Below, one piece after another: positions 1 to 64,000 of a stretch of 64,000 nucleotides of DNA. The stretch spans positions 992,001 through 1,056,000 of the forward strand of contig NZ_CP053382.1 in the NCBI RefSeq assembly GCF_014931605.1, in the 5' to 3' direction. The position numbers were made by a program, and so were the translations under genes. Positions within the stretch are counted from its first letter, which is position 1, and every line of letters begins with the position of its first letter. Origin of the DNA: Halomonas sp. MCCC 1A13316. GTDB lineage: Bacteria > Pseudomonadota > Gammaproteobacteria > Pseudomonadales > Halomonadaceae. A model generated the notes under the pieces. It was given only the letters and a program-made list of their open reading frames with translations, was not told where the DNA came from and ran no database searches.

Positions 1-1
1 G

Positions 2-151
2 GACAACGACACCGCCAATACCATCGAGGACGATACCACTGACCGAGGTATCTTCCTGCGCTTCGTCTTCAAGGGGTTGGGCGGCGTCGGCGGCGATGCC
101 GGCGACTACTTTGAACGTGCCATTCCTGGCTACCGTACCACGGCTTTCTAA
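2..151 (+). CDS. lptD: LPS-assembly protein LptD, C-terminal end (partial)
   Basis: Only the last 49 codons are present; the 5' part lies outside the window. The reading frame ends at a TAA at 149-151. The tail carries the FLRFVFKGLGGVGG stretch and ends in IPGYRTTAF, which resembles the last beta-strands of LptD, the outer-membrane barrel that inserts lipopolysaccharide into the outer leaflet. The gene directly downstream is surA, the usual lptD neighbour in gammaproteobacteria, which supports the call. Nothing can be said about the N-terminal jellyroll domain. Confidence 0.85.
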   Translation, partial: DNDTANTIEDDTTDRGIFLRFVFKGLGGVGGDAGDYFERAIPGYRTTAF

Positions 152-199
152 TCGGCACGGGATGCCACACAAGTGAGAGACATGAGAGGAACGAGAACC

Positions 200-868
200 A
201 TGCGGATTTCACCAATCGCCACTCTGGGCGCCTTGGGGCTAGCCTTGTGCCTCGGCGCCGTGCCGCTTGCGGCTATGGCCCAGGAACAGAATTTCCAGCC
301 GGTACAGCGCCAGGCCCTGGATCGTATCGTGGCCGTGGTGAACGAGCAGGCCATCATGCAGAGCCAGCTCGAAGAGCGTATGGCGCAGGCGCGCAGCCAA
401 CTTGCCGCCCAGGGACAGCAGCTACCGCCCGAGTCGACGCTGCGCGAACACGTACTTGAGCAGATCATTCTCGAGCAGATCCAGCTGCAGATGGCGGCGG
501 ATGCCGGGCTATCCATCGACGATACCGCTCTCAATCGCCAGATTCGCGAAATTGCCGAGAGCAACGGCATGAACCTCGACCAGTTTGCCGATGCGCTGGA
601 AGCCGACGGACTCTCCATGGCCACCGTCAGAGAGGAGATTCGCCGCGAGATGCTGCTGCGCGAGCTGCATCAGCGCCAGATAGGGGGACGAGTCAACGTC
701 AGCAATCGTGAGGTTGAACGTTTCATTGAGCAGCAGGGCGGCAGCGTGAGCCCCGACCAGGCGCGCCAGATGGTATTCCAGCGCAAAGCCAACGAGGCGC
801 TCGATGCCTGGCTGCAGGAGATCCGTGCCGAGGCCTTCGTCGACAACCGACTCGCCAGCGGCAGCTGA
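200..868 (+). CDS. surA: SurA-type periplasmic chaperone lacking parvulin domains
   Basis: Periplasmic chaperone for unfolded outer-membrane proteins. I chose the ATG at 200 because AGAGGA sits 9 bases upstream and the protein then begins with a clean signal peptide (residues 1-27, cleavage after AMA); an upstream GTG at 173 and ATG at 182 are in frame but lack a better site. Residues about 36-185 match the SurA N-terminal domain (RIVAVVNEQAI near the start, then the MNLDQF and IRREMLLRE blocks). Residues about 186-222 match the C-terminal helix (ANEALDAWLQEIRAEAFV). The two parvulin PPIase domains that normally lie between them, about 215 residues in E. coli, are absent, giving 222 instead of about 430 residues. 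Sits between lptD and pdxA, 4 bases before pdxA. Annotation as an isomerase would be wrong; the chaperone role is inferred. Confidence 0.88.
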   Translation: MRISPIATLGALGLALCLGAVPLAAMAQEQNFQPVQRQALDRIVAVVNEQAIMQSQLEERMAQARSQLAAQGQQLPPESTLREHVLEQIILEQIQLQMAADAGLSIDDTALNRQIREIAESNGMNLDQFADALEADGLSMATVREEIRREMLLRELHQRQIGGRVNVSNREVERFIEQQGGSVSPDQARQMVFQRKANEALDAWLQEIRAEAFVDNRLASGS

Positions 869-872
869 CAGC

Positions 873-1925
873 ATGCGGTCACCCTCTCCCGTGCTGGCCG
901 TGACGAGCGGCGAGCCCGCCGGCATCGGTCCCGAGCTGACCCTGCTACTGGCGCTGGGTGAAGGCCCCGCTGGGCGAGTGGTGGCGGTGGGGGACCCGAC
1001 GCTGCTGGCCGAACGGGCCGCACTGCTGGGTCTCGATATCGACCTGCTCGAGCTTGCGCGGGGCGAGCCGGTGCCGGAAGCGCGCCACGGCGTCCTGCCG
1101 GTATGGCCGGTAGCGCTGCGCGCGCCGAGCCGGCCGGGAGAACTGGCCGTGGCCAATGCCGGCTATGTACTCGAGACCCTCGATGTGGCCGTCACCGCCT
1201 GCCTTGACGGGAGCGCCGACGGCATCGTCACCGCGCCGCTGCACAAGGGCGTGATCTTGGATGCCGGCCACGCCGGATTTCGTGGACACACCGAATACCT
1301 GCGTGATGCCTGTGGCGTCGATGAGGTGGTCATGATGCTGGCCACCGACAGCGCTCTGCATGCCGGGCAGGTCGGCTGGCAGGGTAGCAGTGCGTTGCGA
1401 GTGGCGCTTGCCACGACTCACTTGCCGCTGCGTGAGGTTGCCGATGCCATCACCGGGCCCGGCCTGGAGCGAATCCTTCGCATCCTGCATGCGGACCTGA
1501 AGCGCTGGTTCGGCATTGGCGTACCGCGCATCGCCGTGTGTGGTCTCAACCCTCACGCCGGCGAGGGCGGGCATCTCGGGCGTGAGGAGATCGAGGTGAT
1601 CGAGCCTTGTATCGAGCGCTTGCGCGCTGAAGGCTTCGCCCTTGACGGACCGCTACCGGCCGATACCCTGTTCACGCCGCGTCATCTGGCAGACGTCGAT
1701 GCCGTGCTGGCGATGTATCATGATCAGGGCCTGCCGGTGCTCAAGTATGCCGGCTTCGGACGAGCCGCCAACATCACCTTGGGCCTGCCGATCGTACGCA
1801 CCTCGGTGGACCATGGCACTGCGCTGGACCTGGCCGGCCGTGGCCTGGCCGATGCCGGCAGCCTTCGAGTCGCCGTAGCGCTGGCCGCCGAGATGACCAG
1901 TCGCGGAGCGGCCGCCCCGAGATAG
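873..1925 (+). CDS. pdxA: 4-hydroxythreonine-4-phosphate dehydrogenase PdxA
   Basis: NAD-dependent oxidation of 4-phosphohydroxy-L-threonine in the DXP-dependent pyridoxal phosphate pathway, cytoplasmic. The start at 873 gives 350 residues and lies 4 bases after the surA stop, indicating translational coupling; in-frame codons upstream would run into surA. Family motifs seen: VTSGEPAGIGPE at the N-terminus, HAGFRGHTEYL with a metal-binding histidine, ATTHLPLREV with another, and YHDQGLPVLKY near residue 280 with the third. Length is usual for the family (about 330). Order surA-pdxA-rsmA is conserved in gammaproteobacteria. Confidence 0.96.
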   Translation: MRSPSPVLAVTSGEPAGIGPELTLLLALGEGPAGRVVAVGDPTLLAERAALLGLDIDLLELARGEPVPEARHGVLPVWPVALRAPSRPGELAVANAGYVLETLDVAVTACLDGSADGIVTAPLHKGVILDAGHAGFRGHTEYLRDACGVDEVVMMLATDSALHAGQVGWQGSSALRVALATTHLPLREVADAITGPGLERILRILHADLKRWFGIGVPRIAVCGLNPHAGEGGHLGREEIEVIEPCIERLRAEGFALDGPLPADTLFTPRHLADVDAVLAMYHDQGLPVLKYAGFGRAANITLGLPIVRTSVDHGTALDLAGRGLADAGSLRVAVALAAEMTSRGAAAPR

Positions 1926-1973
1926 CAGCAATAGACGTCGGTTTCTGCACTGACCCATACAAGGACTCTTCGC

Positions 1974-2786
1974 ATGGCATCGCGCCCGCCGGTTCATCGC
2001 GCTCGCAAGCGCTTCGGCCAGAATTTTCTGCGTGACCCCGGCATCATCTCGCGCATCGTGCGCACGATCTCGCCGCGCCCGGGCGACCGGCTGGTAGAGA
2101 TCGGCCCCGGGCAGGGCGCCCTGACCGCGCCGCTGATCGAGGCAGCAGGTGGCCGCCTCGAGGTAATCGAACTGGACCGTGACCTGATCCCGGGTCTGCG
2201 CGTGCAGTTCTTCAACTACCCGGAGTTCGTCGTGCACGAAGGCGATGCGCTGAAGTTCGATTTCAGCGCCCTGCGTGGCGACGGCGAGCCACTGAGGGTG
2301 GTAGGCAATCTGCCGTACAACATCTCCACGCCGCTGATCGCCCATCTGCTCGAGGCGGGCGATGCCATTACCGACATGCACTTCATGCTGCAGAAGGAGG
2401 TAGTGGAACGTCTTGCCGCCGAACCGGGTGGTCCCGACTGGGGGCGGCTGTCGGTGATGGCGCAGTATCGTTGTCGAGTCGACGACCTGTTCACGGTGCC
2501 GCCGGAGGCGTTCGTGCCGAGGCCCAAGGTCGACTCGGCCATCGTGCGGCTGACGCCCTTCACCGAGTTGCCGTGTCCAGCCACTGACGAGACCCTGCTG
2601 TTCAGTATCGTGCGCCAGGCTTTCGGCCAGCGGCGCAAGACCCTGCGTAACAACCTCAAGGGAGTGATCGAGGGCGAGGCCATGGCGGAGCTGGGTATCG
2701 ACCCTGCGCGGCGGCCCCAGACCCTCGCTGTCGAGGAGTTCGTTCGCATTGCCAACCACCTGGCCGCTACGGAGGCGACGTCATGA
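1974..2786 (+). CDS. rsmA: 16S rRNA (adenine1518/1519-N6)-dimethyltransferase RsmA
   Basis: SAM-dependent dimethylation of two adjacent adenines in the 3' helix of 16S rRNA during late 30S assembly. The N-terminus has the RKRFGQNFL signature, followed by the SAM-binding loop EIGPGQGALT and the catalytic NLPYNIS motif near residue 113. Length 270 is normal. It begins 48 bases after pdxA, and its TGA overlaps the ATG of apaG (ATGA), so the two are translationally coupled. Also known as ksgA; loss gives kasugamycin resistance in E. coli. Confidence 0.97.
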   Translation: MASRPPVHRARKRFGQNFLRDPGIISRIVRTISPRPGDRLVEIGPGQGALTAPLIEAAGGRLEVIELDRDLIPGLRVQFFNYPEFVVHEGDALKFDFSALRGDGEPLRVVGNLPYNISTPLIAHLLEAGDAITDMHFMLQKEVVERLAAEPGGPDWGRLSVMAQYRCRVDDLFTVPPEAFVPRPKVDSAIVRLTPFTELPCPATDETLLFSIVRQAFGQRRKTLRNNLKGVIEGEAMAELGIDPARRPQTLAVEEFVRIANHLAATEATS

Positions 2787-3181
2787 CCCAGACGCCGGAC
2801 ATGCCATTGGAACGGGAAGTGCTGGTCGATGTGGAACCCGCTTTTCGCGACGACGAGTCCTCGCGCGACGAATCGCGCTACGTGTTCAGCTATACAGTGA
2901 CGATTCATAACCACTCGAAGCGCAGCGTTCAGCTGCTGGCTCGGCACTGGCGTATTACCCAAGGCAGCGGCAAGGTGCAAGAGGTGCGCGGCAAGGGGGT
3001 GGTGGGGCAGCAGCCAATGATTGGGCCCGGTCAAACCTTTCGTTATACCAGTCGCGCCATTCTCGACGGCCCGGTAGGCGTGATGGAGGGCGCCTACACC
3101 TGCGTCGATACGGCCAGCCAGCGTCCCTTCGAGGTTGCCATCGCCCCCTTCCGACTGGCCGGCCCCAACCAGGTACACTGA
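2783..3181 (+). CDS. apaG: ApaG family protein
   Basis: Small ApaG-domain protein (132 residues) with an Ig-like fold. The family is associated with Co2+/Mg2+ tolerance in Salmonella but its biochemical role is not settled. Diagnostic stretch: RYVFSYTVTIHN, then LLARHWRITQGSGKVQEVRGKGVVG, split here in function between beta-strands, and a later GPVGVMEGAY block. Starts inside the rsmA stop codon (4-base overlap) and is followed by apaH, the conserved order. Confidence 0.94.
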   Translation: MTQTPDMPLEREVLVDVEPAFRDDESSRDESRYVFSYTVTIHNHSKRSVQLLARHWRITQGSGKVQEVRGKGVVGQQPMIGPGQTFRYTSRAILDGPVGVMEGAYTCVDTASQRPFEVAIAPFRLAGPNQVH

Positions 3182-3245
3182 TATCAGCGGCCCGGGGCGG
3201 ACTTCGGCCGCCAGGGACCAAAGCCACGCCGCAATGGAAAATGCC

Positions 3246-4073
3246 ATGACCGACTACGCCATTGGAGACTTGCAGGGCTGCCATGCCGAGTTCGTCGAGC
3301 TGCTCGAGCGAATCGACTTCGATCCCGTTTGCGACCGGCTGTGGATGGCCGGCGACCTGGTCAACCGTGGCCCCGAATCGCTAGCCTGCCTGTGCGAGGT
3401 GCGTGCGCTGGGAGATGCCGCGCTCACCGTGCTCGGCAATCACGACCTGCACCTGCTGGCCGTGGCGCGCGGGGGAGCCCGGCTCAACCGCAAGGACACC
3501 CTGGACGGGATCCTGGCCGCTCCCGACCGAGAGGCGCTGCTCGACTGGCTGCAGTCGCGGCCGCTATTGGTGCGCCAGGTATTCGAGGGGCAGGGCGATA
3601 CCGTGATGGCGCATGCCGGTCTTCTGCCTCAGTGGTCCCCCGGGGAGGCGGCAGAGCTGGCCGGTGAGGTCGAGGAGCGGCTCGGAAGTGAGCGCAGCGG
3701 GTCCTTTCTCGAGCGAATGTACGGCAACGAGCCCGCCTGTTGGGCGGCATCGCTCGACGGTATCGATCGCCTGCGCGTCATCGTCAATGTGCTGACGCGC
3801 ATGCGCTTCATCGACGCCGACGGCTGTCTCGATTTCAGCGCCAAGGAGGGGCTCGACAGCGCCCCTGCCGGTTTCGCCCCCTGGTTCCGTTATCCTCGCA
3901 GCGACGACCCGCGGCTACTGTTCGGCCATTGGGCGGCCCTGGAGGGGCGTGCCGAAGGTGCCCGGGTGCGCGCCGAAGCACTGGATACCGGCTGCGTGTG
4001 GGGTGGCAGCCTCGTCGCGCTGAATCTCTCTAGCGGTGAACGCATCGGCGTACCCAGTCGTCAGCGCCGCTGA
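3246..4073 (+). CDS. apaH: Symmetrical bis(5'-nucleosyl)-tetraphosphatase ApaH
   Basis: Hydrolyses Ap4A to two ADP; calcineurin-like metallophosphatase fold. The start at 3246 gives MTDYAIGDLQGC, matching the usual N-terminus, with GGAAA five bases upstream; an in-frame ATG at 3234 is possible. Metal-site motifs seen: GDLQGC (the canonical GDxHG with Gln in place of His, a variant I recall from other gammaproteobacterial ApaH proteins), GDLVNRGPES, and LGNHDLHLL. A later MAHAGLLPQW block carries a further histidine. 275 residues, close to the E. coli protein. Confidence 0.95.
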   Translation: MTDYAIGDLQGCHAEFVELLERIDFDPVCDRLWMAGDLVNRGPESLACLCEVRALGDAALTVLGNHDLHLLAVARGGARLNRKDTLDGILAAPDREALLDWLQSRPLLVRQVFEGQGDTVMAHAGLLPQWSPGEAAELAGEVEERLGSERSGSFLERMYGNEPACWAASLDGIDRLRVIVNVLTRMRFIDADGCLDFSAKEGLDSAPAGFAPWFRYPRSDDPRLLFGHWAALEGRAEGARVRAEALDTGCVWGGSLVALNLSSGERIGVPSRQRR

Positions 4074-4098
4074 CCATTTCTGCTATATGGGAGGCCTT

Positions 4099-4437
4099 AT
4101 GGCGACCCCTTCGTTCCAACATCTGACGATCGATACCCTGACGGCCTGGATCGAGGCCGACGACCCGCTCATCCTGGTCGATATTCGCGACCTCATGAGC
4201 TTCACCGGCGGCCACATTCCCGGTAGCCGTCACCTCGACAACGACAGCGCACCGGCACTGCTCGAATCGGCGCCTCGCGAGCAGCCATTGGTGGTGGTGT
4301 GCTACCACGGCCACTCGAGCCAGCAGGCTGCGGCCTGGCTGGCGGGGCAGGGCTTCGCCGAAGTCTACAGCCTCGATGGTGGTTTCACCGAATGGGAGCA
4401 TCGTCTGCCCGAACGGGTGGAGCGCGGTCGTCCATGA
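4099..4437 (+). CDS. glpE: Thiosulfate sulfurtransferase GlpE (single-domain rhodanese)
   Basis: Transfers sulfane sulfur from thiosulfate to thiol acceptors. The start at 4099 has GGGAGG at 4089-4094; the 112-residue product equals the length of E. coli GlpE. The active-site loop is CYHGHSS with catalytic Cys68, and the LVDIRD and SLDGGFTEW blocks flank it as in single-domain rhodaneses. Its stop overlaps the cca start (ATGA at 4434-4437), so the two are probably co-translated. No glycerol gene is near, so the name reflects sequence family only. Confidence 0.93.
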
Positions 4438-5573
4438 GCGGATTGCAGGATCGCTGTCGCGAAGGCCTTGCGGTCTATCGCGTTGGCGGCGCGGTGCGCG
4501 ACGCTCGGCTGGGTTGGCCCACCGTCGATACCGACTGGGTCGTGGTGGGGGCGACGCCGGAGGAGATGCAGCGTCGCGGCTTCCGCCCGGTGGGGCGCGA
4601 CTTCCCGGTCTTCCTGCATCCCGAGACCCATGAGGAGTACGCCCTGGCGCGTACCGAGCGCAAGTCCGGCCATGGGTACACCGGCTTCGAGGTTCACGCC
4701 AGCCCCGACGTGACGCTGGAAGAGGACCTGGCCCGCCGCGACCTGACCATCAACGCCATGGCCGAGACGCCGGAGGGTGAGCTGGTCGACCCCTACGGCG
4801 GCATGGTCGACCTCGAAGCCAAGCAGTTGCGTCATGTTTCGCCGGCCTTCGTCGAGGATCCTTTACGGGTGCTGCGTACCGCGCGTTTCCTGGCACGTTA
4901 CGCCGGGCTCGGCTTCGCCATCGCCGAGGAAACCTGGGCGCTGATGCGCGAGCTCGTCGAGAGCGGCGAGCTTTCGCATCTGGTGGCAGAGCGAGTCTGG
5001 ACCGAGACCGAGAAGGCGTTGGGGGAGACCGACCCTGCGGTCTACTTCCGTACCCTGCAGAATTGCGGTGCGCTGGAGGTACTGACGCCGGAACTCGTCG
5101 AGGACGGTCCGGCGTTCGGCAGGGCGTTGGACAGGCTCTCCCGACTACCTTGCGGCATACTCGATGAGGAGCGCCCCCGCTGGCGCTGGGCACGGCTGGT
5201 AGAGCATCTCGACGAAGCCCGGCAGGAGGCGCTGGCCGAGCGGTTGCGCCTGCCTCGCAGCTATCGCGACCTGGGTCGCCAGGCTGCGCTTACCCGCCAG
5301 CTGCGCCACCAAGCCATGCTCGATGCGAATAACGTGAAGCGTTGGCTGGACGGTATCGATGCCTGGCGGCGAAGCGAGCGAGTTGAGCCCCTGCTGGCCC
5401 TGCTGGCGGTGGATGATTCGGCTCTGGCCGAGCGGCTCGAATGGGCGTGGCGTTCGGTTTCCCGGCTTGAGGCCAGGGATCTGCTGGCGGAAGGCTTCAG
5501 TGGCGGCGCGCTGGGCGAGGAGCTGGGGCGACGTCGCGAGGCGATACTCGCGCGCGAACTGTCGCAGCCTTGA
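4434..5573 (+). CDS. cca: CCA-adding tRNA nucleotidyltransferase with shortened C-terminal domain
   Basis: Adds or repairs the 3' CCA of tRNAs. The N-terminal half is textbook class [11 protein letters not shown], catalytic Asp32 and Asp34 in [33 protein letters not shown] and [12 protein letters not shown]. Length 379 compared with 412 in E. coli. In the C-terminal half I cannot find the HD phosphohydrolase signature (HDLGKG in E. coli); the segment runs from LEVLTPELV almost directly to [13 protein letters not shown], so phosphatase and phosphodiesterase activity is probably lost. The terminal SFSGG-like tail ([16 protein letters not shown]) is preserved. Overlaps glpE by 4 bases. Confidence 0.94.
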
Positions 5574-5673
5574 CTGCGCCTTGCCGCCGGCTCAGCCGTC
5601 GGCGTTGATGCGCTCGATGATCTGTTTAGAACGCTTCCACGAAAGGCTTCTGTTGCGGAGTCTACCGCACCGC

Positions 5674-6171
5674 CTAAGGATTCCTAGCAAACGCTACGGG
5701 CCATAGGCGCTGATCGTCGGCCTTGAATTCGGACCACAGCTCGGCGTAGGTGCGCCCGACCTCGGGATGGGGCGTATTCGGTAACAGCTCCGAAAGTGGC
5801 AGCAGCACGAAGGCGTGATGAAGAATCTCGTCGCGCGGCAGCATGACCCCGTCGTGTTCGCCGACGAGATCGCCAACCGTCAGCAGGTCGATGTCCAGCG
5901 TCCGTGGGCTGAACTTGGGCGTGCCCTTGCGGCGGCCGTGATCTTGCTCGATGCGCTTGCACCAGGCCTGTAGCTCCCCGGCCGACCAGTCGCTGTCGAA
6001 CACCGCCACCAGGTTGTAGAAATTGCGGCCGTCCTCGAAGCCTACCGGCTCGCTTTCATAAACGCGCGAGACGAGGAGGCCGTCGAAGGTGGCCTCAAGG
6101 GCATCCAGGCAGCTTCGGACGTGATGCTCCCGGTCGATGTTGCTGCCGATGCTGACGCTTACCTGGGTCAT
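5674..6171 (-). CDS. folK: HPPK, 6-hydroxymethyl-7,8-dihydropterin pyrophosphokinase
   Basis: Transfers pyrophosphate from ATP to 6-hydroxymethyl-dihydropterin in folate synthesis. Signature seen: SIGSNID at the N-terminus, GRRKGTPKFSPRTLDIDLL with the two Mg-binding aspartates (DID), and the LPHP-like HHAFVLLPLSEL block. 165 residues, usual length. It lies leftward and overlaps folB by 4 bases, so dihydroneopterin aldolase and the next pathway enzyme are translationally coupled. Converges on cca with a 100-base gap holding no gene I can support. Confidence 0.95.
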   Translation of the reverse strand: MTQVSVSIGSNIDREHHVRSCLDALEATFDGLLVSRVYESEPVGFEDGRNFYNLVAVFDSDWSAGELQAWCKRIEQDHGRRKGTPKFSPRTLDIDLLTVGDLVGEHDGVMLPRDEILHHAFVLLPLSELLPNTPHPEVGRTYAELWSEFKADDQRLWPVAFARNP

Positions 6172-6536
6172 CGAGTGCTCTCCTGGCGTGTGCCACGCTC
6201 GATGCGCACGCCTACGGCTGCCGCTGTGGGCACGGCACCTGGCTTGCGCAGTGTCAGCCGCAGCCAGGGTACGCCAAATTCTCCCATCAAGAGCTGGGCA
6301 AGGCGCTCGGCGAAGGTTTCGACCAGGGCGAAGTCATGCTCGTCGGCAAAGCCGGCGATACGCTGGCTGATGGCGGCGTAATCGAGCGTTTTGGTCAGGT
6401 CGTCGTCGGCAGCCGCCGGGCGAATGTCGGTGGCCAGTTCCAGGTCGAGCGTCAGCCGCTGACGTATGCTGCGCTCCCAATCGTATACGCCGATAACCGT
6501 CTCGAGTTCGAGCGACTCGATCAGTACGCAGTCCAT
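6168..6536 (-). CDS. folB: Dihydroneopterin aldolase FolB
   Basis: Cleaves 7,8-dihydroneopterin to the hydroxymethyl pterin used by FolK. The chosen start (6536) gives MDCVLIESLELETVIGVYDWER, split by the conserved GVYDWE motif, with GGAG seven bases upstream. The C-terminal TLRKPGAVPTAAAVGV matches the conserved KPxA motif. 122 residues, typical. A much longer in-frame extension upstream is not supported because it crosses the divergent intergenic region. Confidence 0.94.
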   Translation of the reverse strand: MDCVLIESLELETVIGVYDWERSIRQRLTLDLELATDIRPAAADDDLTKTLDYAAISQRIAGFADEHDFALVETFAERLAQLLMGEFGVPWLRLTLRKPGAVPTAAAVGVRIERGTRQESTR

Positions 6537-6670
6537 GCACGGCTCCAAGCAGGTAAAGGAGGCCCGATTGTACGTGAGCGTCGGGACACAATGACAGGCT
6601 TGCGGTGCTGTCCCCGAGGCGCCGGGGCTGGCATCATGCTGCGACGGGTGCATGAAGGAGGCGGGGGCGG

Positions 6671-7261
6671 GTGACGGTCGAAGGGCTACTGCTGCTGTTG
6701 ACACTGGCATTGCTGGGCTACGCCAGCGGCTCCTGCTTGGGCGCGCTATGGGTCTGTCGAGTGGCAGGCGTTGGGGATCCCCGCCTGGAGGGCTCGGGCA
6801 ACCCGGGCTTCTCCAACGTGCTGCGCCTGCATGGTCGCCGGCTGGCGGCGGTAACCTTGTTGTTCGACGCACTGAAAGGCATGCCTGCGCTGTGGCTGAC
6901 GATGGGGCTTGGTCTGGCGCCATGGGCCCAAGGTGTGGTCGGGCTGGCCGTGCTGCTGGGACACAGCTACCCGCCTTGGCATCGCTTTCGTGGCGGCAAG
7001 GCAGTGGCCAGCGCCTTCGGCGTGCTGTTGGTACTGACGCCCTGGGTGGCGTTGTGCTGTGCCGCCTTGTGGGTGCTGTTGGCCTGGCGGGTGCGGACGG
7101 CAGCCGTGGCGTCCTTGGTCAGTGCCGGCATCGCTCCGCTGGCCAGTCTGTGGCTGGCACCGGATTACGTGCTGGTGGTGGTGACCTTTACCGCACTGGT
7201 GCTGGTGCGGCACCTGCTCAATATTCACCGGCTGCGTCACGGCGACGAACCGGGACTCTAG
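6671..7261 (+). CDS. plsY: Acyl-phosphate glycerol-3-phosphate acyltransferase PlsY
   Basis: Inner-membrane enzyme that acylates glycerol-3-phosphate from acyl-phosphate, first step of phospholipid synthesis. GTG start with AAGGAGG at 6656-6662. Conserved cytoplasmic loops seen: GSGNPGFSNVLR (usually GSGNPGATNVLR) near residue 40, GHSYPPWHRFRGGK near residue 97, and the C-terminal RHLLNIHRL. About five hydrophobic segments in 196 residues. Divergent from folB, convergent with tsaD; plsY-tsaD adjacency is common in gammaproteobacteria. Confidence 0.95.
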   Translation: MTVEGLLLLLTLALLGYASGSCLGALWVCRVAGVGDPRLEGSGNPGFSNVLRLHGRRLAAVTLLFDALKGMPALWLTMGLGLAPWAQGVVGLAVLLGHSYPPWHRFRGGKAVASAFGVLLVLTPWVALCCAALWVLLAWRVRTAAVASLVSAGIAPLASLWLAPDYVLVVVTFTALVLVRHLLNIHRLRHGDEPGL

Positions 7262-7321
7262 CCCGCCATGAGCGTGCCCGCACGATTTTCCAGACTGCCT
7301 GGAGGGCGAGGGCACCGAGTG

Positions 7322-8359
7322 TCAGCTGCCGGCCGGTACCGCGAGGGTTTCCATCGGCCAGCGCGGCACGGCTTGCATGCGACCGACTTCGTCACGCTCG
7401 CCGGCCAGCAGCCGCAGTGCGCCGGCAAGGGCAATCATGGCGCCATTGTCGGTACAAAACCTTCCGCGTGGGTAATAGACCTCAGCACTGCGCTTCACGA
7501 CCTCATGCGCGAGGCGCTCGCGAAGGCGCGTGTTGGCACTCACGCCGCCGGCCATGACCAGGCGCTTCAGGCCGGTGTCATCGAGTGCCCGGCGACACTT
7601 GATCACCAGAGTATCGACAACGGCCTCTTCGAAGGCATGGGCGACGTCGGCGCGCGCCTGATCGTCGAGCTTGCCCGCCTGCTCGAGCCGGCGCAGGGTG
7701 GTCAGGGTGTGCGTCTTGAGCCCCGAAAAGCTGAAGTCGAGGCCCGGGCGGTCGGTCATGGGGCGGGGGAAGCGAAAACGCCCCGGGTCGCCCGCTTCGG
7801 CCAGCCGGGCCACCAAGGGGCCACCAGGATAGGATAGCCCGAGCATCTTGGCAGCCTTGTCGAAGGCTTCGCCGGCAGCGTCGTCGACCGATTCGCCGAG
7901 TAGGCGGTACCTTCCCAGGCCCTGGACCTCGACCAGTTGGGTATGGCCGCCGGAGACCAGCAGTGCGACGAAGGGAAAGGCGGGCGAGGGCTCTTCGAGC
8001 ATGGGGGCCATGAGATGACCTTCCATGTGGTGCACGCCCAGTACCGGAATATTCAGCGCTCGGGCCATCCCATGAGCGGTGCTGGCGCCGACCATCAGGG
8101 CGCCGACCAGGCCCGGCCCCGCGGTATAGGCGATGGCATCCAGTTCGCGGCGGGTCATGCCGGCTTCGTCGAGTACCTGCTGAATCAAGGGCAGCAAACG
8201 CCGGGTGTGGTCACGCGAGGCGAGCTCCGGCACCACGCCACCGTACTCGGCATGCATGGCGACCTGGCTATAAAGGGCGTCGGCCAGCAGGCCGCGGTCG
8301 GTGTCGTAGATCGCGACGCCGGTCTCGTCGCAGGAGGTCTCGATGCCAAGGACTCGCAT
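7322..8359 (-). CDS. tsaD: tRNA threonylcarbamoyladenosine synthase subunit TsaD
   Basis: Transfers threonylcarbamoyl to A37 of ANN-decoding tRNAs, with TsaB and TsaE. The N-terminus [13 protein letters not shown] is diagnostic; HHMEGH near residue 111 supplies the metal-binding histidines; SGGHTQL and [10 protein letters not shown] are ASKHA-fold nucleotide motifs. 345 residues, normal. Divergent from rpsU; the shared 226-base intergenic region carries the rpsU promoter. Confidence 0.97.
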
Positions 8360-8436
8360 GGTGCAGGCTCGTGAAGAGTGAAAGCCGGCATTCTACCAAA
8401 TCGGAGCGTTGCCATCCCCTTCCCAGACACGCAGAT

Positions 8437-8465
8437 TTGCAATGCTTGATGTCGCCGACTAAAAT
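8437..8465 (+). promoter_or_regulatory. Probable sigma70 promoter of rpsU-dnaG-rpoD
   Basis: TTGCAA at 8437-8442, a 17-base spacer, and TAAAAT at 8460-8465, about 120 bases before rpsU. Position and spacing fit a vegetative promoter of the macromolecular synthesis operon. Read from sequence only; no start-site data. Confidence 0.55.
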
Positions 8466-8585
8466 ACTGTGCGCTGTACAATTGGGTCGTGCACCTGGCC
8501 ATGCCTGCCGTGATAAACGGCACGGTTCCAGCCATAGGAGTACGTTCGAACCGAACTCAAGATTTCTAAGGTAGGTGAGTGCTTA

Positions 8586-8801
8586 ATGCCTTCTGTCAAA
8601 GTACGTGATAACGAGCCGTTTGACGTCGCGCTGCGCCGCTTCAAGCGTTCCTGTGAAAAAGCCGGCATCCTTTCCGAAGTGCGTCGTCGCGAGCACTACG
8701 AAAAGCCGACTGCAGAGCGCAAGCGCAAGGCAGCTGCTGCGGTGAAGCGTCACGCCAAGAAGCTCCAGCGTGAGCGCAAGCGTTTCGAACGGCTCTATTG
8801 A
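8586..8801 (+). CDS. rpsU: 30S ribosomal protein S21
   Basis: Small-subunit ribosomal protein of 71 residues, the standard length. [21 protein letters not shown] (broken at the known conserved start) and the very basic C-terminal half ending [10 protein letters not shown] are characteristic. It is the first gene of the rpsU-dnaG-rpoD operon, followed by an intrinsic terminator that should lower transcription of dnaG relative to rpsU. Confidence 0.98.
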
Positions 8802-8855
8802 TCCGTACTAAGGGAGTACCGACGCCTTGGGCTTCGGTGCTTTCGGAAGGATGAC

Positions 8856-8888
8856 CAAGCGGCTGCCGTCAGGTGGCCGCTTGTTTTT
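8856..8888 (+). terminator. Intrinsic terminator between rpsU and dnaG
   Basis: Perfect 8-base stem CAAGCGGC (8856-8863) with GCCGCTTG (8876-8883), followed by TTTTT. A terminator at this place is known in the E. coli operon, where it separates high S21 from low primase expression. Confidence 0.85.
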
Positions 8889-8944
8889 CACGACCCGTTC
8901 CACTCTTTCCTTCATCTGCCCCGACGGGAGGTGGCGAGACCTGC

Positions 8945-10768
8945 ATGGCCGGCCAGATCCCTCAGCGTTTCATCGATGACTTGCTGGCACGCGTCGACGT
9001 GGTCGAAGTGGTGGGTGAGCGAGTGCAGCTGAAGAAGGCCGGGCGCAACTATTCCGGTCTGTGCCCTTTCCATCAGGAAAAGTCCCCGTCGTTTACCGTC
9101 AGTGCCGACAAGCAGTTCTACCATTGCTTCGGCTGCGGTGCCCATGGCAATGCCCTGCGTTTCCTGATGGAGTACGACAAGCTGCGTTTTCCCGAAGCGG
9201 TGGATCAACTGGCGTCACGGCTGGGGCTCGAGGTGCCGCGGGAGGGCGCCGACGATCCACGTGCCCAGGCGCGTGAACGCAAGCGTCAGGAAGGAGTCAA
9301 CCTGTTAGAGCTCGCGGCCAGCTTCTATCGTGAGCGGTTGAAGATGTCCGAAGGACAGTCGGCACGGGATTACCTGGCTCGACGCGGTCTTGCAGAAGAG
9401 GTGTGTCGCGACTTCGGCATCGGTTATGCCCCGGACGACTGGGAGGCGCTCAAGCGCCACCTGAGTGCGCGGGACATAGCGGAAGCGGTGCAGGTCGAGT
9501 ACGGCTTGTTGGTGCAGCGCGAGGAGAGTGGGCGGACCTATGACCGTTTCCGCGATCGAGTGATATTTCCGATCCGCGACGTGCGTGGGCGCACCATTGC
9601 CTTTGGCGGCCGGGTGCTCGGTGATGCGAAGCCAAAGTATCTGAATTCGCCCGAGACACCGGTCTTCCACAAGGGACGAGAACTCTACGGACTCTATGAG
9701 GCCAGACAGGCCAACCCGCGATTGAAGCGAGTGGTCATCGTCGAAGGCTACATGGACGTGGTGGCGCTGGCTCAGTACGGCCTCCGTAATGCCGTTGCTA
9801 CCTTGGGAACCTCTACCAGCGAGGAGCATCTGGCTCGATTGTTTCGCATGGTCAACGAAGTGGTGTTCTGCTTCGATGGCGACAAGGCGGGACGCCAGGC
9901 GGCAAGCCGTGCGCTGGAAACCGTGCTGCCGCAGATGATCGACGGGCGGGAGGCGCGCTTCCTGTTCCTGCCCGAGGGCGAGGACCCGGACACGCTGGTG
10001 CGTCGTGAAGGACGTGAAGCCTTCGAGGGTCGCATCACCTGTGCCAGCCCGCTGTCGGAATTCCTGTTCGATCAGGCGGCGCGGGGGCGCGACCTGTCGC
10101 GAGTCGAGGATCGCGAGCGCTTCGCCAGTCAGGTGCTCAAGGCGGCAAGCCGCCTGCCGCAGGGCATGCTGCAGACGGTACTGCTGGGCGAGCTGGCGCG
10201 GCGCACCGGGGTCGACCAGTCGCGTTTCGAAGCGCTCTTGGCGCGTGATGAGGACGGGGCGGCGTCAGCGGCAGAGCCGAGTGCTGCGCCTGCCGAAGTG
10301 CCTGTCGGGCAGGGGGCGGTGAGCGATGTGTCGCCGGCCAAGGGAGCTTCGTTGGGGCTGGTGGCGCGAGTGCTGCAACTCCTGGTGCATGAGCCGGCGC
10401 TGGTCGAACGTCTGCCCGCCGAGGACGACTGGTGTCCGGAGGGAGAGGGAGATGGCAATCTGTGTCGCGAGCTGGTTCGGCTGTTACGTGCCGGGCGCTA
10501 CCGCAGCCCACAGGTAGTGCTGGCTCATTTCCAGGGCAGTGCCCAGGGCGAGCGGTTGGCGCAGCTGGCCCGGCGCGAAATGCTGATTCCTCGCAGTGTC
10601 AGGGGCCAGGAGCTGGATGGTCTGGTCGAGCATTTTCGCCGGCACCAGAGGCGGCCATCGTGCCAAGAGCAGATTGATGCGCTTCTGGCAAGGCAGCGCT
10701 CGGGAGAGCGGCTTTCGCCTGAGGAGCGACAGCGACTCATGACGTTGCTGGCCGAGCTGGGAAGTTGA
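8945..10768 (+). CDS. dnaG: DNA primase DnaG
   Basis: Synthesises RNA primers at the replication fork. The start at 8945 (MAGQIPQRFIDDLL) fits family N-termini and GGAGG lies at 8927-8931; the upstream in-frame GTG would fall inside the terminator hairpin. Zinc-binding domain: LCPFHQEKSPSF and YHCFGCGAHGN. RNA polymerase domain: VEGYMDVVALAQYG, the TOPRIM core with LGTSTSEEHL and CFDGDKAGRQA. The C-terminal helicase-binding region is divergent, as usual. About 607 residues. Second gene of the operon. Confidence 0.97.
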   Translation: MAGQIPQRFIDDLLARVDVVEVVGERVQLKKAGRNYSGLCPFHQEKSPSFTVSADKQFYHCFGCGAHGNALRFLMEYDKLRFPEAVDQLASRLGLEVPREGADDPRAQARERKRQEGVNLLELAASFYRERLKMSEGQSARDYLARRGLAEEVCRDFGIGYAPDDWEALKRHLSARDIAEAVQVEYGLLVQREESGRTYDRFRDRVIFPIRDVRGRTIAFGGRVLGDAKPKYLNSPETPVFHKGRELYGLYEARQANPRLKRVVIVEGYMDVVALAQYGLRNAVATLGTSTSEEHLARLFRMVNEVVFCFDGDKAGRQAASRALETVLPQMIDGREARFLFLPEGEDPDTLVRREGREAFEGRITCASPLSEFLFDQAARGRDLSRVEDRERFASQVLKAASRLPQGMLQTVLLGELARRTGVDQSRFEALLARDEDGAASAAEPSAAPAEVPVGQGAVSDVSPAKGASLGLVARVLQLLVHEPALVERLPAEDDWCPEGEGDGNLCRELVRLLRAGRYRSPQVVLAHFQGSAQGERLAQLARREMLIPRSVRGQELDGLVEHFRRHQRRPSCQEQIDALLARQRSGERLSPEERQRLMTLLAELGS

Positions 10769-10914
10769 GATGCAGGCGTCACGGACGACGAAGGATACGG
10801 GTGGTGGGTTGAATTCTTGTCTACCGCCACCACATAGGAGGCATGCACTGAGCCCCCGCGACAGCATAACCGTTTAAACTAACACACCTGAGTGAACGAG
10901 CAAATGGGCCGCAC

Positions 10915-10944
10915 TGGCGGGCTCGCGGAGTTTCCCGCTATACT
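10915..10944 (+). promoter_or_regulatory. Possible internal promoter before rpoD
   Basis: TATACT at 10939-10944 preceded at 18 bases by TGGCGG (10915-10920), a poor -35. It lies 70 bases upstream of rpoD in the 248-base dnaG-rpoD gap, where E. coli also has rpoD promoters. The -10 is good and the -35 weak. Confidence 0.35.
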
Positions 10945-11016
10945 ATTGGGCTTCATGAGTTTTCTCCACCCCAGCGCTTCAGGTGCTTCATTCTTCTTCG
11001 TCGAGATAGGGTTTCT

Positions 11017-12870
<1,854 letters not shown>

Positions 12871-12901
12871 CGCTCGCCCGAAGATCCTCGGGCAAACGAC
12901 T

Positions 12902-12931
12902 AGACGCCTGCAGCCATGGCTGCAGGCGTCT
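12902..12931 (+). terminator. Palindromic terminator after rpoD
   Basis: A perfect 28-base palindrome (12903-12930), extended by one A-T pair, 32 bases after the rpoD stop. It is followed by only a short T-poor stretch (TTGCGTT), so termination may be weak or bidirectional toward the convergent membrane-protein gene. Confidence 0.6.
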
Positions 12932-12963
12932 TGCGTTGGAGGTGGTGGAGAAGGAAGTGCCAG

Positions 12964-13623
12964 TCAGGGCGTTACCCGGGCCTGCTGCCAGCGTCTCGCG
13001 AGCAGAATGAGTTCGACGACGGCGATCAAGATCAGGCTATAGCCGAGTAGCTCGGTGATCTCCTCGGCGGCTTCCTTGAAGGTGCGCTGATAGTGTTCTT
13101 CGAGAATGGCCATCCACATCTCGCTGCGCCCATACAGGCGAGAGAATACGTAGGTGACCAGGAAGCCGGAGGCGAACAGGCCGAACGAGAAGCTGTTGCT
13201 GTAGGCCTCGAATTCCTTCACGAGGCGTCGACGGCGCCACAGCACAAGCGAGAGGCAGGGGAGCAGCACCAGCGTCACCAGCAGTTGCCAGGCACCGTCG
13301 AAGATATACTTGTCCAGGTAGTAGTCCTGCTCGCGAATCAGCGAGGCGACGAACAATGCGAGTAACAGCAGCGAGACGGTGGGCAGCTCATGCCGGGCGG
13401 GGGCTGTGCACAGCAGCAGAGCGCTGGCTACCAACAATATGCTTTGGCACAGCTCGGTGAAACCCAGCTCGGCGAAGGAGCGCCGGGCAGGAAGATACAG
13501 CGCTTCGTAATAGATGCCTTGCAGAAGCGCGGCGATCAGCAAGATGTAAAGAGTGGCGCGAAAGCAGGCTGCGCCAAGGCCGATGGGTGCCGTTGGCTGC
13601 GGCGACAAGGAGGTTCGTGGCAT
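12964..13623 (-). CDS. Integral membrane protein of unknown function
   Basis: 219 residues with about six hydrophobic segments (roughly residues 20-40, 60-74, 82-96, 112-129, 146-163 and 192-208). Between segments 5 and 6 is an amphipathic, charged stretch (ILEEHYQRTFKEAAEEITELLG). I do not recognise the family and see no catalytic motif. It lies between the rpoD terminator and a LysR regulator, transcribed leftward, with no clear partner. A complete gene rather than a shadow: codon use and hydrophobic periodicity are consistent throughout. Confidence 0.75.
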   Translation of the reverse strand: MPRTSLSPQPTAPIGLGAACFRATLYILLIAALLQGIYYEALYLPARRSFAELGFTELCQSILLVASALLLCTAPARHELPTVSLLLLALFVASLIREQDYYLDKYIFDGAWQLLVTLVLLPCLSLVLWRRRRLVKEFEAYSNSFSFGLFASGFLVTYVFSRLYGRSEMWMAILEEHYQRTFKEAAEEITELLGYSLILIAVVELILLARRWQQARVTP

Positions 13624-13674
13624 GGAAATTCCGCTGGGGCAGGACAGGTATCGGACAAGGCAGGAATTGTAGCT

Positions 13675-14619
13675 TCATCGGTTGAGACCTGCCATGGCCA
13701 GTTCCCGGCTGCGCTGCGTCTCCTCCACGATCCAGTCATGCACTGCGGCGACTCGGCGGTCGTCAAGCGCCCCGCTGGTATGCACGATGCCGTAGCGCTT
13801 GCCGGTCGCTATGCGTTGGGGGAAGGGCGCTATCAGGCTGCCGGTCTGTAGTTCGTCGGTCAGTAGCGCCTGGCGTGCAATGGCGACCCCCATGCCCGCG
13901 ACCGCCGCTTCCAGTGCCAGGCGGTGACGGTTGAAGGTGTAGCCGCGGCGAACGTTGAGCGGTGGTGCCTCGATGGCTTGCAGGTAGTGTTCCCACTCGG
14001 CATATGGGTGCCCCCCTCGCCAGGCGGTGACGTCATGCAGCAGTGGATACCAGGCCAGGTCATCGGGTCGCGACAGCGGCGGCCGGCGCCGCATCAGGGC
14101 GGGGGCGCAGACGGGAAAGATCATCTCTTCGATCAGCGGGGTGATGGCAAGCCCCGGGTAATGACCGTCATTGAGGTCGATCGCCAGGTCGAACTCACCC
14201 TCGCGCAGCGACAGGCTGCTGTCCTCGGCGATGACTTGCAGTTCGATATCGGGAAAGCGAGCCTGAAGCCGCGGCAGGCGTGGCATCAGCCACTTGCTGA
14301 GGAAGGCGGGTACGCTGCGCAGGCGGATGACGCCGCTCATCACGCCGCTGCGCAGGCGTTTCACCTCGAGGCCGACCGATTGGTAGGCCTCGTCGACCAC
14401 GGCGGCAAGGCGTTTGCCCTCTTCGGTGAGCTCAAGACGCCGCGGCAGGCGGCGAAACAGCTTGAAACCCAGCCGCTCCTCGAGCTGCTTGATCTGCTGG
14501 CTCACCGCGCCGGTGGTGACATGCAGCTCTTCGGCCGCGCGGGTGAAGGAGAGATGGCGGGCACTGACGGCGAAAACTTTCAGCCAGGCATGGGTCTGGG
14601 CATGGAGCAGGCGGTTCAT
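13675..14619 (-). CDS. LysR-family regulator, probable activator of the adjacent sdaA
   Basis: 314 residues. N-terminal winged helix-turn-helix (SFTRAAEELHVTTGAVSQQIKQ) of the GcvA/DsdC type, followed by an effector-binding domain (IRLRSVPAFLSKWLMPRL). It is divergent from the iron-sulfur L-serine dehydratase gene with a 175-base shared regulatory region, the classic LysR arrangement, so control of serine degradation is inferred. The effector is unknown; serine or glycine would be natural candidates. Confidence 0.85.
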   Translation of the reverse strand: MNRLLHAQTHAWLKVFAVSARHLSFTRAAEELHVTTGAVSQQIKQLEERLGFKLFRRLPRRLELTEEGKRLAAVVDEAYQSVGLEVKRLRSGVMSGVIRLRSVPAFLSKWLMPRLPRLQARFPDIELQVIAEDSSLSLREGEFDLAIDLNDGHYPGLAITPLIEEMIFPVCAPALMRRRPPLSRPDDLAWYPLLHDVTAWRGGHPYAEWEHYLQAIEAPPLNVRRGYTFNRHRLALEAAVAGMGVAIARQALLTDELQTGSLIAPFPQRIATGKRYGIVHTSGALDDRRVAAVHDWIVEETQRSRELAMAGLNR

Positions 14620-14794
14620 GGTTTAGTTTTGCTATACCCTTGAGCAATTATTCTCGTTTGCCGAATGTCGGATTCGCCACCAACATAAGGTCATCCTTGC
14701 CGTAAAGGCAAACATGTTTTAGCCAGACTGATTCGTTAGCCCGCATGACTGTTCATGACGTGAGGCGATCGGCTGGCTACCGACGAGGTGATCC

Positions 14795-16174
14795 ATGGCA
14801 ATCAGCGTATTCGACCTGTTCAAGATCGGCATTGGCCCATCCAGTTCCCATACCGTGGGTCCGATGCGCGCAGCCTATGACTTCGTGCAGGCGTTGCGCG
14901 AACAGGACCTGCTCGAAAGGGTGGCTCGCATCGAGGTGAAACTGTACGGCTCGCTTTGTGCCACCGGCAAGGGGCACGGTACCGATCGCGCCGTGATCAT
15001 GGGATTGATGGGGGAGCGCCCCGACCGGATCGATCCTGCCGTTGTCACGCCCTGCATCGAAGAGTTGCTCGAAGCGAACACGCTGATGTTTGACGGTCGG
15101 CTGGCGATTCCCTTCCTGTGGGCGCGCGATATGCAGTGGTACGAGGAGTGCCTGCCTTACCATCCCAATGCCATGACGCTGGTCGCTCATGGCCACGGCG
15201 AAGAGTTGTGGCGCAATACCTATTATTCGGTGGGCGGAGGCTTCGTCATCGACGAGGGCCAGGCCGAGCGCGGCGAGTTGGATCAGGACCATACTCTGTT
15301 GCCCTATGACTTCAACTCGGCTGCCGAGCTGATGGCCCTGTGCCGCATGCATGACATGCGCATCAGTGAACTGATGCTGGAAAATGAGAAAGCGTGGCGC
15401 AGCGAAGCCGAGATTCGCGATGGCCTATGGCAGATCTGGCAGGCCATGCGCGCCTGTGTCGATACCGGTCTGGAGCAGGAAGGCGTGTTGCCCGGTGGGC
15501 TGAACGTCAAGCGGCGTGCCGCTTCACTGCATCGTCGCCTGCAGGCGGCAGGCAACGACCAGAGCCTGATCGCGACGACCTTCGGCGCGATGGACTGGGT
15601 CAATGTCTTTGCCCTCGCGGTAAACGAGGAAAATGCCGCCGGGGGGCGCATGGTCACTGCACCGACCAACGGCGCGGCCGGTATCATTCCCGCAGTGCTG
15701 CACTACTACATGAAGTTTCAGTCCGGTGCCTGCGAGCGCGACGTGGTGGACTTCCTGCTGGCCGCCGGAGCGGTGGGTATTCTGTGCAAGAAGAACGCCT
15801 CCATTTCCGGCGCCGAGGTCGGCTGTCAGGGCGAGGTGGGTTCGGCCTGTGCCATGGCAGCAGCGGGGCTTGCTGAAGTCATGGGAGGCAGCGTCGGTCA
15901 GGTGGAGAATGCTGCCGAAATTGGCCTGGAGCACAACCTCGGGTTGACCTGCGACCCGGTAGGCGGCCTGGTGCAGGTGCCGTGCATCGAGCGCAATGCC
16001 ATCGCCTCGGTCAAGGCGATCAACGCCGCCCAGATGGCACTGCGTGGCGATGGCGAGCACTTCATCTCGCTCGACAAGGCGATTCGCACCATGCGCGACA
16101 CCGGGCGCGACATGCAGGACAAGTACAAGGAGACGTCTCGTGGCGGGCTTGCCGTGAACGCCATCGAGTGTTGA
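14795..16174 (+). CDS. sdaA: L-serine ammonia-lyase, iron-sulfur type
   Basis: Converts L-serine to pyruvate and ammonia using a [4Fe-4S] cluster. Single-chain form of 459 residues. N-terminal motif [20 protein letters not shown] is diagnostic. Cluster-ligand cysteine candidates lie in [19 protein letters not shown] and LTCDPVGG. Asparagine-rich substrate loop [13 protein letters not shown] is present. Single gene followed by a strong terminator and divergent from a LysR regulator. Confidence 0.96.
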
Positions 16175-16220
16175 CGGACGGCGGCGCGGCCGCTGGCTAA
16201 CCGAGTCTCACTTCCTATCG

Positions 16221-16249
16221 ACGCGATGCCCATGCGGCATCGCGTTTTT
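16221..16249 (+). terminator. Intrinsic terminator of sdaA
   Basis: Stem ACGCGATGCC with GGCATCGCGT and a 5-base loop, followed by TTTTT; 46 bases after the sdaA stop. Confidence 0.88.
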
Positions 16250-16338
16250 GTTTGCAAGCTATTGAAATGTGACTGCCTCTACGCCATTGGTCGAGTTCGA
16301 CTCTTCAACGGTTGCCCCGCGGGTGTCTCTCCTCTAGC

Positions 16339-16352
16339 TTACGTTAACGTAA
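16339..16352. promoter_or_regulatory. Perfect palindrome, candidate operator of the ABC operon
   Basis: TTACGTTAACGTAA is a perfect 14-base palindrome about 100 bases upstream of the first ABC gene. Its ACGT half-sites recall operators of MerR/TetR regulators of branched-chain acid catabolism (LiuR-type, from memory), but no such regulator is in the window. Function is inferred from symmetry and position. Confidence 0.4.
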
Positions 16353-16452
16353 AGGTTAGAAGTCCGGGCTGAGCCGAGCACGAGTTGCAGCCTTCAGCAC
16401 AACGACAATAAACAGCATGGGATCGCCGTAAGCGATCCAGAGAGGACGCCAC

Positions 16453-17220
16453 ATGACCCAGGAGTTCATCCTCGAAACTCGCGGGCTGACCAAGCAGTTC
16501 CGTGGCTTCACGGCGGTGGACGACGTCAACCTGCAAGTCCGTGAGGGGCATATCCACGCCTTGATCGGACCCAATGGTGCCGGCAAGACGACCGTCTTCA
16601 ACCTCCTCACCAAGTTCCTGCCACCGACGCGGGGCGAGATTCTCTACCGCGGCAAGGCGATCACCGGCATGAAGGCCAACGGGATTGCTCGCATGGGTAT
16701 GGTGCGTTCGTTCCAGATCTCCGCCGTATTCGCTCATATGACCGCATTGGAGAACGTGCGCGTGGCGCTGCAGCGGCCAATCGGTACCTCGTTTCACTTC
16801 TGGAAATCCGAGCGCACCCTGGATCACCTCAATGAGCGTGCCATCGAGCTGCTCGACGAAGTCGGCCTGCGTGAATACGCCGACGTGCTGACCGTGGAGA
16901 TGCCTTATGGTCGCAAGCGTGCGCTGGAGGTTGCTACCACCCTGGCGATGAATCCGACCTTGATGCTGCTCGACGAGCCGACCCAAGGCATGGGGGCGGA
17001 GGATGTCGATCGCATCGTCGAGCTGATTCGTCGTGTGGCCAAGGGACGTACGGTGCTGATGGTCGAACACAACCTCAGCGTGGTGAGCCGCTTGTGCGAC
17101 CGGATTACCGTACTGGCCCGCGGTGCCGTGCTGGCGGAAGGGGATTATGAAACGGTTTCCGCCGACCCGCAGGTGCGGGAGGCATACATGGGCAGTGAGG
17201 CAGAGGAGACCAGCGCATGA
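16453..17220 (+). CDS. Branched-chain amino acid-type ABC transporter ATPase (LivG-like)
   Basis: 255 residues. Walker A GPNGAGKTT near residue 40, Q-loop at MVRSFQIS, Walker B LMLLDEPTQGM, and H-loop in VEHNLSVV. The signature motif is weak (PYGRKRALEV in place of LSGGQ), as in several LivG-type proteins. First gene of a five-gene operon whose order is two ATPases, a binding protein, then two permeases. Its TGA overlaps the next ATG by 4 bases. Energises import of a hydrophobic amino acid, amide or urea-like solute; substrate unknown. Confidence 0.9.
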   Translation: MTQEFILETRGLTKQFRGFTAVDDVNLQVREGHIHALIGPNGAGKTTVFNLLTKFLPPTRGEILYRGKAITGMKANGIARMGMVRSFQISAVFAHMTALENVRVALQRPIGTSFHFWKSERTLDHLNERAIELLDEVGLREYADVLTVEMPYGRKRALEVATTLAMNPTLMLLDEPTQGMGAEDVDRIVELIRRVAKGRTVLMVEHNLSVVSRLCDRITVLARGAVLAEGDYETVSADPQVREAYMGSEAEETSA

Positions 17221-17969
17221 GCCAGGTCGTCGAACAACCGACGCGTAGCGAATACCGTGACCACGACGGTGCCGAGATGCTGCGCATCCGCAACCTGCAT
17301 GCCTTCTATGGCGAATCGCACATCCTTCATGGTGTCGACATGGAGGTGCGTCGCGGTGAGCTGGTCACCTTGCTGGGCCGCAACGGCGCGGGTCGCAGTA
17401 CCACGCTGAAGTCGATCATGAGCATGGTCGGCAGGCGCACCGGCTCGATCATGATCAACGGGACGGAAACCATCGGCATCAAGCCGCATCGCATCCCGCG
17501 GTTGGGTATCGGTTACTGCCCCGAGGAACGCGGCATCTTCGCCAGTCTCGACGTGGAGGAGAATCTCTTGCTGCCGCCCACGGTGCGCTCGGGTGGCATG
17601 TCGATCGACGAGATCTACGAGATGTTTCCCAACCTCTACGAGCGACGTCGTAGCCCGGGTACTCGCCTTTCGGGCGGCGAGCAGCAGATGCTCGCAATGG
17701 CGCGCATCCTGCGCACCGGTGCCCGTATGCTGCTGCTTGACGAAATTACCGAAGGGCTGGCCCCGGTCATCGTGCAAAAGCTCGCCGAGGTGCTGGTCAA
17801 GCTGCGCGACCGCGGCATGACCATTGTGTTGGTGGAGCAGAATTTCCGCTTCGCCGCACCGTTGGCGGATCGGCACTACGTCATGGAGCACGGCCGTATC
17901 ATCGAGGAGATAAGTGCGGCCGAGCTGTCATCGAAGCGTGATCACCTCAACAGCCTGCTAGGAGTCTAG
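17217..17969 (+). CDS. Branched-chain amino acid-type ABC transporter ATPase (LivF-like) with Arg in Walker A
   Basis: 250 residues. The P-loop reads GRNGAGRSTT: the invariant Walker A lysine is Arg60. The rest looks intact: Q-loop region GYCPEERGIF, signature LSGGEQQML, Walker B MLLLDEITEGL (with Ile where Pro is usual), and H-loop replaced by VEQNFRFA (Gln), which is common in LivF. I recall Arg at this place in other LivF-like proteins, so it may be a subfamily trait rather than damage. Probably works as a heterodimer with the upstream ATPase. Confidence 0.9.
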   Translation: MSQVVEQPTRSEYRDHDGAEMLRIRNLHAFYGESHILHGVDMEVRRGELVTLLGRNGAGRSTTLKSIMSMVGRRTGSIMINGTETIGIKPHRIPRLGIGYCPEERGIFASLDVEENLLLPPTVRSGGMSIDEIYEMFPNLYERRRSPGTRLSGGEQQMLAMARILRTGARMLLLDEITEGLAPVIVQKLAEVLVKLRDRGMTIVLVEQNFRFAAPLADRHYVMEHGRIIEEISAAELSSKRDHLNSLLGV

Positions 17970-18155
17970 CCAGCCACGAAGCAAGCCCCGGCTCGCTATG
18001 CCTTGGCAGGCGCGCCACTTGCCAAGCCGTGCCTTACCAGCAAAACAAGAACCACAAGCAATTCGTAACCATTGATTCCGTAACTACGACGAATCGCGAT
18101 TTACCGCAGTGTGCGTGACAACAACAAGCCGCCCGAACGGGCCATGGAGACGAAA

Positions 18156-19373
18156 ATGACCTTCAACAAGAAGACCCTCGCCAGCAGCATTGCCATTGCC
18201 GCCTCGATGATGGCCGCAACTGCCCAAGCCGAGATCAGCGACGGAGAAGTGCGCATCGGCTACCTCGCCGACATGTCCGGCACCTACCGTGATTTGGCCG
18301 GTCCGGGCGGTCTGGAGGCGCTGAACATGGCAATCGAGGACTTCGGCGGTAGCGTCGACGGTGCGCCGATCGAGGTGTTCAGCGCCGACGACCGCAACAG
18401 CGCCGACGTCGGCGCCAACACTGTGCGCGAATGGGTCGACCAGCGCAACGTCGACCTGGTGGCAGGCATGGTCGCATCCTCGGTGACCATTGCCGTTACC
18501 AATGTGCTGGAAGCCAACGACAAGCTGGGCATCGTTTCCGGCTCGGCGGCGTCGAGCATCACCAACGAGCACTGCACCCCGAATCACATTCACTGGGTCT
18601 ACGACACCTATCCGCTCGCCAACGGTACCGCGCGTGCCGTCGTCGAGCAGGGTGGCGACACCTGGTTCATGCTCACTGCCGACTACGCCTTCGGCCATGC
18701 CCTTGAAGGCGACGTAACCAAAGTGGTTGAAGAGAACGGCGGCGAGGTCATCGGCGGTGTGCACCATCCGTTCCCGACCGACGACTTCTCCTCCTACATC
18801 CTCCAGGCCCAGGGCTCCGGCGCCAAGATCATTGGTTTGGCCAATGCGGGAGCCGACACCGTCAACGCCATCAATACCGCCAGTCAGTTCGGCGTGGTCG
18901 AGGCCGGTCAGCAGCTCGCCGGTCTGCTGGTATTTCTCAACGACGTCTATGCCATGGGGCTCGAGACGACCCAGGGACTGCTGCTGACCACCGGCTGGTA
19001 CTGGAACATGGACGATGAGTCACGCGAGTGGGCCGAGCGCTACTACGAGCGCGTAGGGAGAATGCCGACCATGGTCCAGGCCGGTATCTACTCCAGCACC
19101 ATGCACTACCTCCAGGCCGTCGAGGCTACCGGCAGCGACGATACCCAGACGGTGCGCGAGTACATGATGAAGCAGCCGATACACGACTTCTTCGCCCGCA
19201 ACGGCCGCATTCGCGAGGACGGCCGCATGGTGCACGACATGTACCTGGCCCGCGTGAAGTCGCCGGAGGAGTCCACTCACGAGTGGGATCTCTATGAAAT
19301 CCTTACCTCCATTCCCGCCGAAGAGGCCTACCGTCCGCTTTCAGAGAGCCAGTGCGACCTGGTACAGAACTGA
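18156..19373 (+). CDS. ABC transporter substrate-binding protein, type I periplasmic fold
   Basis: 405 residues from the ATG at 18156, with GGAG six bases upstream; in-frame ATGs at 18111 and 18144 are less likely. Signal peptide about residues 1-21 (cleavage after AQA). The mature protein starts EISDGEVRIGYLADMSGTYRD (broken at the motif), typical of Leu/Ile/Val, amide or urea binding proteins. The GSAASSITNEHC and YAFGHALEGDV stretches are ligand-cleft regions. A 186-base gap precedes the gene and may hold a second promoter so that binding protein exceeds ATPase. Substrate not deducible. Confidence 0.88.
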   Translation: MTFNKKTLASSIAIAASMMAATAQAEISDGEVRIGYLADMSGTYRDLAGPGGLEALNMAIEDFGGSVDGAPIEVFSADDRNSADVGANTVREWVDQRNVDLVAGMVASSVTIAVTNVLEANDKLGIVSGSAASSITNEHCTPNHIHWVYDTYPLANGTARAVVEQGGDTWFMLTADYAFGHALEGDVTKVVEENGGEVIGGVHHPFPTDDFSSYILQAQGSGAKIIGLANAGADTVNAINTASQFGVVEAGQQLAGLLVFLNDVYAMGLETTQGLLLTTGWYWNMDDESREWAERYYERVGRMPTMVQAGIYSSTMHYLQAVEATGSDDTQTVREYMMKQPIHDFFARNGRIREDGRMVHDMYLARVKSPEESTHEWDLYEILTSIPAEEAYRPLSESQCDLVQN

Positions 19374-19432
19374 AGCAATGCAAGTCGGCGGCGGCTGCGG
19401 CCACCGCCCTCTGAGGGCGAGGAGAATCCGAC

Positions 19433-20320
19433 ATGACGATGATATTCGGGGTGCCGTTGGCGGTGTTCATGGGCCAACTGCTGCTGGGCCTTATCAACGG
19501 CGCCTTCTACGCCCTGTTGAGCCTGGGCCTGGCAGTGATCTTTGGCCTGCTGAAGATCGTCAACTTCGCCCACGGTGCCATGTATATGCTGGGTGCGTTC
19601 ACCACCCTGCTGGGGATGCAATACCTGGGTATCAACTATTGGGCCGCCCTGCTGCTGACACCGCTGGTGGTGGGGCTGGGCGGTATGCTGGTCGAGCGTG
19701 TGTTGCTGCGCCGAATCGCGCACCTCGATCATCTCTATGGGCTGCTGCTGACCTTTGGCCTGGCGCTGATCTTCGAAGGTTCACTGGTCAACTTCTTCGG
19801 TGTTTCCGGGGCGCGTTACCCAACCCCCGAGGCGCTTCAGGGCGGCTACCAGACCGGTTTCATGTTCCTGCCCAAGTACCGTGCCTGGGTGCTGCTGGCA
19901 GCTGTTGTCATCTGCTTTGGCACTTGGTTCATCATCGAGCGAACACGCCTCGGGGCCTATTTGCGGGCCGGCACCGAGAACCCGTCGTTGATGCAGGCCT
20001 TCGGCGTCAATGTGCCGCTGCTGGTGACGCTTACCTACGGCTTCGGCGTGGCACTTGCAGCCTTCGCCGGGGTACTTGCCGCACCGCTCTATCCCGTGTC
20101 GCCGACCATGGGCTCCAACCTGCTGATCGTAGTCTTCGCCGTGGTGGTCATCGGGGGGATGGGATCCATCCTGGGCGCCATCGTCACTGGCCTGGCCATG
20201 GGGCTGATCGAGGGTTTGACCAAGGTGTACTACCCCGAGGCGGCCAACACCGTAATTTTCCTGGTGATGATTCTGGTGCTGCTAATCAGACCCACCGGAC
20301 TCTTCGGCAAGGAGGCATGA
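19433..20320 (+). CDS. Branched-chain amino acid-type ABC transporter permease (LivH-like)
   Basis: 295 residues, about eight membrane spans. Characteristic N-terminal block GLINGAFYALLSLGLAVIFG and the NFAHGAMYMLG loop identify the LivH family; the cytoplasmic coupling loop lies around AYLRAGTENPSLMQAFGVN. Five bases before the second permease gene. Confidence 0.92.
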   Translation: MTMIFGVPLAVFMGQLLLGLINGAFYALLSLGLAVIFGLLKIVNFAHGAMYMLGAFTTLLGMQYLGINYWAALLLTPLVVGLGGMLVERVLLRRIAHLDHLYGLLLTFGLALIFEGSLVNFFGVSGARYPTPEALQGGYQTGFMFLPKYRAWVLLAAVVICFGTWFIIERTRLGAYLRAGTENPSLMQAFGVNVPLLVTLTYGFGVALAAFAGVLAAPLYPVSPTMGSNLLIVVFAVVVIGGMGSILGAIVTGLAMGLIEGLTKVYYPEAANTVIFLVMILVLLIRPTGLFGKEA

Positions 20321-20324
20321 CGAC

Positions 20325-21308
20325 ATGGCCACGACTCAGACCGTGACCCCATCCATCAAGCGAGAGCGTCGCGCCAACCTGCGTCGCAATGCCTTCTATC
20401 TGGTGCTGATCGCGATCGGCCTGGTGGCGCCTTTCTTCGCCTATCCAGTGTTCCTGATGAAGGTGTTGTGCTTCGCCCTGTTCGCCTGCGCCTTCAACCT
20501 ATTGCTGGGCTATGCCGGCCTGCTCTCATTCGGCCATGCGGCGTTCCTGGCTACCGGTGGCTACGTGACAGGCTACCTGCTGTCGAGCTATCCGGCGCTG
20601 ACCCCGGAAGTGGGCATACTGGCAGGTACGGCCGCCGCCGTGGTGTTAGGGGCCATCTTCGGTGCCTTGTCGATCCGACGGCAGGGCATCTACTTCGCTA
20701 TGGTCACCCTGGCCTTGGCACAGTTGGTGTTCTTCTTCTACATACAGGCGCCCTTTACCGGCGGCGAAGATGGCCTGCATGGCGTGCCGCGCGGCGAACT
20801 GCTTGGCTTTATCAGCCTGAGCAATAGCCTGGCAATGTATTACTTCGTCTTTGCGGTCTTCCTGTTCGGCTTTGCCCTGATCCAGCGTACCGTGCACTCG
20901 CCGTTCGGCCAGGTACTCAAGGCGATCCGCGAGAACGAGCCGCGTGCCGTTTCGCTCGGCTACAACGTCGATGCCTACAAGCTGGTGGCGTTCATCCTCT
21001 CTGCGGGCCTGGCCGGCCTGGCCGGCTCCACCAAGACGCTGGTGTTCCAGCTCGCCTCGCTGACCGATGCCCATTGGCACATGTCAGGCGAGGTGATCCT
21101 GATGACGCTGCTCGGCGGCGTTGGCACGCTGTTCGGTCCGATGGTAGGGGCAGGGCTGGTAGTCAGCCTGCAGCACTTGCTTGCGCAGTCGCCACTGGGC
21201 AACTGGGTGGGGCCGATCCTGGGCGCCATTTTCGTTCTCTGCGTGCTCAGCTTCCGCAGCGGCATCGTGGGCGAGGCAGTGAAGATGTATCGCAAGAACT
21301 TTAAGTAA
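20325..21308 (+). CDS. Branched-chain amino acid-type ABC transporter permease (LivM-like)
   Basis: 327 residues, about nine membrane spans. LivM family blocks: NLLLGYAGLLSFGHAAFLATG and the coupling loop SPFGQVLKAIRENEPRAVSLGYN (both shortened here). Last gene of the operon, followed by an intrinsic terminator 20 bases beyond its stop. Confidence 0.92.
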   Translation: MATTQTVTPSIKRERRANLRRNAFYLVLIAIGLVAPFFAYPVFLMKVLCFALFACAFNLLLGYAGLLSFGHAAFLATGGYVTGYLLSSYPALTPEVGILAGTAAAVVLGAIFGALSIRRQGIYFAMVTLALAQLVFFFYIQAPFTGGEDGLHGVPRGELLGFISLSNSLAMYYFVFAVFLFGFALIQRTVHSPFGQVLKAIRENEPRAVSLGYNVDAYKLVAFILSAGLAGLAGSTKTLVFQLASLTDAHWHMSGEVILMTLLGGVGTLFGPMVGAGLVVSLQHLLAQSPLGNWVGPILGAIFVLCVLSFRSGIVGEAVKMYRKNFK

Positions 21309-21328
21309 CGATTGGCAAGCCTCTTCCT

Positions 21329-21352
21329 GGCGCCCTGCGGGGTGCCTTTTTT
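21329..21352 (+). terminator. Intrinsic terminator of the ABC operon
   Basis: GGCGCC pairs with GGTGCC (one G-T) plus one inner pair, followed by six T residues. The T-run abuts the stop codon of the convergent LysR gene. Confidence 0.8.
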
Positions 21353-22256
21353 ATTCCCTCGTCAACGAGCAGGCTTGCTCCAGGCTGGCGGGTAGATGCT
21401 CGACCAGGTAATCGACGAACTGGCGCACCTTGGCGGCATGCTGGCGATGCCTTGGCATGACCGCCCACACTCCCGCATCGCGGCACTGAAAGCTGGAGAG
21501 CACTTCGATCAGCTCGCCGCTGGCAAGATAAGGCATGACGTAATAGTCGGGCAGTTGCGCCAACCCCAGCCCCTTGAGCGCCGCATCCAGCAGCGCGAGC
21601 CCCGAATTGGCCTGCCAGGGTCCTTGCACGCGAATATCGCGGTGCAATCCCTCGATGTCGAAGCGCCAGTGGTCGCGGGTACCGATCAGGCAGCGGTGAT
21701 GCATGAGTTCCGCTACCGAGTGCGGCTGCGAGATGCCCTGGAAGTAAGCGGGGGACGCGACGACGTATTCGTGCCGCTCGCACAGGCGGCGCGCCACCAG
21801 CGTTGAGTCCTGCAGCGTACCCATGCGAATGACCACGTCGTAGCCTTCGTCGATCACGTTCACCTGACGGTTGGTCAGGTGAAGGCGCATCTCGAGCTGA
21901 GGGTGCAGGCGCAGGAAGTCATTCACCAGGGGGGCGAGGAAACGCTCGCCGAAGGTAGTGGCACAGCTGAGGCGAAGTACGCCGTGGGGCAACTCCTGCA
22001 GGCTCTGCAAGGCGTTTTCGGCTTCGCGAAAGCCGTCGAGCAGTTCGCGGCAGCGCGCATAGTAGCGTTCGCCGGCATCGGTAAGGTGAATTTGACGTGT
22101 GGTGCGGTAAAGCAGGGGCAAGCCAAGCTCTTGCTCGAGCTGGGCCACCTGTCGACTGATATGTGAATTGGAAACTTGAAGTTGTCGTGCCGCTGCGGCG
22201 AAAGTGCCAAGACGGACGACTTCCACGAAAGCCTCGATGCCATCCCAGTGAGCCAT
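21351..22256 (-). CDS. LysR-family regulator next to formaldehyde detoxification genes
   Basis: 301 residues from the start at 22256 (MAHWDGIEAFVEVV), with GGGG five bases upstream; an in-frame ATG at 22277 adds seven residues. Helix-turn-helix TFAAAARQLQVSNSHISRQV is of the CrgA/DhcR-like group, with effector domain LRLSCATTFGERFLAPLV. Divergent from the class III alcohol dehydrogenase gene across a 125-base region, so it likely controls that pair, perhaps sensing formaldehyde or its glutathione adduct. The regulator in E. coli (FrmR) is a different family. Confidence 0.85.
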   Translation of the reverse strand: MAHWDGIEAFVEVVRLGTFAAAARQLQVSNSHISRQVAQLEQELGLPLLYRTTRQIHLTDAGERYYARCRELLDGFREAENALQSLQELPHGVLRLSCATTFGERFLAPLVNDFLRLHPQLEMRLHLTNRQVNVIDEGYDVVIRMGTLQDSTLVARRLCERHEYVVASPAYFQGISQPHSVAELMHHRCLIGTRDHWRFDIEGLHRDIRVQGPWQANSGLALLDAALKGLGLAQLPDYYVMPYLASGELIEVLSSFQCRDAGVWAVMPRHRQHAAKVRQFVDYLVEHLPASLEQACSLTRE

Positions 22257-22258
22257 AG

Positions 22259-23491
<1,233 letters not shown>

Positions 23492-23586
23492 CAGACGCTT
23501 GGTGCCGCGCGGCTGACATACGTGTCCGCAACAGTGCGTAGGGCCTGGTAAGCTGCCCGTTGAGGGTGACCGTAAGGAGACCGACC

Positions 23587-24441
23587 ATGACCATGACCGA
23601 GAATCTCGAGCCGGTATCGAGCAACAAGAGCTTCGGCGGCTGGCACAAGCGCTACCGGCATCGTTCGCGGGCGCTGGATTGCGAGATGGAGTTCGCCATC
23701 TATCTGCCACCTCAGGCCGAGACCGAGCGCGTACCGCTTCTGTGGTGGCTGTCGGGGCTGACCTGCACCGACGAGAACTTCATGCAGAAGGCGGGGGCGC
23801 ATCGTGTGGCGGCTGAGCTCGGCATTGCCATCGTCTGTCCCGATACCAGCCCGCGAGGTACTGATCTCCCGGGCGAGCACGATAGCTATGACTTCGGTTC
23901 GGGGGCGGGTTTCTATGTCAATGCCACCCAGGAGCCCTGGAAACAGCACTATCGGATGTACGACTACGTGGCCGAGGAACTGCCCTCGGTGGTGCGCCAG
24001 CATTTTCCGGTCAATGGCCGGGAAGCGATCAGCGGCCACTCGATGGGGGGACACGGTGCGCTCACCCTGGCGCTGCGCCGCCCGGGGCATTACCGCTCGG
24101 TGTCGGCTTTCTCACCCATCGTCAATCCCACCCAGTGCCCTTGGGGCCGCAAGGCCTTCCGCGAATACCTGGGCGACGATCCCGGTTCCTGGACACAGTA
24201 CGATGCCTGCGAGTTGGTGGCCAAAGGCGCCTCGAGCCAGCATCTCTTCATCGACCAGGGAGAGGCGGACCAGTTCCTGGAGGAGCAACTCAAGCCAGAG
24301 CGCCTCGAGGCGGTGTGCGAAGAACACGATCACCCCCTGACGCTGCGTCGTCAGCCGGGGTATGATCATAGCTATTTCTTCATCGCCACCTTCATCGAGG
24401 ATCACCTGCGTTACCATGCCGAGCATCTCCACAAGCGCTGA
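23587..24441 (+). CDS. fghA: S-formylglutathione hydrolase
   Basis: Esterase-D family alpha/beta hydrolase completing formaldehyde detoxification by releasing formate and glutathione. The start at 23587 follows AAGGAGA and gives 284 residues. Nucleophile elbow SGHSMGGHGAL; N-terminal LWWLSGLTCTDENF and PDTSPRG blocks typical of the family; catalytic histidine in YDHSYFF near the C-terminus. Lies 95 bases after the dehydrogenase and is probably co-transcribed. Confidence 0.95.
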   Translation: MTMTENLEPVSSNKSFGGWHKRYRHRSRALDCEMEFAIYLPPQAETERVPLLWWLSGLTCTDENFMQKAGAHRVAAELGIAIVCPDTSPRGTDLPGEHDSYDFGSGAGFYVNATQEPWKQHYRMYDYVAEELPSVVRQHFPVNGREAISGHSMGGHGALTLALRRPGHYRSVSAFSPIVNPTQCPWGRKAFREYLGDDPGSWTQYDACELVAKGASSQHLFIDQGEADQFLEEQLKPERLEAVCEEHDHPLTLRRQPGYDHSYFFIATFIEDHLRYHAEHLHKR

Positions 24442-24465
24442 GCGCTCCATCCGCCAGGGTGGTGC

Positions 24466-25179
24466 ATGATCCGGGACTTGTTGTATCGCGCGCTACGTTG
24501 GGCGGCCCTTGTCGGGGCCGCCTTCGTCGTACTGTCCATTATCATGGTGATCTTGCTGCGCTTTGTGCCCGTATACGGCTCCATGGTAATGCTCGAACGC
24601 AAGGTCGAGGCGTGGGCGGCCGGTGAATCTCTGCCCATCCGGCATCAGTGGCGCCCTTGGGAGGAGCTCTCCGGCCATGCCAAGCTCGCGGTGATCGCCG
24701 CCGAGGATCAGCGCTTTGCCGTTCACCATGGGTTCGATGTGGACGAGATGCGCCGGGCCTGGGAGGCGAGCCGCAACGGGGAGCGCCTGCGTGGGGCCAG
24801 CACCATCAGTCAGCAGACCGCCAAGAACCTGTTCCTGTGGACGGGACGCAACTGGGTGCGCAAGGGAGTCGAAGCCTGGTTCACCGTGCTGATCGAGGCG
24901 CTGTGGCCGAAGCAGCGTATCCTCGAGGTCTATCTCAATATCGTCGAGTGGGACCATGGTGTGTTCGGCCTGGAGGCTGCCGGCCAGCACTACTTCGGGG
25001 TTTCCGCCGATCGCTTGAGCGAGGTGCAAGCCAGCCGCCTGGCGGCGATCTTGCCCAATCCCAGGGCCTGGGACGCCAGCCGGCCTGGGCCACACGTGGC
25101 AAGCCGCAGCCAATGGATTCGCCAGCAGATGCGTAACCTCGGTGGGGCAAGCTATCTCGAACAGCTGTCGAGTGATTGA
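24466..25179 (+). CDS. mtgA: Monofunctional biosynthetic peptidoglycan transglycosylase
   Basis: Polymerises lipid II into glycan strands; GT51 family, one N-terminal membrane anchor (about residues 10-35). Motifs: AEDQRFAVHHGFD with the catalytic Glu, GASTISQQTAKNLFLW, RKGVEAWFTVLIE, and KQRILEVYLNIVEW. 237 residues, no transpeptidase domain, as expected for MtgA. Confidence 0.95.
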   Translation: MIRDLLYRALRWAALVGAAFVVLSIIMVILLRFVPVYGSMVMLERKVEAWAAGESLPIRHQWRPWEELSGHAKLAVIAAEDQRFAVHHGFDVDEMRRAWEASRNGERLRGASTISQQTAKNLFLWTGRNWVRKGVEAWFTVLIEALWPKQRILEVYLNIVEWDHGVFGLEAAGQHYFGVSADRLSEVQASRLAAILPNPRAWDASRPGPHVASRSQWIRQQMRNLGGASYLEQLSSD

Positions 25180-25210
25180 AGGAGGCGCTTGTCAACCGGT
25201 TCGGCCAACG

Positions 25211-26113
25211 CTAGCGGCGTGCCGCGAGAACCACGCCCAGGATGGTAATGGCCATACCGACCAGTGCCATCGGCGGCAGGCGTTCGTCGAACAGCAACCA
25301 GGCCTGTAGCGCCGTGACAGGCGGCACAAGGTAAAAAAGGCTGGCTACGCGCGAGGCTTCGCCGCGCCGAATCAGCGCCATCAGCAGCAGAATGGCAGCG
25401 ATGGAAAGGACCAGTACCAGCCAGCCCAAGGTCAGCATGAAAGTCGGTGTCCACTCGATGTGGCGCTTTTCGAGCAGCAGGGCACCGAGGCCGAGCACTG
25501 CGCTGGCGGAGAGATACTGCACTACCGTGCCCGAGAGCAGCGGCATGCCGGTGCAGAAGCGCTTCTGGTAGAGCGTGCCCAAAGTAATGCCCGCCAGGGC
25601 GACGAGGACGCAAGCCAGGGCAGCGAAACCGAAGCCCTGGAACAGGGCGGCACCCGGATCGAGCTTACTGCCCAGTACCATGGCGATGCCGGCCAGCCCC
25701 AGGGCCAACCCAAGCCATTGGACGGCAGTGATGCGCTCGCCCAGCAGCGGGCCTGCCAGAGTGGCAGTCAGCAGCGGCTGCAGGCCGACCAGTAGCGCCG
25801 TTAGGCCTGCCGGCATGCCTAGATAGATACCGTAGAACACACCGCCCAGATAGGCTGCATGGACCAGCAGGCCTGATACGGCAATATGTCCTCTCAGTCT
25901 CCAGCTTGTCGGCCAACCGCTCCCCATCAGTTTCACCAGAGGAGCCAGCAGGGCGAGCGTCAGCACGAAGCGAACGAACAGGAAGGTGAAGGGCTCGGCG
26001 TGGGGCAGGCCGAACTTGGCGCCAATGAACCCGGTACTCCACAGAGCAACGAACAGCACCGGCATGCTGGCCAGCAGCGCGGCGTCGAGACGAGAGTTGG
26101 CGGACGACGTCAT
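25211..26113 (-). CDS. EamA/DMT-family inner-membrane transporter
   Basis: 300 residues with about ten membrane spans in two repeats. WSTGFIGAKFGL and GMPAGLTALLVGLQPLLTA are EamA-domain features; the repeat is seen again at LSGTVVQYLSASAVLG and SLFYLVPPVTALQAWLLF. Drug/metabolite exporter superfamily; substrate not deducible. Converges with mtgA, and is divergent from the DUF4168 gene. Confidence 0.88.
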   Translation of the reverse strand: MTSSANSRLDAALLASMPVLFVALWSTGFIGAKFGLPHAEPFTFLFVRFVLTLALLAPLVKLMGSGWPTSWRLRGHIAVSGLLVHAAYLGGVFYGIYLGMPAGLTALLVGLQPLLTATLAGPLLGERITAVQWLGLALGLAGIAMVLGSKLDPGAALFQGFGFAALACVLVALAGITLGTLYQKRFCTGMPLLSGTVVQYLSASAVLGLGALLLEKRHIEWTPTFMLTLGWLVLVLSIAAILLLMALIRRGEASRVASLFYLVPPVTALQAWLLFDERLPPMALVGMAITILGVVLAARR

Positions 26114-26243
26114 GAAAGCGGTCCTTATGCACAGACAATCGGGCTGTTGAAGATACGTGTTCGGCGGAACGGGCGAAAGCTAGCAGGTTAACTTTTTATC
26201 GAAGCGTTTCGGCTATGAGGTGTATAGCCTATGATTTTTTACG

Positions 26244-26256
26244 TTATGTAACATAA
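26244..26256. promoter_or_regulatory. Short perfect inverted repeat in an AT-rich upstream region
   Basis: TTATGT-A-ACATAA, a 13-base symmetric site inside an AT-rich patch flanked by T and A runs, about 70 bases upstream of the DUF4168 gene. A protein-binding site is plausible; no assignment is possible. Confidence 0.3.
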
Positions 26257-26326
26257 AAAACTGAACTCCATTCGTTCCCTTCCGTCAGACTTCCTACATT
26301 CACAGCAACACCCCTTGGAGGTATTC

Positions 26327-26716
26327 ATGCAACGGATGACTGCACTGTTCTCGGCCGCCCTGCTCGCCGCCGGGTTGATGACCGTACAGGCGCACGCTCA
26401 GCAGGAGCCCGCCCAGGATCCTGCCGGCCAGCCGCAAGCGCAGGCACCCGCACAGGACTTCTCCGATGATCAGCTGCAGCAGTTTGCCGATGCCTCCCAG
26501 GAAATCGCTGTGATTTCGCAGGAGTACACCGAGCGTCTGCATGCGGCCGAAGACGAGCAGACCCAGCAGGAAGTGCGCATGGAAGCCAACGACAAGATGG
26601 TCGAAGTCGTCGAGGAGAATGGCCTCGACGTGGATACATTCAACGCCATTGGTCATGCGATCCAGCAGGATCCTGAGCTGATGCAACGCGTGCAGCAGAT
26701 GGCCGAGCAGTCGTAA
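26327..26716 (+). CDS. Exported DUF4168-type protein
   Basis: 129 residues; ATG at 26327 with TTGGAGG five bases upstream. Signal peptide about residues 1-24 (cleavage after AHA), then a Gln/Pro/Ala-rich linker, then the DUF4168-like core (DDQLQQFADASQEIAVISQ and VEENGLDVDTFNAIGHAIQQ, shown in part). The core is predominantly helical and acidic. Function unknown; a periplasmic protein expressed as a single gene, with its own terminator. Confidence 0.8.
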   Translation: MQRMTALFSAALLAAGLMTVQAHAQQEPAQDPAGQPQAQAPAQDFSDDQLQQFADASQEIAVISQEYTERLHAAEDEQTQQEVRMEANDKMVEVVEENGLDVDTFNAIGHAIQQDPELMQRVQQMAEQS

Positions 26717-26740
26717 ATCGATCTGCGCCATCCAAGCGAG

Positions 26741-26767
26741 AAAGGCCACCCGCGGGTGGCCTTTCTT
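26741..26767 (+). terminator. Palindromic terminator of the DUF4168 gene
   Basis: A perfect 24-base palindrome (26741-26764) centred on CCGCGG, beginning AAAGGCCACC and ending in CTTT, followed by CTT. 24 bases after the stop. Confidence 0.8.
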
Positions 26768-26842
26768 GTGTCGGGAGTCTATGGCGCTCTACCCTCAAGG
26801 GTATGATGGTTGCTTAGCATCGCCAGTGGAGCCTGACAGGAC

Positions 26843-28756
26843 ATGGACGCGGAACTACTCGAAATTCGGCAGCACATGGGGCGCTTTCCTCCCTTCGATG
26901 TCCTCGACGATGAGCTGTTGGACAGCGTGGCCGGGCAGGTCGAGGTGAGTTATTTCAAGGCCGGCTCCGACATACTCCAGCTCGACCAGGAACTTCATGA
27001 GCTTTGCTATATTCGTAGCGGGGCGGTGGAGGTTCGGCGGCGTACGGGTGATCTCTACGATCGTCTGGGCGAGGGCGACATCTTTGGCCATTTCAGTCTG
27101 CTGAGAAACAATCGGGTGCGCTTTCCAGCCCGCGCGTTGGAAGACACCCTGATCTACCACATCCCCGAGACGGTCTTTCAGCACCTTTGCGAAGCCGACG
27201 AAAATTTCGCCGATTTCGTAGAGCTGGAGCGCCCGCGGCTGGAAGCGGCGGTGGAGGAGCACAAGAAAGCCAACGACATGATGATCACACGGGTACGCAA
27301 GCTGCTTACGCGCTACCCGGTGATGGTTGAAGCGGGTGCGTCGGTACAGGAGGCGGCACGCCAGATTACCGAAGCCCAGGCCTCGGCGGCGTTGATTCTC
27401 GACGAGCCGGACGGCGACCCGCGGTATACCTTCGCCGACAGCGAGGATCGCCCTTGGCGCCTACGCGGCATCCTGACCGACAGCGATTTTCGAACCCGTA
27501 TCGTGGCAGAGGGGCTATCGCCGGATACGCCCGTGGGCGAGCTGGCGAGCGGACGGCTGATCACCATCCAATCGGACGAGTCGGTGCACGAGGCCATGCT
27601 GTGCATGCTGCGCAATAACATCCACCATTTGCCGGTGCTGTATCGGCGCCGTCCGGTGGGGATCGTTCATCTGTCCGATATTATCCGCTACGAGACCCAC
27701 AGCAGCCTGTATCTTGTCAGCAATATCTTTCATCAGTCCAGCATCGAGGGGTTGGCTCGGTTGGCGCCCGACGTGCGTGCCGCATTCATGCGCATGGTGG
27801 AGGAGGGGGCCAACTCGCAGATGGTTGGGAGCGCCCTGTCCACCATCGGCCGCAGCTTCGTGCGTCGCCTGCTGGAACTGGCCGAGGAAGCGCTGGGGCC
27901 GCCGCCAGTGGCGTACTGCTTCATGGTCAATGGATCCATGGCGCGCAACGAGCAGACCGTCGTCACCGACCAGGACAATGCCCTGATTCTCGCCGACGAT
28001 TTCGAGCCAGCGCAGCACGATGCCTATTTCCTTGCCCTGGCACAGTTCGTCAGTGATGGCCTGGCGGCCTGCGGCTATGCCTACTGCAAGGGCGAGGTGA
28101 TGGCGACCAATCCCCAGTGGCGCCAGCCCGTGTCGGTCTGGAAGCGTTATTTCAACGAGTGGATAGAGTCGCCGACACCGGAGCGGCTACTGCACTGCTC
28201 GATTTTCTTCGATCTCGACAGCGCCTATGGCGAGGAAGCGTACGTCGAGCAACTGCAGGATGTAATTGCCACAAAGGCGCCGGATAGCCCCCGCTTCCTG
28301 GCCGCCATGGCACGTAACGCATTGAATCGAAAGCCACCGCTGGGCTTCTTTCGTACCTTCGTGATGGAGAAAGATGGCAAGCACAATAATTCGATCAATC
28401 TCAAGCGCCGGGGAACGGCCCCGTTAGTCGATCTGATCCGTGTCCATGCGCTGGCTTGCGGCTCGCGTGCCCAGAACAGCTTCGAGCGGCTGGACGACAT
28501 CGCCGCCACACAACTGCTGGCTCCAGGCGTCGGCGACAAGCTGCGCTACGCCATGGAGCTACTCTCCATGGTGCGGCTACGTCATCAGGTCTTCGACCTG
28601 CAGCATGAGCATGAGCCGGACAACAACATCGAGCCGGAAAACGTCGCCGACAATGAGCGCCATCACTTGAAGGATGCTTTCCAGGTACTGAGCCATGCTC
28701 AGAAATTCTTGAAATATCGCTATCCGGTGCCGGCACACTCTGGCCGAGCGCGCTGA
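26843..28756 (+). CDS. Cyclic-nucleotide-binding/CBS/DUF294 nucleotidyltransferase-like protein
   Basis: 637 residues. Domain order: cNMP-binding domain (about 15-130; GSDILQLDQELHELCYIRSG, then GEGDIFGHFSLL), CBS pair (about 155-290; LRGILTDSDFRTRIV and RPVGIVHLSDIIRY), DUF294 nucleotidyltransferase-like (about 320-460; MVNGSMARNEQTVVTDQDN with the GS-x10-DxD pattern), and DUF294 C-terminal substrate-binding domain (about 490-630). The family resembles GlnD-type uridylyltransferases and is thought to be a signalling regulator. Followed 3 bases later by a DnaQ-like exonuclease, a pairing I recall from other proteobacteria. Confidence 0.9.
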   Translation: MDAELLEIRQHMGRFPPFDVLDDELLDSVAGQVEVSYFKAGSDILQLDQELHELCYIRSGAVEVRRRTGDLYDRLGEGDIFGHFSLLRNNRVRFPARALEDTLIYHIPETVFQHLCEADENFADFVELERPRLEAAVEEHKKANDMMITRVRKLLTRYPVMVEAGASVQEAARQITEAQASAALILDEPDGDPRYTFADSEDRPWRLRGILTDSDFRTRIVAEGLSPDTPVGELASGRLITIQSDESVHEAMLCMLRNNIHHLPVLYRRRPVGIVHLSDIIRYETHSSLYLVSNIFHQSSIEGLARLAPDVRAAFMRMVEEGANSQMVGSALSTIGRSFVRRLLELAEEALGPPPVAYCFMVNGSMARNEQTVVTDQDNALILADDFEPAQHDAYFLALAQFVSDGLAACGYAYCKGEVMATNPQWRQPVSVWKRYFNEWIESPTPERLLHCSIFFDLDSAYGEEAYVEQLQDVIATKAPDSPRFLAAMARNALNRKPPLGFFRTFVMEKDGKHNNSINLKRRGTAPLVDLIRVHALACGSRAQNSFERLDDIAATQLLAPGVGDKLRYAMELLSMVRLRHQVFDLQHEHEPDNNIEPENVADNERHHLKDAFQVLSHAQKFLKYRYPVPAHSGRAR

Positions 28757-28759
28757 GCC

Positions 28760-29485
28760 ATGCTATCTCATCGATTGACTGCGCGCTCGCAGGGACACGA
28801 GTGGCCCTCCTACCTGCAGCGCCGGGCGGCGGAAGTACAAGATCCTTCGCTGCAGGCGTTCTTCGCAGCGGGCTGTCCCGCTCCAGAGACACCCATCGGC
28901 GAGGCGCCGCTGGTGGCCCTGGACCTGGAAACCACCGGCCTCGACGTGCAGCGACATGCCATCGTCAGCATCGGCCTGGTTCCCTTTAACCTGAGCCGAA
29001 TCCCTGTGGCCGAGCGGCGCTACTGGGTGGTGCGCCCCAGCCGCCCGCTGTCCGAGACCTCGATAACCTATCACCACATCACGCACTCTGAAGTGGCCCA
29101 GGCGCCCGACCTGGAAGAGGTCCTGCCCGAGCTGCTCGAGGCACTGGCGGGGCGGGTCGTCGTGGTGCACTTCCGACACATCGAGCGACCCTTTCTCGAT
29201 GAGGCGATCAAGGCGCGGCTGGGAGAGGGGATTCGGTTTCCGATGATCGATACCATGTCGCTGGAAGCCCGGCTGCATCGGCTTTCGCTGTGGTCGCGCC
29301 TGAGGCGCTGGATGCGGCGGCCACCCGTTTCGATACGCCTGGGCGACAGTCGTCGGCGCTATGGGTTGCCTGATTACCAGGGGCACCATGCCATGGTCGA
29401 CGCACTGGCAACGGCCGAATTGTTCCAGGCTCAAGTGGCGAGGCACTACGATCCCACGCATCCTGTCAGCGCGCTATGGACCTAG
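28760..29485 (+). CDS. DEDDh 3'-5' exonuclease (DnaQ-like)
   Basis: 241 residues. Exo I motif ALDLETTGLD (Asp and Glu), Exo II around VVVHFRHIERPFLD, Exo III GHHAMVDALAT with the proton-relay histidine: a complete DEDDh set. An N-terminal extension of about 50 residues precedes the exonuclease fold. Begins 3 bases after the DUF294 gene and is certainly in the same transcript. Resembles the PolC/epsilon-type exonucleases found beside DUF294 proteins; the substrate is unknown. Confidence 0.88.
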   Translation: MLSHRLTARSQGHEWPSYLQRRAAEVQDPSLQAFFAAGCPAPETPIGEAPLVALDLETTGLDVQRHAIVSIGLVPFNLSRIPVAERRYWVVRPSRPLSETSITYHHITHSEVAQAPDLEEVLPELLEALAGRVVVVHFRHIERPFLDEAIKARLGEGIRFPMIDTMSLEARLHRLSLWSRLRRWMRRPPVSIRLGDSRRRYGLPDYQGHHAMVDALATAELFQAQVARHYDPTHPVSALWT

Positions 29486-29487
29486 CC

Positions 29488-31272
29488 TCATAGCCAGAGC
29501 TCGGCGAAAGTGTCGCCATCCACGGGGCGGCCGAAATGAAAGCCTTGAACCCCGGTACAGCCCAGCGCACGCAAGGCCTCGGCCTGTTCAGCGGCTTCGA
29601 CGCCTTCCGCCACCGTCAACATGCCCAGGGTTTGGGCCATGGCAATGATGGTGGCGACGATGGCGTGATCATGGCTGCTCTTGAGCATGTCCTGGACGAA
29701 GGACATGTCGATCTTCAGGGTGTCGGCGGCAAAGCGCTTGAGGTAGGACAGCGATGAGTAGCCCGTGCCGAAGTCGTCAATCGCCAGGCTGAAGCCCGCC
29801 TTGCATAGCGCTCGGGTGATGCGCACCGTCTGCTCGGGGTTGCGCATCAGGCCGCTTTCGGTGAGTTCCAGCCCCAGCTTGCCGGGGGCAATGCGTGTGG
29901 CGATACGCTGGATGTGTTCGGCCAGGCGCGGGTCGTCCATTTGCTGGGCCGAGACGTTGACACTCAACCGACCGGGGAATGGCTTGCCCTGGCGCTCCCA
30001 GGTCATGAGCTGCAGACAGGCAGCTTCCAGTACCCATTCGCCCAAGGCACAGATGAGGCCTTGCTCTTCCGCCAATGGGATGAAGGTACCTGGGCTGACG
30101 TGGCCCAGAATTTCGTCATGCCAACGGCATAGGGCTTCGGCGCCGGTCAGCTTGCCTGTCTTGAGACTGAACTGAGGCTGGAAGGCTAGCGATAGCTTGC
30201 CCTTGGCCAAGGCTTCGCTGAAACGTAGCTGCAGCAGCTCATGCTGGTGGAGCTCGTCCGCCATGGTGGCCGTGAAGAAGCGGGTGCGGCTACTGTCCCG
30301 TTTTGCATGATTGAGCGCGATACTGGCGTGCTGGAACAGCGATTGGGCATTGTCGGCATCGCGGGGGAACAGCGCTGCGCCGACACTGGCGGAAATCGAG
30401 AAGCTGCGTTCCGACAACTGGATCGGTGCAGTGAGACTGTTGCGATAACGCTCGATGGCGTGAGCCATGGCAGCTGGCCGGGTATCGGTGAGCAATACCA
30501 TGAACTCATCACCCCCCAGGCGGGCGACGAACTCTCCTGGTTCGGCCTGGGCACCGAAGCGACCGGCAATCTCGGCCAGCATCAGGTCACCCAGTTCGTG
30601 TCCCTGGGTATCGTTGATCTGGCGGAAGCGTTGCAGGTCGAGATAGAGCAGCCCCAGGCTGTTGTCACGCAAACGGGCCTGCTCGCAGGCTTCCTCCAGC
30701 CGTTCCATGAAGTAGCGTCGGTTGGGTAAGCCCGTGACGCTGTCCCAATAGATGAGCTGCTGAATACGGTAGTCGCTGCTGCGTCGCTTCTCTTCCTCTG
30801 CCCGCCGCGCCATCTCGGCGCCTGCCTGGGTGGCGGCAATGCGCAATACTTCCGAGGCATAGGCGGCCAGCTCGAGAGGATGGCTGGAGAATACCGCGAG
30901 CAGGCCGACAAGGTGCCCTTGTGGCGCGCGTAGCGGAATGCCTATGTAGCTATCGACTTCGAGCTCCTGAAGCATGATGTCGTCCGGAAAGCGTTGACAA
31001 ACGCCGTCGGAAAATTGGCAAATTTGGTCATTCAACACGTGCTCGCACGGCGTGCCAGCCAGGGCATATACCGACGTAGGCTGAAGCGAGCCCTTCGACC
31101 AGAAGGCGACGGTCCTGATGGAGGCACTATCGGAAAGCAGCTTTCCGATGAGCACATGCTCCCCATCAAGGATCGTGGATAGGCGTTCGACCAAATGATC
31201 GAACGCTTGGGGAGTGCCGGCCTTGCCCAAGCCATCGGCGAGCAGACGAAAGGCGTCTTCGGGGGCCATCAT
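29488..31272 (-). CDS. GAF-GGDEF-EAL cyclic-di-GMP protein
   Basis: 594 residues, no membrane segment. Domain order: GAF (about 20-160; YIGIPLRAPQGHLVGLLAVF), GGDEF (about 175-335; LTGLPNRRYFME-like NRRYF and RLGGDEFMVLL intact), EAL (about 345-590; GAEALCRWH, LELTESG, DDFGTGYSSLSYL, AEGVE). Both catalytic cores keep their signature residues, so it could make and break c-di-GMP, with the GAF domain sensing a small ligand. No RxxD inhibitory site is obvious. Converges on the exonuclease gene with a 2-base gap. Confidence 0.93.
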   Translation of the reverse strand: MMAPEDAFRLLADGLGKAGTPQAFDHLVERLSTILDGEHVLIGKLLSDSASIRTVAFWSKGSLQPTSVYALAGTPCEHVLNDQICQFSDGVCQRFPDDIMLQELEVDSYIGIPLRAPQGHLVGLLAVFSSHPLELAAYASEVLRIAATQAGAEMARRAEEEKRRSSDYRIQQLIYWDSVTGLPNRRYFMERLEEACEQARLRDNSLGLLYLDLQRFRQINDTQGHELGDLMLAEIAGRFGAQAEPGEFVARLGGDEFMVLLTDTRPAAMAHAIERYRNSLTAPIQLSERSFSISASVGAALFPRDADNAQSLFQHASIALNHAKRDSSRTRFFTATMADELHQHELLQLRFSEALAKGKLSLAFQPQFSLKTGKLTGAEALCRWHDEILGHVSPGTFIPLAEEQGLICALGEWVLEAACLQLMTWERQGKPFPGRLSVNVSAQQMDDPRLAEHIQRIATRIAPGKLGLELTESGLMRNPEQTVRITRALCKAGFSLAIDDFGTGYSSLSYLKRFAADTLKIDMSFVQDMLKSSHDHAIVATIIAMAQTLGMLTVAEGVEAAEQAEALRALGCTGVQGFHFGRPVDGDTFAELWL

Positions 31273-31465
31273 GGGCGTAGAACGGCTCCTTAAGCATAGT
31301 TGTAATGATCTACTCGAAATATGCCCGAAGCGCTAGCGCGTTACTAGTGGCTGTTAGGCGTATGAAACGCTTGACGATTGAGCATTTTTCAGCCTGCAGT
31401 CGAGGCTCGTTGAGGTCGCCCGGAAAAGCAAGCATATTTCAGGCAAGCTCGAGGAGGGAGTCGTC

Positions 31466-31497
31466 AACGACAGGCAGCCCTCGGGCCGCCTGTCGTT
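31466..31497. terminator. Inverted repeat after the BCCT gene
   Basis: AACGACAGGC (31466-31475) pairs with GCCTGTCGTT (31488-31497), with further inner pairing. It lies just past the leftward BCCT stop. No T-run follows on that strand, so this may be a Rho-assisted or RNA-stabilising hairpin. Confidence 0.5.
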
Positions 31498-31510
31498 CGT
31501 CAATTGCCGG

Positions 31511-33190
31511 TCAGGTGCGCGGCTCGCTCATCAAGCCTTTGACGATGGCATAGCAGCCGACCAGGAGCACCAGGGTGAAGGGCAGCCCCGTCGACACGGC
31601 CATCGCCTGCAGGGCGGCGAGACCGCCTCCCAGCAAAAGGGCAATCGCGATGACACCCTCGATGACGGCCCAGAACACGCGCTGTGGCTTGGGGGCATCG
31701 ACCTTGCCCCCAGCGGTAATGGTATCGATCACCAGCGAACCGGAATCCGACGAGGTGATGAAGAACACCACTACCAGCACAATCCCCACGAACGAGGTGA
31801 TGGCGGTCAACGGCAGCTCGCCGAGCATGACGAACAGCTGCAGCTCGAGGGCCGCGTCGCGCACGCCCTCGAAGCCGTCGCCAGCCAACTGATCGATGGC
31901 GGTGCCGCCAAAGGCGGTCATCCACAGTACCGAGACCAGCGAAGGCACCAGCAGTACGGCGATCAGGAACTCGCGCACGCTGCGTCCACGACTCACGCGT
32001 GCGATGAACATGCCGACGAAGGGCGACCAGGAGATCCACCAGGCCCAGTAGAAAGCGGTCCAGCCCTGGCTGAAGTTGGCATCCTCACGGCCGAAGGGGT
32101 TGGACAGCGCCGGTAGGTGAACGGCATAGGCGCCCAGGTTCTTGAAGAAGCCGGTGAGGATCATCACGGTCGGTCCCACCAGGATGACGAACAGCAGCAG
32201 CAGTATCGCCAGGCCCATGTTGATTTCCGAGAGTCGGCGCACGCCCTTGTCCACCCCGGCCAGGATCGACACGATGGCGACGGCGGTGATGCCGAGTATC
32301 AGCAGCACCATGGTGGTATCTCCCTCGGGCAAACCGAAGAGAAAGGTCAGCCCGGCTGAGGCCTGTGAGGCCCCAATCCCCAGTGAGGTGGCCAGCCCGA
32401 ACAGGGTGGCGAATACCGCCAGGATATCGACGATGTGCCCAGGCCAGCCCCATACCCGCTCCCCCAGTATCGGGTAGAAGATCGAGCGCATGGTCAGCGG
32501 CAGCCCCTTGTTGAACGAGAAGATGGCCAGCGCCAGTGCCACTACGGCATAGATCGCCCAGGGGTGCAGGCCCCAGTGGTAGATGGTGGCGGCCATGCCC
32601 AGGCGCGCTGCGGCTGCTGGGTCGCCTGCGGCGGCACCGAGCGGGGCCCAGTCAGTGCGCACGCCATCCTCGACGGTGGTACCGCCCAAGGCTGAACCGA
32701 AATGAGACATCGGCTCGGAGACACCATAGAACATCAGGCCGATGCCCATGCCGGCGGCAAACAGCATGGCGAACCAGCCGGTGTAGCTGAAGTCCGGCTT
32801 GGCATGCATGCCACCAATGCGCACCTTGCCCAGCGGCGAAACGATCAGCGCCAGGCACAGCAGCACGAAAACGTTCCCGGCCAGCAGGAAGAACCAGTCC
32901 AGATTGGCGGTGAGCCAGTCGCGTACGGCTGAAAAAAGCGGCTCGACCTGGTCCTGCAGGGCAAGGGTCAAGACCACGAAGAACACCGTGACCAGAGCCG
33001 AAATGGTAAAGACCTTGCCGTGCAGGTCTATGCTGAAGCCGAGCTTGTCGGTGGCCAGGTTATCCTGTCCGATTACGTAATCGGTATCGATCAGATTGGC
33101 CGGTCCTTCCGGCGCTGGCACGCCTTCCGAGGGTTCGGCCTCCTTGGCGCGTTCGTCGCGAGAATCGTTATCCACGTTACGCTCTCCCAT
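31511..33190 (-). CDS. BCCT-family transporter (betaine/choline/carnitine type)
   Basis: 559 residues, 12 predicted spans. N-terminal 55-residue acidic cytoplasmic tail, then DLHGKVFTISALVTVFFV. Family signatures: GMGIGLMFYGVSEPMSHF near residue 150 and the TM8 block FYWAWWISWSPFVGMFIARVSRG (cut here at the tryptophan cluster), whose aromatics form the quaternary-ammonium box; SSDSGSLVIDT is also typical. Probably sodium-coupled uptake of glycine betaine, choline or ectoine for osmoprotection. A UspA gene sits 39 bases upstream on the same strand. Confidence 0.92.
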   Translation of the reverse strand: MGERNVDNDSRDERAKEAEPSEGVPAPEGPANLIDTDYVIGQDNLATDKLGFSIDLHGKVFTISALVTVFFVVLTLALQDQVEPLFSAVRDWLTANLDWFFLLAGNVFVLLCLALIVSPLGKVRIGGMHAKPDFSYTGWFAMLFAAGMGIGLMFYGVSEPMSHFGSALGGTTVEDGVRTDWAPLGAAAGDPAAAARLGMAATIYHWGLHPWAIYAVVALALAIFSFNKGLPLTMRSIFYPILGERVWGWPGHIVDILAVFATLFGLATSLGIGASQASAGLTFLFGLPEGDTTMVLLILGITAVAIVSILAGVDKGVRRLSEINMGLAILLLLFVILVGPTVMILTGFFKNLGAYAVHLPALSNPFGREDANFSQGWTAFYWAWWISWSPFVGMFIARVSRGRSVREFLIAVLLVPSLVSVLWMTAFGGTAIDQLAGDGFEGVRDAALELQLFVMLGELPLTAITSFVGIVLVVVFFITSSDSGSLVIDTITAGGKVDAPKPQRVFWAVIEGVIAIALLLGGGLAALQAMAVSTGLPFTLVLLVGCYAIVKGLMSEPRT

Positions 33191-33229
33191 TGAAACGTCG
33201 AAGATGTGATGGCAATGAAATGAAGACTG

Positions 33230-33655
33230 TCAGGAGCGGGGTGGCCTGATCAGAAAAACCGAGGCATTGGTATGGGTGGCGATCTTGCCACCGTGAGACG
33301 GCATGATGACGTCGAGATGCTTCGGTGGGTGGGTCAGCATGACCACGAGATCGGCGCCCACGTCATCAATCGCCTTGATCAGGAGGTCGTCGAGATCGGC
33401 GACCGGATCCGAGCTGCTGATGGTGTGAGCGCTGACGGGCTGGCCATGCGCTGATGCCTGCTGCTGGGCAAACGCCTCCAGCTTCTGCTGGTATTCCTCC
33501 GGTGTCCTGGCCACGCTGCTTGGTGCGCTGGAGGTTACCCCGACATAGCAGACCTCGGTCTGATAGTGCCGGGCCAGATCGGCCACGGCTTGCAGGGAAG
33601 GCTCGAGGACCTTCAGGTGGGCAAGATCGACAGGAACCATGATTTTGCTATACAT
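33230..33655 (-). CDS. Universal stress protein, UspA family
   Basis: 141 residues. YSKIMVPVDLAH at the N-terminus and the ATP-binding loop near the C-terminus, where the usual G-x2-G-x9-G(S/T) reads MPSHGGKIATHTNASVFLIR. It heads the transcript with the BCCT gene. In Halomonas the UspA protein TeaD is encoded with the ectoine TRAP transporter and modulates it (established knowledge), so a regulatory role on this BCCT carrier is a reasonable inference. Confidence 0.85.
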   Translation of the reverse strand: MYSKIMVPVDLAHLKVLEPSLQAVADLARHYQTEVCYVGVTSSAPSSVARTPEEYQQKLEAFAQQQASAHGQPVSAHTISSSDPVADLDDLLIKAIDDVGADLVVMLTHPPKHLDVIMPSHGGKIATHTNASVFLIRPPRS

Positions 33656-34088
33656 GTTCGTGCTCTCCTGATTTACGTGATGTCGGCTGTTCGACGAGAC
33701 GTACGCGGGTGCACGTATGGGACGTTACACAACGTCAGTGTGGCGGCTTTGGCGTGTGACGCCAGTCCTGGAACCGACGTCCCAGAGCGTATCAGCAGCA
33801 TTTATTATGTGAACAAGTATTGTACGCATGTGAGGCGACGCTGCCGAGTCTGTCCTTTGTCCAGGCTGCCGATATTCAGCGTAACGTAAGGTTTTTCTTT
33901 GGGTAACCGCGAGTTACCCGATATTCCTGCTCCTGTCCCATCTATCGTTCAACGCTATTTGAACTCTGCGGGGATTGCGGTTACTGCCTGGAAAGGAATA
34001 GGGTCATGGTATTCCGATAAGAACAAGGACCAGCCTGTAAGGAATGCAACCTCCTTCGCTTTCGGTTGGCCATTAGTGGGAACCCTGC
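33656..34088. other. 433-base intergenic region between divergent usp-BCCT and Pot-like operons
   Basis: No gene supported. It must hold promoters for both divergent operons. Visible structure: a 7-base inverted repeat GGGTAAC-N5-GTTACCC at 33901-33919, and the patch CAGCGTAACGTAAGG just before it. Neither is a terminator (no T-run on the correct side). An open frame from 33899 overlaps the start of the ATPase gene and has no family features. Confidence 0.5.
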
Positions 34089-35234
34089 ATGAACGAAACC
34101 CTGCAACAAGAACGCAACGACAACGCAAGGGAAGCTGAACACGAGACGGATACGCACTTTGCCCGTTTCATCGACGTACAGAAGAGCTACGACGGGGTCG
34201 AGCTGGTCGTCAAGGGCTTCAATCTCGACATTCATCGTGGCGAATTCGTCACTCTGCTGGGTCCATCCGGGTCGGGCAAGACCACTTGCCTGATGATGAT
34301 GGCGGGCTTCGAGACCCCTACCCACGGCCAGATTCTGCTCAAGGGCGACCCGATCAACGACCTGCCTCCGCACAAGCGTGGCATCGGAATGGTCTTCCAG
34401 AATTACGCTCTCTTCCCTCATATGTCGGTAGCCGAGAACCTCGCCTTTCCTCTTGAGGTTCGCCACCTTTCAAAAGCCGAGACCAAGCGCAAGGTCGATC
34501 GCGCGCTGGCCATGGTACGCCTGGAGGATTTCGGCGACCGGCGGCCGGCACAGCTCTCCGGGGGCCAGCAACAACGCGTCGCCCTGGCCCGAGCGCTGGT
34601 CTTCGAGCCCGAGCTGGTGTTGATGGACGAGCCATTGGGTGCACTCGACAAGAATCTGCGCGAAGAGATGCAGTACGAGATCAAGCGTATCCATGCCGAT
34701 CTGGGCGTCACCATGATCTACGTGACCCACGATCAGACCGAAGCCTTGACCATGTCCGATCGCATCGCCGTTTTCAACGATGGCATCGTGCAGCAGCTTG
34801 CCAGCCCCGAAGTGCTATACGAAGCGCCCGAGAATGCTTTCGTTGCCAATTTCATCGGTGAGAACAATCGACTTTATGGTGAAGTGACCGAAACCATAGG
34901 CGACAGATGCCAGGTCCGTCTCGACAGCGGTGAGACGGTGCTGGCCAAGGCCGTCGCCGCGGGCAGTGTCGGGGCACGCACGACCCTTTCCTTGCGCCCG
35001 GAGCGCGTCAGTATCATAGCGGATGAGGCCGACGAGACTTTCGACAACCGCTTCCGAGCCGAGGTCAAGGAGGTGATCTATCTTGGCGATCACCTGCGCA
35101 CCCGCGTCAACGTTTGCGGAAACGATGAGTTCATTCTCAAGGCACCCAATGCGAAGGGATACGCTTCGCTGATGCCGGGGCAGTCGGTCGATATCGGCTG
35201 GTCCAGTAGTGACTGTCGGGCACTCGATGCCTGA
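34089..35234 (+). CDS. Spermidine/putrescine-type ABC transporter ATPase (PotA/PotG-like)
   Basis: 381 residues. Walker A GPSGSGKTT, Q-loop FQNYALFPHMSV, signature LSGGQQQRVALARAL, Walker B VLMDEPLGALD, H-loop THDQTEALT, all canonical. C-terminal TOBE domain (about 285-375; LRPERVSI). First of four genes, PotA-D-B-C order. The N-terminus has a 25-residue acidic extension. Substrate could be a polyamine or another small cationic or opine-like solute. Confidence 0.92.
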   Translation: MNETLQQERNDNAREAEHETDTHFARFIDVQKSYDGVELVVKGFNLDIHRGEFVTLLGPSGSGKTTCLMMMAGFETPTHGQILLKGDPINDLPPHKRGIGMVFQNYALFPHMSVAENLAFPLEVRHLSKAETKRKVDRALAMVRLEDFGDRRPAQLSGGQQQRVALARALVFEPELVLMDEPLGALDKNLREEMQYEIKRIHADLGVTMIYVTHDQTEALTMSDRIAVFNDGIVQQLASPEVLYEAPENAFVANFIGENNRLYGEVTETIGDRCQVRLDSGETVLAKAVAAGSVGARTTLSLRPERVSIIADEADETFDNRFRAEVKEVIYLGDHLRTRVNVCGNDEFILKAPNAKGYASLMPGQSVDIGWSSSDCRALDA

Positions 35235-35285
35235 TGCGCTTCAACTTGAAGCTGTGTCAATAAGTACAACAAGTGGAGATAGAAG

Positions 35286-36407
35286 ATGAAACGCGATCAC
35301 AAGCAAGCAGGGAAACCGGTTCTCAAGCTGATCACATGTGCCGTGGCGGGAGCATCGGCCCTGGGCCTGGCAAGCGTGGCGCAGGCGCAGCAGACACTGA
35401 ATATCGTCTCCTGGGGCGGTGCCTATACCATGAGCCAGCAACAGGCTTACCACGAGCCGTGGATGGAGCAGACCGGCGACGAGATCATCAACCTCGACCG
35501 CAGCGGCAACGCCCTGGCCGGCCTGCGCGCACAATCGCAGGCGGGCAACGTGACCTGGGACCTGGTCGACATGCTGCCGGCCGATGCCATGATTGCTTGT
35601 GCCGAGGGCCTGATTGAGCCGCTGAATCACGATGAACTGCTGGCGGATGCGCCGGACGGCACGCCGCCGAGCGAGGACTTCGTCGACGGCGCCTTGGGCG
35701 AGTGCTTCGTGGCCTCGATCGTCTATTCCAACATCGTCGCCTTCAACTCCGAGATGTTCCCCGAGGACAAACAGCCCAGCACCATCGCCGATGTCTTCGA
35801 CCTGGAGAACTTCCCCGGCAAGCGCACCCTGCTGCGCAAGCCGATCAACAACCTCGAGTGGGCGTTGGTCGCTGACGGCGTGGCGCCTGAAGACGTCTAC
35901 GACGTGCTCGAGACGGAGGAGGGCATCCAGCGCGCCTTTGCCAAGCTCGACACGATCAAGGACGAGGTCATCTGGTGGGAGGAGGGCGCTCAGCCGCCGC
36001 AGTTGCTCGCCGATCAGGAAGTAGCCTTCGGCTCCGCTTACAACGGCCGTATCTTCAATGCCATGGTTACCGAGGACCAACCCTTCGAGATCATCTGGGA
36101 TGCACAGGTATTCGAGCTGGATGGCTGGGTGGTCCCGACCGGCAAGCTCGACAAAGTGAAGGACTACCTCCACTTCGCCACCGACACGCAGCGGCTCGCC
36201 GACCAGGCCCAGTACATCTCCTACGGCCCGGCGCGCTACTCCTCCTCGGACCTGGTTTCGGTCCACGCCGAGGCGGGTATCGACATGATGCCGCACATGC
36301 CGACATTCCCGCCCAACTTTGCGACTGCCATCCAGAAGGACGACGAATTCTGGGCCGACTACAACGACGAACTGACCCAGCGCTTCGACGCCTGGCTGGC
36401 CCAGTAA
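35286..36407 (+). CDS. Periplasmic substrate-binding protein (PotD/PotF-like)
   Basis: 373 residues; signal peptide about 1-34 (AQA cleavage). Mature start TLNIVSWGGAYTMSQQQAY matches the type II spermidine/putrescine binding family, and WDLVDMLPAD plus DNxWVVP-like ELDGWVVPTG are family landmarks. The usual pair of acidic polyamine-contact residues cannot be placed with confidence, and several PotD-like proteins bind other solutes, so substrate remains open. Confidence 0.88.
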   Translation: MKRDHKQAGKPVLKLITCAVAGASALGLASVAQAQQTLNIVSWGGAYTMSQQQAYHEPWMEQTGDEIINLDRSGNALAGLRAQSQAGNVTWDLVDMLPADAMIACAEGLIEPLNHDELLADAPDGTPPSEDFVDGALGECFVASIVYSNIVAFNSEMFPEDKQPSTIADVFDLENFPGKRTLLRKPINNLEWALVADGVAPEDVYDVLETEEGIQRAFAKLDTIKDEVIWWEEGAQPPQLLADQEVAFGSAYNGRIFNAMVTEDQPFEIIWDAQVFELDGWVVPTGKLDKVKDYLHFATDTQRLADQAQYISYGPARYSSSDLVSVHAEAGIDMMPHMPTFPPNFATAIQKDDEFWADYNDELTQRFDAWLAQ

Positions 36408-36493
36408 GACCCGCCGTCGCCCGGGAGTTCCCGGGCGACGGCCTTCGTCATCGCGTTTTCCAATCGCTTCCTTTGCTAGATGGAGAGGTCTGA

Positions 36494-37747
36494 GTGTCCC
36501 AATCGCCCTCTGTACCCCTGACCACCGCGGATGGCGTGCCGCTCAAGACCAGCCTGCGGCGCGCCGTGCGGCGCTCGAAGGTCAAGGCCTTCCTGCTGGT
36601 ATCGCCGTTGCTGCTGTTCCTGGGCATTGCCTTCGTCATGCCGATCGTCGAAATGCTATGGCGCAGCGTCGACAACCCCGAAGTCTCCACTCAGCTGTCG
36701 CGCACCGTCGCTGCCCTGGAAGGTTGGGACGGCGAGTCGCTGCCCGGCGAACCTGTATTTGCCGCTCTTGCCGAGGATCTGCGTGAGGGGCAGGAAGCGC
36801 GCAACCTGGGGCTGTTGTCGAGCCGGCTCAACTACGAGAAGTCGGGCATGCGCTCGACGATCAGCCGGACGGCACGGCGCATCGGCCGCGTCGAACCGCC
36901 TTTCCGGGAAGCGCTGATCGAGATCAACGACACCTGGGGTGAGCTCGATACCTGGAAGCTGATCCAGCGTGAGGCAACTCCCTACACGCTCTCCTATTAC
37001 TTGGCGGCGGTGGACCTCCAGCTCTCGCCGACGGGCGAGATTGTTCAGGTACCGGACCATCTCAAGGTGCACGTCGGGCTGTTCTGGCGCACCTTCTGGA
37101 TGAGTGCAATGATCACTGGCCTGACGCTGCTGCTCGGCTATCCGATCGCTTTCCTGCTGACGAACCTGCCGCTGCGCCATTCGAACCTGTTGATGATTCT
37201 GGTACTGCTGCCGTTCTGGACCTCGCTGCTGGTGCGTACAACCACCTGGATCGCCATTCTGCAGTCCCAGGGCGTACTCAACGATGTCATGGTCGCCCTT
37301 GGCGTGATTGCCGACGAGGCACGCTGGCAGATGATTCATAACAAGGCCGGCACCATCATTGCCATGACCCATATTCTGCTGCCGTTCATGATCCTGCCAC
37401 TCTATTCGGTGATGAAGACCATTCCGCCGAGCTACATGCGTGCGGCTCGCTCATTGGGTGGCAAGCCTTTCCTGAGCTTTCGGCGAGTCTACTTCCCACT
37501 CACTATTCCTGGCATAGCCGCCGGGGGCATTCTGGTGTTCATCCTGTCGATCGGCTACTACATCACGCCTGCGCTGGTGGGGGGACAGTCAGGGCGCTTC
37601 ATCACCAACTACATCGCCTATCACATGCAGACCTCGCTCAACTGGGGGCTGGCCGCAGCCATTGCCTCGATCCTGCTGTTCGTGGTGATTGTCTTCTACA
37701 TGATCTTCAATCGCCTTATCGGCGTCGACAAGGTCAAGCTGGGGTAA
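36494..37747 (+). CDS. ABC transporter permease (PotB-like) with large periplasmic insert
   Basis: GTG start with GGAGAGG upstream. 417 residues, longer than PotB (about 285). After the first membrane span (about 35-55) there is a soluble insert of about 140 residues (about 60-195) before the second span; the remainder is the usual five-span permease core with the coupling loop MRAARSLGGKPFLSFRRVYFP (cut at the EAA-like motif). Large inserts here are known in some PotB/YdcU-type permeases. Four bases before the second permease gene. Confidence 0.9.
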   Translation: MSQSPSVPLTTADGVPLKTSLRRAVRRSKVKAFLLVSPLLLFLGIAFVMPIVEMLWRSVDNPEVSTQLSRTVAALEGWDGESLPGEPVFAALAEDLREGQEARNLGLLSSRLNYEKSGMRSTISRTARRIGRVEPPFREALIEINDTWGELDTWKLIQREATPYTLSYYLAAVDLQLSPTGEIVQVPDHLKVHVGLFWRTFWMSAMITGLTLLLGYPIAFLLTNLPLRHSNLLMILVLLPFWTSLLVRTTTWIAILQSQGVLNDVMVALGVIADEARWQMIHNKAGTIIAMTHILLPFMILPLYSVMKTIPPSYMRAARSLGGKPFLSFRRVYFPLTIPGIAAGGILVFILSIGYYITPALVGGQSGRFITNYIAYHMQTSLNWGLAAAIASILLFVVIVFYMIFNRLIGVDKVKLG

Positions 37748-37751
37748 TCCG

Positions 37752-38603
37752 ATGGCCATTCCTTCCTACGCAACTCGCGGCGAGCGCATCTGGCATTACG
37801 TCTTCCTGGGCATCTGTGCGCTGATCTTCCTTTTCCTGGTGGGGCCGCTGCTTATCATCATCCCGCTATCGTTCAATGCGGAGCCCTACTTCACCTTCTC
37901 GGAGAAAATGCTCAGTCTCGACCCGGCAGGCTACTCGCTGCGCTGGTACGCGGATTTCTTCACTTCCAGCGCCTGGCTCAACTCGATCAAGAACAGCTTC
38001 ATCATTGGTATTGCCTCGACGATCCTGGCCACGATCCTGGGTACGGTTGCCGCGCTGGGGCTCTCCAACCGGCACATGCCCGCACGCGGAGCGATCATGG
38101 CGCTACTGATTTCACCGATGATCGTCCCGCTGATCATTTCCGCAGCGGCCATGTTCTTCTTCTTCTCCAAGGTCAACTTGGCGCAAACCTACCTTGGCGT
38201 GATCCTGGCGCATACCGCTCTTGGCATACCGTTCGTTGTCATCACCGTGACGGCGACCCTGTCGAGCTTCGATACGACCTTGATCAAGGCGGCACACAGC
38301 CTTGGCGCCAACCCCACACGTACCTTTTTCAAGGTGGTGTTGCCGCTGGTGACGCCGGGCGTCGTATCCGGTGCCCTGTTCGCCTTCATCACTTCCTTCG
38401 ACGAGGTAGTGGTAGTGCTGTTCATCTCCGGGCCCGCGCAGACCACCATGCCGATTCAGATGTGGTCGGGTATCCGTGAGCAGATCAGCCCGACGATCCT
38501 GGCCGTGGCCACCATGCTGGTGCTGCTTTCCATGCTGCTGCTGACGACGCTGGAGCTGTTGCGGCGGCGCAGCGAGCGATTGCGGGGAATCACGCCGGAA
38601 TAG
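37752..38603 (+). CDS. ABC transporter permease (PotC-like)
   Basis: 283 residues, six spans. SFNAEPYFTF after span 1 and EAA loop KAAHSLGANPTRTFFKVVLP identify the PotC/PotI family. The C-terminal MLLLTTLELLRRRSERLRG is a basic cytoplasmic tail. Last gene of the operon; a strong terminator follows. Confidence 0.92.
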   Translation: MAIPSYATRGERIWHYVFLGICALIFLFLVGPLLIIIPLSFNAEPYFTFSEKMLSLDPAGYSLRWYADFFTSSAWLNSIKNSFIIGIASTILATILGTVAALGLSNRHMPARGAIMALLISPMIVPLIISAAAMFFFFSKVNLAQTYLGVILAHTALGIPFVVITVTATLSSFDTTLIKAAHSLGANPTRTFFKVVLPLVTPGVVSGALFAFITSFDEVVVVLFISGPAQTTMPIQMWSGIREQISPTILAVATMLVLLSMLLLTTLELLRRRSERLRGITPE

Positions 38604-38634
38604 CGCATCGGCGCTTCGACACTCGGTACAAAAG

Positions 38635-38668
38635 AAAAGGGGGCACCAATCGGTGCTCCCCTTTTCGT
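38635..38668 (+). terminator. Intrinsic terminator of the Pot-like operon
   Basis: AAAAGGGG pairs with CCCCTTTT, and CACC with GGTG inside, closing a short AATC loop, 32 bases after the last permease gene. The stem's own 3' arm supplies the T-run. Confidence 0.88.
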
Positions 38669-38887
38669 TGTGGCGTCATGTCACAGCCAAGCGAAACCTG
38701 AGCGCTGTGGCAGAGCTAGCCATGTGTCAGTTTGCTCCACAGCAAAGCCAGGCTTGAAAGGTAAGGGTTAAAACCTTCTTTTTTTGTAAGCAATTATTTT
38801 AACGCATTTTTTTATTTTTTTTGCAAGAGATGGCGCGACCTATGCTAAGTGAGTGGAGAGGACGAACCAACCCAGGGAGAGACCCAC

Positions 38888-39373
38888 ATGAGCCAAGACA
38901 AGCGTGCAAGCAGATCTGCCAGGCGAATGACTGCCTTGGCCTCAGCAGTGGCTGTAGCGTTGGGAACGCTGTCACTCGCCGGTTGCGGCAATGAGGATGA
39001 GGAGCTCCCGCCGGTCGAGGAAGAGCGTCCCACCATGGAGGAACAAGGTTCGCCGATGCAGGACGCTACGTCTGATCCGGGTATCGATCAGACCGATACG
39101 GCTGCCGGGGATGGAGCTGCAGAGCCTGAGTCTGGCGTCGAGGAGAGTCTGGAGGGCTCGGGTTCGACAGAGTCCGGCGACGAGGCTTCCAATAGCGATG
39201 CAGCTACTGGTGACGAAACCACTGGCGACGTAGCCCCCGAAGAGGATCCGCTCCCTGAAGCCGAGCAGGAACCGATCACTGGCCAACAACCTGAAGGGCA
39301 GCAGCCCACTATGGAAGGTAGCCAGGATGAGGGGTCCCCTGAAGATGAGGAAGAGCAGCAGGGTGGCACCTAA
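38888..39373 (+). CDS. Acidic low-complexity lipoprotein
   Basis: 161 residues; ATG at 38888 with GGGAGAG ahead. Lipobox LAGC with Cys33 after a basic, Arg-rich n-region and hydrophobic core. The mature part is almost wholly Glu, Asp, Gly, Ser, Thr and Gln with no predicted fold. No family recognised. It is followed 104 bases later by a second acidic exported protein, and both are preceded by an AT-rich poly-T patch (38778-38826) unlike the surrounding DNA. TATGCT at 38841-38846 could be a -10 element. Confidence 0.7.
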   Translation: MSQDKRASRSARRMTALASAVAVALGTLSLAGCGNEDEELPPVEEERPTMEEQGSPMQDATSDPGIDQTDTAAGDGAAEPESGVEESLEGSGSTESGDEASNSDAATGDETTGDVAPEEDPLPEAEQEPITGQQPEGQQPTMEGSQDEGSPEDEEEQQGGT

Positions 39374-39477
39374 CCCGTCACCCGTTGATTCAAGTGCCGT
39401 CATCGAAACGCGTTGAGGGCAAGAGGCAGGACGCCCATTTCATGCGCCGCAAGGCGATCTTCCAGGAGGTGGAAAGT

Positions 39478-39996
39478 ATGATGTCCAAGGAATTTCTGAA
39501 GAAGCTCGGCGTCATTGGCGTGACCATGGGTCTGACTGCAAGCCCGTTGGCCTTGGCGCAGCAGACACAGCAGGACGAATATCAGACGCAGCCGAACGCA
39601 GAGGATCCTGCCATTCCGGGGGCCGAAGCCGATCCGGGGATGCATCAGAATCCGGGTATGCAGCAGAATCCGGGTATGCAGCAGGATCCGGGCATGCAGC
39701 AGGACCCAGGCATGCAGCAGGCTCCGGGCATGCCGCAGGATCCGGGCATGCAGCAGGATCCTGGCATGCAGCAGGATCCGGGCATGGAACAGGCTCCGGG
39801 CATGCAGCAAGAGCCTGGCATGGAGCAGCAGCCAGGCACTGAAGCCGCACCGGGTACCGCAGTGCCTGGCGCGCAAGACGACCCCGGCTTCGGCCAGGGA
39901 ACCGAGGCGGTGCCGGGAGAGGAACCCGAGTACGAATACGAGAACGAGGAAGAAGAGTGGGACTATCCGGAGGATGAGAACGACGACGCTTCTTGA
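39478..39996 (+). CDS. Exported tandem-repeat protein, PGMQQ(D/N) repeats
   Basis: 172 residues; ATG at 39478 is favoured by AGGAGG at 39464-39469, eight bases upstream (an adjacent ATG at 39481 is the alternative). Signal peptide about 1-27. Residues about 53-121 are roughly 12 hexapeptides of the form GM(Q/H/E)(Q)(D/N/A/E)P. The C-terminus is a very acidic Glu/Tyr/Asp tail. No family recognised. The repeat unit is 18 bases, so copy number could vary between strains. Confidence 0.7.
   Translation: MMSKEFLKKLGVIGVTMGLTASPLALAQQTQQDEYQTQPNAEDPAIPGAEADPGMHQNPGMQQNPGMQQDPGMQQDPGMQQAPGMPQDPGMQQDPGMQQDPGMEQAPGMQQEPGMEQQPGTEAAPGTAVPGAQDDPGFGQGTEAVPGEEPEYEYENEEEEWDYPEDENDDAS
39634..39840 (+). repeat. 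18-base tandem repeat inside the PGMQQ protein gene
   Basis: About 11-12 imperfect copies of an 18-base unit (consensus CCGGGCATGCAGCAGGAT). Near-identity of neighbouring copies points to recent slippage expansion. Confidence 0.85.
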
Positions 39997-40147
39997 TTCT
40001 CCGCGGTATTGGTCCCTGCCGAGCGGTTGGGGCCAGAGGAGTAAGACCGACGCAAGGATGCGTCACCTAAGCATGACGCGGCGCAATCGGCTGACGGCCC
40101 GCCACCCTCCCCCCTTGCACCGTCAGTCGGATTGCATGGCGTGCTTC

Positions 40148-40175
40148 GCCCCCGAGCTCCCACGGGGGCTTTTTT
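40148..40175 (+). terminator. Intrinsic terminator after the acidic-protein genes
   Basis: GCCCCCG (40148-40154) pairs with CGGGGGC (40163-40169), followed by TTTTTT. It lies 150 bases after the repeat-protein stop and close to the convergent response-regulator gene. Confidence 0.85.
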
Positions 40176-40211
40176 ATGCCTGCAATAACGGCGCAAGGAA
40201 CAACGCGCATG

Positions 40212-41597
40212 CTACTCCTCTTCGAGGCGGCGATATAGGGTGCGCCTGGCGATGCCGAGAATGTCGGCGGTGCGTCGCTTGTTGCCCCCCGTTGCCTCAA
40301 GCACTTTCTGGATATAACGCTTTTCGACCTCTTCCAGGCTAGGCCAATTCTGCTGGCCGCTGGTAACCAGCGACTTGCCAGTCTCGACCTGGCGGGTCCC
40401 ACGCTGATCGAGGCCATGCTGGCGAATGCGCTCCGGTAGGTCGGTGTGGCTGAGCACGCCGTCTTCCGTCAGGGTCACGGCGCGCATGACGGCATTCTCG
40501 AGTTCGCGTACGTTGCCGGGATAGGGGTAGTCCAGCAGGGTCTGCAGGGCCAAGGGTTCGATGCGCTCGATGCTCTTGTCCTGGGCGCCGGCGTGCTTTT
40601 CAATCATGGCGGAGATCAGCCGCTCGATATCCCCTTGACGTTCACGCAGGGGGGGAATGCGAAGCGAGAAGGTTTCCAGGCGGTAGAACAGGTCGCTGCG
40701 GAAGTTTCCCTCCTCGATCTCCTGCTCCAGGTCGCGATGGGTGGCGGCAATGATGCGGACGTCCACCGCTTCCTCTCGCTCGGCACCGACAGCCTTGATC
40801 GTCTTTTCCTGCAGTGCCCGCAGCAGCTTGGCCTGCAGGCCGGGCGACATTTCGCCGATCTCGTCGAGAAAGAGGCTGCCGCCATTGGCCGCCTGGAACA
40901 GGCCCTGGCGCGAATCGCTGGCGCCGGTAAAGGCGCCTTTCACGTGGCCGAAGAATTCACTCTCCATCAGCTCCGAAGGGATGCTGGCACAGTTGATGGC
41001 CACGAAAGGCTTATCGGAGCGCGGGCTCTCGGCGTGAATGGCGCGAGCCAGCAACTCCTTGCCGGTACCGCTCTCGCCGAGTATGAGAATCGGCGCATCG
41101 CTCTTGGCCAGTCGGGCCGCATCGTGGAAGAGCGCCTGCATCGTCTCGCTCTCACCGACGATGCCATGGAAGTGTCCCGTCGGCTCGTCCTGGTGCAAGC
41201 GTTCGGCCAGGCGCCGGTTCTCCAGCACCCGAAAAACCGCTTCTCCCACGCTCTCCAGATCCAGCGGCTTGGTGAGGAAGTCGTCGGCACCGATCTTCAA
41301 GGCCTCGACGGCCTGGTCGATGGTGCCGAAAGCGGTGATGATGATGAATCCCAAGCGGCTACCTTCATGGCGCAATTGTTCGAGCAGCTGCATGCCGTTC
41401 ATGCCGGGAAGGCGGACGTCACTGATCACCAGGGCCACTTCGCTGTGGCTCAGGGTCACGACGGCTTCCTCGGCGCTGCCGACGCCTAGCGTCTGGTAAC
41501 CGGTTTCCTGAAGCTCCTCTTCCAGCAGTTCGAGAATGGCGGCGTCATCCTCGACGATGAGTATCGGAAGGTCGGTATGGCTGTGGCTCCCTGTCAC
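40212..41597 (-). CDS. Sigma54-dependent response regulator, NtrC family
   Basis: 461 residues. Receiver domain (about 8-125): acidic pocket IVEDDAA, phospho-acceptor Asp in VISDVRLPG, Lys in LTKPLD. AAA+ domain (about 150-375): Walker A LGESGTGKELLARAIH, GAFTGA sigma54 loop, Walker B LFLDEIGEM. C-terminal Fis-type helix-turn-helix (GNKRRTADILGIARRTLYRRL). Overlaps its histidine kinase by 4 bases. Target genes are not identified; transport or secondary-metabolite control is typical. Confidence 0.95.
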   Translation of the reverse strand: MTGSHSHTDLPILIVEDDAAILELLEEELQETGYQTLGVGSAEEAVVTLSHSEVALVISDVRLPGMNGMQLLEQLRHEGSRLGFIIITAFGTIDQAVEALKIGADDFLTKPLDLESVGEAVFRVLENRRLAERLHQDEPTGHFHGIVGESETMQALFHDAARLAKSDAPILILGESGTGKELLARAIHAESPRSDKPFVAINCASIPSELMESEFFGHVKGAFTGASDSRQGLFQAANGGSLFLDEIGEMSPGLQAKLLRALQEKTIKAVGAEREEAVDVRIIAATHRDLEQEIEEGNFRSDLFYRLETFSLRIPPLRERQGDIERLISAMIEKHAGAQDKSIERIEPLALQTLLDYPYPGNVRELENAVMRAVTLTEDGVLSHTDLPERIRQHGLDQRGTRQVETGKSLVTSGQQNWPSLEEVEKRYIQKVLEATGGNKRRTADILGIARRTLYRRLEEE

Positions 41598-43051
41598 GTG
41601 GCAGTTCCTCCTTCATCGGCATCGTTCAGTGGCAGTCCGATTTCGAAGCCGGCTCCCCCCAGTTCGCTGTCGAACACCCCGACGGTACCGCCGTGGTCGT
41701 TGATGATTCGGTGCACCATGGAAAGCCCCAGACCGCTGCCCTGGCCAACGGGCTTGGTGGTGAAAAATGGATCGAAGACCTTCGCTTTGTCCTTGTCGAC
41801 GATACCCGAACCGTTGTCTTCCACCCATAACGTCAGCCAGCCCTCCTTCTCCTGTGCTCTTATGCGCACACGGCTGACTTCCTTGGCCTGGGCAGCGTTG
41901 CGTAGAAGATTGGTCAATACTTGGACCAGCTGCTGGCCGTTGGCCAGCAGCTGGGAAGAGGACGGGGCCAGGTCGGTTTCGAGCCGGATGGCGTTCTGCT
42001 CGAAGTCCTCCTCGACCAGTTCGTGTGCCGTGTCGACGAGCTCGGTCAGGTTCAGCGACTCTTTTTCGACATTGTGGCGGCGCCCCAGCTCCATCAGCTG
42101 GCGCACGATTTCAACGATACGCTCCACCTCGCTGCGGATTCGCCCCAGCCTGGCCCGGTCGGCGTCGTTGAGCGTGTCGCGTCGGGACAGCCGCTGGGCC
42201 TGCCCATTGATCACCGTGAGCGGTGCGCCGATCTCGTGCGCGACCCCGGCAGCCAGCACCCCCAGTTCGGCGAGCTTCTTCGACTTGCGCAGGCGCTTCT
42301 CGAGTTCGATCTCCTTGCGCTGGCGCGCCTCGATGTCGGCATCCTTCTCGGCCATGGCATCCAGCATGCCGTTCAGGGCCACGGCGAGGCGTTCGTACTC
42401 CTGCGGTCCTTTGGCTTCGGCGCGCTGGCCCCGGTCGCCGGACTCGACGCGCTGCATGACGGTAAGCAGGCGTTCCAGCGGCCGCTCGATGTGTCGCCGA
42501 AAGCCCCACCAGATGCCCAGCACGATACCGGCCGCACCGATGACGAACGCCAGCAGGGCCAATTGACTGAGAAACCCGGTGTAGTTCTCGACGCCCGTGT
42601 TGAGCCGATTGACCTGCAGTACGCCTTGCACCTCGCCAGTGGCCGAAAGCAGCGGTTTCAGCGCCGAGTAGTAGTGCCAACCCTCGTGCTCGCGGTAGGC
42701 GGCTCGCATCTCGCCATCTTCGGCCACTTCGCGAATGGTCTCGGGGCTGAACAGCGCCTGACCCAGCCCCAGGCCGTAGATTTCCCGACCACTGGCGTCG
42801 AACACGTAGGCGCCGTAGATGCGGTGGAACGAGAAGGCGGAGTAGAGCGACTCCTCGAGAGGCTCGGTAGCGTTGCGCGCCATGGCCTGGCTCAGGGTGG
42901 TGCCGATCACGTTGGTGATGACCTGGACCTCCCGCTCCAGGCGATTGCGCACGTTGTCCTCCAGTGACTTGATGGCCACCAGGCTGAAGATCAGCAGCGC
43001 AAGAAAGAGCGGTGCAATGATGGTCAGAAGTATGAGATTGCGTAGGCGCAT
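41594..43051 (-). CDS. Sensor histidine kinase partner of the sigma54 regulator
   Basis: 485 residues from the start at 43051 (MRLRNLILLTIIAPLFL); longer in-frame starts overlap the small upstream gene and are not supported. Two membrane spans (about 8-28 and 165-188) flank a periplasmic sensor of about 135 residues; HAMP region, then phospho-acceptor His in AAGVAHEIGAPLTVI, N-box NLLRNAAQA, G1 VEDNGSGI, G2 GSGLGLS. Signal unknown. Confidence 0.93.
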   Translation of the reverse strand: MRLRNLILLTIIAPLFLALLIFSLVAIKSLEDNVRNRLEREVQVITNVIGTTLSQAMARNATEPLEESLYSAFSFHRIYGAYVFDASGREIYGLGLGQALFSPETIREVAEDGEMRAAYREHEGWHYYSALKPLLSATGEVQGVLQVNRLNTGVENYTGFLSQLALLAFVIGAAGIVLGIWWGFRRHIERPLERLLTVMQRVESGDRGQRAEAKGPQEYERLAVALNGMLDAMAEKDADIEARQRKEIELEKRLRKSKKLAELGVLAAGVAHEIGAPLTVINGQAQRLSRRDTLNDADRARLGRIRSEVERIVEIVRQLMELGRRHNVEKESLNLTELVDTAHELVEEDFEQNAIRLETDLAPSSSQLLANGQQLVQVLTNLLRNAAQAKEVSRVRIRAQEKEGWLTLWVEDNGSGIVDKDKAKVFDPFFTTKPVGQGSGLGLSMVHRIINDHGGTVGVFDSELGGAGFEIGLPLNDADEGGTAT

Positions 43052-43133
43052 GGCGGCTCGTGGACGGTGGTTGACGATTATTGCCGTGGCGGACTGCGGG
43101 ACCGGCGCCGCGCCGGGAATCAAGCTGCCGGCC

Positions 43134-43277
43134 TCAGCCGGTAGAGAGTACCCTGCGGATCGTCGTTGACCATGAATGTTCGGTGCGCTCGGCGACGGCC
43201 TTCGTGGCTTGGGCCAATCCTGCGCGTGCGGCGAAACACGCCAGCGAAACCGCCAGCCGCTTGCTTGCTTCATGCAT
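43134..43277 (-). CDS. Possible small exported peptide upstream of the histidine kinase
   Basis: A 47-codon frame preceded by a strong ribosome site (GGGAGG five to six bases before the ATG at 43277). The N-terminus (KRLAVSLACFAARAGLAQA) looks like a signal peptide with AQA cleavage, leaving about 25 residues. A neighbouring frame (another ATG at 43273) is also open but lacks a signal-like start. A one-base shift would instead give a tail ending LYRLRPAA, so sequence error or a frameshift is possible. No family recognised. Lies 82 bases ahead of the kinase gene on the same strand. Confidence 0.4.
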   Translation of the reverse strand: MHEASKRLAVSLACFAARAGLAQATKAVAERTEHSWSTTIRRVLSTG

Positions 43278-43370
43278 GACTCCCTCCCTTGCGTTTCGCT
43301 ACCGCTCCCGATAGATAGAGACTCGGGAGCGCTCCGGGCGTTCCCATCGCCCGTACGAGACCGTTGGCGA

Positions 43371-44246
43371 CTACATCAGAATCGCCAACAGGATCGGCAG
43401 GTAGAGCAGGGCCAGCAGCGTCGAGCAGAACACCAGGCTGGCCACATATACCGGCTCACGCTTGGCGCGCTGCGCGAACAGGTAATTGAAAACGGCCACC
43501 GGCATGCTCATCTGCATCACGAGGATGCTGAGCGCTAACGGCGGCAGACCCAGCAGCGTGCCGATCCCCCAGGCCAGCAAAGCGGCGACCGGTATGCGCA
43601 GAAGGCTGAAGCTGATGCCCGAACGCAGGTTCTTCACCTGAATGCTGGCCAACGAGACTCCCAACGTGATCAGCATGAGCGGTACGGTGAAGCCCGAGAT
43701 CAGGTCCACGCTATTGGCCAGCCATCGCGGCAGTTCGGTGTCGCTCAGCAGCAGGGCCAGTGCAATCAGGATAGCGTAAACCGTGGGTGTCCTGACCAGG
43801 GTTCGCAGGGGATTGCCACTGCTGGCGATGACGGCACCGATGGTGAACTGGAAAAGCGAGACCGTGACCATCACCGTGATGCCGAACGCGAAGCCAGCAC
43901 TGCCGAAGGCGTAGAGCACCACCGGCAGCCCCATGTTGCCGGTGTTGGGGTACATCATCGGTGCCAGCAGCACCCGCCAATCCCTGCGCAGCAGGCGTGC
44001 CATGGCGAAGGTGGCGATTCCCATGCTGATCATTACCAGCGCGGTGGCCAGCATGGTACGCCCGAAACTGCCGGCATCGATCACGGCGCTGCTCAGCGAG
44101 GCAATGACCAGGGCCGGCGTGCCGATGTTGAAGACTAGGCGGGTGACGAAGTCCACGGGGTAGGGCTGGCCCAGGCGAATCCAGGTGAAGCCCAGGCCGG
44201 CGCCGGCCAGAACGGGAGCCATCACGGCAAAAAGGTCGGCGACCAT
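43371..44246 (-). CDS. AEC-family transporter
   Basis: 291 residues, about ten membrane spans. NIGTPALVIASLSS and MMYPNTGNMGLPVVLYAFG (asparagine-glycine centre of the first repeat) are AEC (auxin efflux carrier) features; the second-repeat MQMSMPVAVFNYLFAQ is also typical. Members move malonate, malate or amino acids; substrate not deducible. Possibly regulated by the adjacent sigma54 pair, but that is only inferred from location. Divergent from the ABC exporter. Confidence 0.88.
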   Translation of the reverse strand: MVADLFAVMAPVLAGAGLGFTWIRLGQPYPVDFVTRLVFNIGTPALVIASLSSAVIDAGSFGRTMLATALVMISMGIATFAMARLLRRDWRVLLAPMMYPNTGNMGLPVVLYAFGSAGFAFGITVMVTVSLFQFTIGAVIASSGNPLRTLVRTPTVYAILIALALLLSDTELPRWLANSVDLISGFTVPLMLITLGVSLASIQVKNLRSGISFSLLRIPVAALLAWGIGTLLGLPPLALSILVMQMSMPVAVFNYLFAQRAKREPVYVASLVFCSTLLALLYLPILLAILM

Positions 44247-44386
44247 CGAGCATCCTTGGCGGTGAGCAAGCTAAGCATTGTGATGAATACGTCCCTGACG
44301 GCGCAAGTCGCCAATGAACGGCAGCGGCTTGGTATTAGCGGCCATGACCCGGTAAGCTGCGACTCTTATTCGCAAGGAATTCTCAA

Positions 44387-46192
<1,806 letters not shown>

Positions 46193-46281
46193 TCCGGCCG
46201 GTAGCGACGTTTTTGCGACGTTGCGCTTCGGAGGGTTGTGATCAAGACTCGCTTCATGAATCCCACCTAGGAGCGAGCGTC

Positions 46282-47637
46282 ATGGGCATCACTCCAGAAG
46301 ACCCTTCATGGCCGATTCGGCAAGAAGGCAGAAGGTGCCGGACGCTGCTCCTCGTGCTGATGGCGACAGGCATGGCCCTGCCGGCAGCGGCGACCGAGCG
46401 GCCGCTTACCGCGGCCGAAACCGACCCCGTGACCCTGGGCTGGATGCAGGGCTTCCCGCCACCCCCCGAGCGCGTGATCGGCCAGCCCGACAGCGATTAC
46501 TTCAGCTTTCCCAAGCTGCGCTGGACGGTCTGCCACTTTCGCGAGCTTTTGCCTACTCGCCGGGTCAGCCGTGGCCTCGAGGCACCACGTCCGTTGCCCT
46601 ATGCGCTGGATAAAGGCATCGACTCAGTGACTTTTTCACCGTTGGGAGGAGGTGAACCGATGTCCTGGGAGGCCTCTCTCGCGGCGAACTATACCGACGG
46701 CATCCTGGTCTTGCATGAGGGAAAGGTGGTCTATGAACGCTATGCGGGCTGCCTGGACGAGGCTGGCGTGCATGGCGCCATGTCGGTGACCAAGTCGCTT
46801 ACCGGTCTGCTGGCCGAGATACTCGTCGCCGAAGGGGCGCTGGACGAGACGGCACGGGTTGCCTCCATCCTGCCGGAATTGGCCGACAGCGCCTTCAGCA
46901 ATGCCAGTGTGCAGCAGGTCATGGAGATGACCGCCGGGCTCGCCTTCAGTGAGGACTATGCCGATCCCGACGCCGAAATCTGGAGCTACAACGCGGCGGC
47001 CAGCCCCCTGCCCAAGTCGGAAGGCTACGAGGGACCACGTAGCTACTATGAGTACCTGGCTACCGTGCAGCCCGCAGGCATCCACGGCGAGGTCTTCGGC
47101 TACCGCACCGTCAACAGCGACGCGCTGGGCTGGATCATTTCACGAACGACCGGCCGTTCTGTAGCGGACCTGCTCTCCGAACGGCTTTGGCAGCCTATGG
47201 GCGCCGAACAGGACGCCTATTACACCGTGGACTCCATCGGTACTCCCTTTGCCGGTGGCGGCCTCAGTGCCGGCTTGCGCGACCTGGCACGCCTCGGTCA
47301 ACTGGTGCTGGACGGTGGGCAACTCAATGGTGAGCGACTGTTTCCCCAGGCGGCGGTCCAGCGTATCCGTCAGGGAGGCAGCCGCGACGCCTTTGCTCGG
47401 GCCGGCTATGCGACGCTTCCCGGCGGCAGCTACCGCGGCATGTGGTGGGTGCTGCACAACGATCATGGCGCTTTAGCCGCGCGCGGCGTGCATGGGCAAA
47501 CGATCTACATCGACCCTACCGCCCGCATGGTGATCGTGCGTTTCGCTTCTCACCCGGTGGCGGGAAATGCAGCCAACGATCCGACTTCGTTGCCCGCCTA
47601 TCAGGCGCTGGCCGAATACCTCATGGCTCGCGAGTAG
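46282..47637 (+). CDS. Exported serine hydrolase, class C beta-lactamase/NylB-like
   Basis: 451 residues; start at 46282 (MGITPEDPSW) with a signal-like hydrophobic segment at about 24-40. Nucleophile motif SVTKS (SxxK), then YRTVNSD as the YxN element, and a C-terminal HGQTIYIDP block replacing KTG. The fold family includes esterases, 6-aminohexanoate-dimer hydrolase and DD-peptidases. Likely periplasmic esterase or amidase; true beta-lactamase activity is unlikely. Follows the ABC exporter by 89 bases. Confidence 0.85.
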   Translation: MGITPEDPSWPIRQEGRRCRTLLLVLMATGMALPAAATERPLTAAETDPVTLGWMQGFPPPPERVIGQPDSDYFSFPKLRWTVCHFRELLPTRRVSRGLEAPRPLPYALDKGIDSVTFSPLGGGEPMSWEASLAANYTDGILVLHEGKVVYERYAGCLDEAGVHGAMSVTKSLTGLLAEILVAEGALDETARVASILPELADSAFSNASVQQVMEMTAGLAFSEDYADPDAEIWSYNAAASPLPKSEGYEGPRSYYEYLATVQPAGIHGEVFGYRTVNSDALGWIISRTTGRSVADLLSERLWQPMGAEQDAYYTVDSIGTPFAGGGLSAGLRDLARLGQLVLDGGQLNGERLFPQAAVQRIRQGGSRDAFARAGYATLPGGSYRGMWWVLHNDHGALAARGVHGQTIYIDPTARMVIVRFASHPVAGNAANDPTSLPAYQALAEYLMARE

Positions 47638-47669
47638 AGGGCGAAAAGGGCAGCCTCGAGTCAGTGACG

Positions 47670-48266
47670 TCAGCGTTGGACGAGTACGGCGTCGAGGCTG
47701 AGTGGTACCTCGTCGCCGATCTGCTCGTAGCCGAGCAACAACAGTACCGAGCGTAGGGTGGGGTCGGCCATCAGCGCCTGGCCATCCAGCGCCACTCGCT
47801 CGGCGTTGGTGATCTGGACCTGCCCCTCGGCCGTCTTGATGAAACGAACCGGCAGCGACTCCTTGCGCTCGGCATTGCCGGAGCGCACCGTCATCGTCAG
47901 GTTTTCCACCAGCGAATCGCCCACCGCCAGGCGCTCCAGCCGCTCGGGGGGAAAGCGAGTGGTCAAGGTGGCCATGGGCCGCTCGGTAATGCCGGAAAGC
48001 CAAGGCGGCAGTTGCCCGAGCCGCTCGACCACGTCGCTCTGGTTGAGCCGCAGCGGCAGCTCCAGGTTGCCGCCGGCATCGGCACTGCCCCGCAGCCGCC
48101 GCACCTCATGCTGGCGGGGAATGGGGCCGTCGGGCGTCATCTGAATCACCGTGGCGGAAACCCGCGAGCGTTCGGGGTCGAGCTCCCAGGCCGCCAGCGG
48201 CAGGGCGAACAGAAGGGCGGAGGCACCCAGGGCAACCAGCGGGAAAGAAGAGAAAAGGCGTTTCAT
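47670..48266 (-). CDS. YceI-like exported protein
   Basis: 198 residues from the start at 48266 (MKRLFSSFPLVALGAS); signal peptide about 1-25. WELDPERSRVSATV at the mature N-terminus is the YceI-domain opening strand, and the rest alternates polar beta-strands, ending in EVPLSLDAVLVQR. YceI proteins are lipocalin-like carriers of isoprenoid or other lipids; here sequence is divergent and the assignment is tentative. Convergent with the serine hydrolase. Confidence 0.7.
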   Translation of the reverse strand: MKRLFSSFPLVALGASALLFALPLAAWELDPERSRVSATVIQMTPDGPIPRQHEVRRLRGSADAGGNLELPLRLNQSDVVERLGQLPPWLSGITERPMATLTTRFPPERLERLAVGDSLVENLTMTVRSGNAERKESLPVRFIKTAEGQVQITNAERVALDGQALMADPTLRSVLLLLGYEQIGDEVPLSLDAVLVQR

Positions 48267-48411
48267 GAAAGATGCGTCTCCTGGAGCGGAAGGCTTACCC
48301 CAGAAGACACGCCAAACGCCGGGAAGTGCCCGGAGCGGTGAAACGAAATTGGCCTCCGCGAGCCTCTGGCCTCGCACTTCAGCTTTCGCTATCATACGGC
48401 AGCGCAATGCA

Positions 48412-48488
<77 letters not shown>

Positions 48489-48583
48489 AATTTCCTTCCC
48501 GCTCCATCCCAGAACATGCCATAAACCCCGCAACCATGGGCTTCATTGGTTGGGCGACGTTTCATGACATGTCAGAAAGATTC

Positions 48584-48652
48584 TTGACATGCCCCCTCCA
48601 AAGGGGGCATCAATGGGGGCACAACCACATGATGCCCATTTGGTGCCCCCAT
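48584..48652. promoter_or_regulatory. Array of GGGGGCA half-sites and a -35 over the integrase start
   Basis: TTGACA (48584-48589), overlapping ATGCCCCCT (48589-48597), a 4-base spacer, and AGGGGGCAT (48602-48610): a perfect 9-base inverted repeat. Then ATGGGGGCAC (48613-48622) pairs with GTGCCCCCAT (48643-48652), which contains the integrase start codon; GGGCATCA (48605-48612) pairs with TGATGCCC (48630-48637). The repeats interlock, so they cannot all pair at once. Operator or alternative RNA structures controlling the integrase are the likely roles. Confidence 0.6.
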
Positions 48653-49934
48653 GAGCCAACGCCAGACCAATAAACTGACCGCCACCGCTGTGCGCAACGC
48701 CAAGCCTCGCGATAGGACCTATCGCTTAGCCGATGGGGGCGGTCTCTATTTGGAGGTGACTCCGTCCGGCGGAAAATATTGGCGGCTGAAGTACCGCTTC
48801 CACGGGAAGGAGAAGCGCCTGGCTATCGGCGTCTATGGCTCGAAGGACGGCGAGGTATCGCTTGCTCAGGCCCGGGACGAGCGGGACAAGGCAAAAAAGC
48901 TTTTAGCTCAAGGTTCAGATCCCAGCACCGTCAAGCGTATCGCCAAGCTGGAGGGCAAGGCCGGTGTGGCGAACACCTTCAGGGCCGTAGCGACAGAATG
49001 GCTGGAAGAAGTTCACAAGCATAATGTCGTGCCGACGCACTACAGCAAGAACAAGAGCCGGCTAGAACGTGATGTCTATCCTTACCTGGGCAGCCGACCT
49101 GTAGCGGACATCACCCCGCTCGAATTGCTGGAGTGCTTGCGCAAGGTCGAGAAGCGGGGGCACCTGGAGACCGCGATTCGCATCAAGACCGTTGTGGGCC
49201 AGGTCATCCGGTATGCCGTCACCACGGGACGAGCTGACCGTGACCCAACGACCGACCTGCGAGGCGCCTTGCGACAGCCAACAGTGAGCCATTACGCGGC
49301 CATCACCGATCCCGAAGAACTCACCGGGCTCCTCCGTGCAATTGATGGCTATCGCGGCCAGCCTGTCACGATCGCTGCTCTGAAGCTGGCTACCTTGCTG
49401 TTCGTGCGTCCCGGTGAGCTGCGCCATGCGGATTGGAAGGACTTCGATCTCGATGAAGCAATCTGGAGCTTCCTGCCTAGCAAGAACTCACCGCCGCTGA
49501 TTGTGCCGCTACCCCGGCAGGCCGTGGCCATTCTTCGTGAACTCTATCCTCTCACCGGTCGCGGACACTTTGTCTTGCCTGGCCTGCGCAGCAGCAAACG
49601 CCCGATGTCCGAGAACACGATGAAGGGCGCCCTGGATTCCATGGGGTACAAGGGAAGACAAACCGCTCACGGCTTCCGGGCCACGGCGAGAACAATCATC
49701 GCTGAGCGCTTGGATTACCCCGAGCATTACGTTGAGCAACAGCTGGCTCATAAGGTGAAAGATGCCAACGGCCGAGCCTATAACCGGACCAAATTTTTGG
49801 ATCAGCGGCGGGAGATGCTGCAAACGTGGGCGAACTACTTGGACGAACTTCGTGAGGGGCTGGATAACGCTGAGCAGTATCGCCATGGCAGAGAAGACGA
49901 GTCACGTAGAAACGCAGCTCTTGCGGCTGGCTAG
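48651..49934 (+). CDS. int: P4-type tyrosine integrase
   Basis: 427 residues. N-terminal DUF4102 domain (TATAVRNAKPRDRTYRLADG, cut here), SAM-like core-binding domain about 105-190, C-terminal catalytic domain with Arg253 (RPGELRH), His340-x-x-Arg343 (HGFRA) and nucleophile Tyr377 (AYNRTKFLDQRR). All catalytic residues are visible, so it looks functional. Starts 162 bases after the tRNA CCA end, the standard layout for tRNA-targeting islands. Confidence 0.95.
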   Translation: MSQRQTNKLTATAVRNAKPRDRTYRLADGGGLYLEVTPSGGKYWRLKYRFHGKEKRLAIGVYGSKDGEVSLAQARDERDKAKKLLAQGSDPSTVKRIAKLEGKAGVANTFRAVATEWLEEVHKHNVVPTHYSKNKSRLERDVYPYLGSRPVADITPLELLECLRKVEKRGHLETAIRIKTVVGQVIRYAVTTGRADRDPTTDLRGALRQPTVSHYAAITDPEELTGLLRAIDGYRGQPVTIAALKLATLLFVRPGELRHADWKDFDLDEAIWSFLPSKNSPPLIVPLPRQAVAILRELYPLTGRGHFVLPGLRSSKRPMSENTMKGALDSMGYKGRQTAHGFRATARTIIAERLDYPEHYVEQQLAHKVKDANGRAYNRTKFLDQRREMLQTWANYLDELREGLDNAEQYRHGREDESRRNAALAAG

Positions 49935-50056
49935 GGTGCCGCTGATGGCGTCTGCTGACCGTTAGCAGGGCTCTCAAACAAGCAGCTGTCACCGAGTGGG
50001 ATGCGTATCGGCTCATCGAGATGAGGTGCCGAAGAGCGGCGCAGACAATCAAATGT

Positions 50057-50085
50057 CGAGTTGGTGAGTGTTGTACCCCTTATAG
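50057..50085 (+). promoter_or_regulatory. Bipartite motif upstream of the AlpA-like gene (copy 1)
   Basis: CGAGTTG (50057-50063), ten bases, then TACCCCTTATAG (50074-50085), 43 bases before the alpA start. The same two blocks with the same 10-base spacing recur before the relaxase gene. TTATAG could serve as a -10. Confidence 0.55.
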
Positions 50086-50128
50086 AAGGCGAGCCAAAGA
50101 AAATTTACCTTCAATTGAGGAACGTACC

Positions 50129-50314
50129 ATGCGACTGATTCGCCGACCTGAGGTTTTGAAGCGCTGTGGTTTCAGCAACTCGACCATGCATCGTCTTATC
50201 AAGGCCGAAGACTTTCCATCACCAGTACTGTTAGGGATCCGGGCTGTGGCCTGGGTTGAGGAGGATGTCGATGCCTGGATCCGTGAGCGTATCGATGGGC
50301 CGGATGACGACTGA
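50129..50314 (+). CDS. AlpA-family DNA-binding regulator
   Basis: 61 residues; ATG at 50129 with GAGG nine bases upstream. Winged helix of the AlpA/MerR type: LIRRPEVLKRCGFSNSTMHR, then FPSPVLLGIRAVAWVEEDVDAW, each partly cited, where GxRAVxW and DVDAWI are hallmark residues. In P4-type elements AlpA activates excision and integrase expression. Located directly after int, in keeping with that role. Confidence 0.9.
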   Translation: MRLIRRPEVLKRCGFSNSTMHRLIKAEDFPSPVLLGIRAVAWVEEDVDAWIRERIDGPDDD

Positions 50315-50895
50315 TTGTTCCCATGTCTGCAAGTAGCTGCTAGATCACCTGAGACTCACTGTCGCTCTACAGCAGCGGCGGTGAGCTCTACTGCGCCTAG
50401 CGGCCCTCGCCGAAGTATGTCGCGCGCGTACACATTTCGCCCCTCTGTCGCCTTGCTTGCTCCCAGCATGGCGGCTTGCACCAACCGACCGCCCGCAAGC
50501 CACTGCCCCATCCGGTAGACACCCCCTATGTGGGCTTTTCCGTGAACTTAGTGACCACAGACCAACAGCCTTCTTGAGAACCTATGCGCTCGCGGACTCC
50601 TGTTTCGTTTGCGTTGATCTGAGAGCCTGGTGCAACCCGGACCTAGCGTATAGGCTATATGTATCAGCTTGTAATCTGTGGTGGTGCGGCCGAGATGTGC
50701 GGAAGCCAATGGCTTCAGTATCTGGTTAACGCGGCCTTCCACATGGGGGGGCGGCTGGATTGGTGCATGAATCGATAGCGCCTGGCTGATGGCCGGAATC
50801 GACCCTGAGCGGCCATTGCCAGAAAAGGCAGCAGTCGCGCTCGGTTGTGTTATTCAGCATGTATTATGATTGTTGTTATACCTAAGGAAGGGAGC
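50315..50895. other. 581-base stretch without a supported gene inside the element
   Basis: Short open frames here have no family features and no good ribosome sites. The composition drifts from GC-rich (to about 50600) to AT-rich toward the next gene. Possibly decayed element DNA; the TTATGATTGTTGTTATACC patch near 50863 may hold the promoter of the following gene. Confidence 0.4.
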
Positions 50896-51318
50896 ATGAG
50901 GCATCTCATTCAATATCACAAAAGTTGGGAGCTGGGGAATCCTATGCAAGCGCCCAAACCCTATGTATTCACATCGAATATTGCAGCGAAAGAAGGTTTG
51001 GCATTGAACGCTTGGGCTGAAAGCGAGCGTGTTTGGCTCATCTATCGAAGTTCACCTGATGATAACGAATATTTTGTCGGCTATACATTCAAAGTGAATG
51101 ATCTCGATGATTCTGGAGATTCACTTAAGTTGTATGGCGAGGAAGGTGCGACTACGGTTTTTAATCCGCCAATCACACTGTCAAAGGCTTTGAAGCCTTG
51201 GTTCGCACAATTCTTGAGTGCTCATGGGAATTTTGGGTTTGGTCTTTTCCCTTTGTCTCAAAATTTTGTAGAGCATTTTGAACAAATGTTGTCTGAAGAG
51301 CCTTCAGTAACCGTTTAA
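50896..51318 (+). CDS. AT-rich orphan protein of the element
   Basis: 140 residues; ATG at 50896 with GGGAG immediately upstream (AAGGAAGGGAGC). No signal peptide or membrane span. Mixed alpha/beta composition with aromatics (KPWFAQFLSAHGNFGFGLFP). No family recognised. Base composition and codon use are markedly more AT-rich than the chromosome, indicating recent transfer. Cargo of unknown function. Confidence 0.65.
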   Translation: MRHLIQYHKSWELGNPMQAPKPYVFTSNIAAKEGLALNAWAESERVWLIYRSSPDDNEYFVGYTFKVNDLDDSGDSLKLYGEEGATTVFNPPITLSKALKPWFAQFLSAHGNFGFGLFPLSQNFVEHFEQMLSEEPSVTV

Positions 51319-51409
51319 TGTATAATCAGTCAGGCCGGGGGACGCGTTTCACGCGCCGCTTCCTTCAGCGTTATGCATAAGGAGGGAGGATGTCTAATTC
51401 TCCAGGAAT

Positions 51410-52507
51410 GGCGGTCTCAAGTTCCAAGCGCAACACTATTGAAGGGTGCCCGGTCCAGCGACCGATTTCTTGAGCACCTCGGAATAGACTTCCAGAGGCG
51501 TTCGCCAGTCCAATGTCTTGCGCGGTCGTGTGTTCAAGGAATCCGCAATGGCATCGAGCTCTTCCTGGCTATAGACCGACAGGTCCGTGCCCTTCGGCAG
51601 GTACTGCCGCAACAAACCGTTGGTATTTTCGTTAGAGCCTCGTTGCCACGGGCTATGGGGATCGGCGAAATAGATGGCCGTCCCGGTCCGTTGTGTGATC
51701 TCGGCATGCTGCATCATCTCCCTGCCCTGGTCGTAGGTCATGGAGAGCCGCAAGGCGCGTGGGACCTCGTTCAGCTTGTCGCTGAACCCGATGGCAGCGG
51801 CGGTGGCCGTCGTGCCGTCCAGTTTGGCCAGTATCACCAGGCGCGTGGTGCGCTCCACCAGCGTGCCGACAGCGGATCGGTTGTTGGCTCCCATGATCAG
51901 GTCACCTTCCCAGTGGCCGGGCATCAGGCGGTCTTCGATCTCGGGCGGCCGCATATGAATGCTAACCAGGTCCGGGATCTGGCCACGCCGGTCTTTACCC
52001 CGGCTGCGCGGCCGACGCTTGCCGTTGCCCTGCCGCAAGCAGGCGATGAGCTCTTTCTTGAGAGAGCCTCGGGGCATCACATAGAGCGCGTTGTAGATGG
52101 TCTCGTGGGAGACCTGGCGGCGATTATCATCAGGAAACATGAGTGACAGTGTGCTGGCGATCTGCTGCGGTGACCAGTACTGGCGCAGCAGATAGGCGAC
52201 TAAATCGAATAGCTCGCTGCCGGGATGCAGCTTTGGTTGCTGACGTGGCCGGTGACGCGCCAACCGAGCTCTATAGCCTGCCAGGCTGGCATCGTAGCCT
52301 CTGCTGGCATCGACCGTATGGCGAGCAAGCTCCCGTGACACGGTACTTGGCGCGCGCCCCAAGTGAGCGGCGATGGCCCGGATCGAGTGGGTGGTTCGCA
52401 TCATCATGATGGCGGCTCGGTCTTCAGCAGTGAGGTGGCGATAGCAATGAGGCATGGCAACACGATACCTGATGGGTCAGGTGTTGCACTTCGTCATTGA
52501 GACCGCC
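51410..52507 (-). mobile_element. IS30-family insertion sequence, complete
   Basis: 1,098 bases with terminal inverted repeats: GGCGGTCTCAA... at 51410-51436 and its mirror at 52481-52507, matching at 22 of 27 positions. One transposase gene on the minus strand. No obvious 2-3 base target duplication (AAT on the left, GGG on the right), which could mean sequence change after insertion. Confidence 0.88.
51436..52455 (-). CDS. IS30-family transposase
   Basis: 339 residues. N-terminal helix-turn-helix (HSIRAIAAHLGRAPSTVSREL), then a DDE RNase H-like domain: GHWEGDLIMG (Asp), MTYDQGREM (Asp), and NENTNGLLRQY (Glu), with the HSPWQRGSNEN block diagnostic of IS30. Intact and probably active. Its stop codon touches the left inverted repeat. 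Confidence 0.95.
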   Translation of the reverse strand: MPHCYRHLTAEDRAAIMMMRTTHSIRAIAAHLGRAPSTVSRELARHTVDASRGYDASLAGYRARLARHRPRQQPKLHPGSELFDLVAYLLRQYWSPQQIASTLSLMFPDDNRRQVSHETIYNALYVMPRGSLKKELIACLRQGNGKRRPRSRGKDRRGQIPDLVSIHMRPPEIEDRLMPGHWEGDLIMGANNRSAVGTLVERTTRLVILAKLDGTTATAAAIGFSDKLNEVPRALRLSMTYDQGREMMQHAEITQRTGTAIYFADPHSPWQRGSNENTNGLLRQYLPKGTDLSVYSQEELDAIADSLNTRPRKTLDWRTPLEVYSEVLKKSVAGPGTLQ

Positions 52508-53030
52508 GGGTAATATTTATGATATTAAGGCTTTGGTTGCTCAATTTATACGGCTTACGATCAATAGGATTAAGAAAGTAGCATGAACAATTTTCTAATT
52601 GTTTATTGAAATATCCTTCGTTATTTACGCATTCTGCTGAGCTGTTCCATTTCCAATTCTTGTATTACGGAAAATGTTTCCATAAATTTGGTTGCACAAC
52701 CCCCATAGTGAGTTACGGGTCTTCAGCTGAGCACAGTCTGCTGCAATAGGGGGCTTCTGTGATACCCCCTGGTTGCTGTCCACCCGACGCGGCTGATTCC
52801 GGGTGTGCTTCGTGGTGCCAAAGTCCCTAGAGGCTTATGCAAGACACCGAGGCAGGCTGCATAGGTAGTCCCTGTCGCCCGCCCTTCTCTTGGAGTAGTA
52901 ACGGCATGCTTGAAGCCCCGCCCAAAACGGCGACGACGCGAAAAATTCGAGTTGAGTACCGCCATACCCCTTATAGGAATGGGAGGGGAAGAAAGGTACC
53001 CCTTCGCACACACCCTTTAAGGAGAAAAAT
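52508..53030. other. 523-base non-coding stretch before the relaxase gene, possible oriT
   Basis: AT-rich on the left (52510-52690), GC-richer on the right. MobV-type oriT sites normally lie just upstream of the mob gene, so an oriT would be expected here; I cannot recognise a known nick consensus. It contains copy 2 of the bipartite motif. Short frames here show no family features. Confidence 0.4.
52948..52976 (+). promoter_or_regulatory. Bipartite motif upstream of the relaxase gene (copy 2)
   Basis: CGAGTTG (52948-52954), ten bases, then TACCCCTTATAG (52965-52976), 54 bases before the relaxase ATG. Identical blocks and spacing to the copy before alpA; the spacer sequences differ, which argues for selection on the two blocks. 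Confidence 0.55.
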
Positions 53031-54362
53031 ATGCGTAACCTGAGCTATCCTGCAATTATTCGGACAAGCAAGTTAAGAAGCTGGGAGGCGGTCGGTTCAA
53101 GCGCAGCACATACATGGCGGACAATGCCCGTTGCTCATGCAAACCAGGGCAAAACCCACCTCAACGAAAATTGGCGAGACGTGAAAACGCCTGTCGAGTT
53201 GCGTCAAACGCTTGAAACACGTCTGCTTATCGCCGATCAGAAGTCTAAAACACCAGTATTAGCTATAGAGTATTTAATTACTGCTCCTCACGCGGCTTTT
53301 CAGGAAAATGGTGGGCCAGTGGAATGGCGCAATTATTTTGAGGATGCTCTGGCTTGGATAGAGGAGCGTCACGGGCGGGATAATGTAGTTGCAGTCAACA
53401 TACAATTGGATGAAATTACGCCTCATATGGTTGCCTATGTGTGCCCCTTGGCTTATATGGAGGCAACGACACGAAAACGTTCTGTACTAGGTAAGAAAGA
53501 TCCTCTGACCGGTCAGCAGCAACGAGAATTGCGTGAATATAAAGTACCTGAGCATATTGTATTAAGCGCTGATCACTACCTTGGTTCACGTGAGAAAATG
53601 ATATTGATGCAGTCTGATTTCGCTGAAAAGGTGGGAAGCCGCCATGGTCTGCGTCGAGGTGTTGAGCGTAGTGCTCTTAAACATGTAGATTTGAAGCAGT
53701 ATCATGATGCTGTGATGCGGGGGGGTAAAACTAGTTTAAAGATAGACCCTGATCTACTCCAACGCAAAGGAGGGTTGCTCTCAAGAGAGACTCCAGAGCA
53801 GGTGGCAGCACGGCTGGTAGAAGTGCTTCAAGCACAAGTTGCTCCTCTTGCTGCCCAGGCAGCAACTGCAGAACTAGATCGTCGCCGTGCCGAAGAGTGG
53901 AAGAAAACTGCTGAAAATGCACAGGCAGATCGTTATCGAGAGATTGAAAAACATCGCAAAACGCGACTGGAAAATGAGAAATTTATTGGTGGTCTCAGTC
54001 TCGCGGAGTTGGAAAAAGTTCGCCAATACCGATTAAAGTGTCTAGCGCAGCGAGAAGAAGAAAGGAAGAAGCTCCACGCCGAAAAACAGAAAATGCAGGC
54101 AAAGCACGTTAATAAGATCGTAGCTTCCGTACGGTATATGACAGCTGAGCAAGTTGTGGACCTGTCTGATAGCGAACGCCGTGCTCTATGGCAGGAGATG
54201 ATCAAGCACGATGCACTTGAACCGGAGCTTGAGCGCCTCATGAGTAGTGGTTTATTCGAGCCTGACGGCGCACTTTGCAGAGTGCCTATGAAGCGGGAAT
54301 CTGACGAAAACCTAAACTTGTTTCAGGTGACGCCAACTACCGCGAAAGATTTTGGAAGGTAA
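53031..54362 (+). CDS. MobV/Pre-like relaxase with non-canonical histidine motif
   Basis: 443 residues; ATG at 53031 with AAGGAG seven bases upstream. The N-terminal 220 residues follow plasmid recombination/mobilization enzymes (HLNENW near residue 44, and the EYLITA block). The usual metal motif HxDExTPHxH reads Q125-L-D-E-I-T-P-H132-M-V134: two of three histidines are replaced. Residues about 265-380 form a charged coiled coil. AT-rich codon use as for the orphan gene. The Mob family call is good; DNA nicking activity is uncertain. Confidence 0.8.
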   Translation: MRNLSYPAIIRTSKLRSWEAVGSSAAHTWRTMPVAHANQGKTHLNENWRDVKTPVELRQTLETRLLIADQKSKTPVLAIEYLITAPHAAFQENGGPVEWRNYFEDALAWIEERHGRDNVVAVNIQLDEITPHMVAYVCPLAYMEATTRKRSVLGKKDPLTGQQQRELREYKVPEHIVLSADHYLGSREKMILMQSDFAEKVGSRHGLRRGVERSALKHVDLKQYHDAVMRGGKTSLKIDPDLLQRKGGLLSRETPEQVAARLVEVLQAQVAPLAAQAATAELDRRRAEEWKKTAENAQADRYREIEKHRKTRLENEKFIGGLSLAELEKVRQYRLKCLAQREEERKKLHAEKQKMQAKHVNKIVASVRYMTAEQVVDLSDSERRALWQEMIKHDALEPELERLMSSGLFEPDGALCRVPMKRESDENLNLFQVTPTTAKDFGR

Positions 54363-54384
54363 AATCAGTAGGTAAAAATATCCA

Positions 54385-54427
54385 TCGAACTGCCCATGCC
54401 GGGATGCCCCGGTATGGGCATTCGATC
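54385..54427. repeat. Long imperfect palindrome after the relaxase gene
   Basis: ATCGAA ... TTCGAT enclosing a 12-base stem GCCCATGCCGGG/CCCGGTATGGGC (one G-T pair) with an ATGC loop. 22 bases after the relaxase stop. No T-run follows. It may be a terminator for the relaxase transcript or a structural site at the element edge. Confidence 0.6.
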
Positions 54428-54557
54428 TAAATGCATCATAACCTAGATTATGTTGCGCTTGGATTAAGGGGAGCGGTGCCGTGGGAATCGTTGAAAGGCC
54501 TTCAGCCGGGATTCCGTCTGTATCGGTTCATATTGGTGTAGAAGGGGTAGCTCAACC

Positions 54558-55121
54558 CTATCGGTTAGCCCCCGGTACCCAGAGCACGTCTTGGGAGCCA
54601 TTGGAATTGGCCTTACGGGCTGAGACGAATAACAGGTCGGAGAGACGATTCATGTATCGCAAAGTTTCGAGATGGCTCGGCGCGCCTTCCACCAGCTTGC
54701 TTATAAGCCGTTCTGCCCTTCGGGCTATGGTGCGGGCCATATGTAAGTGAGCGGATAGCTGGGTGCCGCCAGGGAGGATGAACGAGCGCAAGCTCTCCAG
54801 ATCTGCATTGAATTCGTCAATTCTCTTCTCGAGAAATTCAACCTGTGACGAGGTGACTCGCAAGGGGGGAAAGGGCGGGGCATATTGATCGGGCGTGCAC
54901 AGATCAGCACCGACATCAAACAAATCGTTCTGGACCCTGGTTAGCAGGAGTTTCATGTCGCCCTTGGCATGGCACTGCGTCAAGCCAATGGCGGCGTTAG
55001 TTTCGTCCACCGTGCCGTAGGCTGCCACTCGCAAATCATGCTTTGCGACCCGGGTTCCATCACCAAGCCCAGTTTGTCCCTTATCGCCAGTGCGGGTATA
55101 GATCTTGTTGAGCTTTACCAT
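54558..55121 (-). CDS. Cob(I)alamin adenosyltransferase, PduO/MMAB type
   Basis: 187 residues from the start at 55121 (MVKLNKIYTRTGDKGQTGLG); AGGAG eight bases upstream. Family motifs: TRTGDKGQTGLGDG (ATP site), YGTVDETNAAIG, and FILPGGTQLSAHLHMART followed by RRAER and RYMNRLSDLLF. Makes adenosylcobalamin from cob(I)alamin and ATP, and delivers it to AdoCbl enzymes. Last gene of the mutase operon, clearly serving the mutase encoded there. Confidence 0.95.
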   Translation of the reverse strand: MVKLNKIYTRTGDKGQTGLGDGTRVAKHDLRVAAYGTVDETNAAIGLTQCHAKGDMKLLLTRVQNDLFDVGADLCTPDQYAPPFPPLRVTSSQVEFLEKRIDEFNADLESLRSFILPGGTQLSAHLHMARTIARRAERLISKLVEGAPSHLETLRYMNRLSDLLFVSARKANSNGSQDVLWVPGANR

Positions 55122-55143
55122 TCCGATTTCTCCTGCGAGGGCT

Positions 55144-56055
55144 TTATTGCTTGGCATATTGGCCGAGTGTTCTAAGGATGTCGGCATAGGCTTCTGCCAG
55201 GCTCGTTGCATCGAGCAACTGAGGCTGATGCTCGAGCAGTTCGGAGACGCGACGTACGATCAGCGATTGAACGTGATAGTGGCGCCGCCGCCGCAGTGTT
55301 TCGCTGGCGTTGCGGTGCTCTGCCTGCCAGGCGAGGTGTTCACTGATGGCAGAATCCAGCTTGGCCAGCCCCTCTTCGTGCTGCTGGCTGACCTCGATCA
55401 CCGGGGGGCGCCACGCTGCCTGAGAGCGCTGGACGATGCCACGGATTTCCAAGGCACTCTTCTTGGAGCCGGGCAGGTCGGCCTTGTTGATCACGTAAAT
55501 ATCGGCGAGTTCGAGCACCCCTGATTTCATCGCCTGGATGGCATCGCCGGCGTTGGGCTGCAGGACCATCACCAAGGTGTCCACTGAGTGGCGAATGGCG
55601 TGCTCGGCCTGGCCCACGCCTACTGTTTCTAGCAGCACTTCACGAAATCCGTAGATCTCTACGGTTTCCAGTAGATCCAGCACGTTGTCTGCCAGGCCGT
55701 CGTTGGAACTGCGGCTAGCCAGCGAGCGGATATAGAGTTCTGGTTCGTTGGCGATGGCGTCCATGCGGATACGGTCACCGAGAATCGAACCGCCGGTCAG
55801 TGGGCTGGTGGGGTCGATGCCGAGGATGGCGACGCCGCCCTGGTCGCGGCAGGCGGCCAACCGAAGCTTGGCAAGCCGACTGATCAGGGTGCTCTTGCCG
55901 GCGCCTGGTGCGCCGGTAAAACCGATACGTGCCGTCTGCATGGAAGGCTCGGGGCGCTGGGCACTGTGTGCCAGGCTTTCCGCCACCGACGCCTGGGCCA
56001 GGCGGGTCAGCTCGCGGCCGAGCGCGCGGCGCGAACGAGGGGCAAGACCACTCAT
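55144..56055 (-). CDS. meaB: MeaB/ArgK G-protein chaperone of AdoCbl mutase
   Basis: 303 residues from 56055. Walker A GAPGAGKSTLI, switch regions around GIDPTSPLTGGSILGDR and ETVGVGQAE, base-recognition NKAD. GTPase that gates cofactor loading and protects the acyl-CoA mutase from inactivation. Adjacent to mutase and adenosyltransferase genes as expected. Gap of 22 bases to the adenosyltransferase gene. Confidence 0.95.
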   Translation of the reverse strand: MSGLAPRSRRALGRELTRLAQASVAESLAHSAQRPEPSMQTARIGFTGAPGAGKSTLISRLAKLRLAACRDQGGVAILGIDPTSPLTGGSILGDRIRMDAIANEPELYIRSLASRSSNDGLADNVLDLLETVEIYGFREVLLETVGVGQAEHAIRHSVDTLVMVLQPNAGDAIQAMKSGVLELADIYVINKADLPGSKKSALEIRGIVQRSQAAWRPPVIEVSQQHEEGLAKLDSAISEHLAWQAEHRNASETLRRRRHYHVQSLIVRRVSELLEHQPQLLDATSLAEAYADILRTLGQYAKQ

Positions 56056-56056
56056 G

Positions 56057-57235
56057 TCAGCCTCCGCTAGCGTTGTGCGAAACGTGACTCTGCCCATCCA
56101 GTTCCTCGAACTTCCCGGCATCTTCGTCGAGTAGCGGCGGGGGGCCGTAGTGGGTCGGCTGGCCCTGAAGCTTGATGGGGTTTCCCACCATGCGGATCTC
56201 GCCATGTGGCGTGGGCACCGAGACGACCATCTGCCGTGAGCGCGTCAACTCTGATTCCAGGGCATCCTCCAGGCTCTGGACCCCGGCCACGACCACACCG
56301 AGGGGGGCGAGTCGTTCGACCCAGCTGTCGGTGGAGCCCGTGGCCAGCACCGCCTGGACATCGGCGATCACCGCCTCGCGATTCGCGGTGCGTGCGGCCA
56401 TCGTGGCGTAGCGCGTATCGGTGATCCAGGCTTCGCAACCGATCTCACGGCAGAAGTCGGCCCAGAAACCGTCGTGGGTGATGAACAGTGCCAAGTGGCC
56501 GTCCTGGGTAGGAAAGATCTGTGCCGGAACGATGTAGGGGTGGCCGCCGCCGGGGTAGCGCTGCGCCTTTTGCCCGGCGTTGAGGTAGCCCCCTGCCAGG
56601 TAGTTGAGCTGCGAGAGCATGGTGTCGTAGAGGGAAACGTCCACTTGGCCGCCCTTGCCCTCGACCAGCTTGGCGGTAAGCCCCAATGCGCCCATGATCC
56701 CGGCGGAGTTGTCGACCACGGAGTAGCCGGTCTTTACTGGCGGGCCATTCGGGTCACCGGTCATGGCCATGACGCCGGCCAAGGCTTGAATGACGTAGTC
56801 GTAGGCGGGCTTCTCGGCGAAAGGGCCCTCGAGGCCGAAGCCTGTCAGTGCCAGGCAGACGATCTTGTCGTTGTACTTGCGCAGGGCCTCATAGGTCAGC
56901 CCCAGCTTGCGGACAGCCGCGGGCCGCACATTGGTGAGCAGGGCGTGTGAATTTGCTGCCAGTTCGCCCAGGCGCTGTTGTCCTGCCTCGCTGGTCAGAT
57001 CCAGGCTGATGCTGCGCTTGTTGCGGTTGAGGCTGGCAAAGTAGGCGTTGTGGGGGCCGATGAAGTGGGGGCCGATCTGGCGGCCGATGTCGCCTTTCCG
57101 GGGAGCCTCGATCTTGAGCACTTCAGCACCCAGGTCGGCAAGCAACATGCCGCAGTAGGGGCCTGCCAGCATATGGCTCACCTCGAGGATGCGGATACCG
57201 CTGAGCGGGCCTGAGGGGGTGGCGGTATGGCTCAT
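56057..57235 (-). CDS. Class III (CaiB/BaiF) CoA-transferase
   Basis: 392 residues from 57235. GIRILEVSHMLAGPYCGMLLADLGAEVLKIE is the diagnostic opening (cited in part), with the catalytic aspartate expected in the SVVDNSAG/AGIMGA region, and SYDYVIQALAGVM-like AYDYVIQALAG. Transfers CoA between a donor acyl-CoA and a free acid, often a dicarboxylate. Within an AdoCbl-mutase operon it probably activates the incoming substrate, perhaps with succinyl-CoA as donor. Overlaps the upstream B12-subunit gene by 4 bases. Confidence 0.93.
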   Translation of the reverse strand: MSHTATPSGPLSGIRILEVSHMLAGPYCGMLLADLGAEVLKIEAPRKGDIGRQIGPHFIGPHNAYFASLNRNKRSISLDLTSEAGQQRLGELAANSHALLTNVRPAAVRKLGLTYEALRKYNDKIVCLALTGFGLEGPFAEKPAYDYVIQALAGVMAMTGDPNGPPVKTGYSVVDNSAGIMGALGLTAKLVEGKGGQVDVSLYDTMLSQLNYLAGGYLNAGQKAQRYPGGGHPYIVPAQIFPTQDGHLALFITHDGFWADFCREIGCEAWITDTRYATMAARTANREAVIADVQAVLATGSTDSWVERLAPLGVVVAGVQSLEDALESELTRSRQMVVSVPTPHGEIRMVGNPIKLQGQPTHYGPPPLLDEDAGKFEELDGQSHVSHNASGG

Positions 57236-57627
57236 GATAGCTCCCTCTCGATGGCACGTATGACCTCTTCCAGTGGCATGTCGGCGGTGAACACGCCGCA
57301 TACCCCGGCTTCGATCAGGGCCGCGCGGTCTTTCTCGGGAATGGTGCCGCCCACGAAGATCTTGATGTCGCTGGCGTCGTACTCTTCCAGACAGCGCATG
57401 GTGTCGCTGACCAGCGCCATGTGGCTACCGGACAGCATGCTCAGTCCCACCACGTCCACGTCCTCATCCACCGCCACCTTGGCGATATATTCCGAGCTTT
57501 TTCGCAGCCCGGTGTAGATGACGTCGGCACCGGCGTCGCGAAGCGCCAGGGCGATCACCTTGGCGCCTACGTCATGGCCGTCCAGGCCGGGTTTGGCGAT
57601 CAGAATTCTCTTTCCTTTCAAGCTCAT
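57232..57627 (-). CDS. B12-binding subunit of an acyl-CoA mutase
   Basis: 131 residues from 57627. Base-off/His-on cobalamin motif DGHDVGAKV (lower axial His), SML for the SxL motif, and GGTIPEKD for the GG motif. The SGSHMALVSD stretch resembles small subunits of isobutyryl- or hydroxyisobutyryl-CoA mutases more than fused methylmalonyl-CoA mutases. Pairs with the large subunit upstream, so the enzyme is heteromeric. Confidence 0.95.
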   Translation of the reverse strand: MSLKGKRILIAKPGLDGHDVGAKVIALALRDAGADVIYTGLRKSSEYIAKVAVDEDVDVVGLSMLSGSHMALVSDTMRCLEEYDASDIKIFVGGTIPEKDRAALIEAGVCGVFTADMPLEEVIRAIERELS

Positions 57628-57661
57628 GGGGTGTCTCCACTGGGGATGGGTGAGGGCCGGC

Positions 57662-59272
57662 TCACAGTCGGATGGGTTCCTGAAACTCGCCCCACTGCGA
57701 TTTGAGCGTGGCGACCATCTCGCCCACCGTGGCATAGGCGTGGCAGCAGTCGATCAGGTAGGGCATGAGATTTTCGTCATCCTTCGCTGCGGCCCGTTCC
57801 AGGGCTTTCAGCGTCTGCTCCACCTTGGCCGAGTCGCGCTCGTCCAGGACGCGCCGATACTTCTCCTGCACTCGCTGCGCGGCCTGCGGGTCGACCTTGA
57901 ACACCTCCCCGAAGTCGTCGCTCTGATCGTCACGGCGGAAGTAGTTTTGTCCGACGATGACGGTCTCTCCCTTGTCAACCTTCTGCTTGCGCTCATGGGC
58001 ACGCTCGGCGATGCGCGCCTGCAGGTAGCCATCCTCGATTGCCTTCTCCACCCCGCCATACTCATCGATTTCTTCGATGACCCGTCGCGTTTCTTCTTCC
58101 ATCTTGTCGGTGAGCCATTCCACATAGTGGCTGCCCCCCAGGGGGTCCACGATCTTCGAGATGCCGCTCTCGTAGGCGATGATCTGCTGGGTGCGCAGGG
58201 CAATCTCGGCGCTGAACTCGGTGGGGATCTGGAAGGCCTCGTCATAGGCGCAGGTGAAGACCGACTGTGCGCCGCCCAGGGTGGCTGCCAGCGTCTCGAT
58301 GCCCACGCGCACGATGTTGTTGTAAGGCTGGGCGGCGGTCAGCGAGGAGCCGCCGCAGACCACCCCGAAGCGGAAGCGCTGCGCCTTGGGGTCGGTGATG
58401 CCGAAGCGCTCCTCCAGCAGGGCTGCCCAAAGGCGACGTGCCGCGCGGAACTTGCAGACTTCCTCGAAGAAATCCATGTGGACGTAGAAGAAGAAGCTCA
58501 GCCGGTTGGCGAACTTGGCGGCATCGCCACCACGGCGCATCAGCTCCTCGACGTAGGCCAGGCCATTGGCCAGGGTATAGCCCAACTCCTCTACCGCGGT
58601 GGCGCCAGCGTCGCGCACGTGGGCGCCGGCGATGCTGATCGGGTTGAAACGCGGGGTCTCGCGGTTGGAGAACAGGATCGTGTCCGAGATCAGACGCATT
58701 GAGGGGCGTACCGGGAAGATCCAGGTGCCGCGGGCCACGTACTCCTTGAGAATGTCGTTCTGGATGGTGCCGGTGAGTTTTTCGCGCGGCACGCCCTGCT
58801 TGTCAGCCACCGCACAGTACATGGCATAGACGATGGCTGCGGTGCCGTTGATGGTGAAGGAGGTGGAAATACCGCCCAGGTCGATGCCATCGAAGAGGAT
58901 TTCCGCTTCGGCGAGGTTGGATAACGAGACCCCTACCTTGCCCACTTCGGAGCGTGCCATGGGGTCGTTGGGATCGAAGCCGCACTGGGTGGGCAGGTCG
59001 AGGGCCACCGAGAGGCCGGTCTGGCCGCTTTCCAGCAGGAAGCGATAACGCTCGTTAGTGTCCTCTGCAGTGCCGAAGCCGGAGTACTGACGGAACGTCC
59101 ATAGTCGCCCGCGGTAGCCGTTGGGAAAGATGCCGCGTGTGTAGGGTGGCTCGCCGGGGTTTCCCGGGTCGGGTTGGCGGAGCATGTCGGGAGTGATTCG
59201 CTCGGGAATCTCGATACCGGAGGCGGTATGCGGCGCAGGAATGGGGGGTGTGCGGTTTCCGGAATCGCTCAT
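57662..59272 (-). CDS. AdoCbl-dependent acyl-CoA mutase large subunit, divergent subfamily
   Basis: 536 residues, substrate-binding TIM barrel only. Retained from methylmalonyl-CoA mutase: Tyr63 in RQYSGFG, Arg181 in VARGTW (the pair that contacts substrate carboxylate) and His218. Changed: GYH becomes GAH (Ala217), HTQT becomes GVVC (303-306), and LHTN becomes VFTC (338-341), though Glu345 stays. These motifs are near invariant in methylmalonyl, ethylmalonyl, isobutyryl and hydroxyisobutyryl mutases as I recall them. Likely acts on an acyl-CoA with a free carboxylate but with a different pocket. Default annotation as methylmalonyl-CoA mutase would be unsafe. Overlaps the crotonase stop by 4 bases. 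Confidence 0.93.
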   Translation of the reverse strand: MSDSGNRTPPIPAPHTASGIEIPERITPDMLRQPDPGNPGEPPYTRGIFPNGYRGRLWTFRQYSGFGTAEDTNERYRFLLESGQTGLSVALDLPTQCGFDPNDPMARSEVGKVGVSLSNLAEAEILFDGIDLGGISTSFTINGTAAIVYAMYCAVADKQGVPREKLTGTIQNDILKEYVARGTWIFPVRPSMRLISDTILFSNRETPRFNPISIAGAHVRDAGATAVEELGYTLANGLAYVEELMRRGGDAAKFANRLSFFFYVHMDFFEEVCKFRAARRLWAALLEERFGITDPKAQRFRFGVVCGGSSLTAAQPYNNIVRVGIETLAATLGGAQSVFTCAYDEAFQIPTEFSAEIALRTQQIIAYESGISKIVDPLGGSHYVEWLTDKMEEETRRVIEEIDEYGGVEKAIEDGYLQARIAERAHERKQKVDKGETVIVGQNYFRRDDQSDDFGEVFKVDPQAAQRVQEKYRRVLDERDSAKVEQTLKALERAAAKDDENLMPYLIDCCHAYATVGEMVATLKSQWGEFQEPIRL

Positions 59273-60045
59273 GGAGATTTCCTCGTATTCAGAATCTTGT
59301 CGGCGGCATCCCAGTGATCGTCATGTGTCCAGGTGGCGACGAGATGGCGGGTCTCGATCTCGGCCAGTTCTGCTTTCGACAGACCGTCGGTATGGCTCAG
59401 CGCAAGGGCCTTGAAGCCCCGCAGGACCTGAGGTGCCTGGGCGAGCATGGGCTTGGTGAACTGCTCGACACATTGCTCGAGCGTCTGACCCTCCTCGGCC
59501 ACTTGGTCAATCAAGCCGATGCGCTGTGCGGCATGGGCGTCGAGTAGCTCGGATCGGGTCAGCAGGCGCAATGCCAGCGGTGCCGGGAGACGGCTCAACA
59601 GGCGAGCGCCGCCGCCCCAGGCGGTCGTGATGTTGAGCTTGCCCTGTATGAAGCCAATGCGGCTGGTGGGTGGGGCGATGATGAAATCGCAAGCCACGGC
59701 GAGTTCTGCGCCACCGCCAATGGCATCGCCATTGAGGGCGGCGATGACGGGAACCGGAAACTGGCTCACCGCATCGAGCGCGCGCCTTGCTTCGTGGCTC
59801 ATGGTGGTGGCTTGCTCTTCGCTGCGTACCTGAGCGAGATCCCGCAGATCGCCACCGGCGGCGAAGCTCTTGTCACCGGCACCGGTCAGCACGACCACCT
59901 TCAACTCTGGGATTGCCGCCTGCTCAGTAAAGACGTCGGCGAGTTCATTGAGTACCGCCCGGGACAGGGCGTTGCGTTTCTCGGGACGATGGATAGTCAC
60001 CCTCAGCAGAGGGCCTTGCGCGTCGACAAGAAGATGTTCGGCCAT
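59269..60045 (-). CDS. Crotonase-superfamily protein lacking the second hydratase glutamate
   Basis: 258 residues from 60045, GGAG seven bases upstream. Oxyanion-hole segments FAAGGDL and NGDAIGGGAEL. Glu114 (E144 of rat enoyl-CoA hydratase) is present; the E164 position is Gly135 (FIQGKL). The LNITTAWGGGARLL segment resembles ethylmalonyl-CoA decarboxylase (ECHDC1) more than hydratases. First gene of the operon. Likely a decarboxylase or editing enzyme for malonyl-type CoA thioesters, by analogy with E. coli ScpB next to Sbm; not proven. Confidence 0.88.
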   Translation of the reverse strand: MAEHLLVDAQGPLLRVTIHRPEKRNALSRAVLNELADVFTEQAAIPELKVVVLTGAGDKSFAAGGDLRDLAQVRSEEQATTMSHEARRALDAVSQFPVPVIAALNGDAIGGGAELAVACDFIIAPPTSRIGFIQGKLNITTAWGGGARLLSRLPAPLALRLLTRSELLDAHAAQRIGLIDQVAEEGQTLEQCVEQFTKPMLAQAPQVLRGFKALALSHTDGLSKAELAEIETRHLVATWTHDDHWDAADKILNTRKSP

Positions 60046-60075
60046 GGAGGCGCTCCGACGGAGGATGTTGGCGTT

Positions 60076-60100
60076 GTTTATTTCCGCATAATGAATAAAC
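60076..60100. promoter_or_regulatory. Inverted repeat between the mutase operon and the MFS gene
   Basis: GTTTATT (60076-60082) and AATAAAC (60094-60100), perfect arms with an 11-base centre. It contains TTC-N7-TGAATA (60082-60097), a pattern found again upstream of the IclR gene, so it is a candidate IclR operator controlling both divergent transcripts. Confidence 0.5.
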
Positions 60101-60189
60101 ATACTTATATGTGAAATTATCTGTCAAGTTGAGGTATCCCCAGCAAGCCGATCCTCGGGACTGGGCACCGAGGTGAAAGGAGCCATGGC

Positions 60190-61443
60190 ATGCCGAAGTT
60201 TCTCCCACCTGCAGCAACGCTTGACCAACCCCCGGCCTCTAGGTGGGAGGCTTGGATCGTGGTGGCGACTACCACTTGGGTGCAGGCCTTGACCAGTGCC
60301 GCCATGCTGCTGGTGCCCGTGTTGGCACCGCAGATCGCGGCCGATTTCGGCATCCCCACCGGCCTGGTGGGGATGCAGGTGAGTTTGCTGTATGGGATTG
60401 CCATGCTGGTGTCGTTGCAGGCAGGATCGCTGGCGCGGCGCCTCGGTGCCTGTCGCTCCAGTCAGGTGGCCATGGCCCTGGTAATGTTGGGCTGCGCGAT
60501 GGCAGGGGGCGGCACGCCGGCCGCGCTGCTGCTTACCACATTGCTTCTCGGCGTTGCCTACGGCTTGACCAACCCCGCGGCGGCACAGCTTCTGGCGCGT
60601 TATACGCCGCTGCGCCATCGCAACCTGCTCTATTCGATCAAGCAGTCCGGTGTTCCGCTGGGTGGTGTGCTGTCGGGCTCCCTGGCGCCGTCACTTGCTC
60701 ATGCCTGGAGCTGGCACGCCGCGTTTCTTGTCTTGAGCCTGGCCGCGCTGGTCACCGGTTTGGCATTGCAGCTGCGGCGCCGCGATTGGGACCGCGATCG
60801 CGCGCCCACCACGCTGCTGCGGGGCTCCGGCAGCCTCACCGTGCTCTATCGGCGTCCGCAGATACTGTGGCTCGGGATGGCTGGGTTCTGTCTGGCTGCA
60901 GCGCAGTTGTCACTGTTGAGCTTTACTGTGGCGTTCATGGTGGAAGAGCTACTGATTACCCTCGTCACGGCCGGGGTGATTATGTCGGTCGTTCACGCTT
61001 CTGGCGTGTTTGGCCGCGTTGGCTGGGGGATGCTGGCCGACCGATTGGGCCGGAGTGTTCCCGTGTTGTGCGGCCTGGCCGTTGCCATGTTGGTGTTGTT
61101 TGTCGCGGTCTCACTGCTGGGGCCAGACACCCCGGTCTGGCTGGTGATAGCGCTGCTGAGTGCCGCCGGGGGCACGGCGATTGGCTGGAACGGCGTTTAC
61201 CTTTCGGAGGTAGCGCGGCGCAGCCCAAAGGCCGAGGTGAGTGAGGCTACCGCCGCGGTTCTGGTGCTGACCTACATGGGAGTGCTGACTGGGCCCGCGT
61301 TGTTCAGTGTCATCGTCTCGCTCGGTGGCAGCTATTCTGCCGGCTTCCTGCTTCCGATGCTGGCGTCGCTGCTGGCGCTGTTCTGTCTCAGGGCGTCCAG
61401 TCGCACCCAGGAGGTGCCGAGCGCTCACGGCATCGATAGGTAA
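60190..61443 (+). CDS. MFS transporter
   Basis: 417 residues, 12 spans. Starts ATG with a spaced GAAAGGAG upstream. Family signs: loop 2-3 GSLARRLGACRSSQ, span 5 SGVPLGGVLSGSLAP with the GxxxG pattern, loop 8-9 GMLADRLGRS. Divergent from the crotonase-mutase operon, sharing the candidate operator; likely uptake or export of the same acid. Substrate unknown. Confidence 0.88.
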   Translation: MPKFLPPAATLDQPPASRWEAWIVVATTTWVQALTSAAMLLVPVLAPQIAADFGIPTGLVGMQVSLLYGIAMLVSLQAGSLARRLGACRSSQVAMALVMLGCAMAGGGTPAALLLTTLLLGVAYGLTNPAAAQLLARYTPLRHRNLLYSIKQSGVPLGGVLSGSLAPSLAHAWSWHAAFLVLSLAALVTGLALQLRRRDWDRDRAPTTLLRGSGSLTVLYRRPQILWLGMAGFCLAAAQLSLLSFTVAFMVEELLITLVTAGVIMSVVHASGVFGRVGWGMLADRLGRSVPVLCGLAVAMLVLFVAVSLLGPDTPVWLVIALLSAAGGTAIGWNGVYLSEVARRSPKAEVSEATAAVLVLTYMGVLTGPALFSVIVSLGGSYSAGFLLPMLASLLALFCLRASSRTQEVPSAHGIDR

Positions 61444-61482
61444 CGCCTATACGTACCGGAGCGTCGGTACAGCAACGGTTTA

Positions 61483-61800
61483 TTCCACAGCAGCGTACGG
61501 GACACGGATACGGGGCGTTCCTTGGGTTTTCCCGTGTGGTACACGCAAGTCAGTTCGATTCATCCGGACAAATGTGGGCACGGTCGGGTCAACGCACCCA
61601 TCGTGTGCGATGGCGTGACTATGAATCCGGGGGGCGCATTGTCGCTAACGGAGATGGTGACTTGCGCGTGCCGAAGCAATACGCCGACGAGGTGGTGGAC
61701 CTTGCTATCGACCGTACCCAAAAGGAGGACGAAGCCATCGAGGCGATTGATTGCCAATGGCACCTCCCTTGGGGAGTTGAGTGGAGCGGCGGCAAGCTCT
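61483..61800 (+). pseudogene. Remnant of an RraA-family aldolase gene
   Basis: Readable pieces: SSVRDTDTGRSLGFPVWYTQ, then HGRVNAPIVCDGVTMNPG in one frame, and after a shift near 61632 RIVANGDGDLRVPKQYADEV and RTQKEDEAIEAI. These match the second half of RraA/HMG-aldolase-like proteins (VRD motif, VNPGD, GDxDGVxxVP, and E-K-E tail). The N-terminal half is missing. Clearly non-functional. Confidence 0.7.
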
Positions 61801-61882
61801 GCGGGGACCATCAACGAACTCGACCAAGTCTTTGATGATGGGGCCCTCCGAGGTGAGCCATTGATGACGGGAGGCGTTAGCC

Positions 61883-62515
61883 ATGAAAACAATGCAGCCG
61901 GTGGCAGGGGAGCCTATCAAAGGCACCGATGTATTGGCTCATGGCCTGCCTGGTGGCACTGGGTGTGACGAGGGTGTTCTGCTAGCCGGGCGGTGCCAAC
62001 CTGGAGGTTCTAACGCTCTGTCCCGTGAGGGACATCGGCGACCCCGAGGCCTCCGCCCATGCTGCCCGTATCGTGCATATCGATGTGGAAACCAACGAGA
62101 TCGGTAAAACCAAGCCTGTATATATGGACATTACCGCCGACCCACCGCATGCACTCTGGCAACTGCTGGAGATTGCCATGCCGCTTGAAACCAGCGAGTG
62201 GCAAGGCTACCTGAAGCGGGTTGACCTCCAGTATCCGCTGGAGCCGATATTGAAAGAGGGTGTCATGACGGGGGCGTCGGTCATTGCCTGTCTGCCCGGT
62301 CACCTGCCATCCGACCTATTGTCACGACGGGTGTCGGCCAACAACAGATGTGGGCGATGCAGCACTGACAGGTATCAACGCCGCGTGGCTTTCAGTTCAG
62401 CTCTGGATTCGGCAGCATAGGATTCGAGTGGCCAGCCGGCATTGGCGCGAAGGTGGCATCGCCGTGTTCCACCATCATCGATATCGATAGCGAGGGGGGA
62501 AAGACAGCATGGACG
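61883..62515 (+). pseudogene. Remnant of an acetolactate-synthase-like TPP enzyme gene
   Basis: Starts MKTMQPVAGEPIKGTDVLAHGL, then by frameshift LVALGVTRVF, stop, PGGAN (the TPP-enzyme N-terminus). An internal deletion leads to the central domain (AARIVHIDVETNEIGKTKPV), another deletion to VGQQQMWAMQH, a stop, and FQFSSGFGSIGFEWPAGIGA, and finally STIIDIDSEG. About two thirds of a normal 550-codon gene is lost, with several stops. Confidence 0.75.
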
Positions 62516-62538
62516 ATTCGTGAATGCCACGGGCCAAG

Positions 62539-63327
62539 TCAAAGCGAGGCCAGCCGGTCGCCATGTCGCATCAGGGCCTCGCGGTACCGCTCGTAGTGAC
62601 GGGACATCCGCTCCATCGGCCCGGCAATTGCCAGCCCCAATGTTTCACCAAACACCGGTCGGGCGATGGCCATTGCCATCACGTCATCGACATTCTCGCC
62701 GCGAGTGACGAAGTAGCCGCGACGCTGGCCATTAAGGATATCATCTAGCAGTTGGTCGCGGTCAGTAATGGTGCTCGATGTCACGCTGGGCAAGGGAAGA
62801 CGCTCCAACAGACTCTGCAACTGCACGCCGCTTTCCTCGCCGAGCATGGCCTTGCCGATGGCACTGGAGTGTAACGGTTTGGCGTCACCGGGACTCGCGG
62901 CATAGCGCACGGTATGGGTGCCTTCGATGATGTCGAGGTACACCACGCTGTGATCCTGGCGCTTTCCGAGAATCACGGTTTCACCGAGTTCGTCCCGAAG
63001 GTCCTGCAGCACGGGCGAGACACTCTCGAGCAGCGGGTCATGCGAGGCGATCGACTGGGCGACCTGCAGCAGCCGCTTAGTCGGGTAAACGCGCTTCTTT
63101 CGCTCCAATACGTAGACGTAACCCAGGGTCTGTAGTGTCTTGACCAGGGCGTGGCAGCTGCTGACCGGGGCATCGATGCGCTTGGCAAGATCCGTCAGCG
63201 AGAGAGGGGTCTGGGCTTTGGCGAAGGCTTCGAAGAGGCTCAGGGTACGGGCTGCCGTCTTGACGCTTTCGGGCCGGGAAGGGGCTTTCTGGCCAACGCC
63301 GGTACTGACGCTAGAGGCTTGCTTCAT
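62539..63327 (-). CDS. IclR-family regulator
   Basis: 262 residues from 63327 (MKQASSVSTG); a longer start at 63366 lacks a ribosome site. N-terminal winged helix (RTLSLFEAFAKAQTPLSLTDL, cited in part; IDAPVSSCHALVKTL recognition helix), C-terminal effector domain (TVRYAASPGDAKPLHSSAIGKAML). Divergent from the TRAP binding-protein gene and close to the mutase operon; likely senses an organic acid or CoA-pathway intermediate and controls both. Confidence 0.92.
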   Translation of the reverse strand: MKQASSVSTGVGQKAPSRPESVKTAARTLSLFEAFAKAQTPLSLTDLAKRIDAPVSSCHALVKTLQTLGYVYVLERKKRVYPTKRLLQVAQSIASHDPLLESVSPVLQDLRDELGETVILGKRQDHSVVYLDIIEGTHTVRYAASPGDAKPLHSSAIGKAMLGEESGVQLQSLLERLPLPSVTSSTITDRDQLLDDILNGQRRGYFVTRGENVDDVMAMAIARPVFGETLGLAIAGPMERMSRHYERYREALMRHGDRLASL

Positions 63328-63423
63328 AGTGACTCGTCCATTGCTCTTGAGGCCCCGCCGATCCACAAGGGTACTTGATGCGCTAGGGTTTGCGAAATTC
63401 GGTCATGCGACTCTTTCATATTA

Positions 63424-63439
63424 TTCGATTTGCTGAATA
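63424..63439. promoter_or_regulatory. Candidate IclR operator between iclR and TRAP genes
   Basis: TTC (63424-63426), seven bases, TGAATA (63434-63439), within TATTC-N8-GAATA symmetry. Shares the TTC-N7-TGAATA pattern with the site at 60082-60097. Lies about 97 bases upstream of the iclR start. Confidence 0.4.
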
Positions 63440-63604
63440 GTATTACGCATGGGTGAAAATCTGCTAGGTTTGTACCAAGCAGTAAAACGAGCCGGCAGCA
63501 GTTTGAGAGAGCTTGCGCTCCGGCAAACTTGACCCCCAGGGAAGGACGACATTTCCAAGCGAGCAAAGCCAACGCACCACGGACACGCCAAGAGGACAAC
63601 AACA

Positions 63605-64000
63605 ATGCCTATCATCAAGCATCGATTTTCGTTTAGCCTGAACGCCCTCACTTTCAGCGCTGCGGGTTTTCTTACGCTCGGTCTGGTGTCGCCGGACTCG
63701 GAAGCACAGGCCCGACTGGCCATGGGCGGCACCCACAGCGGCTCAGCCTTCTACTCCTACCAGGTAGCCGTGGTATCCGATTGGAACGACAACGTTGACG
63801 GCGTCAACATGAGCATCCAGGAGCTGGGAGGTGCCTCGGCATCGACCCAAGGGCTGCTACGCGGCGAAGTCGACATGGGCATCGCGGTTACATCTTCCGA
63901 TCACCAGGCCATGCAGGGCGAGGGTGAGTATGGCTCGCCGGCAGAGAACCTGCGCACCCTGTATTTTTTCGCACCGCTGCCGCTGAACTGGGTCGTTTCG
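63605..64000 (+). CDS. TAXI-family TRAP transporter substrate-binding protein (partial, 3' end outside)
   Basis: First 132 codons; ATG at 63605 with AGAGG nine bases upstream. Signal peptide about 1-37 (AQA cleavage), then RLAMGGTHSGSAFYSYQVAV and LLRGEVDMGIAVTSSDHQAM, matching TAXI (TRAP-associated extracytoplasmic immunogenic) proteins. Such systems take up dicarboxylates or glutamate-like acids using an ion gradient. Membrane components should follow beyond the window. Probably supplies the substrate of the mutase pathway. Confidence 0.85.
   Translation, partial: MPIIKHRFSFSLNALTFSAAGFLTLGLVSPDSEAQARLAMGGTHSGSAFYSYQVAVVSDWNDNVDGVNMSIQELGGASASTQGLLRGEVDMGIAVTSSDHQAMQGEGEYGSPAENLRTLYFFAPLPLNWVVS

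Follow-up and report, generated by a model that had tools for sequence, protein, structure and literature searches.

The window analysed here, i.e. the whole stretch of 64,000 nucleotides of Halomonas DNA, carries six closely coupled minus-strand genes at positions 54558–60045, for which the likelier internal starts were used. From the crotonase to the adenosyltransferase, these encode a crotonase-superfamily enzyme, by its sequence a probable alkylmalonyl-CoA decarboxylase (59269..60045; ORF from 60102 with the likely start at 60045; ECH_1), the large, substrate-binding subunit of an AdoCbl acyl-CoA mutase (57662..59272; 536 aa; MM_CoA_mutase PF01642, 646 bits; characterised further by its active-site columns and a clade of its own), the small, B12-binding mutase subunit (57232..57627; 131 aa; TIGR00640; PF02310, 81 bits) with a D-x-H-x-x-G motif kept in 84/84, a class III (CaiB/BaiF) CoA-transferase (56057..57235; CoA_transf_3, 371.9 bits), a MeaB-type GTPase as mutase chaperone (55144..56055; PF03308, 218.6 bits) and a PduO-type cob(I)alamin adenosyltransferase (54558..55121; TIGR00636, 194 bits against a cut-off of 108). 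Since the intergenic gaps in this order amount to −4, +34, −4, +1 and +22 bases, the operon is real. An MFS transporter gene (60190..61443, plus strand; MFS_1) diverges from it, followed by an IclR-family regulator gene (62539..63327, minus strand; ORF from 63366 with an ATG at 63327; IclR_C, HTH_IclR) and by the gene of a TAXI-family TRAP solute-binding protein (plus strand; NMT1_3, partial TIGR02122 match), which starts at 63605 and runs past the window end at 64000 to L002:621. It is succeeded by a fused TRAP permease gene (L002:725-2764; TIGR02123, 541 bits). Pfam and NCBIfam assign Cob_adeno_trans, MeaB, CoA_transf_3, B12-binding, MM_CoA_mutase, ECH_1, MFS_1, IclR and a TAXI-type solute-binding protein, so that all genes named in the initial annotation could be found; its description of a self-contained unit for uptake, activation, rearrangement and cofactor supply is likewise borne out. 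Comparison of positions 50000–64000 with Rfam gave no family at gathering score, and hence no known cobalamin riboswitch in this region.

Relative to methylmalonyl-CoA mutase (MCM), the positions of Tyr89, Arg207 and His244 are kept as Y63, R181 and H218 in 85/85 family sequences, while those of Tyr243, His328 and Gln330, retained in the MCM references, have become A217, G303 and V305 in the same 85. We take Tyr89 and Arg207 to be the carboxylate-binding pair and His244, Tyr243, His328 and Gln330 to be active-site or pocket positions; presumably, the Tyr/Arg pair also tells dicarboxylate mutases apart from the HCM/ICM type, with Ile or Phe at 89 and Gln at 207. Ser at the position of Trp334 (85/85) is undiagnostic, because two MCM references have Val there and the Ilyobacter mutase has Ser. 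The MCM equivalog NF006944 scored 558 bits where 876 are required; its model describes the fused enzyme and thus penalises a split one. In a quick tree of 38 rows, the family sample formed a separate clade that excluded the references for MCM, ethylmalonyl-CoA mutase (ECM) and 2-hydroxyisobutyryl-CoA mutase (HCM). Judged by these features, the enzyme is not a typical MCM. Gly at position 328 is common to the family, both ECM references (n=2, identified by motif) and L140/L141. Like ECM/MeaA, whose reference substrates we assume to be C5 dicarboxylyl-CoAs, the enzyme appears to be a dicarboxylyl-CoA mutase and has Arg-Gly-Thr at Arg207; however, both ECM references are fused (661–672 aa), keep Tyr243 and Gln330 and are placed elsewhere in the tree. 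An ECM pathway was rejected, since the mutase does not resemble ECM and neither a dehydrogenase nor a lyase is encoded in the operon. The structure model of the mutase was too weak for an analysis of the pocket (pLDDT 73), and the available portions of PMC11599936 and PMC10481361 yielded no mutase residue map.

The crotonase keeps the position of rat enoyl-CoA hydratase Glu144 (E133 in 81/81), but never has Glu at that of Glu164 (Gln in 72 and His in 9 of the 81). We regard these as the two catalytic glutamates of the hydratase, and the five hydratase-type chains compared all have Glu at the second position, a residue which ScpB also lacks. With the second catalytic Glu missing throughout, a role as enoyl-CoA hydratase was judged unlikely. 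The crotonase is probably an alkylmalonyl-CoA decarboxylase, an assignment which follows mainly from this one missing Glu and which the initial annotation had not considered. The AlphaFold model (pLDDT 92.8) displays a crotonase fold. Structural comparison (50 entries listed) and a profile search of the PDB based on the crotonase alignment (best 60 of 223 matches listed) both yielded hydratases and many other crotonases at near-equal scores, with no conspicuous decarboxylase among them, a result without discriminating power. The enzyme presumably resembles mammalian ECHDC1, an ethylmalonyl-CoA decarboxylase. For ECHDC1, a GGGAEFTT motif with a conserved Glu is described in the accessible part of PMC6717113. 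Ordinary hydratases also resemble this motif.

For the CoA-transferase, the best NCBIfam match was succinate-glutarate CoA-transferase (257 bits against a cut-off of 750). Asp168, which we take to be the catalytic Asp of class III CoA-transferases, is kept in 64/64, and the enzyme probably charges the imported dicarboxylate. MeaB reached 230 bits on TIGR00750, slightly under the cut-off of 241, with its P-loop glycines and lysine kept in 63/63.

The initial annotation had proposed a neighbourhood search for the six-gene set, and the block indeed recurs. Conservation was counted over 84 loci, made up of the 80 best among 272 confirmed genome loci plus four from plasmids. Identity is about 70% or higher throughout, so that the counts apply to a subfamily and not to all relatives. 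Within this sample, the crotonase gene lies directly upstream of the mutase in 76/79 loci with enough flank and the small subunit downstream in 83/83, followed by the CoA-transferase in 51/64 and MeaB in 54/64 loci; 13/64 had no recognised CoA-transferase behind the mutase. All neighbour matches (290/290) lie on the mutase strand, and the association of these genes is far beyond chance. An IclR gene is found at most 10 kb from the mutase in 35 of the 51 well-flanked loci, and the regulator likely controls the operon. TAXI and fused TRAP genes are present in 9/51, spread over two classes including Alphaproteobacteria, and stand immediately behind MeaB in L005, L049 and L061. The MFS gene was not found in L010–L013 and adjoins the cluster also in L008 and L009. 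Beside the unit in four loci, L009 and L012 (both from Halomonas relatives) as well as L049 and L061, the only likely partners recognised were genes for transport and regulation, which suggests that the compound taken up is itself the substrate.

We propose, with a probability of roughly 0.45, that the operon degrades an imported branched, i.e. alkyl-substituted, succinate by the mutase and then the decarboxylase. The dicarboxylate would enter through the TAXI-TRAP transporter and receive CoA from the class III CoA-transferase, with succinyl-CoA or the acyl-CoA of the pathway as the probable donor, as expected from the enzyme family. The two-subunit mutase would then shift the CO-SCoA group and convert alkylsuccinyl-CoA to alkylmalonyl-CoA. 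In this step, Tyr63 and Arg181 would bind the free carboxylate, and the branch would be accommodated by the Y243A and H328G changes; the residues are observed, their roles putative. Finally, loss of the carboxyl group from alkylmalonyl-CoA, catalysed by the crotonase, would leave a saturated acyl-CoA that can enter beta-oxidation, while MeaB and the adenosyltransferase would load and repair the cofactor, as is known of their families. This direction is suggested because the crotonase is a probable decarboxylase. Methylsuccinate, which would yield butyryl-CoA, and 2,2-dimethylsuccinate, which would yield isovaleryl-CoA, are the leading small candidates; the latter is a gem-dimethyl compound and beyond attack by beta-oxidation. 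From the substrates listed in the initial annotation, methylsuccinate was retained, 2,2-dimethylsuccinate and other alkylsuccinates were added, and the remainder was dropped on chemical grounds: for methyl- or ethylmalonate the mutase would be superfluous if the crotonase decarboxylates them, the C4 thioester itaconyl-CoA would have no hydrogen on the carbon beside the carboxyl, where the mutase abstracts one, and a glutarate-type acid would not be converted to a malonyl-CoA in one step.

Several observations may be read in favour of alkylsuccinates: the near-constant crotonase–mutase pair and the frequent CoA-transferase, the kept dicarboxylate and changed pocket residues, the ScpB-like lack of the second Glu, the TAXI-TRAP genes behind MeaB, and a fused MCM-like mutase which co-occurs in 14 of 29 host genomes searched. 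In Cycloclasticus (L077) the operon is followed by genes for an AMP-binding enzyme, a thiolase, an OB-fold protein, a crotonase, an SDR and an acyl-CoA dehydrogenase, and the distant mutase L143, also with Ala-His at 243–244, is encoded in the same operon as a crotonase that shares 31% identity with ScpB. Precedent by analogy comes from the Iaa pathway of Aromatoleum aromaticum (IaaL, IaaGH, IaaF), in which, according to the accessible part of PMC8360864, a CoA-transferase, a mutase from arylsuccinyl-CoA to arylmalonyl-CoA and loss of the malonyl carboxylate follow each other, a likeness drawn from the description and not from the IaaGH sequence; in contrast, IaaF is an oxidising acyl-CoA dehydrogenase where Halomonas has a crotonase, and no indoleacetate genes were seen. 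Against alkylsuccinates stand the crotonase–ScpB identity of just 23%, the profile and fold matches listed, which include no decarboxylase, the missing CoA-transferases, and an acyl-CoA dehydrogenase detected near the cluster in just 2/51 loci with the query used. In addition, a Cupriavidus/Pseudomonas itaconate/methylsuccinate cluster also has a CoA-transferase acting on branched C5 dicarboxylates including methylsuccinate, but proceeds by dehydrogenase, hydratase and lyase without a mutase, a word absent from the accessible text of the paper (PMC12290011).

Enzymes neighbouring the cluster elsewhere are varied and could indicate varied substrates. Genes for a 2OG-Fe oxygenase (14/51), an ALDH (6/51) and an SDR (5/51) lie near it in well-flanked loci and adjoin it in Betaproteobacteria, and upstream in L005 lie genes for an oxidoreductase and a GST as well as another set of TRAP genes. 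Another dicarboxylyl-CoA might thus be rearranged, for instance that of a succinate carrying an aryl or hydroxyl group, or of a dicarboxylate which such oxygenase, SDR and ALDH enzymes supply, with the crotonase acting as a hydrolase, an isomerase or in another step; a phenylsuccinyl-CoA mutase, IaaGH, exists, and an enlarged pocket would suit such substrates. However, aromatic-ring genes are absent from the operon and the four loci with only transporter and regulator partners stand against it, so that we consider this unlikely.

An Sbm-like module, in which an ordinary MCM with a swapped CoA-transferase converts succinyl-CoA to methylmalonyl-CoA and the crotonase forms propionyl-CoA with recycling of CoA, appears quite improbable. 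The gene logic does equal that of E. coli scpA-argK-scpB-scpC (sbm), with mutase, MeaB, crotonase-superfamily enzyme and CoA-transferase in one operon, the mutase is 45% identical to ScpA with Tyr89, Arg207 and His244 kept, and PrpB, above its family cut-off in the host genome, offers propionyl-CoA a possible entry. However, ScpA is fused whereas the Halomonas mutase has two subunits, the pocket positions are replaced throughout the family, the CoA-transferases are of unrelated families (no meaningful ScpC match, best BLASTP E 0.38), and the Halomonas operon has a dedicated IclR regulator and transporter, which would hardly be sensible for succinate. Sbm-like logic with another CoA-transferase family and a divergent mutase, as initially annotated, therefore holds. 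The NF006944 score, the separate clade and the coexisting fused mutases further speak against an ordinary MCM, as does the methylmalonyl-CoA epimerase profile TIGR03081, which gave three sub-threshold matches in the host genome (best 35 bits, cut-off 115). Inspection by eye of the ORFs at 50–64 kb (at least 100 aa) and in the next 20 kb (at least 150 aa) revealed no gene for an acyl-CoA ligase or carboxylase, and the host genome has a PrpB above its family cut-off and no second acyl-CoA mutase. We agree with the earlier view that ordinary propionate metabolism explains the locus poorly. A monocarboxylic HCM, ICM or pivalyl-CoA-type mutase was rejected as highly improbable, since the Tyr and Arg present in 85/85 family sequences correspond to Ile and Gln in HCM. 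In its favour, the quick tree puts the family in a group with HCM and not with MCM or ECM (SH-aLRT 92). HcmAB, the 2-hydroxyisobutyryl-CoA mutase (4r3u), likewise has a separate large subunit and scored highest among the solved structures (484 bits).

To our knowledge, specificities are known for only a handful of AdoCbl acyl-CoA mutases. Here, consistent pocket changes coincide with a nearly fixed partner enzyme, and with the transporter-only form seen in Halomonas relatives the substrate question can be tested directly. In plain terms, a branched dicarboxylic acid is probably imported and turned by B12 chemistry into ordinary fatty-acid-type fuel. If alkylsuccinates are handled, the operon would point to a way in which aerobic bacteria, marine ones among them, break down branched dicarboxylates that arise in terpenoid, methyl-aromatic or itaconate metabolism, and would contribute a mutase–decarboxylase pair to synthetic pathways. 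No account of this gene set was found among the open-licence PMC papers listed; that it represents an undescribed aerobic B12-dependent route for alkylsuccinates, 2,2-dimethylsuccinate included, with a new kind of AdoCbl mutase and a dedicated crotonase, as a counterpart of the anaerobic alkylsuccinate route, is a tentative and rather doubtful proposition. The mutase clade is apparently uncharacterised and recurs in Alpha-, Beta- and Gammaproteobacteria. In the salt-loving bacterium studied here, the gene set looks mobile.

Six minus-strand genes at window 54558-60045, in a window covering 64 kb of a 4.49 Mb single-contig genome whose closest relatives point to the Halomonas/Billgrantia kind, encode in this order a crotonase, the large subunit of an AdoCbl mutase, its B12-binding small subunit, a class III CoA-transferase, MeaB and a PduO-type adenosyltransferase, with intergenic gaps of -4, +34, -4, +1 and +22 bases. 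Their neighbours are an MFS gene transcribed divergently, a gene for an IclR regulator and a TAXI-TRAP system, whose solute-binding protein gene crosses the window end and whose fused permease is found at L002:725-2764, in the stretch continuing past it. This gene set with its flanks, as described in the initial annotation, was confirmed by family matches, and the protein family assignments of the six operon genes are secure. Between MFS and IclR genes lies an interval of about 1.1 kb (window 61444-62538), where two tested ORFs had no Pfam match and which resembles an insertion or the remains of decayed genes; at the related locus L009, the equivalent frames for IclR and MFS abut.

From a scan of genome contigs, which yielded 272 confirmed mutase relatives, the best 80 loci were kept and examined together with four plasmid loci (84 in total). 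Within this selection, the crotonase gene lies immediately upstream of the mutase in 76 of the 79 sufficiently flanked loci and the small subunit immediately downstream of the large one in 83/83, while CoA-transferase and MeaB follow downstream in 51 and 54 of 64 loci, respectively. All 290 matches to operon neighbours share the strand of the mutase. Among the 51 widely flanked loci, we observed an IclR gene in 35, a TAXI-TRAP pair in nine, an MFS gene and an adenosyltransferase in eight each, and binding proteins of TctC type in nine, LivK type in seven and DctP type in three, so that at least one of the sought binding-protein or MFS types is present in 25. At the alphaproteobacterial loci L005, L049 and L061, MeaB is directly followed by TAXI-TRAP genes, and the link between transporter and enzymes is therefore no accident of one lineage. 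The upstream region of L005 additionally holds a second TRAP set and GST, MOSC and oxidoreductase genes.

Alignment of the 85 family mutase sequences to reference mutases showed that the positions of Tyr89, Arg207 and His244 of methylmalonyl-CoA mutase (MCM) are invariant. Presuming that these residues carry the roles known for MCM, the substrate should bear a free carboxylate. At the same time, Tyr243, His328 and Gln330, which the MCM references retain, are replaced by Ala, Gly and Val in 85/85 sequences, and the Asn366 position is occupied by Cys in 73 and Ala in 12. Trp334 is likewise replaced by Ser throughout, at a position that is also variable among the MCM references. Judged from these residues, the window mutase is not a typical MCM, and its pocket is probably roomier. 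2-Hydroxyisobutyryl-CoA mutase (HCM) differs from the family in carrying Ile and Gln at the invariant Tyr89 and Arg207 positions, while two ethylmalonyl-CoA mutase (ECM) references, identified by motif, share Gly at 328 but, unlike the family, keep Tyr243 and Gln330. The 17 rows of the family group as one clade (SH-aLRT 100) apart from MCM, ECM and HCM in a rapid maximum-likelihood tree with 38 rows.

Several further mutase loci were encountered. As in the family, position 328 is Gly and position 334 is Ser in the mutases of L140 and L141. The neighbour of the family clade in the tree, on a long branch and with uncertain placement, is the distant mutase of L143, a locus from the same order, which also displays Ala-His at MCM positions 243-244. 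Its operon (L143:4885-8939) comprises MeaB, small subunit, a ScpB-like crotonase and large subunit; this crotonase shares 31% identity with ScpB and 27% with the window crotonase. A Sinorhizobium plasmid operon (L097:2000-8898) encodes an aminotransferase, a B12-binding subunit, MeaB, a mutase, a crotonase and an AMP-binding enzyme; with Val at the 89 and Gln at the 207 position, its mutase appears HCM-like. A very divergent mutase at L144:7200-8900 (39% identity, long branch, odd residues around the MCM His244 motif) stems from the same genome as family locus L035, a Burkholderiales MAG.

Turning to the crotonase, the first hydratase glutamate (E133) is kept in 81/81 family sequences, while the second, present in the five hydratase-type chains with displayed alignments, is found in 0/81, with Gln in 72 and His in nine. 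Since E. coli ScpB, a methylmalonyl-CoA decarboxylase with 23% overall identity to the window crotonase, likewise has no second Glu, a decarboxylase appears more likely than a hydratase. Further marks of the family are Trp162 (79/81), Trp258 (81/81) and His263 (81/81).

The locus had been proposed to be catabolic, with an undefined dicarboxylyl-CoA substrate and without explanation by ordinary propionate metabolism, an interpretation which was partly supported and which we sharpen as follows. The CoA-transferase would activate an alkylsuccinate to alkylsuccinyl-CoA, the mutase, as a dicarboxylyl-CoA type with a probably roomier pocket, would rearrange it to alkylmalonyl-CoA, and the crotonase, as a malonyl-type decarboxylase, would release acyl-CoA. 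We give this reading a probability of roughly 0.45, and any single substrate much less. The nearest published logic we found is IaaL-IaaGH-IaaF of indoleacetate degradation, whose last step is performed by an oxidising dehydrogenase (PMC8360864), whereas a crotonase takes this place here. Methylsuccinate is an attractive substrate, but a route for it without a mutase is known (PMC12290011). By chemical reasoning, 2,2-dimethylsuccinate would account for both the mutase, since a skeleton rearrangement would be needed, and the extra room in the pocket.

At the Cycloclasticus locus L077, the operon is followed by genes for an AMP-binding enzyme, a thiolase, an OB-fold protein, a crotonase, an SDR and an acyl-CoA dehydrogenase, a set that would fit a saturated acyl-CoA as the product; with the query used, acyl-CoA dehydrogenase was found in only 2/51 widely flanked loci. 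Other enzymes near the block in these 51 loci include 2OG-Fe oxygenases (14), aldehyde dehydrogenase (6), SDR (5) and a marine alphaproteobacterial set of LLM oxidoreductase, hydroxyisobutyrate-dehydrogenase-like and sulfopyruvate-decarboxylase-like beta proteins (8 each) with the alpha counterpart (7). This set recurs with one or two 2OG-Fe oxygenases around the mutase block in several loci among L015-L034, where the neighbourhood would constitute a longer pathway. These neighbouring enzymes may produce one and the same dicarboxylate, starting from larger precursors, or they may point to different substrates.

Concerning propionate, 14 of the 29 host genomes searched contain, alongside the family mutase, a fused mutase (frame of 721-961 residues, 42-46% identity) with the size and identity of MCMs; in the other 15, including all six Halomonadaceae, no second, fused mutase was found. 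As PrpB was detected above cut-off in the window's own genome and methylmalonyl-CoA epimerase was not, propionate is probably metabolized there via the methylcitrate route. CobS is present.

The mutase operon is accessory. A full-length mutase copy is found in 4/48 other genomes of the genus, and 43/48 gave no match to the window mutase query at E 1e-3. The sole trace in one same-genus genome is a fragment of 112 residues with 88% identity (G012:C9:2163-2498), pointing either to a break in the assembly or to gene decay. Across evenly sampled Gammaproteobacteria, 3/274 genomes, own genome counted, match the mutase at E 1e-200. Near the operon, tRNA-Met with an integrase gene just downstream (window 48412-49934) and a Mob_Pre-type gene (window 53031-54362) probably mark a genomic island. 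A pair of IS30 transposase genes in the same orientation (window 51436-52455 and L002:7606-8625, corresponding to 71606-72625 in window numbering) flanks a segment with the operon, IclR, TAXI-TRAP and an amino-acid ABC set. On visual comparison the two transposases seem identical, and the layout resembles a composite transposon of 21 kb. Further along, L002:10011-20000 holds genes for an FAD monooxygenase, an alpha/beta hydrolase, an arylmalonate-decarboxylase/maleate-isomerase-like protein, a [2Fe-2S] protein and a cytochrome c protein, a set which we take to resemble the aerobic nicotinate-degradation pathway.
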